A stretch of 64,000 nt of DNA from Siphonodentalium dalli (lineage: Eukaryota > Mollusca > Scaphopoda > Gadilida > Siphonodentaliidae): contig CP136065.1 in NCBI GenBank assembly GCA_032622095.1, forward strand, positions 60,507,094 to 60,571,093, in the 5' to 3' direction. Below, piece by piece: positions 1 to 64,000 of the stretch. A program made the translations under genes and the position numbers. The first letter of the stretch is position 1; each line of letters starts with the position of its first letter. The notes below the pieces were generated by a model. The model was given only the letters and a program-made list of their open reading frames with translations, did no database searches and was not told where the DNA came from.

Positions 1-32
1 ACAGTGATGATGATGATGCTGATGGCGATATA

Positions 33-3000
33 ATGATGATTACGATGTTATATTATGACGGTGATGATGATGCTGATGGCGATATAATGATGATTATGAT
101 GTTATATTATGACGGTGATGATGATGCTGATGGCGATATAATGATGATAACGATGTTATATTATGACAGTGATGATGATGATGCTGATGGCGATATAATG
201 ATGATAACGATGTTATATTATGACAGTGATGATGATGCTGATGGCGATATAATGATGATAACGATGTTATATTATGACGGTGATGATGATGATGCTGATG
301 GCGATATAATGATGATAACGATGTTATATTATGACAGTGATGATGATGCTGATGGCGATATAATGATGATAACGATGTTATATTATGACGGTGATGATGA
401 TGATGCTGATGGCGATATAATGATGACTATGATGTTATATTATGACGGAGATAATGATGATGCTGATGGCGATATAATGATGATTATGATGTTATATTAT
501 GACGGTGATGATGATGCTGATGGCGATATAATGATGATAACGATGTTATATTATGACGGTGATGATGATGATGCTGATGGCGATATAATGATGATAACGA
601 TGTTATATTATGACAGTGATGATGATGCTGATGGCGATATAATGATGATTATGATGTTATATTATGACGGTGATGATGATGATGCTGATGGCGATATAAT
701 GATGATTATGATGTTATATTATGACGGTGATGATGATGCTGATGGCGATATAATGATGATAACGATGTTATATTATGACAGTGATGATGATGATGCTGAT
801 GGCGATATAATGATGATAACGATGTTATATTATGACGGTGATGATGATGCTGATGGCGATATAATGATGATAACGATGTTATATTATGACAGTGATGATG
901 ATGATGCTGATGGCGATATAATGATGATAACGATGTTATATTATGACAGTGATGATGATGCTGATGGCGATATAATGATGATAACGATGTTATATTATGA
1001 CAGTGATGATGATGATGCTGATGGCGATATAATGATGATAACGATGTTATATTATGACAGTGATGATGATGATGCTGATGGCGATATAATGATGATAACG
1101 ATGTTATATTATGACGGTGATGATGATGCTGATGGCGATATAATGATGATAACGATGTTATATTATGACAGTGATGATGATGATGCTGATGGCGATATAA
1201 TGATGATAACGATGTTATATTATGACGGTGATGATGATGCTGATGGCGATATAATGATGATAACGATGTTATATTATGACAGTGATGATGATGCTGATGG
1301 CGATATAATGATGATAACGATGTTATATTATGACGGAGATGATGATGATGATGGTGGCGATATAATGATGATAACGATGTTATATTATGACGGTGATGAT
1401 GATGCTGATGGCGATATAATGATGACTATGATGTTATATTATGACGGAGATGATGATGCTGATGGCGATATAATGATGATAACGATGTTATATTATGACG
1501 GTGATGATGATGATGCTGATGGCGATATAATGATGATAACGATGTTATATTATGACGGTGATGATGATGATGATGGTGGCGATATAATGATGACTATGAT
1601 GTTATATTATGACGGAGATAATGATGATGCTGATGGCGATATAATGATGATTATGATGTTATATTATGACGGTGATGATGATGATGCTGATGGCGATATA
1701 ATGATGATTATGATGTTATATTATGACGGTGATGATGATGCTGATGGCGATATAATGATGATTATGATGTTATATTATGACGGTGATGAAGATGATGCTG
1801 ATGGCGATATAATGTTGATAACGATGTTATATTATGACGGTGATGATGATGCTGATGGCGATATAATGATGATAACGATGTTATATTATGACGGTGATGA
1901 TGATGCTGATGGCGATATAATGATGATAACGATGTTATATTATGACGGTGATGATGATGATGCTGATGGCGATATAATGATGATAACGATGTTATATTAT
2001 GACGGTGATGATGATGATGCTGATGGCGATATAATGATGATTATGATGTTATATTATGACGGTGATGATGATGCTGATGGCGATATAATGATGATAACGA
2101 TGTTATATTATGACGGTGATGATGATGCTGATGGCGATATAATGATGATAACGATGTTATATTATGACAGTGATGATGATGATGCTGATGGCGATATAAT
2201 GATGATAACGATGTTATATTATGACGGTGATGATGATGCTGATGGCGATATAATGATGATAACGATGTTATATTATGACAGTGATGATGATGCTGATGGC
2301 GATATAATGATGATAACGATGTTATATTATGACGGAGATGATGATGATGATGGTGGCGATATAATGATGATAACGATGTTATATTATGACGGTGATGATG
2401 ATGCTGATGGCGATATAATGATGACTATGATGTTATATTATGACGGAGATGATGATGCTGATGGCGATATAATGATGATAACGATGTTATATTATGACGG
2501 TGATGATGATGATGCTGATGGCGATATAATGATGATAACGATGTTATATTATGACGGTGATGATGATGCTGATGGCGATATAATGATGATAACGATGTTA
2601 TATTATGACGGTGATGATGATGATGCTGATGGCGATATAATGCTGATAACGATGTTATATTATGACGGTGATGATGATGATGATGGCGATATAATGATGA
2701 TTATGATGTTATATTATGACAGTGATGATGATGATGCTGATGGCGATATAATGATGATAACGATGTTATATTATGACAGTGATGATGATGCTGATGGCGA
2801 TATAATGATGATAACGATGTTATATTATGACGGTGATGATGATGATGATGGTGGCGATATAATGATGATAACGATGTTATATTATGACGGTGATGATGAT
2901 GCTGATGGCGATATAATGATGACTATGATGTTATATTATGACGGAGATGATGATGCTGATGGCGATATAATGATGATAACGATGTTATATTATGACGGTG

Positions 3001-6000
3001 ATGATGATGATGCTGATGGCGATATAATGATGATAACGATGTTATATTATGACGGTGATGATGATGATGCTGATGGCGATATAATGATGATAACGATGTT
3101 ATATTATGACGGTGATGATGATGATGCTGATGGCGATATAATGATGATAACGATGTTATATTATGACGGTGATGATGATGATGCTGATGGCGATATAATG
3201 ATGATTATGATGTTATATTATGACAGTGATGATGATGCTGATGGCGATATAATGATGATAACGATGTTATATTATGACGGTGATGATGATGATGCTGATG
3301 GCGATATAATGATGATAACGATGTTATATTATGACGGTGATGATGATGATGCTGATGGCGATATAATGATGATAACGATGTTATATTATGACGGTGATGA
3401 TGATGATGCTGATGGCGATATAATGATGATTATGATGTTATATTATGACAGTGATGATGATGCTGATGGCGATATAATGATGATAACGATGTTATATTAT
3501 GACGGTGATGATGATGATGCTGATGGCGATATAATGATGATAACGATGTTATATTATGACGGTGATGATGATGATGCTGATGGCGATATAATGATGATAA
3601 CGATGTTATATTATGACAGTGAAGATGATGATGCTGATGGCGATATAATGATGACTATGATGTTATATTATGACGGAGATGATGATGCTGATGGCGATAT
3701 AATGATGATAACGATGTTATATTATGACGGTGATGATGATGATGCTGATGGCGATATAATGATGATAACGATGTTATATTATGACGGTGATGATGATGAT
3801 GCTGATGGCGATATAATGATGATAACGATGTTATATTATGACGGTGATGATGATGATGCTGATGGCGATATAATGATGATAACGATGTTATATTATGACG
3901 GTGATGATGATGATGCTGATGGCGATATAATGATGATAACGATGTTATATTATGACGGTGATGATGATGATGCTGATGGCGATATAATGATGATTATGAT
4001 GTTATATTATGACAGTGATGATGATGCTGATGGCGATATAATGATGATAACGATGTTATATTATGACGGTGATGATGATGATGCTGATGGCGATATAATG
4101 ATGATAACGATGTTATATTATGACGGTGATGATGATGATGCTGATGGCGATATAATGATGATAACGATGTTATATTATGACAGTGAAGATGATGATGCTG
4201 ATGGCGATATAATGATGATAACGATGTTATATTATGACGGAGATGATGATGCTGATGGCGATATAATGATGATAACGATGTTATATTATGACGGTGATGA
4301 TGATGATGCTGATGGCGATATAATGATGATTATGATGTTATATTATGACGGTGATGATGATGCTGATGGCGATATAATGATGATAACGATGTTATATTAT
4401 GACGGTGATGATGATGATGCTGATGGCGATATAATGATGATAACGATGTTATATTATGACGGTGATGATGATGATGCTGATGGCGATATAATGATGATAA
4501 CGATGTTATATTATGACGGTGATGATGATGCTGATGGCGATATAATGATGATTATGATGTTATATTATGACGGAGATGATGATGCTGATGGCGATATAAT
4601 GATGATTATGATGTTATATTATGACGGAGATGATGATGCTGATGGCGATATAATGATGATTATGATGTTATATTATGACGGTGATGATGATGCTGATGGC
4701 GATATAATGATGATTATGATGTTATATTATGACGGTGATGATGATGCTGATGGCGATATAATGATGATAACGATGTTATATTATGACGGTGATGATGATG
4801 ATGCTGATGGCGATATAATGATGATAACGATGTTATATTATGACGGTGATGATGATGATGCTGATGGCGATATAATGATGATAACGATGTTATATTATGA
4901 CAGTGATGATGATGATGCTGATGGCGATATAATGATGATAACGATGTTATATTATGACAGTGATGATGATGATGCTGATGGCGATATAATGATGATAACG
5001 ATGTTATATTATGACAGTGATGATGATGCTGATGGCGATATAATGATGATAACGATGTTATATTATGACGGTGATGATGATGATGCTGATGGCGATATAA
5101 TGATGATTATGATGATATATTATGATGGTGATGATGATGATGATGATGGCGATATAATGATGATAACGATGTTATATTATGACGGTGATGATGATGCTGA
5201 TGGCGATATAATGATGATTATGATGTTATATTATGACGGAGATGATGATGCTGATGGCGATATAATGATGATTATGATGTTATATTATGACGGTGATGAT
5301 GATGCTGATGGCGATATAATGATGATAACGATGTTATATTATGACGGTGATGATGATGATGCTGATGGCGATATAATGATGATAACGATGTTATATTATG
5401 ACAGTGATGATGATGATGCTGATGGCGATATAATGATGATAACGATGTTATATTATGACGGTGATGATGATGATGCTGATGGCGATATAATGATGATAAC
5501 GATGTTATATTATGACGGTGATGCTGATGATGCTGATGGCGATATAATGATGATAACGATGTTATATTATGACAGTGATGATGATGATGCTGATGGCGAT
5601 ATAATGATGATAACGATGTTATATTATGACAGTGATGATGATGCTGATGGCGATATAATGATGATAACGATGTTATATTATGACGGTGATGATGATGATG
5701 CTGATGGCGATATAATGATGATTATGATGATATATTATGATGGTGATGATGATGATGATGATGGCGATATAATGATGATAACGATGTTATATTATGACGG
5801 TGATGATGATGCTGATGGCGATATAATGATGATTATGATGTTATATTATGACGGTGATGATGATGCTGATGGCGATATAATGATGATAACGATGTTATAT
5901 TATGACGGTGATGATGATGCTGATGGCGATATAATGATGATTATGATGTTATATTATGACGGTGATGATGATGCTGATGGCGATATAATGATGATAACGA

Positions 6001-8549
6001 TGTTATATTATGACAGTGATGATGATGATGCTGAGGGCGATATAATGATGATAACGATGTTATATTATGACGGTGATGATGATGATGCTGATGGCGATAT
6101 AATGATGATTATGATGTTATATTATGACAGTGATGATGATGCTGATGGCGATATAATGATGATAACGATGTTATATTATGACAGTGATGATGATGCTGAT
6201 GGCGATATAATGATGATAACGATGTTATATTATGACAGTGATGATGATGCTGATGGCGATATAATGATGATAACGATGTTACATTATGACGGTGATGATG
6301 ATGATGCTGATGGCGATATAATGATGATAACGATGTTATATTATGACGGTGATGATGATGCTGATGGCGATATAATGATGATTATGATGTTATATTATGA
6401 CGGAGGTGATGATGATGCTGATGGCGATATAATGATGATAACGATGTTATATTATGACGGTGATGATGATGCTGATGGCGATATAATGATGATAACGATG
6501 TTATATTATGACGGTGATGATGATGCTGATGGCGATATAATGATGATTATGATGTTATATTATGACGGTGATGATGATGCTGATGGCGATATAATGATGA
6601 TTATGATGTTATATTATGACGGAGATGATGATGATGCTGATGGCGATATAATGATGATAACGATGTTATATTATGACAGTGATGATGATGCTGATGGCGA
6701 TATAATGATGATAACGATGTTATATTATGACAGTGATGATGATGATGATGGCGATATAATGATGATAACGATGTTATATTATGACGGTGATGATGATGCT
6801 GATGGCGATATAATGATGATTATGATGTTATATTATGACGGTGATGATGATGATGCTGATGGCGATATAATGATGATAACGATGTTATATTATGACGGAG
6901 ATGATGATGATGCTGATGGCGATATAATGATGATTATGATGTTATATTATGACGGTGATGATGATGCTGATGGCGATATAATGATGATTATGATGTTATA
7001 TTATGACGGAGATGATGATGCTGATGGCGATATAATGATGATAACGATGTTATATTATGACGGTGATGATGATGATGCTGATGGCGATATAATGATGATT
7101 ATGATGTTATATTATGACGGTGATGATGATGCTGATGGCGATATAATGATGATTATGATGTTATATTATGACGGATATGATGATGCTGATGGCGATATAA
7201 TGATGATAACGATGTTATATTATGACGGAGATGATGATGATGATGGCGATATAATGATGATTACGATGTTATATTATGACGGTGATGATGATGCTGATGG
7301 CGATATAATGATGATTACGATGTTATATTATGACGGTGATGATGATGATGATGGCGATATAATGATGATAACGATGTTATATTATGACAGTGATGATGAT
7401 GCTGATGGCGATATAATGATGATTACGATGCTATATTATGACGGAGATGATGATGATGATGGCGATATAATGATGATTACGATGCTATATTATGACGGTG
7501 ATGATGATGATGATGATGGCGATATAATGATGATTATGATGTTATATTATGACGGTGATGATGATGATGCTGATGGCGATATAATGATGATTACGATGTT
7601 ATATTATGACGGTGATGATGATGATGATGCTGATGGCGATATAATGATGATTACGATGTTATATTATGACGGTGATGATGATGATGCTGATGGCGATATA
7701 ATGATGATTATGATGTTATATTATGACGGTGATGATGATGATGGCGATATAATGATGATTATGATGTTATATTATGACGGTGATGATGATGATGCTGATG
7801 GCGATATAATGATGATTACGATGTTATATTATGACGGTGATGATGATGATGCTGATGTCGATATAATGATGATTATGATGTTATATTATGACGGTGATGA
7901 TGATGCTGATGGCGATATAATGATGATTATGATGTTATATTATGACGGTGATGATGATGCTGATGGCGATATAATGATGATTACGATGTTATATTATGAT
8001 GGTGATGATGATGATGCTGATGTCGATATAATGATGATTATGATGTTATATTATGACGGTGATGATGATGCTGATGGCGATATAATGATGATTACGATGT
8101 TATATTATGACGGAGATGATGATGATGATGGCGATATAATGATGATTATGATGTTATATTATGACGGAGATGATGATGCTGATGGCGATATAATGATGAT
8201 TATGATGTTATATTATGACGGTGATGATGATGCTGATGGCGATATAATGATGATTATGATGTTAAATTATGACGGTGATGATGATGCTGACGGCGATATA
8301 ATGATGATTACGATGCTATATTATGACGGTGATGATGATGATGCTGATGGCGATATAATGATGATTACGATGGTATATTATGACAGTGATGATGATGCTG
8401 ACGGCGATATAATGATGATTATGATGTTATATTATGACGGTGATGATGATGATGCTGATGGCGATATAATGATGATTATGATGTTATATTATGACAGTGA
8501 TGATGATGCTGATGGCGATATAATGATGATGATGCTGATGGCGATATAA
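33..8549 (+). other. Longest array ORF, 2,838 codons, probably not a gene
   Basis: This continuous forward reading frame lies wholly within the minisatellite. It is made only of 17-20-residue repeats alternating a hydrophobic part (MMITMLYY) with an acidic part (DGDDDADGD). It ends when a truncated 26-bp unit at 8,517-8,542 shifts the frame. The next ORF starts at the ATG that overlaps the stop (TAATG). There is no signal peptide, no unique N terminus and no domain. If translated it would be an extremely Asp-rich, Met-rich polypeptide. Asp-rich repeat proteins are known in mollusc shells, but nothing here links it to them. I treat it as a by-product of the repeat unit. Confidence 0.3.
8517..8542 (+). 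repeat. Truncated 26-bp array unit (frame-shift junction type a)
   Basis: Here the unit jumps from the ATG run after ATA straight into the GAT-GCT-GAT-GGC end, leaving 26 bp. This moves the repeat frame by 26 mod 3 = 2. The frame then reads LMAI and stops at TAA, and ATG restarts one base later. The same junction ends the open frames at 8,549, 8,794, 10,971, 11,600, 15,690, 19,711 and 20,490. A 20-bp version ends those at 14,581 and 18,725. A 44-bp version ends those at 23,366 and 25,609. Confidence 0.9.
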
Positions 8550-9032
8550 TGATGATAACGATGTTATATTATGACGGTGATGATGATGATGCTGACGGCG
8601 ATATAATGATGATAACGATGTTATATTATGACGGTGATGATGATGATGACGGCGATATAATGATGATTATGATGTTATATTATGACAGTGATGATGATGC
8701 TGATGGCGATATAATGATGATTATGATGTTATATTATGACGGTGATGATGATGCTGATGGCGATATAATGATGATGATGCTGATGGCGATATAATGATGA
8801 TAACGATGTTATATTATGACGGTGATGATGATGATGCTGACGGCGATATAATGATGATAACGATGTTATATTATGACGGTGATGATGATGATGACGGCGA
8901 TATAATGATGATTATGATGTTATATTATGACAGTGATGATGATGCTGATGGCGATATAATGATGATTATGATGTTATATTATGACGGTGATGATGATGCT
9001 GATGGCGATATAATGATGATAATGATGTTATA
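8543..9032 (+). repeat. 245-bp tandem duplication inside the array
   Basis: The block starting at the ATG near 8,549 is repeated from 8,794, including a DDDDD unit, a DS unit and the truncated junction. The two copies encode the same unit order, so this is a recent tandem duplication of about four and a half units. Confidence 0.85.
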
Positions 9033-10970
9033 TTATGACGGTGATGATGATGATGATGGCGATATAATGATGATTATGATGTTATATTATGACGGTGATG
9101 ATGATGATGCTGATGGCGATATAATGATGATTATGATGTTATATTATGACGGTGATGATGATGCTGATGGCGATATAATGATGATTATGATGTTATATTA
9201 TGACGGTGATGATGATGCTGATGGCGATATAATGATGATTATGATGTTATATTATGACGGTGATGATGATGATGCTGATGGCGATATAATGATGATAACG
9301 ATGTTATATTATGACGGAGATGATGATGCTGATGGCGATATAATGATGATTTCGATGTTATATTATGACGGTGATGATGATGATGCTGATGTCGATATAA
9401 TGATGATTATGATATTATATTATGACGGTGATGATGATGATGATGGCGATATAATGATGATTATGATGTTATATTATGACGGTGATGATGATGCTGATGG
9501 CGATATAATGATGATTACGATGCTATATTATGACGGAGATGATGATGATGATGGCGATATAATGATGATAACGATGTTATATTATGACGGTAATGATGAT
9601 GCTGATGGCGATATAATGATGATTATGATGTTATATTATGACGGTGATGATGATGCTGATGGCGATATAATGATGATTATGATGTTATATTATGACGGTG
9701 ATGATGATGATGCTGAGGGCGATATAATGATGATAACGATGTTATATTATGACGGTGATGATGATGCTGATGGCGATATAATGATGATTATGATGTTATA
9801 TTATGACGGTGATGATGATGCTGATGGCGATATAATGATGATTATGATGTTATATTATGACGGAGATGATGATGATGCTGATGGCGATATAATGATGATT
9901 ACGATGTTATATTATGACGGAGATGATGATGATGCTGATGGCGATATAATGATGATAACGATGTTATATTATGACGGTGATGATGATGCTGATGGCGATA
10001 TAATGATGATTATGATGTTATATTATGACGGTGATGATGATGCTGATGGCGATATAATGATGATTATGATGTTATATTATGACGGAGATGATGATGATGC
10101 TGATGGCGATATAATGATGATTATGATGTTATATTATGACGGTGATGATGATGCTGATGGCGATATAATGATGATAACGATGTTATATTATGACGGTGAT
10201 GATGATGCTGATGGCGATATAATGATGATTATGATGTTATATTATGACGGTGATGATGATGCTGATGGCGATATAATGATGATAATGATGTTATATTATG
10301 ACGGTGATGATGATGATGCTGATGGCGATATAATGATGATAACGATGTTATATTATGACGGTGATGATGATGATGCTGATGGCGAAATAATGATGATTAT
10401 GATGTTATATTATGACGGTGATGATGATGATGCTGATGGCGATATAATGATGATTACGATGTTATATTATGACGGTGATGATGATGATGCTGATGGCGAT
10501 ATAATGATGATTACGATGTTATATTATGACGGTGATGATGATGTTGACGGCGATATAATGATGATTATGATGTTATATTATGACGGTGATGATGATGATG
10601 CTGATGGCGATATAATGATGATTATGATGTTATATTATGACGGTGATGATGATGATGCTGATGGCGATATAATGATGATTATGATGTTATATTATGACGG
10701 TGATGATGATGCTGATGGCGATATAATGATGATGATTTCGATGTTATATTATGACAGTGATGATGATGCTGATGGCGATATAATGATGATTATGATGTTA
10801 TATTATGACGGTGATGATGATGCTGATGGCGATATAATGATGATTATGATGTTATATTATGACAGTGATGATGATGCTGATGGCAATATAATGATGATTA
10901 TGATGTTATATTATGACAGTGATGATGATGCTGATGGCGATATAATGATGATGATGCTGATGGCGATATA

Positions 10971-13900
10971 ATGATGATAACGATGTTATATTATGACGGT
11001 GATGATGATGATGCTGATGGCGATATAATGATGATTATGATGTTATATTATGACGGTGATGATGATGATGCTGATGGCGATATAATGATGATTATGATGT
11101 TATATTATGACGGAGATGATGATGCTGATGGCGATATAATGATGATTACGATGTTATATTATGACGGTGATGATGGTGATATAATGATGATGATTATGAT
11201 GTTATATTATGACGGTGATGATGATGATGCTGATGGCGATATAATGATGATTATGATGTTATATTATGACGGTGATGATGATGATGCTGATGGCGATATA
11301 ATGATGATTATGATGTTATATTATGACGGTGATGATGATGCTGATGGCGATATAATGATGATGATTTCGATGTTATATTATGACAGTGATGATGATGCTG
11401 ATGGCGATATAATGATGATTATGATGTTATATTATGACGGTGATGATGATGCTGATGGCGATATAATGATGATTATGATGTTATATTATGACAGTGATGA
11501 TGATGCTGATGGCGATATAATGATGATTATGATGTTATATTATGACAGTGATGATGATGCTGATGGCGATATAATGATGATGATGCTGATGGCGATATAA
11601 TGATGATTACGATGTTATATTATGACGGTGATGATGATGCTGACGGCGATATAATGATGATTATGATGTTATATTATGACGGTGATGATGATGATGCTGA
11701 TGGCGATATAATGATGATTATGATGTTATATTATGACGGTGATGATGATGATGCTGATGGCGATATAATGATGATTATGATGTTATATTATGACGGAGAT
11801 GATGATGCTGATGGCGATATAATGATGATTATGATGTTATATTATGACAGTGATGATGATGCTGATGGCGATATAATGATGATTATGATGTTATATTATG
11901 ACGGGGATGATGATGCTGATGGCGATATAATGATGATTATGATGTTATATTATGACGGAGATGATGATGCTGATGGCGATATAATGATGATTATGATGTT
12001 ATATTATGACGGTGATGATGATGATGCTGATGGCGATATAATGATGATTACGATGCTATATTATGACGGAGATGATGATGATGCTGATGGCGATATAATG
12101 ATGATTATGATGTTATATTATGACGGAGATGATGATGCTGATGGCGATATAATGATGATAACGATGTTATATTATGACGGAGATGATGATGCTGATGGCG
12201 ATATAATGATGATTATGATGTTATATTATGACGGAGATGATGATGCTGATGGCGATATAATGATGATTATGACGTTATATTATGACGGTGATGATGATGC
12301 TGATGGCGATATAATGATGATTATGATGTTATATTATGACGGTGATGATGATGATGCTGATGGCGATATAATGGTGATTATGATGTTATATTATGACGGT
12401 GATGATGATGATGCTGATGGCGATATAATGATGATTATGATGTTATATTATGACGGTGATGATGATGATGCTGATGGCGATATAATGATGATTATGATGT
12501 TATATTATGACGGTGATGATGATGATGCTGATGGCGATATAATGATGATTATGATGTTATATTATGACGGTGATGATGATGATGCTGATGGCGATATAAT
12601 GATGATTATGATGTTATATTATGACGGAGATGATGATGCTGATGGCGATATAATGATGATTATGATGTTATATTATGACGGTGATGATGATGATGCTGAT
12701 GGCGATATAATGATGATTACGATGCTATATTATGAAGGAGATGATGATGCTGATGGCGATATAATGATGATTATGATGTTATATTATGACGGTGATGATG
12801 ATGATGCTGATGGCGATATAATGATGATTATGATGTTATATTATGACGGAGATGATGATGCTGATGGCGATATAATGATGATTATGATGTTATATTATGA
12901 CGGTGATGATGATGATGCTGATGGCGATATAATGATGATTATGATGTTATATTATGACGGTGATGATGATGCTGATGGCGATATAATGATGATTATGATG
13001 TTATATTATGACGGTGATGATGATGCTGATGGCGATATAATGATGATGATTTCGATGTTATATTATGACAGTGATGATGATGCTGATGGCGATATAATGA
13101 TGATTATGATGTTATATTATGACGGTGATGATGATGCTGATGGCGATATAATGATGATTATGATGTTATATTATGACAGTGATGATGATGCTGATGGCGA
13201 TATAATGATGATTATGATGTTATATTATGACAGTGATGATGATGCTGATGGCGATATAATGATGATTATGATGTTATATTATGACGGTGATGATGGTGCT
13301 GATGGCGATATAATGATGATGATTTCGATGTTATATTATGACGGTGATGATGATGCTGATGGCGATATAATGATGATTATGATGTTATATTATGATGGTG
13401 ATGATGATGCTGAAGGCGATATAATGATGATTATGATGTTATATTATGACGGTGATGATGATGCTGATGGCGATATAATGATGATTTCGATGTTATATTA
13501 TGACAGTGATGATGATGCTGATGGCAATATAATGATGATTATGATGTTATATTATGACGGAGATGATGATGCTGATGGCGATATAATGATGATTATGATG
13601 TTATATTATGACGGAGATGATGATGCTGATGGCGATATAATGATGATTATGATGTTATATTATGACGGAGATGATGATGCTGATGGCGATATAATGATGA
13701 TAACGATGTTATATTATGACGGTGATGATGATGGTGATGGCGATATAATGATGATTACGATGCTATATTATGACGGAGATGATGATGCTGATGGCGATAT
13801 AATGATGATTATGATGTTATATTATGACGGTGATGATGATGCTGATGGCGATATAATGATGATTATGATGTTATATTATGACGGAGATGATGATGCTGAT

Positions 13901-16900
13901 GGCGATATAATGATGATAACGATGTTATATTATGACGGAGATGATGATGCTGATGGCGATATAATGATGATTATGATGTTACATTATGACGGTGATGATG
14001 ATGCTGATGGCGATATAATGATGATTATGATGTTATATTATGACGGAGATGATGATGCTGATGGCGATATAATGATGATTATGATGTTATATTATGACGG
14101 AGATGATGATGCTGATGGCGATATAATGATGATTATGATGTTATATTATGACGGTGATGATGATGCTGATGGCGATATAATGATGATGATTACGATGTTA
14201 TATTATGACGGTGATGATGATGATGCTGATGGCGATATAATGATGATTATGATGTTATATTATGACGGTGATGATGATGCTGATGGCGATATAATGATGA
14301 TTATGATGTTATATTATGACGGAGATGATGATGCTGATGGCGATATAATGATGATTATGATGTTATATTATGACAGTGATGATGATGCTGATGGCGATAT
14401 AATGATGATTATGATGTTATATTATGACGGTGATGATGATGCTGATGGCGATATAATGATGATTACGATGTTATATTATGACGGAGATGATGATGATGGC
14501 GATATAATGATGATTATGATGTTATATTATGACGGTGATGATGATGCTGATGGCGATATAATGATGCTGATGGCGATATAATGATGATTATGATGTTATA
14601 TTATGACGGAGATGATGATGCTGATGGCGATATAATGATGATTACGATGTTATATTATGACGGTGATGATGCTGATGGCGATATAATGATGATTATGATG
14701 TTATATTATGACAGTGATGATGATGCTGATGGCGATATAATGATGATTATGATGTTATATTATGACGGTGATGATGATGATGCTGATGGCGATATAATGA
14801 TGATTATGATGTTATATTATGACGGTGATGATGATGCTGATGGCGATATAATGATGATTATGATGTTATATTATGACAGTGATGATGATGCTGATGGCGA
14901 TATAATGATGATTACGATGCTATATTATGACGGAGATGATGATGCTGATGGCGATATAATGATGATTATGATGTTATATTATGACGGTGATGATGCTGAT
15001 GGCGATATAATGATGATTATGATGTTATATTATGACAGTGATGATGATGCTGATGGCGATATAATGATGATTATGATGTTATATTATGACAGTGATGATG
15101 ATGCTGATGGCGATATAATGATGATTATGATGTTATATTATGACGGTGATGATGATGATGCTGATGGCGATATAATGATGATTATGATGTTATATTATGA
15201 CGGAGATGATGATGCTGATGGCGATATAATGATGATTACGATGTTATATTATGACGGTGATGATGGTGATATAATGATGATGATTATGATGTTATATTAT
15301 GACGGTGATGATGATGATGCTGATGGCGATATAATGATGATTATGATGTTATATTATGACGGTGATGATGATGATGCTGATGGCGATATAATGATGATTA
15401 TGATGTTATATTATGACGGTGATGATGATGCTGATGGCGATATAATGATGATGATTTCGATGTTATATTATGACAGTGATGATGATGCTGATGGCGATAT
15501 AATGATGATTATGATGTTATATTATGACGGTGATGATGATGCTGATGGCGATATAATGATGATTATGATGTTATATTATGACAGTGATGATGATGCTGAT
15601 GGCGATATAATGATGATTATGATGTTATATTATGACAGTGATGATGATGCTGATGGCGATATAATGATGATGATGCTGATGGCGATATAATGATGATTAC
15701 GATGTTATATTATGACGGTGATGATGATGATGCTGATGGCGATATAATGATGATTATGATGTTATATTATGACGGTGATGATGATGATGCTGATGGCGAT
15801 ATAATGATGATTATGATGTTATATTATGACGGAGATGATGATGCTGATGGCGATATAATGATGATTATGATGTTATATTATGACAGTGATGATGATGCTG
15901 ATGGCGCTATAATGATGATTATGATGTTATATTATGACGGGGATGATGATGCTGATGGCGATATAATGATGATTATGATGTTATATTATGACGGAGATGA
16001 TGATGCTGATGGCGATATAATGATGATTATGATGTTATATTATGACGGTGATGATGATGATGCTGATGGGGATATAATGATGATTACGATGCTATATTAT
16101 GACGGAGATGATGATGATGCTGATGGCGATATAATGATGATTATGATGTTATATTATGACGGAGATGATGATGCTGATGGCGATATAATGATGATAACGA
16201 TGTTATATTATGACGGAGATGATGATGCTGATGGCGATATAATGATGATTATGATGTTATATTATGACGGAGATGATGATGCTGATGGCGATATAATGAT
16301 GATTATGATGTTATATTATGACGGTGATGATGATGCTGATGGCGATATAATGATGATTATGATGTTATATTATGACGGTGATGATGATGATGCTGATGGC
16401 GATATAATGGTGATTATGATGTTATATTATGACGGTGATGATGATGATGCTGATGACGATATAATGATGATTATGATGTTATATTATGACGGTGATGATG
16501 ATGATGCTGATGGCGATATAATGATGATTATGATGTTATATTATGACGGTGATGATGATGATGCTGATGGCGATATAATGATGATTATGATGTTATATTA
16601 TGACGGTGATGATGATGATGCTGATGGCGATATAATGATGATTATGATGTTATATAATGACGGTGATGATGATGCTGATGGCGATATAATGATGATTATG
16701 ATGTTATATTATGACGGTGATGATGATGCTGATGGCGATATAATGATGATTATGATGTTATATTATGACGGTGATGATGATGCTGATGGCGATATAATGA
16801 TGATTATGATGTTATATTATGACGGTGATGATGATGATGCTGATGGCGATATAATGATGATTACGATGCTATATTATGAAGGAGATGATGATGCTGATGG

Positions 16901-19260
16901 CGATATAATGATGATTATGATGTTATATTATGACGGTGATGATGATGATGCTGATGGCGATATAATGATGATTATGATGTTACATTATGACGGAGATGAT
17001 GATGCTGATGGCGATATAATGATGATTATGATGTTATATTATGACGGTGATGATGATGATGCTGATGGCGATATAATGATGATTATGATGTTATATTATG
17101 ACGGTGATGATGATGCTGATGGCGATATAATGATGATTATGATGTTATATTATGACGGTGATGATGATGCTGATGGCGATATAATGATGATGATTTCGAT
17201 GTTATATTATGACAGTGATGATGATGCTGATGGCGATATAATGATGATTATGATGTTATATTATGACGGTGATGATGATGCTGATGGCGATATAATGATG
17301 ATTATGATGTTATATTATGACAGTGATGATGATGCTGATGGCGATATAATGATGATTATGATGTTATATTATGACAGTGATGATGATGCTGATGGCGATA
17401 TAATGATGATTATGATGTTATATTATGACGGTGATGATGGTGCTGATGGCGATATAATGATGATGATTTCGATGTTATATTATGACGGTGATGATGATGC
17501 TGATGGCGATATAATGATGATTATGATGTTATATTATGATGGTGATGATGATGCTGAAGGCGATATAATGATGATTATGATGTTATATTATGACGGTGAT
17601 GATGATGCTGATGGCGATATAATGATGATTTCGATGTTATATTATGACAGTGATGATGATGCTGATGGCAATATAATGATGATTATGATGTTATATTATG
17701 ACGGAGATGATGATGCTGATGGCGATATAATGATGATTATGATGTTATATTATGACGGAGATGATGATGCTGATGGCGATATAATGATGATTATGATGTT
17801 ATATTATGACGGAGATGATGATGCTGATGGCGATATAATGATGATAACGATGTTATATTATGACGGTGATGATGATGGTGATGGCGATATAATGATGATT
17901 ACGATGCTATATTATGACGGAGATGATGATGCTGATGGCGATATAATGATGATTATGATGTTATATTATGACGGTGATGATGATGCTGATGGCGATATAA
18001 TGATGATTATGATGTTATATTATGACGGAGATGATGATGCTGATGGCGATATAATGATGATAACGATGTTATATTATGACGGAGATGATGATGCTGATGG
18101 CGATATAATGATGATTATGATGTTACATTATGACGGTGATGATGATGCTGATGGCGATATAATGATGATTATGATGTTATATTATGACGGAGATGATGAT
18201 GCTGATGGCGATATAATGATGATTATGATGTTATATTATGACGGAGATGATGATGCTGATGGCGATATAATGATGATTATGATGTTATATTATGACGGTG
18301 ATGATGATGCTGATGGCGATATAATGATGATGATTACGATGTTATATTATGACGGTGATGATGATGATGCTGATGGCGATATAATGATGATTATGATGTT
18401 ATATTATGACGGTGATGATGATGCTGATGGCGATATAATGATGATTATGATGTTATATTATGACGGAGATGATGATGCTGATGGCGATATAATGATGATT
18501 ATGATGTTATATTATGACAGTGATGATGATGCTGATGGCGATATAATGATGATTATGATGTTATATTATGACGGTGATGATGATGCTGATGGCGATATAA
18601 TGATGATTACGATGTTATATTATGACGGAGATGATGATGATGGCGATATAATGATGATTATGATGTTATATTATGACGGTGATGATGATGCTGATGGCGA
18701 TATAATGATGCTGATGGCGATATAATGATGATTATGATGTTATATTATGACGGAGATGATGATGCTGATGGCGATATAATGATGATTACGATGTTATATT
18801 ATGACGGTGATGATGCTGATGGCGATATAATGATGATTATGATGTTATATTATGACAGTGATGATGATGCTGATGGCGATATAATGATGATTATGATGTT
18901 ATATTATGACGGTGATGATGATGATGCTGATGGCGATATAATGATGATTATGATGTTATATTATGACGGTGATGATGATGCTGATGGCGATATAATGATG
19001 ATTATGATGTTATATTATGACAGTGATGATGATGCTGATGGCGATATAATGATGATTACGATGCTATATTATGACGGAGATGATGATGCTGATGGCGATA
19101 TAATGATGATTATGATGTTATATTATGACGGTGATGATGCTGATGGCGATATAATGATGATTATGATGTTATATTATGACAGTGATGATGATGCTGATGG
19201 CGATATAATGATGATTATGATGTTATATTATGACAGTGATGATGATGCTGATGGCGATAT
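10971..19260 (+). repeat. Higher-order duplication, period about 4.1 kb
   Basis: The unit order from about 11,020 to 15,110 is repeated from about 15,110 to 19,260. The junction at 11,600 pairs with 15,690 (offset 4,090) and 14,581 pairs with 18,725 (offset 4,144; the extra 54 bp is one unit). Rare markers recur at the same relative place: the MMMISML units, the GDDGADG unit, the AEGD unit, a YYEGD unit, a MLHYD unit and the 20-bp junction. A shorter block of about 630 bp (10,740-10,971 against 11,370-11,600) repeats the same run of MMMISML and DS units. Confidence 0.85.
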
Positions 19261-19269
19261 AATGATGAT

Positions 19270-20830
19270 TATGATGTTATATTATGACGGTGATGATGAT
19301 GCTGATGGCGATATAATGATGATTATGATGTTATATTATGACGGAGATGATGATGCTGATGGCGATATAATGATGATTATGATGTTATATTATGACGGTG
19401 ATGATGATGCTGATGGCGATATAATGATGATTACGATGCTATATTATGACGGAGATGATGATGCTGATGGCGATATAATGATGATTATGATGTTATATTA
19501 TGACGGAGATGATGATGCTGATGGCGATATAATGATGATTATGATGTTATATTATGACGGTGATGATGATGCTGATGGCGATATAATGATGATTACGATG
19601 CTATATTATGACGGTGATGATGATGCTGATGGCGATATAATGATGATTATGATGTTATATTATGACGGAGATGATGGTGATATAATGATGATGATGCTGA
19701 TGGCGATATAATGATGATTATGATGTTATATTATGACGGAGATGATGATGCTGATGGCGATATAATGATGATTACGATGTTATATTATGACGGAGATGAT
19801 GATGCTGATGGCGATATAATGATGATTACGATGTTATATTATGACGGTGATGATGATGCTGATGGCGATATAATGATGATTACGATGCTATATTATGACG
19901 GTGATGATGATGCTGATGGCGATATAATGATGATTATGATGTTATATTATGACGGTGATGATGATGACGCTGATGGCGATATAATGATGATTATGATGTT
20001 ATATTATGACGGTGATGATGATGATGCTGATGGCGATATAATGATGATTATGATGTTATATTATGACGGTGATGATGATGCTGATGGCGATATAATGATG
20101 ATTATGATGTTATATTATGACGGAGATGATGATGCTGATGGCGATATAATGATGATTATGATGTTATATTATGACGGTGATGATGATGCTGATGGCGATA
20201 TAATGATGATTACGATGCTATATTATGACGGAGATGATGATGCTGATGGCGATATAATGATGATTATGATGTTATATTATGACGGAGATGATGATGCTGA
20301 TGGCGATATAATGATGATTATGATGTTATATTATGACGGTGATGATGATGCTGATGGCGATATAATGATGATTACGATGCTATATTATGACGGTGATGAT
20401 GATGCTGATGGCGATATAATGATGATTATGATGTTATATTATGACGGAGATGATGGTGATATAATGATGATGATGCTGATGGCGATATAATGATGATTAT
20501 GATGTTATATTATGACGGAGATGATGATGCTGATGGCGATATAATGATGATTACGATGTTATATTATGACGGAGATGATGATGCTGATGGCGATATAATG
20601 ATGATTACGATGTTATATTATGACGGTGATGATGATGCTGATGGCGATATAATGATGATTACGATGCTATATTATGACGGTGATGATGATGCTGATGGCG
20701 ATATAATGATGATTATGATGTTATATTATGACGGTGATGATGATGACGCTGATGGCGATATAATGATGATTATGATGTTATATTATGACGGTGATGATGA
20801 TGATGCTGATGGCGATATAATGATGATTAT
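19270..20830 (+). repeat. Tandem duplication, period 779 bp, inside the array
   Basis: The junctions at 19,711 and 20,490 are 779 bp apart and the units on both sides match. A rare synonymous GAC before GCT (near 19,967 and 20,746) marks both copies. Confidence 0.85.
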
Positions 20831-20839
20831 GATGTTATA

Positions 20840-22000
20840 TTATGACGGTGATGATGATGATGATGATGGCGATATAATGATGATTATGATGTTATATTAT
20901 GACGGTGATGATGATGATGCTGATGGCGATATAATGATGATTATGATGTTATTTTATGACGGAGATGATGATGCTGATGGCGATATAATGATGATTATGA
21001 TGTTATATTATGACGGAGATGATGATGCTGATGGCGATATAATGATGATTACGATGTTATATTATGACGGTGATGATGATGCTGATGGCGATATAATGAT
21101 GATTATGATGTTATATTATGACGGTGATGATGATGCTTATGGCGATATAATGATGATTATGATGTTATATTATGCCGGTGATGATGATGCTGATGGCGAT
21201 ATAATGATGATTATGATGTTATATTATGACGGTGATGATGATGATGCTGATGGCGATATAATGATGATTATGATGTTATATTATGACGAAGATGATGATG
21301 ATGCTGATGGCGATATAATGATGATTATGATGTTATATTATGACGGTGATGATGATGCTGATGGCGATATAATGATGATTATGATGTTATATTATGACGG
21401 TGATGATGATGATGCTGATGGCGATATAATGATGATTATGATGTTATATTATGACGGAGATGATGATGATGCTGATGGCGATATAATGATGATTATGATG
21501 TTATATTATGACGGTGATGATGATGATGCTGATGGCGATATAATGATGATTATGATGTTATATTATGACGGTGATGATGATGATGCTGATGGCGATATAA
21601 TGATGATTATGATGTTATATTATGACGGAGATGATGATGATGCTGATGGCGATATAATGATGATTATGATGTTATATTATGACGGTGATGATGATGATGC
21701 TGATGGCGATATAATGATGATTATGATGTTATATTATGACGGTGATGATGATGATGATGATGGCGATATAATGATGATTATGATGTTATATTATGACGGT
21801 GATGATGATGATGCTGATGGCGATATAATGATGATTATGATGTTATTTTATGACGGAGATGATGATGCTGATGGCGATATAATGATGATTATGATGTTAT
21901 ATTATGACGGAGATGATGATGCTGATGGCGATATAATGATGATTACAATGTTATATTATGACGGTGATGATGATGATGCTGATGGCGATATAATGATGAT
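20840..22000 (+). repeat. Repeated block with LFYD marker, period about 894 bp
   Basis: A DDDDDD unit, a standard unit and then a unit with TTTTAT (reading LFYD) occur near 20,850-20,970 and again near 21,745-21,865. This indicates another internal duplication. Confidence 0.7.
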
Positions 22001-22729
22001 TATGATGTTATATTATGACGGAGATGATGATGATGCTGATGGCGATATAATGATGATTATGATGTTATATTATGACGGTGATGATGATGATGCTGATGGC
22101 GATATAATGATGATTATAATGTTATATTATTACGGTGATGACGATGCTGATGGCGATATAATGATGATTATGATGTTATATTATGATGGAGATGATGATG
22201 ATGATGATGATGGCGATATAATGATGATTACGATGTTATATTATGACGGTGATGATGATGATGCTGATGGCGATATAATGATGATTATGATGTTATATTA
22301 TGACGGAGATGATGATGATGCTGATGGCGATATAATGATGATTATGATGTTATATTATGACGGTGATGATGATGCTGATGGCGATATAATGATGATTATG
22401 ATGTTATATTATGACAGTGATGATGATGCTGATCGCGATATAATGATGATTATGATGTTATATTATGACGGTGATGATGATGCTGATGGCGATATAATGA
22501 TGATGATTATGATGTTATATTATGACGGTGATGATGATGATGCTGATGGCGATATAATGATGATTATGATGTTATATTATGACGGAGATGATGATGATGC
22601 TGATGGCGATATAATGATGATTATGATGTTATATTATGACGGAGATGATGATGATGCTGATGGCGATATAATGATGATTATGATGTTATATTATGACGGT
22701 GATGATGATGCTGATGGCGATATAATGAT

Positions 22730-25700
22730 GATTATGATGTTATATTATGACAGTGATGATGATGCTGATGGCGATATAATGATGATTATGATGTTATATT
22801 ATGACGGTGATGATGATGCTGATGGCGATATAATGATGATGATTATGATGTTATATTATGACGGTGATGATGATGCTGATGGCGATATAATGATGATTAT
22901 GATGTTATATTATGACGGTGATGATGATGCTGATGGCGATATAATGATGATTATGATGTTATATTATGACGGTGATGATGATGCTGATGGCGATATAATG
23001 ATGATTATGATGTTATATTATGACAGTGATGATGATGATGCTGATGGCGATATAATGATGATTACGATGTTATATTATGACCGTGATGATGATGATGCTG
23101 ATGGCGATATAATGATGATTACGATGCTATTTTATGACGGAGATGATGATGATGATGGCGATATAATGATGATTATGATGTTATATTATGACAGTGATGA
23201 TGATGCTGATGGCGATATAATGATATATTATGATGGTGATGATGATGATGATGATGGCGATATAATGATGATTATGATGTTATATTATGACAGTGATGAT
23301 GATGCTGATGGCGATATAATGATGATTATGATGGTGATGATGATGATGATGATGATGGCGATATAATGATGATTATGATGTTATATTATGACGGTGATGA
23401 TGATGCTGATGGCGATATAATGATATGTTATGATGGTGATGATGATGATGATGATGGCGATATAATGATGATTATGATGTTATATTATGACGGTGATGAT
23501 GATGATGCTGATGGCGATATAATGATGATTATGATGTTATATTATGACGGTGATGATGATGCTGATGGCGATATAATGATGATTATGATGTTATATTATG
23601 ACGGAGATGATGATGATGATGGCGATATAATGATGATTATGATGTTATATTATGACGGTGATGATGATGATGCTGATGGCGATATAATGATGATTATGAT
23701 GTTATATTATGACGGTGATGATGATGATGCTGATGGCGATATAATGATGATTATGATGTTATATTATGACGGTGATGATGATGATGCTGATGGCGATATA
23801 ATGATGATTATGATGTTATATTATGACGGTGATGATGATGCTGATGGCGATATAATGATGATTATGATGTTATATTATGACGGAGATGATGATGATGCTG
23901 ATGGCGATATAATGATGATTATGATGTTATATTATGACGGTGATGATGATGATGCTGATGGCGATATAATGATGATTATGATGTTATATTATGACGGAGA
24001 TGATGATGATGATGGCGATATAATGATGATTACGATGTTATATTATGACGGTGATGATGATGATGCTGATGGCGATATAATGATGATTATGATGTTATAT
24101 TATTGCGGTGATGATGATGCTGATGGCGATATAATGATGATTATGATGTTATATTATGACGGTGATGATGATGATGCTGATGGCGATATAATGATGATTA
24201 TGATGTTATATTATGACGGAGATGATGATGATGCTGATGGCGATATAATGATGATTACGATGTTATATTATGACGGTGATGATGATGATGCTGATGGCGA
24301 TATAATGATGATTATGATGTTATATTATGACGGTGATGATGATGATGCTGATGGCGATATAATGATGATTATGATGTTATATTATGACGGTGATGATGAT
24401 GATGCTGATGGCGATATAATGATGATTATGATGTTATATTATGACGGTGATGATGATGATGCTGATGGCGATATAATGATGACTATGATGTTATATTATG
24501 ACGGTGATGATGATGATGATGATGGCGATATAATGATGATTACGATGTTATATTATGACGGTGATGATGATGATGCTGATGGCGATATAATGATGATTAT
24601 GATGTTATATTATGACGGTGATGATGATGATGCTGATGGCGATATAATGATGATTATGATGTTATATTATGACGGTGATGATGATGCTGATGGCGATATA
24701 ATGATGATTATGATGTTATATTATGACAGTGATGATGATGCTGATGGCGATATAATGATGATTATGATGTTATATTATGACGGTGATGATGATGCTGATG
24801 GCGATATAATGATGATGATTATGATGTTATATTATGACGGTGATGATGATGCTGATGGCGATATAATGATGATTATGATGTTATATTATGACGGTGATGA
24901 TGATGCTGATGGCGATATAATGATGATTATGATGTTATATTATGACGGTGATGATGATGCTGATGGCGATATAATGATGATTATGATGTTATATTATGAC
25001 AGTGATGATGATGATGCTGATGGCGATATAATGATGATTACGATGTTATATTATGACGGTGATGATGATGCTGATGGCGATATAATGATGATTACGATGC
25101 TATTTTATGACAGTGATGATGATGCTGATGGCGATATAATGATATATTATGATGGTGATGATGATGATGATGATGATGGCGATATAATGATGATTATGAT
25201 GTTATATTATGACGGTGATGATGATGCTGATGGCGATATAATGATGATTATGATGTTATATTATGATGGTGATGATGATGATGCTGATGGCGATATAATG
25301 ATGATTATGATGTTATATTATGATGGTGATGATGATGATGCTGATGGCGATATAATGATGATTACGATGTTATATTATGACGGTGATGATGATGATGATG
25401 GCGATATAATGATGATTATGATGTTATATTATGACAGTGATGATGATGCTGATGGCGATATAATGATATATTATGATGGTGATGATGATGATGATGATGG
25501 CGATATAATGATGATTATGATGTTATATTATGACAGTGATGATGATGCTGATGGCGATATAATGATGATTATGATGGTGATGATGATGATGATGATAATG
25601 GCGATATAATGATGATTATGATGCTATATTATGACGGTGATGATGATGCTGATGGCGATATAATGATATGTTATGATGGTGATGATGATGATGATGATGG

Positions 25701-26960
25701 CGATATAATGATGATTATGATGTTATATTATGACGGTGATGATGATGATGCTGATGGCGATATAATGATGATTATGATGTTATATTATGACGGTGATGAT
25801 GATGCTGATGGCGATATAATGATGATTATGATGTTATATTATGACGGAGATGATGATGATGATGGCGATATAATGATGATTATGATGTTATATTATGACG
25901 GTGATGATGATGATGCTGATGGCGATATAATGATGATTATGATGTTATATTATGACGGTGATGATGATGATGCTGATGGCGATATAATGATGATTATGAT
26001 GTTATATTATGACGGTGATGATGATGATGCTGATGGCGATATAATGATGATTATGATGTTATATTATGACGGTGATGATGATGCTGATGGCGATATAATG
26101 ATGATTATGATGTTATATTATGACGGAGATGATGATGATGCTGATGGCGATATAATGATGATTATGATGTTATATTATGACGGTGATGATGATGATGCTG
26201 ATGGCGATATAATGATGATTATGATGTTATATTATGACGGAGATGATGATGATGATGGCGATATAATGATGATTACGATGTTATATTATGACGGTGATGA
26301 TGATGATGCTGATGGCGATATAATGATGATTATGATGTTATATTATGACGGTGATGATGATGCTGATGGCGATATAATGATGATTATGATGTTATATTAT
26401 GACGGTGATGATGATGATGCTGATGGCGATATAATGATGATTATGATGTTATATTATGACGGAGATGATGATGATGCTGATGGCGATATAATGATGATTA
26501 CGATGTTATATTATGACGGTGATGATGATGATGCTGATGGCGATATAATGATGATTATGATGTTATATTATGACGGTGATGATGATGATGCTGATGGCGA
26601 TATAATGATGATTATGTGTTATATTATGACGGTGATGATGATGATGCTGATGGCGATATAATGATGATTATGATGTTATATTATGACGGTGATGATGATG
26701 ATGCTGATGGCGATATAATGATGACTATGATGTTATATTATGACGGTGATGATGATGATGATGATGGCGATATAATGATGATTACGATGTTATATTATGA
26801 CGGTGATGATGATGATGCTGATGGCGATATAATGATGATTATGATGTTATATTATGACGGTGATGATGATGATGCTGATGGCGATATAATGATGATTATG
26901 ATGTTATATTATGACGGAGATGATGATGATGATGGCGATATAATGATGATTACGATGTTA
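22730..26960 (+). repeat. Tandem duplication, period about 2,243 bp, inside the array
   Basis: The junctions at 23,366 and 25,609 are 2,243 bp apart and both end in a run of ATG codons. Downstream, the short unit with ATATGTTATGATGG and the ACTATG unit followed by a DDDDDD unit (near 24,480 and 26,721) keep the same spacing. The copies differ by a few substitutions, for example TATTGCGG near 24,102 in the first copy only. Confidence 0.85.
26605..26625 (+). repeat. Single-base deletion in an array unit
   Basis: The usual ATTATGATGTTATAT reads ATTATGTGTTATAT here, one A short. This is the only isolated 1-bp indel I see in the array, and it shifts the open frame. Confidence 0.85.
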
Positions 26961-29900
26961 TATTATGACGGTGATGATGATGATGCTGATGGCGATATAA
27001 TGATGATTATGATGTTATATTACGATGGAGATGATGATGCTGATGGCGATATAATGATGATTATGATGTTATATTATGACGGAGATGATGATGATGCTGA
27101 TGGCGATATAATGATGATTATGATGTTATATTATGACGGAGATGATGATGCTGATGGCGATATAATGATGATTATGATGTTATATTACGATGGAGATGAT
27201 GATGCTGATAGCGATATAATGATGATTATGATGTTATATTATGACGGAGATGATGATGATGCTGATGGCGATATAATGATGATTATGATGTTATATTATG
27301 ACGGTGATGATGATGCTGATGGCGATATAATGATGATTATGATGTTATATTATGACGGTGATGATGATGCTGATGGCGATATAATGATGATTATGATGTT
27401 ATATTATGACGGTGATGATGATGATGCTGATGGCGATATAATGATGATTACGATGTTATATTATGATGGTGATGATGATGATGCTGATGGCGATATAATG
27501 ATGATTATGATGTTATATTATGACGGTGAAGATGATGATGCTGATGGCGATATAATGATGATTACGATGTTATATTATGACGGTGATGATGATGATGCTG
27601 ATGGCGATATAATGATGATTATGATGTTATATTATGAAGGTGATGATGATGATGCTGATGGCGATATAATGATGATTATGATGCTATTTTATGACGGAGA
27701 TGATGATGCTGATGGCGATAAAATGATGATTACGATGTTATATTATGATGGTGATGATGATGATGCTGATGGCGATATAATGATGATTATGATGTTATAT
27801 TATGACGGTGATGATGATGATGCTGATGGCGATATAATGATGATTACGATGTTATATTATGACGGTGATGATGATGATGCTGATGGCGATATAATGATGA
27901 TTATGATGTTATATTATGACGGTGATGATGATGCTGATGGCGATATAATGATGATTATGATGTTATATTATGACGGTGATGATGATGATGCTGATGGCGA
28001 TATAATGATGATTATGATGTTATATTATGACGGTGATGATGATGCTGATGGCGATATAATGATGATTACGATGTTATATTATGACGGAGATGATGATGCT
28101 GATGGCGATATAATGATGATTATGATGTTATATTATGACGGAGATGATGATGATGATGGCGATATAATGATGATTATGATGTTATATTATGACGGTGATG
28201 ATGATGCTGATGGCGATATAATGATGATTACGATGTTATATTATGATGGTGATGATGATGATGCTGATGGCGATATAATGATGATTATGATGTTATATTA
28301 TGACGGTGATGATGATGATGCTGATGGCGATATAATGATGATTATGATGTTATATTATGACGGTGATGATGATGATGCTGATGGCGATATAATGATGATT
28401 ACGATGTTATATTATGACGGTGATGATGATGCTGATGGCGATATAATGATGATTATGATGTTATATTATGACGGAGATGATGATGATGCTGATGGCGATA
28501 TAATGATGATTATGATGTTATATTATGACGGCGATGATGATGCTGATGGCGATATAATGATGACTATGATGATATATTATGACGGTGATGATGATGATGG
28601 CGATATAATGATGATTATGATGTTATATTATGACGGTGATGATGATGCTGATGGCGATATAATGATGACTATGATGATATATTATGACGGTGATGATGAT
28701 GATGCTGATGGCGATATAATGATGATTATGATGCTATATTATGACGGAGATGATGATGCTGATGGCGATATAATGATGATAACGATGTTATATTATGACG
28801 GTGATGATGATGATGCTGATGGCGATATAATGATGATTATGATGTTATATTATGACGGAGATGATGATGCTGATGGCGATATAATGATGATTATGATGTT
28901 ATATTATGACGGTGATGATGATGATTCTGATGGCGATATAATGATGATTACGATGTTATATTATGACGGTGATGATGATGCTGATGGCGATATAATGATG
29001 ATTACGATGTTATATTATGACGGTGATGATGATGATGATGATGGCGATATAATGATGATTATGATGTTATATTATGACGGTGATGATGATGATGCTGATG
29101 GCGATATAATGATGATTACGATGTTATATTATGACGGTGATGATGATGCTGATGGCGATATAATGATGATTACGATGTTATATTATGACGGTGATGATGA
29201 TGCTGATGGCGATATAATGATGATTATGATGTTATATTATGACGGTGATGATGATGATGCTGATGGCGATATAATGATGATTATGATGTTATATTATGAC
29301 GGAGATGATGATGATGCTGATGGCGATATAATGATGATTATGATGTTATATTATGACGGAGATGATGATGATGATGGCGATATAATGATGATTATGATGT
29401 TATATTATGACGGTGATGATGATGCTGATGGCGATATAATGATGATTATGATGTTATATTATGACGGTGATGATGATGATGCTGATGGCGATATAATGAT
29501 GATTATGATGTTATATTATGACGGTGATGATGATGCTGATGGCGATATAATGATGATTATGATGTTATATTATGACGGTGATGATGATGCTGATGGCGAT
29601 ATAATGATGATGATTATGATGTTATATTATGATGGTGATGATGATGATGCTGATGGCGATATAATGATGATTATGATGTTATATTATGACGGTGATGATG
29701 GCGATATAATGATGACTATGATGTTATATTATGACGGTGATGATGATGCTGATGGCGATATAATGATGATTATGATGTTATATTATGACGGCGACGATGG
29801 CGATATAATGATGACTATGATGTTATATTATGACGGTGATGATGTTGCTGATGGCGATATAATGATGATGATTATGATGTTATATTATGACGGTGATGAT

Positions 29901-30840
29901 GCTGATGCATGGCGATATAATGATGATAACGATGTTATATTATGACGGTGATGATGATGCTGATGGCGATATAATGATGATTATGATGTTATATTATGAC
30001 GGTGATGATGATGCTGATGGCGATATAATGATGACGATTATGATGTTATATAATGACGGTTATGATGATGCTGATGGCGATATAATGATGATGATTATGA
30101 TGTTACATTATGACGGTGATGATGATGCTGATGGCGATATAATGATGATGATTATGATGTTATATTATGACGGAGATGATGATGCTGATGGCGATATAAT
30201 GATGATGATTATGATGTTATATAATGACGGTTATGATGATGCTGATGGCGATATAATGATGACGATTATGATGTTATATAATGACGGTTATGATGATGCT
30301 GATGGCGATATAATGATGATGATTATGATGTTATATTATGACGGTGATGATGATGCTGATGGCGATATAATGGTGACGATTATGATGTTATATAATGACG
30401 GTTATGATGATGCTGATGGCGATATAATGATGATTATGATGTTATATTATGACGGTGATGTTGATGCTGATGGCGATATAATGATGATGATTATGATGTT
30501 ATATTATGACGGTGATGATGGTGATATAATGATGATGATTATGATGTTATATTATGACGGTGATGATGGTGATATAATGATGATGATTATGATGTTATAT
30601 TATGACGGTGATGATGATGCTGATGGCGATATAATGATGATGATTATGATATTATATTATGACGGTGATGATGATGCTGATGGCGATATAATGATGACGA
30701 TTATGATGTTATATAATGACGGTTATGATGATGCTGATGGCGATATAATGATGATGATTATGATGTTATATTATGACGGTGGTGATGATAGCGATATAAT
30801 GATGATGATTATGGTGTTATATTTTGACGGTGGTGATGAC

Positions 30841-31085
30841 GAACGCAGAGATAATACGATGACTCTGACGACGACAACGGCAGATGATGTTGACGACGAC
30901 GATGAAGATGACGACGACAAATGATGTTGATATCGATTATGACGATAATTATGAAGGTGGTAATGATGAGAATGTTTCGGATGGCGATGATAATGACGAC
31001 GATGGAAGCGATTATTATTATTATTATTATTATGATAGCGATAATGGCGATGATGATGATGACGATGATAATGATAGTAGAATTC
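30841..31085 (+). repeat. Degenerate GAC/GAT/ATT-rich right flank of the array
   Basis: The 54-bp periodicity dissolves into imperfect GAC, GAT and GAA triplets, then a run of ATT repeats (31,011-31,033) and more GAT/GAC. The array's open frame ends here at 30,924 with an Asp-rich tail. It looks like the ancestral simple-sequence edge from which the array could have grown. Confidence 0.75.
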
Positions 31086-32176
31086 AGCACCATCTGCCAT
31101 AAGAAAATTGAAAACCGTACAATAGTGGCCTCTTTTTGTACATAAACCCATGTGTGTTATTACCTATTACTCTGTATTCGCCACTTCACAAGTTTGGAGT
31201 TTGGGATGATACATGGGAAGATTTGAAAAGGCTCTAAGCCATCACCTGCAACCCACTTTAGTTATGTTGTAATGCTGCTGAAGAGCGTATGTATGGTTTG
31301 TGAGTTTGTGAGTAGATCCCTAACCGCCCATGTACGGTAGGTGTGTGCCTACTGTTTATGGAATGCATGCCACCGCAACAAGAAGCAAACCCCTCCATTC
31401 CGAACCAGGACCGGTGATGAAGTCTTACCTTATTTACATTGTGAGTTGTGTGTATGCATCGTTATTGGTATCATTCAGATAGGTGAATTACTGTAATCTA
31501 GTGTCCTGGTTGGTGCTTGCGTGAACTCCAGTTGCCTTAGTATATTGTATTCCGGGCTTGTACTACGGGATCAACGCTTGAAATAGGTGCAGTGCCAGCC
31601 AGACGACTTAAGGTAGGTCGGGGATCCTCAACTGTTGATGGTGCAATGTTCGCCTTTCACTCCTGTGTGAGTGTCAGAACCCGTTGTCCTGGTGATGTAT
31701 TCGCCACCTGATTATGGCGTTGAATTAAATAAGCATTCATGACTTCAATGAAACCCCGGTAGTTGAATCAGCAGTCAGTTTCATATGTGTTGCTATGGGT
31801 CCAGTGTAATTTGGATCATTTGATCGAAGACGCCCTATATCCGAACGCAATCAATTCCATTGATATGTTTAACTACGAAAGAATGCAATCACACGTAGAA
31901 ACCACAGCACCCGGTAAGCAACTGACCATATACCCTGTACAACCCTCCATGTGTGTGACACAAAAAACGCAGTGGTAGGAACCAACTTCTCCACACGGTA
32001 TACAAGTCTAAAACTTTAAATGTTATCTTCGAATGTTCGTGTGTTCATTATATATATACATGTAGTAGTTTACATAGAAAGAGATAAGTTGTCTCGTAGA
32101 CGTCATATAGGCTAACATATCATGGGTCTGTGTTATGTAAATCAAAGAGACGCATGTACATGTAGAATATACTCAC
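31086..32176. other. Unique sequence between the array and P450 exon 7
   Basis: About 1.1 kb with no supported gene. If the P450 continues leftwards this is the first part of intron 7. I looked on the minus strand for the next P450 exon and found only one weak candidate (31,164-31,245), which I did not accept. Confidence 0.5.
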
Positions 32177-32319
32177 AAAGAAGGACAAGCACAGCAGGAC
32201 TGAAGTCCATTAATGCTTTAGCGTTTACGACGAAAGGTTCTTTTGGATTTTGTTGGGAGTCGACTTGAATACCGAAAGCGACACTAGCAATCACGTCCAA
32301 GGAATACTGGCCACTGGCA
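32177..32319 (-). CDS. P450 exon 7: DVIAS-x-AFG, last exon seen
   Basis: Acceptor ATTTTGTAG and donor GTGAGT, 143 bp. It encodes SGQYSLDVIASVAFGIQVDS and then QQNPKEPFV, followed by a run toward FSPAVLVLL. This is the helix-E/F block. It leaves one base for the next exon, which is not identified in the 1.1 kb before the array. Confidence 0.93.
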
Positions 32320-35300
32320 CTACAAAATATATTATATTACACTGACACATGTACATACAAATATTTTTCGCTTAACTGAAAAATGTAGACACGTCATTTT
32401 TCTTACACAACTAACCGAATATGAATATATACGCGGAATCCCACAGTATCCTAACCGAAGCTGTTGTTCCACCATGGCATCAGCCCACATTTAGAATTTA
32501 TACTCCTTTCATTGTGATTTATTTGACTCATCAATTATATTTGTTGAACATAATGATTTCGGTATAGATTTATATATGTGTATATCGAGCTATTTCGCTA
32601 ACAGGAACATAACAAGAGCGACCGATTATTTGGTTAGTGTAAACTACATTGTGGTCTTTTTGGGAGCACAAAAAAATCAATGGCTGATCGCTGCACGTCC
32701 AATACTAGGTTTGATTTTAACACTGGCAATTACGATTCGATTTTAAGAATAAGAATAAACTTTGACATACTCTTTTATTTCTATATCTTCTCCATTCTCT
32801 ACCTTTTTGGACATATTTGCCACAAATCTGTCGGCCGCCATATTAATCAGTGGAATCATCTGGAAGTAAAAACAATAGACTAAGTCAAGCCATGCACTGT
32901 TTAACTTAAGCCAAATTGAATTGAATATCATGCACATCCAGTTTATTGTCTATAGCATGCATGGGAATACTGGCTTGATGTTCAGCCTACTGATGACAGC
33001 ATGCGCAGCCGAGACAAAGGTGTGACAATTCAATTCAAATCGTCCCAACAGTATATATGTATACATATGTATTATATATATTATATAATATATAACAGAC
33101 ACCATTGAGCACGCAGATGAGTTTACTGAAGTACCATGGCCCTGGCATGACCGATTTCAGCACGCAGACTTGTTTACACTACATGTACATGTATACCTTG
33201 ACCCGGTGATGACCGATCTCAGCACGGTGACAAGTTTACGGAAAGTACATGTACGTGTATCATGCCTTGGTGGTCGATTTCAGCACGCAGACCAGTTAAC
33301 GGACACAACCTTGTCCCGGTGATGACCGATTTCAGCACTCAGACGAGTTTACGAACACCACATTGCGGACAGTATGCATGTATACATTGACCCGGTGATG
33401 ATCGAGTTCAGCACGCAGACCAGTTAACGGACACGACATTGACCCGGTGATGGCCGATTTCAGCACGGAGACAAGTTTACGAACACTAAATCAATCACGC
33501 GATGAGCGATTTAAGCACGAAACGGGCTGATTATAGGCCCTAGAACTGTAAATAATTCATGTAAATAAACCATAACTCCCTCAACATTATGTCATTGTTA
33601 TATCATTATATGATCATAAACTTTCTTCTAAAAGTCCCATAGTAAATCATACGGAAAAGGAGTTAATAAATCACGATATCTACTTGGTGTTCCTATAAAT
33701 AGTAATGATGGCTTAATAACAAGCTCACGCGATGTCATGAGTTATTAATAGAAATTTCAGGTTGATATAAATCCCTGGGTTAAATTTTTACATGTTGAAT
33801 CACGTTTAATAGCAAGATACTGTTGTACAATTTATTAATCTATGTGTTAACGATTTGTATATTTATATGTGTGTTTATTTGAAACCGGCTATCCACAATG
33901 TAAATATATTTAACTAGCTGAAAAAGGCTCCATTCGGTAGCCTTTGTTCAGCGTCGGAGGTGCAAGTGGCCCCTGTGCGTTAGGGCCTGCGGCCCATGTG
34001 TTCGCTTCGCGCACATGACAGACATACCCTATACTCTTTTACATATAGATAATATTTGTTATGCTACTTCAATATATCCTCGGGGTAATAGGATCGTGAT
34101 TACAACAGCACTCACTGCTCATCCTATTGGGTGCAAGAATACTAACCTGTTTGATCTTCCCACTGCTAAACGTTGGTGTGATTGTAGTCCTAATATGTTT
34201 CCACTGATCAAATTTAACAACTGTCAACATGCTGGTGGCAGGCCGCTTTGTGAAACCTTTAAATACCTATAATATATATATATTCCATTATTTCCTCCAA
34301 TACCAGAGATGAAGTAACACCATCAGATACAAACAAATCACAATACATATATATGGCTGCATAGATAATATAAACAATTCACAGAAAGATAAATATAAAT
34401 ATAAACATTTAGGACGACACACAGTAATTGGGATCCAAGACCTAGATTGTAAGGTGCCTCTCCGAGAAGTTCACTTGCATGTAAATTTGTATAATAAAAG
34501 TATTGGGGAGATTTGTATATGGACATCATTTACGTACGCGTGCTTGTACATATAGGATGTGGTGTGATGTGGTGTGTCATTCCCAACGCAGGTTTATCAC
34601 CATATCAGCGAAAATGTTAATGGGTAGCAAGGGTGGTCATGTCGTCTGACGATGTCATTGCCATACTTTTGATGTGTTATTACTCCATCGCTATCCGGAC
34701 GGTGTTAACTACTCTGAAGTTGTGCCAGACTGCATGGGTGTGGAAATACCGTTACTGTACATGTACCATTTCCATGTGTATGTTTTCCATAATAGGAATG
34801 TCCTTCTGGTTAGGAAAGTGATAAATTCAATATCAGAGTTTACGTGGTGACTGCCAGCTTCAGGCAAGCATGTTAGATAAAACCTACATAATTATTTTCG
34901 TTACTGGACATGCAATCGATAGCCATGAAATAGTCTATTCTGAAGTAACTAAGAATGCATTGCCAAGTCATTCCTTCTTACGGTCAGGTTGTTAATTATA
35001 CAACGTATTGTATTGAATGTTGTACATGTATTGCACAAGGGACAAATTCCCGATTACCACATCAGATATTTCGTTATGCGATTTCCGAGTGTGGCACACT
35101 CGTGCTTCAGTTTCGGGAAAGATGTGGCGAGACTTTAAAGCTTGGATAACATGCAGCAAATGGCCTGAATTGGATGTCATGTTCCATTCTGAATCTCCAG
35201 TCACGTTCCTGTGTGATTTTGACATTTGCTTTCCATGTCTCCTTTGTCGGAAACGTTCCCTCTTGTGCGCAGACAAGACAATAGTCATGTAAATCATATT

Positions 35301-38300
35301 CGGTTAAAACATAAAAAATGTGGCATATAAACGATGATTCATCGATATTTTCAAGTGTATAAAGTGGTCATTTAACCTGGACCGGAATATTTGTTTCGAG
35401 TATTTTTCATCGTGCGTGTTGCAAAGGTTGCCAAGAAGGTATACTTGAAGTTTGAACTCTTTCAATTATAGAGATAATTGTGCCTGCCTGTAAATTTACT
35501 GACGTACCACTGTTTCCGCGTTCTATGATTCGATGAGGATATCGTTTCGTTAAATATGACAACCTTACACTTATCAGGGTTGTATATGAACCTCCACAGC
35601 ATGGTTGAGAATTTTGTTACATAAGATAATGCCTACAGTCCTGGTCTGCGGTCAACGATAACAGTGTCATATCGTCGGCCTGGAAACGACGAGCGCAACT
35701 AATGGAGTTCAGACACATGCTATACTGAGATGTTTCCAATTCGTACAATTCGTTTGTAAGCATGTTAGTACCATGCTTGTTTGTATAGGACTATATAGAC
35801 AGCTATAGTGACTCTGTAGTCTCAGATTTAGCAACATTCTGGATTTCACAGGATCCCGGCCCACTTCACAGTGGATCACCATAATAGCGTTCAGGAAACT
35901 TATGATCAACGGAAGAAATATTTAGTAACAAAATTAATATATTACCAGATTGTTACAAGTCAATAAAGGACATTTACTCTGGCATGCATTGCTGGGCGAA
36001 ACCTGTGATATGTGCATATTCGTTCGCTCATGCTGGTCTATACCCGTACCAAAGAACATCATAATCTGTTAACACATGGTTGAGTTATAATAATGCAAAA
36101 TGTGTTTACGGATGGAACAAGGCCGGTAACTCTGGTATGCATTGACAGGCGAAACCTGTTATATGCAGTAATATGTGCATACATCCTTCCCCTATCATTC
36201 TGGTCTATCACCATACCAAACCACATCAAAATTCGACAACCGACACTAAACTTATATTGCAAAAACTTTGTACGTACTGAATTTCATAAAGTCGAACAGG
36301 GCCCATAACTCTGGTAGGCATTGATGGTCACAACCCGTGATATTATGCATAATCGTTCCCCATTTCTGGTCCGTCACTATGCCATAGGGCATCAAAATAT
36401 GAAAACCGACTCTTGGGTTTTATAATGCAAAATGTTTGTACGCACGGACGCACGGACGGCTCGAGACGTCAACTATACCCGCCGACTAATATCGGGGGGT
36501 ATAATAACCATATATCTATGTGTATACCTAACCAAAAGAACTCCCCTCCCCACCCCACCCCGGTGGATAAGACTAAAGAGTTCTTTGGTCATGCACAAAT
36601 AATTGTGGAACCCCTGACCTGTTTACCACTATTTACACTGGCCAGTGTTCTCTGTCAGACTATACACACTCGATATATTAAGGCTATAATGGGGTCTAGG
36701 GCGATATGTGACATATAGTGTACCTACACAATGCTTTATTATTGTTGTTAGATACTGAAAACACCAGGAAACACCTGGAAATACAGTTTATTTTTCGTGT
36801 TTCTGATCTGTGTTTACCAATTAAGCATGTTATTGCTTGAGTCTTAATGGTACACAGCAAGAGTTTGCACCAAAAAAAGGATAGTGGCATGGGATTGAAA
36901 GGCAGTTATTGAAGAACGGCTAAAAAAAAACTTTGAAATTTTGATAAAAACATGAGAAAGGGGGATGGGTCCCCAACACTTTGGAGGAAAAAAATATTTT
37001 TTTGCACAAATGGGGTGGTGTGTCCCTCGGGGTCGGAAAAAAATATTTTTGGGCCCTATATATGTGCAATGTTTTTCCAGACCCCCTCCTGAAACAAGTG
37101 CCAAATTTTACCAGAGAACCCCGTTTGTATATAGAATTCCGTTAATCCATATCGTGCTTAAACCTTTATGGGTGTCGATGAAGCATGAGCAAGAGGACAG
37201 TGGTTTTCTAATGTAAATGCAGTGCTTTCGTGAATGAAGAATGATGAATTGGTACAACTGACTCCTTTCTGGAAGCCATTTTAAAGAGGGCGTACCTTTA
37301 TGAGCTCTGGTGCAAGGTTTAAATGTTTTGAGGACGCTCAGCAATTCATCAGTGGTAACACTATACGTTAAACATCGCAATTTTGTATCTCCATAATTCT
37401 GTTATTCACAACCTTAAAATGTTGTTCGCGTTCTCGTTCAAATGACAATAACCTTTTTGAATTCTACCCTATAGTCCAACTATACCATGAACTTAAATTG
37501 TGATGCTGCAGTCTTCATTTCCTTTGACCAATTTAGGGAATTTCAACCTCTCTGAGCTCCACTATAATTCGAATTTTGGGAGGTATATGTGTATGTTTGG
37601 AAAATTAAATATATAGAGAAGATCTACAGCGAGTCCCCAGTTATAATGAAATTTAGAAAACTCGTCCAGTAAATTAGGTATGGACGAGGCCTTGCCCTTT
37701 GTAACTACGCGTCGTTTGCTCGCGTAAAAAATAGTCCCTAGATAAATAAGACTATTTCGCGTATTTAATGGCGTAAATTATATAAAATAAATTTTCAAAC
37801 TATATCGATATGAGTCAAAGACACCGATTCTTCTTTATTCGTGGTCCCCCGATTCGAAATCACGTTTGTATATTAATATATTTGGGTGCACCTGACACTA
37901 TTTCCTGTTATGCAATGACCGTTTCATATCAGCATAATAGAATGGATTTAATGTATGGAATAAGGGTCGGACCATGTAGTCAGTAAATGTATAGGCTAAC
38001 CTGATACAGGGGAGGTGTTCGTACATGGGATGAAACAATCGAACCGAAACAGCACGGTGAGTGCAATTAATGACTGGTTCGACCAAGATTAGAGTACTCA
38101 CAGCCGGCATGGAAACCATATTTGATCAAACACATCACCCAACTTGAGAAAGTCCAACGCAGAGCAACAAAACTAGTTCCTACTTTAAAACATTTACCAT
38201 ATGAAGACAGACTTGAAAAACTAAAGATTCCCACCCTGCAATACAGACGACATGGAGGAGATATGATAGAATGCTATAAAATATTCAATACATACGACCC

Positions 38301-41300
38301 GGAAGAAAGCAAATATACTGACACGGAACTCCGAATCCAAAACCAGAGGCCACAACTTCAAGCTGTTTCTAGAAGGGGCAACCAGAGACACAAGAAAACA
38401 TACTTTTAGTCAGAGAGTTGTGGAGCCCTGGAACCAACTAGCAGAAGAGGTAGTCAACGCCGATACATTAAACCATTTCAAAAATCGACTCGACGATTAT
38501 TGGAAAGAACAGGAGGTGAGACTTGATTTCAAAGCCAAATTAGGGTTGACAAGTTCTCAGACGAGTCGGGCGTTGGATAGACTCAAAAATATAGGGCCTG
38601 AATTTGGTGAATTCGGGGAACCAGAAATAGAAGACGTGGACATAGTGGCAGAAGCCAGCGTCCACTAACAGCATAAGGTATCATAAGGTAATGACTTACC
38701 ACTCTCATTCCAAAATTGTTAAATTCTTTGACAAGAATATCCCTCAGCATGTCTGGATCACCGATATTCAGGTATGCATCCTTACCCAAATATGTTCTGA
38801 AATAAAATTTGTTTTGTAACTAGCGTCTGAATTAACAATTGCTTTAATGTGATTAGATACAAATCCCGTCACCATCTGATGTGAACTCAATTAATACCGG
38901 TTGTGTGGCGCGAAGAAATATGAAAATTTAAAAATAGCGATAATATTTTTACTCTATTATATTTTCAAATATCGCATTTGTCATACATTTTGTTGAAAGT
39001 CATCAAGTTTGTTTAGATATAAGATAATGCAGCTGTTGAATGGTAAGGACAAATGTGTTCAGAAGGTAAATCTATACTTAATGTAGAAGAAATGTAATAT
39101 AGTTTGATACAATATAGACATATTCATATTTCCGAAAGGAGGGCGTTCTTGTTGATTAAAACTAACTGCCGTGAACGCGTTTGGCGTCCGTCATTCTTAG
39201 GGTTGGCAAACTCAGTCATGGATGCTATTTCTGCGCGGACCTCAAATGAGTCCATGTCTTGGATATTTCATTTGGTCAACTTAAGTTGAAATTTTCCAAC
39301 AAGTACCTCAAACTTTAAGTAACTAATATTGGAAAAGTGGAGGTAGCAGTTTGAAAATTATTAACACCGCCTATAGTTGAAAATTTGTCCAACTTTGGCC
39401 ATTTCAGTCCAAAATATTGACATAAACGTATGAAAATATACGACATTTGGTTTAAAAACAACAAATTTTACACAAAACTTGCAAAAATAGAACAATCAGA
39501 ACATTCTGAACCTATTTTATAAATTGAAATTCCAAGTTACTGTTTAGCTAGGCATGAAATGTCAAACTTTTCAACATGTTGGCCGGGGGAAGGGGCGGTT
39601 AGACACACCAGCAAATGAGGAACCGTACTCACCCGTATACTCTACCATATTTGTTGTACCAGTAACGTTGAGCTTTGACTATACCCTGCAGTGAATTAAA
39701 GACTAATTGAATCACACTACACCCAACACACTCAAATAAATATCTTCATTGCTTCATACATGTATATATCTCTAACATTGTTCATCAGTGTTGTATATGA
39801 AGGGTAATATATACGGCATTCGTAGTATCATTACAGGGCCTGGAACCTATGTCATAATTTGTTAAAAACTGGCGGCATTATCCTTCACATTGAAGTTAGT
39901 ATCTCAAAGTTATAATCACCTATAGGCATAGATCAACAACAAGAAAAAGAGCCATACATGTATATCATTTTCCTAGCTCACTGTGAATCCGGTCCCATAT
40001 ACACATGACTGTTGAGATATAAGCGTCCATGTGACTACGGTTACCATTTATTGAGTCTGTGAAATTTTAACGCCAAAATCTCACTGAAACAGATTTTTTT
40101 CCAATATCCGGTTTTTACAGTATCCGTGATGAGTACCATATTTATACCAACTCGAAAATACATAATAAGGTGATTTGTCTGCAGTGATTAGTAGATTAAT
40201 TTCAGACATGAACAATGTGTGCCGCTTCACTTTAATGGTGCACATATAATAAAATGATCTAAATACATCATAAGGATACCAACGTGGCAGCAAATAATAC
40301 CTTATTGCACATATAACATTGATGCTAACGATTTAGACCTTGTTCTGGCAATTCGGGCCCCGGATTGGAATTTATCCTCTATTTCACTTGTTTAAAAAAA
40401 ATAAAAATGCCCCAATCTACCAAATCAACTCTATTTACAACACGGATTACAGTCTGCTATGCGTATGTGGGATGTTCAGGAGATATGTGCAGACGACAGG
40501 CAGATAAATAGAAAATAAAAATGAAGAAATATTCATAATCTTTGATGGGAAATATTCAGATAATAATACTGATGGTAGTTTTTAAACTAATAATCTGAAC
40601 ATTACTAAATACTCACTGGCGAGTAGTAGTCAAAGAAAGGTTGAAACAAAGGTGAAGTCCGAATCCATCAACATAGGAGGTCGAGAGCAGCATTAAAGAT
40701 AATGTGCCATGCAGTGCATTCTCTTATACATGTATATGTGTCTATGTGAGTCTCCCATATATAGCATCGCATTTATAAGAGACTGCACTGGCTTACAGGA
40801 TGAAGGTACATATTGTTAGACCGATGCATTCCCTTATATATGCTAGACGTCATATGGGAGACTCGCATATGTAAGAGAATGCATTGGAACAGGATTTTCG
40901 CAACGAAAAAACAATCGGGAAAATCCTGTCATGAAAGGGTCAAGGTCCGGTTCTAACTGTCCGAATGCGCTTAATATCGGAAAACGAAACCGTCGTCGGT
41001 ATCGCTATAAACAGAAGAGAAAAGAACGGCCATAACATCGTCATTGTGACAAAATAATTACGTTACCTTATCCTTTAGTACTTTCATGTTGCCGAACACG
41101 GGCAGTGGTTTCGGCCCTTTAATTCCCATAGACTTCCATTTCCCATGGTCCTTTGACATGTACCTGCATGATAGATAGATGCAAATATATTACACTGTGA
41201 AAAATGTGGACGCCTCGGATGTGTTCTGTGTAGAACACGTGCAGAATACATACCTGTTCTGATTGGCATATTACATGTATATGTTCTGAAGATGTGTTCT

Positions 41301-44300
41301 GAATGGACGGTTTGCTACTAGCAGAGTTATCGCCAATGACCGGTATTACCTCCCCTGACTCACCACTATTAATGGTTCAAATATTTATTTTCTAAAAGCG
41401 ACAGTGTTAGCTATAAGTCCCACCGGCAATGTGTTAAGCTTATTTGATATTCAAGCGGTCAATTTGCAATCAGAGCGTCATCCCATACACCAGTAAGGTG
41501 ACAACAAACGAGCCTTCTGTAGTTTCTTTTAAAAACGATAATCTTGCATTTCCACAACTACCCACTTAACTGCACAAAAATCAGCAGCATAATAATTGAT
41601 TGATTGGGGTTTAACGTCGTTTTAGCAACAGGGGCATATCACGACGAGAAGAAACAGATTATCAAAATCGAGTGAAGCAACTTTGATTACAGATGACAGT
41701 GAATTACACAAAAACGAAACAATATATATACAAATAAAAACACCCAAAATCAGAATGTGAGTGCTCGATTGGGGCCAGAAACTGACCATTGTGCAACACA
41801 TATCGAAATATTTGGAATAGCTGACGACGTCACCGTTTGTATGATTGATAAGATATTTATAATATCTGATGAATCTTCCGTGGATCTTAATAAATTAATC
41901 AAGTTGACAATCGGGTGGTTGACCCAGTCCGTGATTCCTCACACGAAATCCAGCCTCCCTCCAAAAAATTCCATGAACATCTGCGGCTCATTCTATGTCA
42001 ATCAAAATTGACACTTTGTCTCGAAGCATCGTATCGAACTTTGAAAACTCAAAGAGCAACCTGTTTTTCTGAGTCGAAACTTTTGACAGATTTTGGAGAT
42101 CCTTGTTTTGGAACAATGGGATCAACTTCCTTAGTTGGTTTCGGAGCAAACGTAAAAAAAACCTGCAGTAGCTGTATCCACCGCATGTGAGACAGGTTCT
42201 GGAACAGGAGAAATATCATTCTCTTGAACTTACAATTTTTGTTTGACTCTCTGTCTGAGTGCTGGCATCATACATGTTCTTAAAAACGGCAGCAGAGTAT
42301 GGGACTTGAGAAATTGAAGGTCCAGCACCAACTAATTTCTTAGCATCCATATACGATAAATGTTTCTCAGCCTTACATCTTTGTATCTTGAATTCATAGT
42401 CCCATATGGGACATGAACGATCCATTGCAGCATGTGAACCTTGACAGTTCGAACATTTGTTTTTATGATTTTTACAATCCTTATGATCATAACCAGAAAC
42501 AGAACAAATGGTTTCTTTACTTTTACAATGTTCATGGCCATAGCCCTGGCATTTAAAACATCGTGATGGATTTGGAAAATAGGTACTTATATCCACCTTC
42601 ATGCACCCAACCGTCAATGTCGGTGGATGTTCACATCGATTGAAGGTCAACAGATAACAATCAGAGGAACTATTATTCCATCAACAGTTTTGATAAATAT
42701 ACGGACTTCTATAACGCCATGTGGTGCCAACTCCGCCAATATCTCTGATTGCGAAGAATCGGGTTTCGCGACACAGCTCTGCTACTACTCAATGTCATGT
42801 GATGAGTAACCGACACTGGTGCATGTCTGTGCAATAGTTCTTTGAACATTGAATTCACTTATTGGCCCAGTCCTGATTGGTTTAACATATTTCAATTGTC
42901 CAGCAATGCTTGTAGCGCTTATCAATGACAAAGATAAAAGGTCTTTTCACATTTGGGTCAAAGCCAAGAACCAAGTACTGAGGGAATAGAACAGCATCAT
43001 TGGAACTTGGTGTGTCATCATTCTTATGAGCAATATGTTGTTTATTGTTCGAATTGCCATACGAAAAGCAAAAATCGACAATAGCCCAGCAGCCGCCGTG
43101 ATACCCTTCGAATTCTGATCGGACTAAAGACTGGTAAATAGCTGAAGCGGTGACCCGTGTAGCCAGTGCATATACCAGCCTATCGGTACCTATCCACAGT
43201 GAGACAGGCGTGAACAATACAGGACTCAACACTCAAAAATCATCAGGACGAACAAAAGAGACAACAGAGGACAGAAACATCATACGTGAAGAACACAGAA
43301 AACAACACTTCAAACTTCAGACGAGAAATACAACATTTAAAAAAAATTGAATCTGAAACGCTGTGGAGAGGCGGGGCCAACTAAACCACCCATCTGGAAG
43401 AGATGAAAGACCAAAGAGGACCATCAGCTAAGCCGCATCCGTAGGTCGGTGCCTCAGGTGATACGGCTACCCTCGTACCTCCTGGACTCCTACATCATGC
43501 ACACCTCACGATAAGCACCCCACGGCAAACAGGGTGCCACATTAGGGGATTTTTAACCTCGCAGTGGGGCGGTAGGCCTATTCTACCCCAGGCCCACACA
43601 GGGAATCAGCAGCATAAAAATATCTAGACCCCTTCCATAACTTCGGGAGTCGGGACCCCAACAGACTCTTCCTGGCCATCCAAACAAAAATGATGCCACA
43701 TCAACGTAGACTATGATGTTCTGTTCCGGATTAGGGAATTTTCCCTCAAAGATAATCAACCTATCAGCAGCCAGATTTTGTTTAAGCTGAGTCGAGTTTC
43801 CCTACATAAATTTTGGGAAGCATATCTCCATGTAATTAGTTGCTTGTAACCTATAGAAAAGGCCGCTTATTTACACCAAGTAATCAAGTGGTCGATCGGG
43901 AAAACAACATCGCGACTTTCTTTTAACCTCATATGCATGAAAAACTAAACTAGTATATGAAACTCATACCGGGTGAACATTTTCGAGAGGACCTCTGGGT
44001 ATTTTCTCCGAAACTAATATAAAAACAGGCAAATTTTACATTTATATGGCAACAAAGTAAATACATGTGCCTGAACGCAGTCAGTTCATCGTACATAAAA
44101 TGAGAAGAATATTTAGTTTAGTTTAGCGAACTTGTAGAACCGTGTGAGGATTGTAAAGAAATAAGCTTGCCTCCGCCATTTTCGTCAATAAAACCCACAA
44201 AGAATTATGATATTACGGATATTATAGAATCTGATTATGCTATCCATCACGTATATTATATAATCTGATTATGCTATCCATCACGTATATTATAGAATCT

Positions 44301-47300
44301 GATTATGCTTTCCATCACGTATATTATAGAATCTGATTATGCTATCCATCACTTATATTATAGAATCTGATTATGCTATCCATCACGTATATTATAGAAT
44401 CTGATTATGCTATCCATCACGTATATTATAGAATCTGATTATGCTATCCATCACGTATATTATAGAATCTGATTATGCTATCCATCACGTATATTATAGA
44501 ATCTGATTATGCTATCCATCACGTATATTATAGAATCTGATTATGCCATCCATCACGTATATTATAGAATCTGATTATGCTATCCATCACGTATATTATA
44601 TAATCTGATTATGCTATCCATCACGTATATTATAGAATCTGATTATGCTATCCATCACGTATATTATAGAATCTGATTATGCTATCCATCACGTATATTA
44701 TAGAATCTGATTATGCTATCCATCACGTATATTATATAATCTGATTATGCTATCCATCACGTATATTATAGAATCTGATTATGCTATCCATCACGTATAT
44801 TATAGAATCTGATTATGCTATCCATCACGTATATTCATATCGTTTTTGAATTACGATTACGGAGTTTATAGAAACTGAATATGCCATCCACAACGTGGTC
44901 ATAACGTTTTTGTCGGTTTTTAAGGGTTCGTCCGGTTTTATTTTGTCACTGCTTCATCGCTGCTTGTTTATAGGGACAATGACATTTACATTGCCTCTAA
45001 CCAATATGGTAAATAGTGTTTCGTCTGATAAAAATAGCACACATAAATCATATAATGATGTGTATTGTATTAAGTTGGGACTTCTTTTGGGATGTGTATT
45101 CATGTATGAATGATTATATTTACTATAGAGATATATATGTATGTATGGTTAACATTTCTGCACATAGGACATATAAGTCACTTTTCACAATGAAAATAAC
45201 ATAATACATAAAATAATGTATAATTGCGTTTTTGGAAAGTGTTGATATAAAATGGGCGAGCTGTAAAGAAAGTGGAGTTATGCTATGTTTCATTATATCA
45301 CTTTCTGACTGTGGGGTATCTCACCAGACTGTAAAGACAGAGAAGACTGGGACTCTGAAGACTACAATAGTCAGTACGTTGTTATAACGTAATAAAGTTT
45401 TCTAAATTTTAATTTTAATTGAAATTTTCCCTAGTAACCCAATTTAAATAAATCTGAACCCCAGTACACAGGGACCCTCCATACCAAATATAAGCTTAAT
45501 AGAGCCAATGGTTATTGAGAAGAAGTTGTTCTAAGAATTACAATGGAGGGACAGAGTTATGGCACTGGCTTCGCAACTATTTGGTGATCTCATTTTAACA
45601 AATCTGAATATGAGTCACACAGCGAACACCCACGCCAAATATGAACCATTCGGTTTTATGGGTCCGAAGCAGGTGTATAAACAATTTTTGATGGATGGAT
45701 GGACGATGAGTGATGACTATACCCGGTAGCTCCACCAGAGACTTTGCCTCAAGTGAGCTTAAAACTATAACCAGTACCAAACTTGAATTCAACAACTCAA
45801 ATAGTTTGTCTTATGGAGGGGGTTAATGTTTTTGGAGTGAGTGGCTGATTCTTAAACTTATAAAGCTGTCTCCTTTAGAAACAGCCTCAATCAACAAAGG
45901 GTGGTACACACACAACTACAGAACCATTCATAGGATAGAAATTAATTCACTGGAAGGAAGTGTTAAAACTGTATAAATGACCTATTTCGACAGACCCACC
46001 ATTTGAACAAATTCCTTTACCTGTAACCAGTAATGGTTCATATGAGTAGAGACTGAAGGCTCCTGGGAATACATTTGACATTCAATTTCAAAATTAATTA
46101 CCAAAACAAAACCTCTCTGGTCTGGCTAGAGAGAGTTGTCTGCTTGTTGGTACTGCGCTGTCAGATTTGACATGTGGATAATTATCTACTGAGCAGGCTG
46201 GTCTTACTGACTTTCATTGTAAGAGATAGCATTCTAGCACATGCACAGGATGTATTGTATTGTGGCTGTGAAAAAATTTAAAAACAAGTGTTTGATAACA
46301 GGTTGCTAGAACCACCAATGGGCAAGGGTGATGGGCTTCTTTATATATTTGTGTCTTTAATAATTAACTAAAAAAATAAATTATTATTGATATAATTTTT
46401 TTTTAAATTTAAAATGTAAATTTTTGTTTTTTAAATGAACAAGGAGTTCAATCTAATTTTTTTTAGTTATGTCCCTGGCTCCGCCCACATTTGTCCCAGT
46501 GACCTCATTTGAACAAATCTGAACCCCAGTCACCCAAGGACCATTCATACCAAACATGAACCCATTCGGCCCAATGCAATTTGAGAAGAAGTCATTTTAA
46601 GAATTAATATTGTGGGAAAGAGTTATGGTCCTAGCTTCGCAACTATTTGACCTGGTGACTTCATTTGAACAAATCTGAATGTGAGTCAATTAGGAAACAT
46701 CCACATCAAATATGAACCCTTTCGGTCCTATGGATATGGAGAAGATGACGTTCAAAGAATTGTTGACGGACGGATGGACGGACGGACGAGAAGTGATGGC
46801 TATAGCTCCACCGGAGACTTCGTCTCAGGTGAGCTAAAAGGACCCAACAAGTACATCAAAATAATACACTGAAGCGCTGACTATTATTTCCAGGAACTAA
46901 CTTTAAACACCCTTCGTCAAGATATACCTTTGATTCTAGGGATTTAAACATTGGGCTGAGTGATGCCTCAAATTATCGTCACAATTTGTGTTTAGTGTGA
47001 AACAATAAGAGCGTTACTTCTTAGTATGATCATGACAAGCTGTGAAAAAAAGAGCGTTTGCCTCACTCATTTACGGAAACGGGGAATTATCTTTGAGTTA
47101 TGAATTTAGTATTACAGAGTATGTATAAAGTCAATTTCGCACGAAGTCTATTTATCGACCGACATTTTTTTACAAATGCATATCCTCCTTCAAAATTACG
47201 TATACTCACAATTGTGAGGTTCAAATGAGTCATGTCTGTTTAAATGAGGTAACTGGATAAATAATACACATGTTAGCTTATATATACATATTGCTCGTAT

Positions 47301-49910
47301 ATAGGGCACATACTCTGTATAATATGAACTGTAAAAACAAATAATACATCGGATCAAGCTTTTTTTATTATCGAATTTCCGCATAATTCGGAACAGTGAG
47401 CCAAACGCTCTTTATTTTACAACATCAAGTATTGGACGCTCTGTATGTTCGCATGTTGCATGTACATTTCAATGGGAAGTAATGTGTTGGCGTAAACATT
47501 TTATGAATGCGAACAGAGCGCAAGTCCCTTGATTAAATAAAGATGTCGCTTTTATATGGGACACGGAGTATATTTAAAATAAGAGTCACTTTATTTTCCG
47601 GTTTTGGTTTTCTTTCTAAGACGAAAATCTAAGCCTTCTGCGGACAGGGGGTAAATATACAATGACTGGCCCACCGCAGACGGTCTATATCGGCGTTGAA
47701 CTATATATTCCCCATATACAGTGAAAGAGCTTGCAAATATAACTTTAATTATTTCCGCTTTAGGATTGTGTGATTTTAATTATTAATATTGAAAAATATA
47801 GTAATACAATCATGCTGTATTTTATATAACATCGCTTTGTTGAAGATACTTGGAGAAAAACGAACGAAGCGATTACTTCTTTGCTCAGAAGAGAGCTAGA
47901 GGTTACAAGCAACTAATTATATAGAGTTACGCTTCTTGAATTTGTGTAGGGAAACTCGAGTCAGCATAAAAAAAAATTCTGGCTGCTTATTGGTTGATTA
48001 TCATTGAGGGAAATATCCCTAATCGGGAACAGAAAATCATAGCCTACGTAAATATGGCGATCGTGTATGTTTAGATGTCCAGGAAGAATCTGGTGGTGTC
48101 CAGAAGTTACGGAAGGGGTCTGGGTATTTTTATGCTGATTTTTGTGCAGTAAATGGTAGTTGTGGAAATGCAAGATTATCGTTTGAAAAAAATACCGAAA
48201 AGGGCATGTTTGTTGTCACATACTGGTGCAGCGGATGACGTTCGAACAGGGGGGGGGGGGTGAAAAAAAAAATTCCGGCACGTATGCCGGGGTGGGTGGG
48301 TGGTCAAAGCCACCAACAAGCAATTTTTTCCGCAACTAAAAAACAAATTCCTGCTTGTTTTTTAGTGTTTTGGCAATGAGTTGGGCTTCAAAACCACTTT
48401 GAATGAGAGAAATAATGTAATTCTAACTGGTAAACTGACTGCAGGCAGTTATCGTGTTGTATTTTGTTGCAAATTTTGAAATCCAAGATGGCCGCTGGCG
48501 GCCAGTTTTTTTTGGCCGAATGACTTCAAAATGACTCATTCCTATTTACATGTCCATGTTAACATCCATGATAAATAGTATGCACAGAAGTTCATATACA
48601 GCTGTTTACAGTGAATTTCCCCCCGCAAATCTCTGTTTTAGTGTTAAAAGGGGGGGGGGGTGGGTGTCAAAAAATGGTCGGAAAAAACTGCCGAAAACGG
48701 AAAAATATTTGGCGGTGGGGGTGGGTGGGTACAAAAAATGATCGAAAGGGAAAAAATGCCATATGTGCCTGAATTTGTTTTCCGACCCCCCCCCCCCTGG
48801 TTCGAAGGGAAAATTGACCACTTGAAGTTCAAATAGGCTTAACGCATGGCCGGCGGGACTTTTAGTTAACACTGTCGGCTATGGAAAATAATTAGTTGTT
48901 TGTAACCTGTAGGCAGAAAATTCACATTTTCAAATATCGTTCAGGGCAGCGAATTTAGAAACACTGATAAACAAAGTCTGTCTTGTTTTGTTGAGCTATT
49001 GTATTTTTACGCCCTACCGACTCATTTTCAGATTATGCGAGACGTAAATGGGGTAGTTGTGGAAATGCAAGATTATAGTTTGAAAAAAATACCGAAAAGG
49101 GCGCGTTTGTTGTCACATACTGGTGCAGCGGATGACGTTCTAATGGAAAATTGACCACTTGAAGTTCAAATAGGCTTAACCCATGGCCGTCGGGACTTTT
49201 AGTTAACACTGTCGCCAATGGAAAATAATTAGTTGTTTGTAACCTAGATATATCTACTAGTCAGGGGAGATAATAACAGTTATCGGCGATAACTGTGCTA
49301 GTCGCAAATTTGTCCATTACCGCTTCATGTAGAACACATAATTTATGTTCTCATATGTTCCAATATACGATTCCGTAATCGGATGCGAAAGAAATAAACT
49401 ATTCGAGAACATTGGTGTTCTAGCCATGCGCCCAATCAATGAAACGAATGAACAGCGGAAATGTTGATTATATGCAGGATCCCTGATTTGAAGTTAAGTT
49501 ACAACAACAATGTATTCGGCTTATATGTACCAAAAAAAGTCATTTGCGTTGCCAAATTACTCATGTAATATTTGTAAGTGATTAGAACATTATATACCAG
49601 TATCTAACTAAGTATTCTTATCCAGATAGAACTTCTCATCTTAACATATATATGATAGATTCTGGATAAAACGACAACCAACTTCGCTATCACCACGTGT
49701 CGTGACTGTCGTCTGTTTGTGTATGCTGAGTGCATGTATGTGACCATTGTAACCGAGAATGTTTGTGCGATCGGTGTGCCGTACATTGTTGATTGAACTC
49801 TTTGTTAAATCTACCGACGCAGTCTAGTAAACTTACCAGATATAAGTTACAATAAGAACTATTATGCAAAGAAGCCAATTTGGAATCCAGAAAAACCCGA
49901 GTACATCCAT
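32177..49910 (-). CDS. Cytochrome P450, CYP3-clan-like, exons 1-7 of a partial gene
   Basis: Haem-thiolate monooxygenase, anchored in the ER by an N-terminal helix, that would oxidise lipophilic substrates. Seven exons on the minus strand join in phase with no stop: 49,837-49,910; 41,067-41,163; 39,633-39,685; 38,700-38,796; 34,147-34,266; 32,771-32,859; 32,177-32,319. They encode about 224 residues, the N-terminal 45 percent of a typical 500-residue P450. Visible landmarks in order: hydrophobic anchor, proline hinge GPKPLPVFGN, NKYGRVYG, IGDPDMLRDILVKEFNNF, QWKHIR with PTFSSGKIKQ (helix C), and DVIASVAFGI. This order is characteristic of the CYP3A/CYP30-type clan. The I-helix A/G-G-x-D/E-T-T, ExxR and F-x-x-G-x-R-x-C motifs are not found in the remaining 32 kb to the left, most of which is minisatellite. 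The gene is therefore either continued outside the window or truncated. The exons themselves look intact. Confidence 0.93.
32771..32859 (-). CDS. P450 exon 6
   Basis: Acceptor ACTTCCAG and donor GTATGT, 29 codons plus two bases. It encodes MIPLINMAADRF and then SKKVENGEDIEIK. This corresponds to the helix-D region that follows the helix-C exon in CYP3-type proteins. GA plus T from exon 7 makes the joining Asp codon. Confidence 0.92.
33095..33535 (+). repeat. Degenerate tandem repeat, about 8 copies of about 50-60 bp (intron 5)
   Basis: The phrases CCCGGTGATGACCGA, TTTCAGCACGCAGAC and AGTTTACGGACAC recur in order. Some copies are interrupted by ACATGTACATGTA-type inserts. Copies are diverged, so this is an old array. 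It lies in P450 intron 5. The remainder of that intron (33,536-34,146) shows nothing. Confidence 0.75.
34147..34266 (-). CDS. P450 exon 5: helix C, W-x3-R
   Basis: A 120-bp exon (exactly 40 codons) with acceptor TATTATAG and donor GTTAGT. It includes FDQWKHIR and TPTFSSGKIKQ. The Trp and Arg of W-x3-R normally contact a haem propionate, and both are present. A forward ORF at 34,015-34,272 is only the antisense of this exon. Confidence 0.94.
35490..35750 (-). pseudogene. Non-LTR retrotransposon reverse-transcriptase relic
   Basis: On the minus strand, ELYELETSQYSMCLNSISCA leads into FQADDMTLLS, where QADD at 35,671-35,682 stands for the catalytic F/Y-ADD. In another frame this is followed by YNPDKCKVVIFNE, the N-P-x-K-x-x-V-x-x-F segment after the RT palm. 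At least one frameshift separates them. The order and spacing are those of LINE reverse transcriptases. It is dead and sits in P450 intron 4. Confidence 0.8.
35965..36505 (+). mobile_element. Pearl-like element: three core monomers, ACGG tract, terminal hairpin
   Basis: Three diverged monomers start at CTCTGGCATGCATTG (35,977), CTCTGGTATGCATTG (36,130) and CTCTGGTAGGCATTG (36,309), spacing 153 and 179 bp. A GCACGGACG microsatellite follows at 36,440-36,458, then a hairpin at 36,474-36,503 (TATACCCGCCG against CGGGGGGTATA). This is the layout of bivalve pearl elements. It has no coding capacity. Confidence 0.7.
36955..37095. repeat. G-rich and GGAAAAAAATATTTTT-containing stretch
   Basis: Two copies of a GGAAAAAAATATTTTT motif lie about 50 bp apart, between a G-run at the left and CCCCCTCCT at the right. 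The composition resembles the inner part of the MITE at 48,247-48,799, so it may be a relic of a similar element. Weak call. Confidence 0.3.
38074..38668 (+). pseudogene. LINE (Jockey/CR1-type) reverse-transcriptase C-terminal relic
   Basis: Forward frame from 38,074 reads LVRPRLEYSQPAWKPYL, then QLEKVQRRATKLVP and LPYEDRLEKL. This is the conserved block after the RT domain in many non-LTR retrotransposons. Near 38,340 a frameshift separates it from RGHNFKLF, SQRVVEPWNQL and LNHFKNRLDDYW, the usual C terminus. The frame ends at a TAA at 38,666-38,668. Upstream of 38,074 the frame has stops, so the copy is 5' truncated. It lies in P450 intron 4, in the opposite orientation to the gene, ending 31 bp before exon 4. 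Confidence 0.88.
38700..38796 (-). CDS. P450 exon 4: IGDPDM...LVKEF segment
   Basis: Acceptor TATTTCAG and donor GTAAGT. One base plus 32 codons encode TYLGKDAYLNIGDPDMLRDI followed by LVKEFNNFGMRV. DP-x-x-x-x-x-ILVKEF-x-x-F is typical of the CYP3 clan. Confidence 0.94.
38801..39632. other. P450 intron 3, nothing recognised
   Basis: AT-rich sequence without a supported ORF or repeat. It is bounded by the exon 3 donor and exon 4 acceptor on the minus strand. Confidence 0.6.
39633..39685 (-). CDS. P450 exon 3: NKYGRVYG segment
   Basis: A 53-bp exon with acceptor ACTGCAG and donor GTGAGT. It encodes 17 residues plus two bases: GIVKAQRYWYNKYGRVY and a split Gly. This is the helix-A KYG-x-x-x-G region. 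Phase 0 to phase 2 matches both neighbours. It is too short to show as an ORF. Confidence 0.92.
40713..40929. repeat. Two diverged palindromes plus a small hairpin (intron 2)
   Basis: Arms CAGTGCATTCTCTTATA and TATAAGAGACTGCACTG enclose 40,713-40,794. Arms CCGATGCATTCCCTTATATA and TATGTAAGAGAATGCATTGG enclose 40,821-40,887. An adjacent hairpin has perfect 11-bp arms ACAGGATTTTC (40,889-40,899) and GAAAATCCTGT (40,919-40,929). The palindromes are diverged relatives of the pair inside the piggyBac-like element at 59,955-60,410, but no terminal repeats or TTAA pair are evident here. Confidence 0.7.
41067..41163 (-). CDS. P450 exon 2: proline-rich hinge
   Basis: Acceptor CATGCAG, one base completing the split codon, then 32 codons and donor GTAACG. 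It encodes YMSKDHGKW and then GIKGPKPLPVFGNM, the GxPGPxPxPxxGN hinge that follows the anchor in nearly all microsomal P450s. Intron 1 (41,164-49,836) is 8.7 kb. Confidence 0.93.
41593..43603 (-). mobile_element. LINE derivative of 2.0 kb with 14-bp target-site duplication
   Basis: Flanked by the perfect direct repeat AATCAGCAGCATAA at 41,579-41,592 and 43,604-43,617. On the minus strand it starts with a GC-rich leader, carries a decayed ORF1, and ends in AAAACGACGTTAAACCCC followed by a short ATCA-type tail, as in many invertebrate non-LTR elements. There is no reverse-transcriptase ORF between ORF1 and the 3' end. It is therefore an internally deleted copy that was mobilised in trans, or it lost ORF2 later. 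Confidence 0.85.
42030..43100 (-). pseudogene. LINE ORF1 (gag-like, zinc-knuckle) relic
   Basis: Nucleic-acid-binding ORF1 of a Jockey/CR1-type retrotransposon, broken by frameshifts and stops. On the minus strand: FPQYLVLGFDPN near the start, then GQLKYVKPIRTGP and EILAELAPHGVIEVRIF. After a frame change near 42,648 comes PNPSRCFKCQGYGH with further Cys/His knuckles (CSNCQGSHAAMDRSCP), then EKHLSYMDAKKLVG. The PNP-x-RCF-x-CQ-x-x-GH motif and the later HLSY-x-x-A are standard for this family. The C-terminal tail (TFAPKPTKEVDP) runs to about 42,040 after another frame change. The second knuckle has lost a Cys. Confidence 0.88.
44212..44836 (+). repeat. 34-bp minisatellite, about 18 copies (intron 1)
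   Basis: Near-identical units containing ATAGAATCTGATTATGC then TATCCATCACGTATATT. Single-base variants (TATAAT for TAGAAT, TTTCC, TGCCATCC, ACTTAT) mark individual units. A diverged half-unit follows at 44,865-44,900. It lies in P450 intron 1. Confidence 0.95.
45415..45766 (+). mobile_element. Pearl-like element, copy 1
   Basis: Two core monomers, each with a phrase near AAATCTGAA (45,447 and 45,600, about 154 bp apart), then TGGATGGATGGACGATGAG and a degenerate terminal hairpin (TAGCTCCACCAGAGAC against GCCTCAAGTGAGCTTA). It is an older relative of the copies at 46,385 and 56,640. Confidence 0.75.
46385..46845 (+). mobile_element. Pearl-like element, copy 2 with intact hairpin
   Basis: Two monomers about 159 bp apart (CATTTGAACAAATCTGAA at about 46,505 and 46,662), an ACGG-type tract at 46,764-46,790, and a 3' hairpin at 46,803-46,836. 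The hairpin arms are TAGCTCCACCGGAGAC and GTCTCAGGTGAGCTA around TTC. It is preceded by AACAAGGAGTTCAATCTAA, shared with the copy at 56,710. Confidence 0.8.
46846..47400. other. P450 intron 1 segment, nothing recognised
   Basis: AT-rich unique sequence with only short spurious ORFs. Confidence 0.5.
47408..47552. repeat. Imperfect inverted repeat, arms about 48 bp
   Basis: The left arm (CTCTTTATTTTACAACATCA ... CGCTCTGTATGTTCGCAT, 47,409-47,455) is complementary with small gaps to the right arm (ATGCGAACAGAGCGC ... TTAAATAAAGAT, 47,506-47,550). It may be the remains of a small foldback transposon. Confidence 0.6.
47900..48908 (+). mobile_element. MITE family H, plus-strand copy with TIRs, hosting another MITE
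   Basis: Terminal inverted repeats of 21 bp match at 20 positions: AGGTTACAAGCAACTAATTA begins at 47,900 and its complement with one change ends at 48,908. Without the insert at 48,247-48,799 the element is about 450 bp. No coding capacity and no clear target duplication. Confidence 0.85.
48247..48799. mobile_element. 553-bp CAGGG...CCCTG MITE (hAT-like) nested in family H
   Basis: The ends CAGGGGGGGGGG and CCCCCCCCCCTG continue inward as inverted repeats of about 42 bp with some mismatches (AAAAAATTCCGGCAC against GTGCCTGAATTTGTTTT). GTTCGAA occurs directly on both sides (48,240-48,246 and 48,800-48,806). The second copy of the host at 49,131-49,155 lacks the insert. CAGGG ends suggest the hAT superfamily, but a 7-bp duplication is one base short of the usual eight. 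No transposase. Confidence 0.8.
49040..49245 (+). mobile_element. MITE family H, 5'-truncated tandem copy
   Basis: Repeats 48,152-48,240 and 48,806-48,908 without the inserted element, ending in the same terminal repeat (TTAGTTGTTTGTAACCT). It follows the first copy after about 130 bp. Confidence 0.85.
49259..49350 (+). repeat. Interspersed repeat shared with 41,275-41,360 (minus)
   Basis: AGTCAGGGGAGATAATAACA and the palindrome CAGTTATCGGCGATAACTG, with downstream AGAACACAT, are matched on the minus strand beside the other family-H copy. The family-H copies therefore share flanking sequence as well. Confidence 0.7.
49837..49910 (-). CDS. P450 exon 1: start codon and membrane anchor
   Basis: The ATG at 49,910-49,908 has A at -3 and G at +4. 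The exon encodes 24 residues plus two bases. It begins MDVLGFF and contains the hydrophobic run WLLCIIVLIV, followed by TYI. The donor is GTAAGT at 49,836. The split codon (TG with G from exon 2) makes Trp. A short hydrophobic N terminus just before a charged stretch is the usual ER anchor of microsomal P450s. On the minus strand a TATA-like GATATATGG lies at 49,974-49,966, but that is too close to the ATG to call a promoter. Confidence 0.85.
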
Positions 49911-50880
49911 GGTAATGTTGGCGTGGTGTTGAATGCAGATATGATGAAACTCAATGACACTCAGGCCATATATCAAGTCAAATCTTTAACATAATGAGTA
50001 AGATCTAAAAATAGCCGATTAGCGCTGACGTTGTGATATCTGTAATGTATGTACACGTCCTATTATTTGCACAGAACAAGTCACTCATGGTTGCACAGTG
50101 ATCGTGGATAATCGTTTTCTCTATTTTAAAGGGGCGTTCGCAGTTGAAAGATGTGAACAATCACAAAAGTCTGCAAATTGATCATCTCTAAGAAGACATT
50201 GGGAAACTATATCAAATTTGTTCTCATATTGATTTCCCATGACGAAATTAACCATGTAATGGTTGTGTATAAATTACTGCTATAACGATTTGCCGTTAAT
50301 GTGTTATTGATCGCGCAAATGGAATTCCAATATTTAAGTCTAAATACAATGTTTTTCAGAAATATTTTTAATGCATTGACATTGTTCATTGTTTAACCCG
50401 CGTTTACGTTTTTATTGCACTCGGGGCCTTTTTTATTGGACTAACTGGAATGTTATCGCTATCAATATAGCTGTGACAGTAATGTTTACATAAAAATTGG
50501 TTTGATATGCAAAATCTAGTTATTGAAAAATTATTGATAATGTTTTTAACGACAAAGTGGATATTGTAAAGAAGTTGATGACTTTTGACGCATGCTTTGA
50601 AAAAACACTTGCCAAAGTCACAGCCATTTTTCAGTATTCAATTGTTTGTCCGATGTCACATAAACGCTCTTTATTGCTACCATATCAGAAATAGAATCAC
50701 ACGGAACGCTCTTTTCTGTTCCATGTCGTGCAAATGGCTGTTTTTGTTTGGGACCCAAACACCTTGTTCATAGTTGTATTTTTCATCACTTTAATGCGTC
50801 TTTTTGGGTTACATAATGCGCGTAGCCTAAAAGATAGTTAAGATATTTATCGACCACATGATAAGTGTTAACAAGTAGGG
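49911..50880. other. Region upstream of the P450 start, nothing recognised
   Basis: This should contain the 5' UTR and promoter of the minus-strand P450, but no element can be named with confidence. Confidence 0.5.
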
Positions 50881-51112
50881 CGACGACGACGACGATGATG
50901 ATGATGATGAAGCTTATGATGATGCCGATGATGATGGAACGCTAATGATGATTATGTCGATGATGCTGATCGATGATGATGTTCCAATGATAATGACGAC
51001 GATGGTGATGACGATGATGACAACAACAACTATTTCGATAACGACGACGAGTACGACGATGATAATGATGATGATGTTGATGAAGATGAAGATAGAGGTG
51101 ACGATGAAGACG
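50881..51112 (+). repeat. Imperfect GAT/GAC/ACA triplet tract
   Basis: A 230-bp run of mostly GAT, GAC, ATG and GAA triplets, with an ACAACAACAACTA interruption. It has the same flavour as the array flank at 30,841-31,085 but no 54-bp periodicity. Confidence 0.85.
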
Positions 51113-51491
51113 TCTGGGAGTTCACTGTATATTTTGTATATAAATACTTTTCGTTATTCTGTCCATCTTATGTATATAATTTCGTTTTCTCAATATCCAT
51201 TCATGTTATTTAATTGGATCAGAGAATAAAGCAATTCCGGAAAAATTCAAAAGCTAATAATATTATTTGTATTTTGGAGCGCAAACCACCATGTGGCTTT
51301 AAAGTGCCGTATACTAGCTATTCAAGATCAAGACTCATTACGCTCGTATAGCTCATCAAAACAGGTAGATGAATATATGAATATGGATGCATGCTGTTTC
51401 CCATGAACAGACTTACAGAAGTGACCGAAATGTATTGCCATAACTCACTGCACATCTCATTACTCATTCACCATATTAGGAAACAATAACA

Positions 51492-51530
51492 ATGCTTGGT
51501 TTATTGTGGTTGATAATCGTAGCCGTAAAG
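51492..51530 (+). CDS. Possible first exon encoding a short hydrophobic leader
   Basis: ATG followed by LGLLWLIIVAVK and then a good donor GTACGT. This would suit a signal peptide or anchor exon of a forward-strand gene, but no second exon was found. Chance is quite possible. Confidence 0.2.
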
Positions 51531-51983
51531 GTACGTTCATACACTCGCACTTTTACCAGGCATTCGTTTACATGCATATATGTTTAGAAAGCAAAAATGT
51601 GACAGAAACCGAATGTACAAACGCTTATAAATGCATCTGTACCATAGCTAACTACATGGGAAGGAACAACTATATAGTTGCACTAGTAGCGATGATATCG
51701 AAATTTTCCTTTCAATATACCATGCAATTATCTCGCAAAAAATAAATGATACAGGTAAATTAAGGCAATGTGTTAGTAGCACGGTCACATCTGGAACTAT
51801 CGAAATTTTACTACTCATGTCGTTACATTTGGTAAACATGCATCTTATATGCATGTTTCCGTTCATATTCTGGCACCATTGGGGTTTCTATGATAACATC
51901 CCGCAACAATGCTGTGCAAACTTGACAGTGTATGAACGTACCATAAGCCGTACATTATATAGATCCTATATCGACGTTGTTTT

Positions 51984-52445
51984 TATACCCCCCCCCCCGG
52001 CAACGAGTTGTGGGGGGGGGGGTATACTGGAATCAGCTTGTCCGTCCGTCTGTCTGTCTGTCCGTCCGTGGACACAATTTTGTCCGACCTTTTATTCCTA
52101 CATTTTATGGTCAATATTTTTGAAACTTGGCACAGACATTTAGTACCTTGGGAACCTGTGCACCTGCGATTATGACGTCTGTCCGAATGTTTTGTGTGGA
52201 GTTAGCCCCATTTTTCAACTTAGAAAATCTTCTCAAAATGCATAATTTTGTCCAAGCTTTTATTCCTATATTTTTCAGTCAATATATTTTAGGATTAGGA
52301 TTAAGGGTTAAGAGGTTCAAGATTAGTGTTAGGGCTTAGGGGATTTAGGGTTAACTGTTCACATAATTTCCGTGCCCAATATACAGTAATGGCTACTACA
52401 TTCGAATAACATGTTGAATACGGGGGGGGGGGTATACATCAGTCC
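51984..52445 (-). mobile_element. Pearl-like element in reverse orientation, with hairpin
   Basis: Starts with the hairpin 51,984-52,026 (TATACCCCCCC against GGGGGGTATA), then a TCCG/TCTG microsatellite (52,040-52,070), then two monomers beginning TTTTGTCCGACCTTTTATTC (52,079) and TTTTGTCCAAGCTTTTATTC (52,246), about 168 bp apart. It ends near a second GGGGGGGGGGTATAC. This is the mirror image of the 35,965 element. Confidence 0.7.
52289..52353 (+). repeat. Degenerate telomere-like TTAGGG tract
   Basis: TTAGGATTAGGATTAAGGG and further on TTAGGG, TTAGGGG and TTTAGGG repeats occur within about 65 bp. TTAGGG is the mollusc telomere repeat. The tract replaces part of the pearl-like core. Confidence 0.7.
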
Positions 52446-52829
52446 CATCTGGGACAGGACCATCTCTAGTTGTTTTTTGTTTTGTTTTGTTTTTGAATGC
52501 TTTAACCCTTTCAATACTAAATGGATTCTCCCATTCAGTAAAAAAAAACAGTGTACATCAGAATGGTTTGTAGGGATGTACATGTCATATAATATTCTTC
52601 AGGAGAGATTTTCACGAAAAAGTTAGCAGACGGCAGATAAGCCAAGTACAAAATAAATCATATTCATGGGAGGGAAATGTTCAGATAATAAGTTCAACAA
52701 AACGGCGTTGGACTTATTCTCTGAAAAATTTCTACGGCGTAACTACTCATCAATGATTCTTTGGTATAAACAGGATTAATTAATCAATATCACACATAAG
52801 CATGGAACAGGTGATGTGAAAATATATAC
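52446..52829. other. Nothing recognised
   Basis: Unique AT-rich sequence with small T- and A-runs. No supported gene. Confidence 0.5.
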
Positions 52830-54525
52830 AACTAGCCGATGAGCCCGACGTTGTCCGGGCTATTCAAAAACCAAATTTCAAGTCGATAGCTCCACCCGTT
52901 TCACATACCAAATCTCAAGTCGATAGCTCCACCCGTTTCCGAGATCTCGTCTGCGCATGCGCGAAGCTGGCGTCGCACGGGCTCGGCGACCCGATAAAAT
53001 TCGTATCCGGAGCAAGATACATTCACATACCAAATTTCAAGTCGATAGCTCCACCCGTTTCCGAGATCTCATCTTCGCATACGCGAAGCTGGCGTCGCAC
53101 GGACTCGGCGACCCGATAAAATTCGTATCCGGGGCAAGATACATTCACATAGCAAATTTCAAGTCGATAGCTCCACCCGTTTCCGAGATCTCGTCTGCGC
53201 ATGCGCTACACGGGCGTCGCACGGGCTCGCCAATACGACAACGACGACCGCCTGGTCAAACTACATACACGTACCAAGTTTCGTCCCGATCGGTCGAGAA
53301 TCGTAGATTTGTATAAATGACATACATACAGACAAACATACAGACAAACAGAGGTCTTCAAAATATATATGAGACTAGCCGATGAGCCCGACGTTGACCG
53401 GGCTATTCAAAAACCAAATTTCAAGTCGATAGCTCTACCCAGCCCGACGTTGTCCGGCTATTCAAAAACCAAATTTCAAGTCGATCGCTCTACCCGTTTC
53501 CGAGATCTGGTCTGCGCATGCGCGAAGCTGGCGTCGCACGGGCTCGGCGACCCGATAAAATTCGTATCCGGGGCAAGATACATTCACATACCAAATTTCA
53601 AGTCGATAGCTCCACCCGTTTCCGAGATCTCGTCTGCGCATGCGCGAAGCTGGTGTCGCACGGGCTCGGCGACCCGATAAAATTCGCATCCGGGGCAAGA
53701 TACATTCACATAGCAAATTTCAAGTCGATAGCTCCACCCGTTTCCGAGATCTCGTCTGCGCATGCGCGAAGCGGGCGCCGCACGGGCTCGCCAATACGAC
53801 AACGACGACCGCCTGGTCAAACTACACTCACGTACCAAGTTTCGTCCCGATCGGTCAAGAATCGTAGATTTGTATTAATGACAGACAGACAAACAAACAA
53901 ACAAACATACATACAGACAGAGGTCTTCAAAATATATATGAGACTAGCCGATGAGCCCAACGTTGTCCGGGCTATTCAAAAAACAAATTTCAAGTCGATA
54001 GCTCTGCCCAGCCCGACGTTGTCCGGGCTAATCAAAAAACTAATTTCAAGTCGATAGCTCTATCCGTTTCCGAGATCTGGTCTGCGCATGCGCGAAGCTG
54101 GCGTCGCACGGGCTCGGCGACCCGACAAAATTCGTATCCGGGGCAAGATACATTCACATACCAAATTTCAAGTCGATAGCTCCACCCGTTTCCGAGATCT
54201 CGTCTGCGCATGCGCGAAGCTGGCGTCGCACGGGCTCGACGACCCGATAAAATTCGTATCCGGGGCAAGATACATTCACATAGCAAATTTCAAGTCGATA
54301 GCTCCACCCGTTTCCGAGATCTCGTCTGCGCATGCGCTGCACGGGCGTCGCACGGGCTCGCCAATACGACAACGACGACCGCCTGGTCAAACTACACACA
54401 CGTACCAAGTTTCGTCCCGATCAGTCGAGAATCGTATATTTGTATAAATGACATACATACATACATACAGACATACAGACAGACAGACAGACAGAGGTCT
54501 TCAAAATATATATGAGATATATACA
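52830..54525 (+). mobile_element. Three tandem copies of a pearl-like element with 122-bp core monomers
   Basis: Copies begin with TAGCCGATGAGCCCGACGTT at about 52,833, 53,375 and 53,943. Each has 122-bp monomers (AAATTTCAAGTCGATAGCTC ... GATAAAATTCGTATCC) and closes with TTTCGTCCCGATCGGTC, a CAGA/CATA microsatellite and GAGGTCTTCAAAATATATAT. Copies 2 and 3 carry a duplicated leader (CCCAGCCCGACGTTGTCCGG). Repeated small ORFs in this block come from the repeat itself. Confidence 0.85.
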
Positions 54526-55200
54526 TAGATTAGATGCGGCTGTGGGTTAGAAAGGGCTGTCCATGTTATCGTCTTATATGTGTGTCAATTCGTCTCATCA
54601 TAAGTGGGGTTTATATTTGTTCAAACACAAATTCATAGATATTCTCGGTTTTGAATAATTCCCAAAATGTTTCTTTCGTTGAATTTTCATAATAATACCA
54701 CCTGATCTATTTGCTGCGAAATTCCCGTAAGTCTTCAGAAATTTTAATAAAATGATATTCGTCTCCCAATTTATGGTCGCATCGTGGATATTTCAGATCG
54801 CTACATATTTTGGAATGATATATCTTCCACCGCGAAGTTTCAATTGGCAGTCTGTGGTTGGTGTACGTACTTTCACAATTTGGAGTGCCAAGTATTCAGG
54901 AATATCAACAAGATATTTTTCTAAGGAAATTGTTGATTTGAATTTGATATTATAATTTGCCTCGAGATGTCATTTCCCTTTCAGAGCGCCGTGCACTGAT
55001 GATCAAACATATGCATTTCCATGTCCATTTCACGACATTGCATGTCAGTTGTACGGGCATTAGAAAGACAGTAAAAAGGTTAATTTCGCAGGGAAATTTT
55101 CTCCATTGCTCATAGAAACCACCGATCTACATTGAGTGGATGACTGATCGGAATTATAATAGCTTCGGTGTCTCTTAATTGACCTCATATATTGGCCTAA
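54526..55200. other. Nothing recognised
   Basis: Unique sequence. A 67-codon ORF at 54,752-54,955 has no features that support it. Confidence 0.5.
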
Positions 55201-55269
55201 TGTGCCATGTCAGCCTGTTCTCCCGAAAATGCGTACATTATCTGATTATAATGTAACTTGTTTTAGGTA

Positions 55270-55374
55270 GATAATCTGCTTAGAATCGCCCTATTTGGAT
55301 TTGATAATGTGCTGAAAATGGGAGTGTTTTAGTAACATTATCGTCTCACAATGCGGCAATTCTAAGCAGATTAT
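55270..55374. repeat. Inverted repeat around ATAATCTGCTTAGAAT
   Basis: Arms 55,271-55,290 and 55,355-55,374 are complementary at 19 of 20 bases, with a 64-bp loop. Related ATTATCTG motifs at 55,228 and 55,483 suggest a small palindromic element. Confidence 0.6.
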
Positions 55375-55859
55375 GTGCGGACAATGACACAAATAAGCCA
55401 ACTCACGACTTTGCAGGTGTACGCTCTTTAACATGTGGTTTCACTGTGGTTCCCGCCATAAAACGAAATAACGGCCATGAGTCCATTATCTGCTTATTTC
55501 AGAATAAAGTAATCACATTATGTACCTATTTCACATTATAGGTCGATTATGTATTTGCGCGAGGATATGTTGACCATGTACCTTATCAACTGAGCCACCC
55601 AGGCTGGTTCGAATCCCCAAAAAAGCGCGGATATGTGGTCCACGAATACAGAGGGGAACCTGACCAGTAAATATCCATGCATATGGGAAAGTTTTGCGAG
55701 TTTGGTTTCCGCGGGTCGGTGGATTCTAAGTATATAATGGTGTGGAAACTTCTAATCAATGTAGTAACCCACTGCGCAGACTTTCCTCCACCCGTACAAC
55801 TTTCAACGTTAAGGTATGGCTCATAGCTACTGAAATGACGATAAACCCAAAATGATCAA

Positions 55860-55990
55860 AAAACATCTTCGTCTCAGGTGAGCTAAAAACGTGTGTTCCG
55901 AATCATAGGTCATAACTTCTTGGAGTATCCAGTTAGTGACGAAACGGTTAAAAGCAATCCTACTTTCAATACAGACCGGCCGTGAGACTT
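55860..55990 (+). repeat. Pearl tail plus single-unit progenitor of the 57-59 kb array
   Basis: TTCGTCTCAGGTGAGCTAAAA (55,868-55,888) is the pearl hairpin's 3' arm. It is followed by CCGAATCATAGGTCATAACT, TCCAGTTAGT and AATCCTACTTTCAATACAGA, then CCGGCCGTGAGAC. The same order occurs at 57,093-57,170, where the last part has expanded into the array. Confidence 0.8.
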
Positions 55991-56639
55991 AAGTTACAAT
56001 CCATAGCAGATTACGTTTATGAGTTACAACCGAACAGTTTGAAGACGCGTTGTAGAACTTGTCTCAAAACATTATAACCGAATAAACATAATCGAAACAG
56101 GAGTTATTTCTCGAATAAGCACTGTAGTTCTGTATATAACAAGATATATGGACTAACGACGGCAGACCACCTCCTTGAGTATTCGACATAGACTTGAGGA
56201 AATCCTATTGGAATATTACGTGGTTCGGTCCTTGCGTTGAAGAATTTGAAAATATATCTTTTTTCCTGATCAAAACTGAGAAAAATATTATTCAAGATCT
56301 CAGACTGAATCAAGAAGAGCCATTAATAACCATGTTTGCCTGGATCACACAAAACGCACAGTACATATTTCTGCCCGTACTATGTATACCCGCGGTATTC
56401 TGATGTGTGTGATTTCCAGTCTTTGTCGTTCTGTAGAATTCGGCTTTCATGTCATAATATCGAGTGCATAGAAAGAGTGGTAACTTATAATATGGCCATA
56501 GCAAAAACTAATCGAAAGAAAGAGAGTGAAGTTCCATTTGACTCGCGTCCAGTGCGATGCTAAAATTATATGGATCTTTTATATTCAGTTTTTTACTCAA
56601 TACGAGTATTCACTAAGAATACTAATATGTTCGACAAAA
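55991..56639. other. Nothing firmly recognised
   Basis: A 69-codon forward ORF (56,194-56,403) rich in aromatic residues stands alone and matches nothing I know. Otherwise unique sequence. Confidence 0.4.
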
Positions 56640-57093
56640 GACATTTTTTTCCTATTAATTATTAAAAATAAATATAGTATGTTATTTTTTAATTTGTGTG
56701 CTAAATTGAACAAGGAGTTCAATCTAAATTAAAACTAATTATTTTTAAAACAGTTATGTCCCTGGTTCCGCCCATATTCGACAAATTGAACACACCTAAA
56801 CCCCAGTCACACAAGGACCATCCATACCAAATATAAGCTAAATAGACCTGATGCTTCTTGAGAAGTCGTTTTTAGAATTAATATCGAGGGAAAGAGGTAT
56901 GGCCCTGGTTTTACATCTATCTGACCTCATTTTATCAAATATGATTGCGAGCCACCCAGTGAACATCCATATAAAAATCGATAGCCATTCGATATTATGG
57001 TTCTGGAGAAACTGTTTAAAGAATTGTTGACGGATGTACATACGGACGAATGGATGGGCAGACGGACGAGGAGTGGTGACTATAGCTCCACCG
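56640..57093 (+). mobile_element. Pearl-like element, copy 3, truncated at its hairpin
   Basis: Two monomers, a GACGGATGTACATACGGACG tract and CTATAGCTCCACCG. The hairpin's second arm is missing and the sequence jumps straight to the CCGAATCATAAGTG segment, so a deletion fused it to the following unit. Confidence 0.8.
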
Positions 57094-57154
57094 AATCATA
57101 AGTGATAACTGCTGGGAGGATCCAGTTAGTAAAGAAACGGTTTAAATCAATCCT

Positions 57155-59098
57155 ACTATCAGTACAGACCGATCAATCCTACTATCATACAGACCGATCA
57201 ATCCTACTATCATACAGACCGATCAATCATACTATCAGTACAGACCGATCAATACTACTATCAGTACAGACCGATCACTCATACTATCATACAGACCGAT
57301 CAATCCTACTATCAGTACAGACCGATCAATCCTACTATCAGTACAGACCGATCAATCCAACTATCAGTACAGACCGATCAATCCTACTATCAGCACAGAC
57401 CGATCAATCCTACTATCAGTACAGACCGATCAATCCTACTATCAGCACATACCGATCAATCCTACTATCAGTTCAGACCGATCAATCCTACTATCAGTTC
57501 AGACCGATCAATCATACTATCAGTACAGACCGATCAATCATACTATCAGTACAGACCGATCAATCATACTATCAGTACAGACCGATCAATCCTACTATCA
57601 GTACAGACCGGCGGTGAGACACGAGGGTCAGGCGCATCCTACTATCAGTTCAGACCGATCAATCATACTATCAGCACAGACCGATCAATCCTACTATCAG
57701 TACAGACCGATCAATCCTACTATCAGTACAGACCGATCAATCCTACTATCATACAGACCGATCACTCATACTATCATACAGACCGATCAATCATACTATC
57801 AGTACAGACCGATCAATCCTACTATCAGTACAGACCGATCAATCCTACTATCAGTACAGACCGATCAATCCTACTATCATACAGACCGATCAATCCTACT
57901 ATCAGTACAGACCGATCAATACTACTATCATACAGACCGATCAATCCTACGATCATACAGACCGATCAATCCTACTATCATACAGACCGATCACTCATAC
58001 TAGCATACAGACCGATCAATCATACTATCAGTACAGACCGATCAATACTACTATCATACAGACCGATCAATCCTACTATCATACAGACTGATCAATCATA
58101 CTATCAGTACAGACCGATCAATCCTACTATCAGTACAGACCGATCAATCATACTATCAGTACAGACCGATCAATCCTACTATCAGTACAGACCGATCAAT
58201 CCTACTATCAGTACAGACCGATCAACCCTACTATCAGTTCAGACCGATCAATCCTACTATCAGTACAGACCGATCAATCCTACTATCAGTACAGACCGAT
58301 TAATCCTACTATCAGTACAGACCGATCAATCCTACTATCAGTACAGACCTATCAATCCTACTATCAGTACAGACCGATCAATCCTACTATCAGTACATAC
58401 CGATCAATCATACTATCAGTACAGACCGATCAATCCTACTATCAGTACAGACCGATCAATCCTACTATCAGTACAGACCGATCAATCCTACTATCAGTAC
58501 AGACCGCGGTGAGACACGAGGGTTAGACGCATCCTACTATCAGTACAGACCGGCGGTGAGACACGAGGGTCAGGTGCATCCTACTATCAGTACAGACCGC
58601 GGTGAGACACGAGGGTTAGACGCATCCCACTATCAGTACAGACCGGCGGTGAGACACGAGGGTCAGGCGCATCCTACTATCAGTAAAGAGCGGCGGTGAG
58701 ACACGAGGGTTAGACGCATCCTACTATCAGTACAGACCGGCGGTGAGACACGAGGGTCAGACGCATCCTACTATCAGTACAGACCGGCGGTGAGACACGA
58801 GGGTCAGGCGCATCCTACTATCAGTACAGACCGGCGGTGAGACACGAGGATCAGACGCATCCTACTATCAGTACAGACCGGCGGTGAGACACGAGGGTCA
58901 GACGCATCCTAATATCAGTACAGACCGGCGGTGAGACACGATGGTCAGACGCATCCTACTATCAGTACAGACCGGCGGTGAGACACGAGGGTCAGACGCA
59001 TCCTACTCTCAGTACAGACCGGCGGTGAGACACGAGGGTCAGACGCATCCTACTATCAGTACAGACCGGCGGTGAGACACGAGGGTCAGGCGCACGTT
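57155..59098 (+). repeat. Composite tandem array: 26/24-bp units then 47-bp units
   Basis: To about 58,505 the unit is ATCCTACTATCAGTACAGAC plus CGATCA (26 bp), or a 24-bp form lacking GT. From there to 59,098 the same core is joined to CGGCGGTGAGACACGAGGGT plus CAGACGC (47 bp). One 47-bp type unit occurs early, at about 57,603-57,640. The ORFs at 57,102-57,617 and 57,614-58,003 are by-products: the unit has no stop in several frames and 26 x 3 returns to phase. Confidence 0.93.
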
Positions 59099-59950
59099 TT
59101 GTCAAAATTTCCTGGTATTTCAAAATGGATTTTCTCCAAATCTATCTAGAATTTCTTTGTGAAATTTGATTCACGCGATTATTGTGACACAGTATTTAAG
59201 GACAATCGAACCATTTGGTATTATAGCCTCATTTACTTTACTTTTATGGCACGAAAAGTATTAAAATGTTCACCGTTTTCGGGTCCCAAGAACTTCTGTA
59301 AAATAGATGGTTTTCAAAAGTACAGTTATTTGTGAATTTTAATGATTATTTTCATTTAGAAAGGCAACTACCCATAAATAACTTTCTATATTTGAGAATT
59401 TTCATGTCATGCCTGTTGATCAATGAAAAATTGGGCTGAGATGAGTTATGGGTCCTGGGTGCACGACCAAGGTAAAGCTGACCATCATATCTATTAACGC
59501 TGCGGCCTTATTCCAGTGGATTGCTCCCTGTTTGAGTGAACCACACTGCATATCAACGTTTGTTTTCATTGGGCTGGAAAATTTGTGACTGCTTTATTCT
59601 GCATTATAATATATGGGGGTATGATGCCATGTTATGCAATTAAAAATCTAACCCAACATTATTTTACAAATGAAGCCTCCTCTCATGGAACCAAGATAAT
59701 ACGCTATTTGGTGATTGTAGTGTTGTGCTAAATTATTAATTATTCTAGCAGTTCTTGATACCGAAAAGGACAAATAGAAAAAAATAATTTCAACCTCTCA
59801 AATATTTAAAAATCCATTATATATGTCGTGTCTTAATAAGTGCTCAGATTCTACATACGATGAGGATGATGATTTGTGAAATTCAAGAAATTCTTTGTTG
59901 AAAATATCTTGCCATTTTTGGGTACATTTATGCAAAACGTGCGTCTCCCC
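59099..59950. other. Nothing recognised
   Basis: AT-rich unique sequence. Confidence 0.5.
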
Positions 59951-59954
59951 TTAA

Positions 59955-60410
59955 CCCTTTACCCAACAGAACGGCCCTGTGCCAATGCATTATCTTATAT
60001 ATGGGAGTCGACCATAGGTCGTCTCGCATATATAAGAGAATGCATTGGCTTAACACATATTAAAAAGGATAAAATTGTCAAAGAATGTAGAAAAATATTA
60101 TAAAAATTGTTTAAAAATGTAAGAAAAAATTATAAAATTGTTAAAGAATGTAAGAATAAATGGTAAAAAGTGTTTAAAAAAGATTTGTTTAGGCCAATGC
60201 ATTCTCTTATATATGCGAGGCGACCTATGGTCGACTAGCATATATAAGAGAATGCATTGGCACAGGGCACAACTGTAACCATCACAATGTGGTCAATGAA
60301 CCGGTTCCAATGATATCCAGATTTGTATGGTGTTATTGAGACATACCGAATATATTTTAGGCTGTTGAAGCTTTATTTGGGCGTTTTTGGCCATTCTGTT
60401 GGGTAAAGGG
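59955..60410. mobile_element. piggyBac-like MITE, 456 bp, TTAA target sites
   Basis: TTAA at 59,951-59,954 and 60,411-60,414 flank terminal inverted repeats of 22 bp with one mismatch (CCCTTTACCCAACAGAA then C/T GGCC). TTAA duplication with CCCTTT ends is the piggyBac signature. Inside are two near-perfect palindromes of about 69 bp (59,981-60,049 and 60,193-60,261) with arms GCCAATGCATTCTCTTATAT. No transposase, so it must have been mobilised in trans. The ORF at 59,876-60,103 is spurious. Confidence 0.92.
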
Positions 60411-60590
60411 TTAAATTGCAGTCCCAGGCAGCAGTTTGTGTGAATAAAAAACATGCTATTCGGAAGTCACCCAGTCTTTCGTATGATCGACAAACTGTAA
60501 GTTGATATAACTAACGCACAATGAATTAATATTTACACCCGGTGTAGCGTGGCACGCAGAACGTACACAACACATGTGGTCAGTGTGGAT

Positions 60591-61775
60591 TAGTGATGAC
60601 GACCGGACCGGATCACCTTGGGTGGTCCGGTCCACTGCCAAGGCGGTCCAGTCCGGGCCGGTCCAGACCATTCCGGTCCGGTACACATGCCTGGACCGGT
60701 CTAAAACGGTCCGGTCCACCTATAATAGGCTATATGCTAATGAATTCTCTATTTTCTCAAAGTGTTTACTATGTATAGTACAAACTATAAGGTTACTGAT
60801 TTCAGTGCATTGCAATGAGTCCATATATGTTAAAACTTACATTGTTTGCCGATTGTATGCATCATTGTCTGTCTCTGGTCGGATATACTGGGAATGATGC
60901 ACGATAATAGTATTTCTAGTAATGTGAACATGTACTAATTAAATGTGTTGGACAGATATATAGCCAGGGCCAGAATGTGTTATAACCAATCTAACATGGC
61001 ACCCAACTGATCGTATGCATGATTCGTATCATACTTATTTTCATTAAATTTAATTTAAACGAAATAACTATACTGATGACAATTATACAAATGTGTACTA
61101 ATATGACTATACTACATTAATATTGGAGTCTTGGAGATTGGCATGGCTGATTGTATAGTCCTGACAATTACAGTTACATACCTAAGTAAATCTACTATTG
61201 GATTAATGTGACTGTCTTGTGTATATACTATGTAATATGGTTTGCATGTTTCTTCGATAATTATAACTGTGAAAAACAATAGAATACTCGATTCGATATC
61301 CATCTAAATTGGTTAGTTGATGCCATGTTACACTGTTTATGACAAATAGTTCCATACTCAGTCAGTTGCATGTTTGTCGCATTGATAGGGTGCTACATAG
61401 TGTTGGCCAGTGTAGGATAGTAGTTATTAAAAATAATTTAGAACGAAACAAGCGGCCGCCCACACTGGCACTTTCATTATAAGGAAAGTGACATGTACAA
61501 AGTACATCTATACATTGTTTTCGTGGCATCAAACGTTTAATAGATATAACCACTTGAATGCGCCAATACATCGTTGCTCATTGACATGACGGCAAATACG
61601 CAATAATATTCGCGATAGTTTATTATAACTGAAGTAAAGTAGTGGACCGGACCGGCGAGTACCGGACCGGCGGCAAAAAGTGGTCCGGTCCGGTCCAGTG
61701 ACACCCGGTCCGGACCGGACCGCGGTCCACCCCTGGACCGCGGACCGGTCCAAAGCGGTCCGGTCCGCATCACTA
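60591..61775. mobile_element. hAT-like non-autonomous element, 1,185 bp, 8-bp TSD
   Basis: The 8-bp direct repeat GTGTGGAT (60,583-60,590 and 61,776-61,783) flanks inverted ends beginning TAGTGATG and continuing into CGGACCGGACC-type motifs. The outer 130 bp on each side are dense in GGTCCGGTCC repeats in both directions, like the subterminal transposase-binding repeats of hAT elements. The interior is AT-rich and non-coding. Confidence 0.9.
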
Positions 61776-61783
61776 GTGTGGAT

Positions 61784-62640
61784 GAGCTGTGGCTATCATG
61801 TCCGCACGATCACATGCATGCGAGACGTTCTTGTTAAATTTCTAATCCAATATGTAAACTTTAAACCATAGCTTTTTTATCAGGCCATTTACCCGTGTAC
61901 TGACCTGAAAAGTCGTCAAATGAAGGACGTGGCTAGAAGGTATCTCGTTCGAGGATGGGGGTCAAACTTAGAATGTGCAATTGCACCCGCTATAACAAGA
62001 CTCAAATTCCGGGGAATTCCATTTGCACCAACCCAACGGGGTTGAGATTTCCACCTGCTACACCAAACGTCCAACCAACTTGACACCTCCGCCGATTGGC
62101 AATTTTCCAATTGATAGCCATTTCATTGAAACAAAATTGAACAAAGGTAGGAACATATTCGAATTTTGGTATAAATTACAATTTTTTATACACTAAATAC
62201 TGGTTGGAAAATCAAACATTCAAACAATTATGACCAATGGGGAGGCAGCTACACACACTCTGTCGTAACGTCCCTGTTATGCATCAGCTAATTATTTGAA
62301 GATTATAGAAGATTAGTCACAGAGACGAAAGCTTCACAGCTAACGTGACCAAGTGACTAAATTGTAGTCACTTTCATATGGTTGGATAGGAATGTCTGGC
62401 GAGAGTATTCAGAACGCATCCTTTGTTCAAATTATAGTATTTGTTTCTTATTTCGTCAGTAAACATAATAAGAAAAGACACTAGTGGCTGAATATAGACT
62501 CTGTTCAACTATGCGCAGTTACCAATGGTGATTGTCAGTTCCCAAATGATCTACCCGGTATGTCTACATGAGTATAACATGGAATCGAACCATATGCGAA
62601 AATGCAATGAGTTCTAACTCACCCCCGCATATGACCGGGA
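61784..62640. other. Nothing recognised
   Basis: Unique sequence with short ORFs only. Confidence 0.5.
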
Positions 62641-62659
62641 ACATTATGCGGAACAGGTT

Positions 62660-63592
62660 CTATAATTGCTGATCGCGAAGAAAGAACTGCTTTTAACAGA
62701 TGACTTTTTAAATTATTATACCAATTGTTCAGCAGATTCGCGATGCCCCTTTCTTCGGGCAATGTACAGACTTTCAGGTCTATATGCACGCTCGTTTTGG
62801 GTAATATATATAAATCATGATGGAATTTCAAAATATTTAATTAGAATTGGTTCATGTGATAAATATGAAACACATTTTAAGAATACCAGTCCAAATAACA
62901 CACTCTATAATGGCATGACATATACTCAGATTACAAATTCACTGTTGTCTTCGTTGGCAGAGAAATTATTCAATCAACAGATATATCCATAATCCCACCA
63001 CGATAAAATTATATCTCTAATGCAGATGGCAATGTACGATTTTTTAAAAGAATTTTTCTTCGTAAACTTCCAAAGCGATTGTTATGAAATGTTCTTGCAT
63101 TCTTGTGAAATACACACAGTTCACAAAGTACATGTATATATAAAGTTAAAATGCACATCGAGACGGTTTGTATACAGAAGACCCTTTTTATGTAACTTTA
63201 GTCTTTCTCCTTTCCATCCCGATCCATGCGCCACCACTAATCTGCAACTTGCCCATTTTTGAAAGATCTGGGATATCCTGGAAATGAGTAACAGTGGTTT
63301 AGCAACATGGAACACCACTCAGAACTCCTGTCATGCCACTAGACAGCTATATATCAATTGGTAACTTGCCTTATAGGCGTTTTCAAAATTATCAGAGACA
63401 TTGAATACTATCTTGAGAAAAGTGCTTCACGGCAATACTCTCATAATACCAACCTTAACAGATGGAATAAAGTGATTAATATGGCACTCAAACAAATGGC
63501 CAGGGTTATTGGATATCAAATAAATGCGAAGCGACATTCGCCGTTACCGAAGAAACTGTATCCCCCACTCGTTTTCTTTATCAAGAACTAGG
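62660..63592 (+). other. Cluster of unrecognised protein-like ORFs, probably decayed
   Basis: Two forward ORFs in the same frame, separated by a stop (62,666-62,992 and 63,020-63,262), and one in another frame (63,358-63,591) follow each other closely. Their composition is protein-like (for example RAMYRLSGLYARSFW and RWNKVINMALKQMARVIGYQ). I do not recognise the family. On the opposite strand a 70-codon ORF (62,831-62,619) ends at a GTGAGT donor (about 62,620), an alternative reading as an exon. No function is proposed. Confidence 0.25.
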
Positions 63593-64000
63593 GATTTAAG
63601 TATTCTGCCATCACATCAATGCCATCTGGTTTCCGGAATAACACAAGACGCACCATTTCATCGAATTTATCCAGTAGCTCTACTAATATATCCAATTATC
63701 CTTGCCCCATGCAAATTACAGTATAATCAGGCAAACCAATAAAACAAGACAAATCTCGAATAAAATATACTTGAATATCAGATATTTATTCTATCTGGGA
63801 TGCTTAACATTAATGATGTGCAATAAATGATATTCTCCAACAGTTTTTGTGAAAAATTCACGAAAATTCCACACAAAAATGCATAAATTGCAGTGCTTTT
63901 TCAAAAAAGTTTTCCAGAAGTTTTTCTTTAAAATTTTCATTTTTTGGTATAAAGCACTCAATGGTTCAACAAACTTTTCAGCATTATATACCTGATTCAT
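63593..64000. other. Right end of window, nothing recognised
   Basis: AT-rich. A minus-strand ORF runs to the edge without supporting features. Confidence 0.4.

Follow-up and report, generated by a model that had tools for sequence, protein, structure and literature searches.

The long open reading frame at the start of this stretch is very probably not translated into protein: it belongs to a minisatellite that seems to occur at one place only and that would have grown within a single intron of a CYP3-like cytochrome P450 gene. We regard the array as an ordinary intronic minisatellite of unusually large size. The window, i.e., the whole stretch of DNA analysed, comprises 64,000 bp (C5:60507094-60571093) from a genome whose 9 contigs total 2.23 Gb; coordinates follow the numbering of the window, and negative values denote positions before its base 1. 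The place of the array and its orientation antisense to the gene (Table 1), its unit structure, its large internal duplications and the lack of a coding signature in its substitutions are shown by the analysis.

Table 1. Position of the array and of the predicted exons and intron of its host gene (window coordinates).
Feature	Coordinates	Strand	Basis and remarks
Minisatellite array, part within the window	1..30845	+	TRF, upstream DNA, genome pattern count, wrap-around alignment; start near C5:60502763
Degenerate GAT/GAC-rich tract adjoining the array	30846..31090	+	Read directly
First P450 exon modelled, E1 (97 bp)	38700..38796	-	Splice sites, PF00067 and CYP3A7 match; exons before E1 lie outside the model
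P450 exon E2 (120 bp)	34147..34266	-	Splice sites, PF00067 and CYP3A7 match
P450 exon E3 (89 bp)	32771..32859	-	Splice sites, PF00067 and CYP3A7 match
P450 exon E4 (143 bp), the last exon before the array-bearing intron when read along the gene	32177..32319	-	Splice sites, PF00067 and CYP3A7 match
P450 exon E5, outside the window	-5165 to -5035	-	Splice sites, PF00067 and CYP3A7 match
Array-bearing P450 intron (37,211 bp)	-5034 to 32176 (in window 1..32176)	-	Donor GTGAGT beside E4, acceptor TTACAG beside E5

Structure and copy number of the array

Within the window, TRF reported one array (4-30839; period 54, 556 copies, 91% matches). With the upstream DNA added, the repeat was found to begin ~4.33 kb ahead of base 1 and to end at ~30845, giving a total of ~35.2 kb. 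Wrap-around alignment of the whole array to a 54-bp consensus resolved 643 units (partial ones counted), mostly 54 or 57 bp long, with 797 mismatches in 34,262 aligned bases. The preliminary description of a minisatellite of more than 30 kb with about 550 units of 54/57 bp was thus real, but of the extent given there (1-30924) neither end holds, as the array starts earlier and it is the final open frame, not the repeat, that ends with its stop codon at 30924. These head-to-tail tandem units lie within the size range of minisatellites or VNTRs (~10-100 bp, as given in the excerpted text of PMC3152781). The degenerate tract that follows the last unit is likely what is left of the simple repeat that gave rise to the array.

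Several large segments of the array are present twice. Of the units that shift the frame, those at 11574 and 14560 have counterparts at 15664 and 18704 (offsets of 4090, one unit less, and 4144, respectively), the one at 19669 recurs at 20448 (offset 779), and those at 23333 and 23424 recur at 25576 and 25667 (offset 2243), while runs of identical units show equal offsets of 4144, 779, and 2243. Since frame-shifting units recur at the offsets of the duplications (4.1, 2.2, and 0.8 kb), broken units were copied on. Long tandem arrays are difficult to assemble, and either the copy number or the large duplications could therefore be wrong; we consider such an artefact very unlikely, as the copies of the three duplications differ from each other (37 mismatches in 4 kb, 40 in 2.2 kb, and 8 in 0.76 kb, gaps aside), the 643 units comprise 163 distinct sequences, and the window contains no N.

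A 38-base pattern of the unit, searched across the whole genome with at most 3 mismatches, gave 590 forward and 0 reverse matches, the first 100 of which all lay at the array locus. The same pattern was counted 590 times in the upstream piece and the window together, so that the remaining matches must also be located there. A second unit pattern (344 forward and 0 reverse matches in the genome) behaved likewise, all of the matches listed being at the array locus. The array seems to occur once in this 2.2-Gb genome, and on the agreement between genomic and local counts a dispersed satellite DNA family with arrays at many loci was rejected. A genome-wide DNA search that disregards highly frequent words, and whose matches did not include the array itself, returned 111 weaker GAT-rich matches (72-82% identity); the four of these loci that were viewed, 450 bases each, were degenerate GAT-rich tracts (L001 being partly masked outside those bases). 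Pure (GAT)12 had 2,083 overlapping matches on the two strands of the genome and its reversed control 3,299: GAT-rich tracts are abundant in this genome, yet GAT is not special.

The host gene and its intron

Five exons on the minus strand, bordered by AG acceptor and GT donor sites, form a continuous open frame when joined, and their 193-aa product matches PF00067 (E 2.4e-22) and has CYP3A7 as the best of 16 solved sequences (E 3.4e-33). The alignment with CYP3A7 crosses the E4/E5 junction, interrupted by a gap of just 2 residues close to it, which suggests that the model skips no exon at this point. Beyond E5, a motif scan listed 10 minus-strand ORFs, four of which were given to Pfam; three matched PF00067 over the cut-off (positions 257-309, 341-387, and 386-440, in gene order), and the fourth had no Pfam match. 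One of the matching ORFs carries PFGYGPRSCIAM, which we take to be the haem-binding cysteine motif of P450s. These matches, in ORFs that stand outside the five-exon model, indicate that the gene continues to its haem-binding region. With PF00067 over the cut-off and the cysteine motif both present, the host is, judging by sequence similarity, a CYP3-like cytochrome P450 gene.

The array makes up ~94% of the 37.2-kb intron between E4 and E5, with exons of one gene, splice sites, and a continuous frame on both sides, the splicing itself being predicted. Because the host exons flanking the array are all on the minus strand, the Asp/Met-rich frame of the array is antisense to the host gene. An array that fills nearly a whole intron could, while non-coding, act on its host, its length or unit types altering P450 transcription or splicing; we hold this to be unlikely. 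Two consensus units folded unremarkably in gene sense (z +0.65), which speaks against such an effect, and on this value together with that of the plus strand (z -0.97) we rejected the possibility that the repeat works through a strong RNA hairpin. A scenario in which this 35-kb intronic minisatellite, as a single-locus repeat that varies in length, would adjust the expression level of the CYP3-like P450 gene, or would give an antisense, partly translated repeat RNA from the intron, is similarly unlikely.

Rearranged and partly inverted copies of the P450 region were seen at C5:60607000-60632000 (L013-L015), their longer pieces being 81-98% identical. One copy that includes E4 and a portion of E3 at 98% identity (C5:60.61-60.63 Mb) stops 4 bases into the array-bearing intron, and neither an empty (array-free) intron nor a match to E5 was found in the paralogous copies of C5:60.61-60.63 Mb. 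Three weaker E4-like matches are located elsewhere in the genome.

Origin of the open frame

On the plus strand and with the upstream DNA included, the longest stop-free stretch reaches 3,441 codons (-1776 to 8549), while in the window alone the first open frame runs for 2,848 codons from the window edge to its stop. The frame is rich in Asp and Met and would encode the repeat peptide DGDDDADGDIMMIMMLYY. One strand and frame had been described as open for up to 2,838 codons; the strand and the great length were confirmed, but the frame is split into 15 stop-to-stop stretches of at least 100 codons across all three forward frames, and no uninterrupted frame spans the array. The last stretch of 348 codons, the sole stretch searched, was without a Pfam match.

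The wrap-around alignment of the whole array contained 330 indel events. In line with the earlier statement that length variants come almost only in steps of three, 308 of them were multiples of three (288 being +3), and 22 were frame-shifting, the last of which, at the array end, may be an edge effect. The GAT slippage proposed at the same time was borne out: 216 of the 288 +3 insertions were letter-for-letter rotations of GAT, and 218 fell on a single position within the unit. In the consensus unit, a stop is created by only 6 of the 162 single-base changes that are possible, and together with the added GAT triplet as the commonest length change this scarcity would explain why a frame stays open for thousands of codons.

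Selection was assessed by randomly dealing each base change to the same bases of the unit. For types seen in ≤ 3 units, 8 synonymous, 39 replacement, and 1 stop-making substitution types were observed vs. 7.8, 38.6, and 1.6 expected; cut-offs of 1, 8, and no limit likewise agreed with the no-selection expectation, and the chance of so few stop types was 0.21-0.84. Replacement and stop changes are thus not fewer than chance would produce, and the substitutions among units carry no coding signature and fit no selection, in agreement with the earlier remark that frequent replacement changes speak against constraint. Unit positions 24-36 looked poor in substitutions, which was judged by hand to be within chance.

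How readily a frame of this length arises was less clear from neutral simulations, which treat all positions of the unit as equally mutable and duplications as simple, and whose accepted runs were matched to the diversity of the array (run counts reaching 3,441 codons were worked back from printed shares). In 6,000 runs (145 accepted), at least 3,441 codons were reached in 11/145 (10/56, 1/52, and 0/37 for rising indel rates), and in a tighter-matched set with transition bias (36,000 runs, 48 accepted), 3,441 codons were reached in 7/48 (5/14, 2/15, and 0/19). Most accepted neutral runs had more than 22 broken units; the observed number or fewer (≤ 22) occurred in 20%, 2%, and 0% of the 145-run set and in 29%, 7%, and 5% of the 48-run set, again for rising indel rates. 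At most one stop-bearing unit, as observed, occurred in 3-8% and 7-16% of the two sets, respectively, depending on the indel setting. A first simulation, tuned to the mean differences per unit alone, reached 3,441 codons or more in 0-13% of runs, depending on the setting, with medians of 62-173 broken units; it was set aside for its poor calibration, since the differences are mostly accounted for by a small number of variants that many units share. Under these simple neutral models, the frame length and the few breaks fall in the tail, and a weak avoidance of frame breaks may be involved. The substitutions agree with the view that stop-free units can do this without selection, but the ease with which such a length is attained was only weakly borne out, a minority of neutral runs reaching it.

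It is in this light that the coding alternative has to be weighed, in which the plus-strand frame would be a genuine gene or exon, lying antisense within the P450 intron and encoding a repeat protein rich in Asp and Met. The sheer length of the longest stretch, its rarity among the neutral runs, the low number of indels that are not multiples of three (22/330), and a single stop-making substitution in the consensus frame are what such a gene would predict, but synonymous, replacement, and stop types stand at the no-selection expectation, the frame lies in 15 stretches with broken units copied on, the one stretch searched lacks a Pfam match, and the excess of +3 steps is mainly GAT slippage. 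We rejected a coding repeat gene on the broken frame, the frame-shifting units, and the substitutions, and consider it extremely improbable. The view of the preliminary description that the repeat is most likely a satellite is supported by the same substitutions, by the GAT rotations among the +3 steps, and by the position of the array in an intron, antisense to the P450 gene.

Formation of the array, related systems and other repeats

The non-coding minisatellite could have originated from a GAT-rich simple repeat, of a kind common in this genome, within the P450 intron, where a founding unit of ~54 bp would by chance have had one stop-free frame. Growth would have proceeded by slippage and unequal exchange, with block sizes from one triplet to several kb; blocks at offsets of 779 to 4,144 bp were duplicated, and their copies now differ slightly. 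The open frame would then be a by-product of units with lengths in multiples of three, and in the host gene the array would be transcribed, if at all, as its reverse complement and then spliced out.

Closest in kind is the 30-bp VNTR (TRACT) in an intron of human CACNA1C, for which the excerpted text of PMC13131567 gives a size of 3-30+ kb, unit variants one base apart, and an inferred expansion through repeat tracts. Both are intronic minisatellites of similar size with unit variants one base apart, whereas TRACT differs in its unit (30 bp vs. 54/57 bp here), in its gene, and in that population variation is known there while one genome was analysed here; of the two, only the present array was examined for an extended open frame on one strand. 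Tandem repeats also fill most of the introns of Drosophila kl-3 and kl-5, whose gigantic introns contain megabases of simple satellites (excerpt of PMC6508621), in contrast to the 35 kb of one minisatellite found here. Compared with coding minisatellites or megasatellites, the frame in this array is repeatedly broken, shows no selection in its substitutions, and runs antisense in an intron. For gene prediction, the array is a warning: where units are stop-free and their lengths are multiples of three, an intron may contain, antisense to its gene, a frame that stays open over more than 3,400 codons. In addition, the array offers a natural case for the growth of a short repeat to 35 kb inside a P450 gene, some steps of which are recorded in the internal duplications.

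The remainder of the window contains further tandem repeats. At 57146-59094, 53 copies of a 26-bp unit pass directly into 13 copies of a 47-bp unit, and the longer unit includes the greater part of the shorter one. Although its unit length is not divisible by three, the 26-bp array keeps one forward frame free of stops for 453 codons, an observation in favour of the non-coding reading of the large array; the other two forward frames have 2 stops each and the reverse frames 63-75. A 34-bp tandem array (44215-44835; 18 copies, 97% matches) is not open, having 12 stops per forward frame and 23-24 per reverse frame. Three related blocks of ~122-bp repeats, with 55-56-bp repeats between them, are located at 52863-54360. 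By eye, the ORF at 42219-42680 (minus strand) resembles a retroelement zinc-knuckle protein, and that at 38074-38665 (plus strand) the reverse-transcriptase end of a retroelement.
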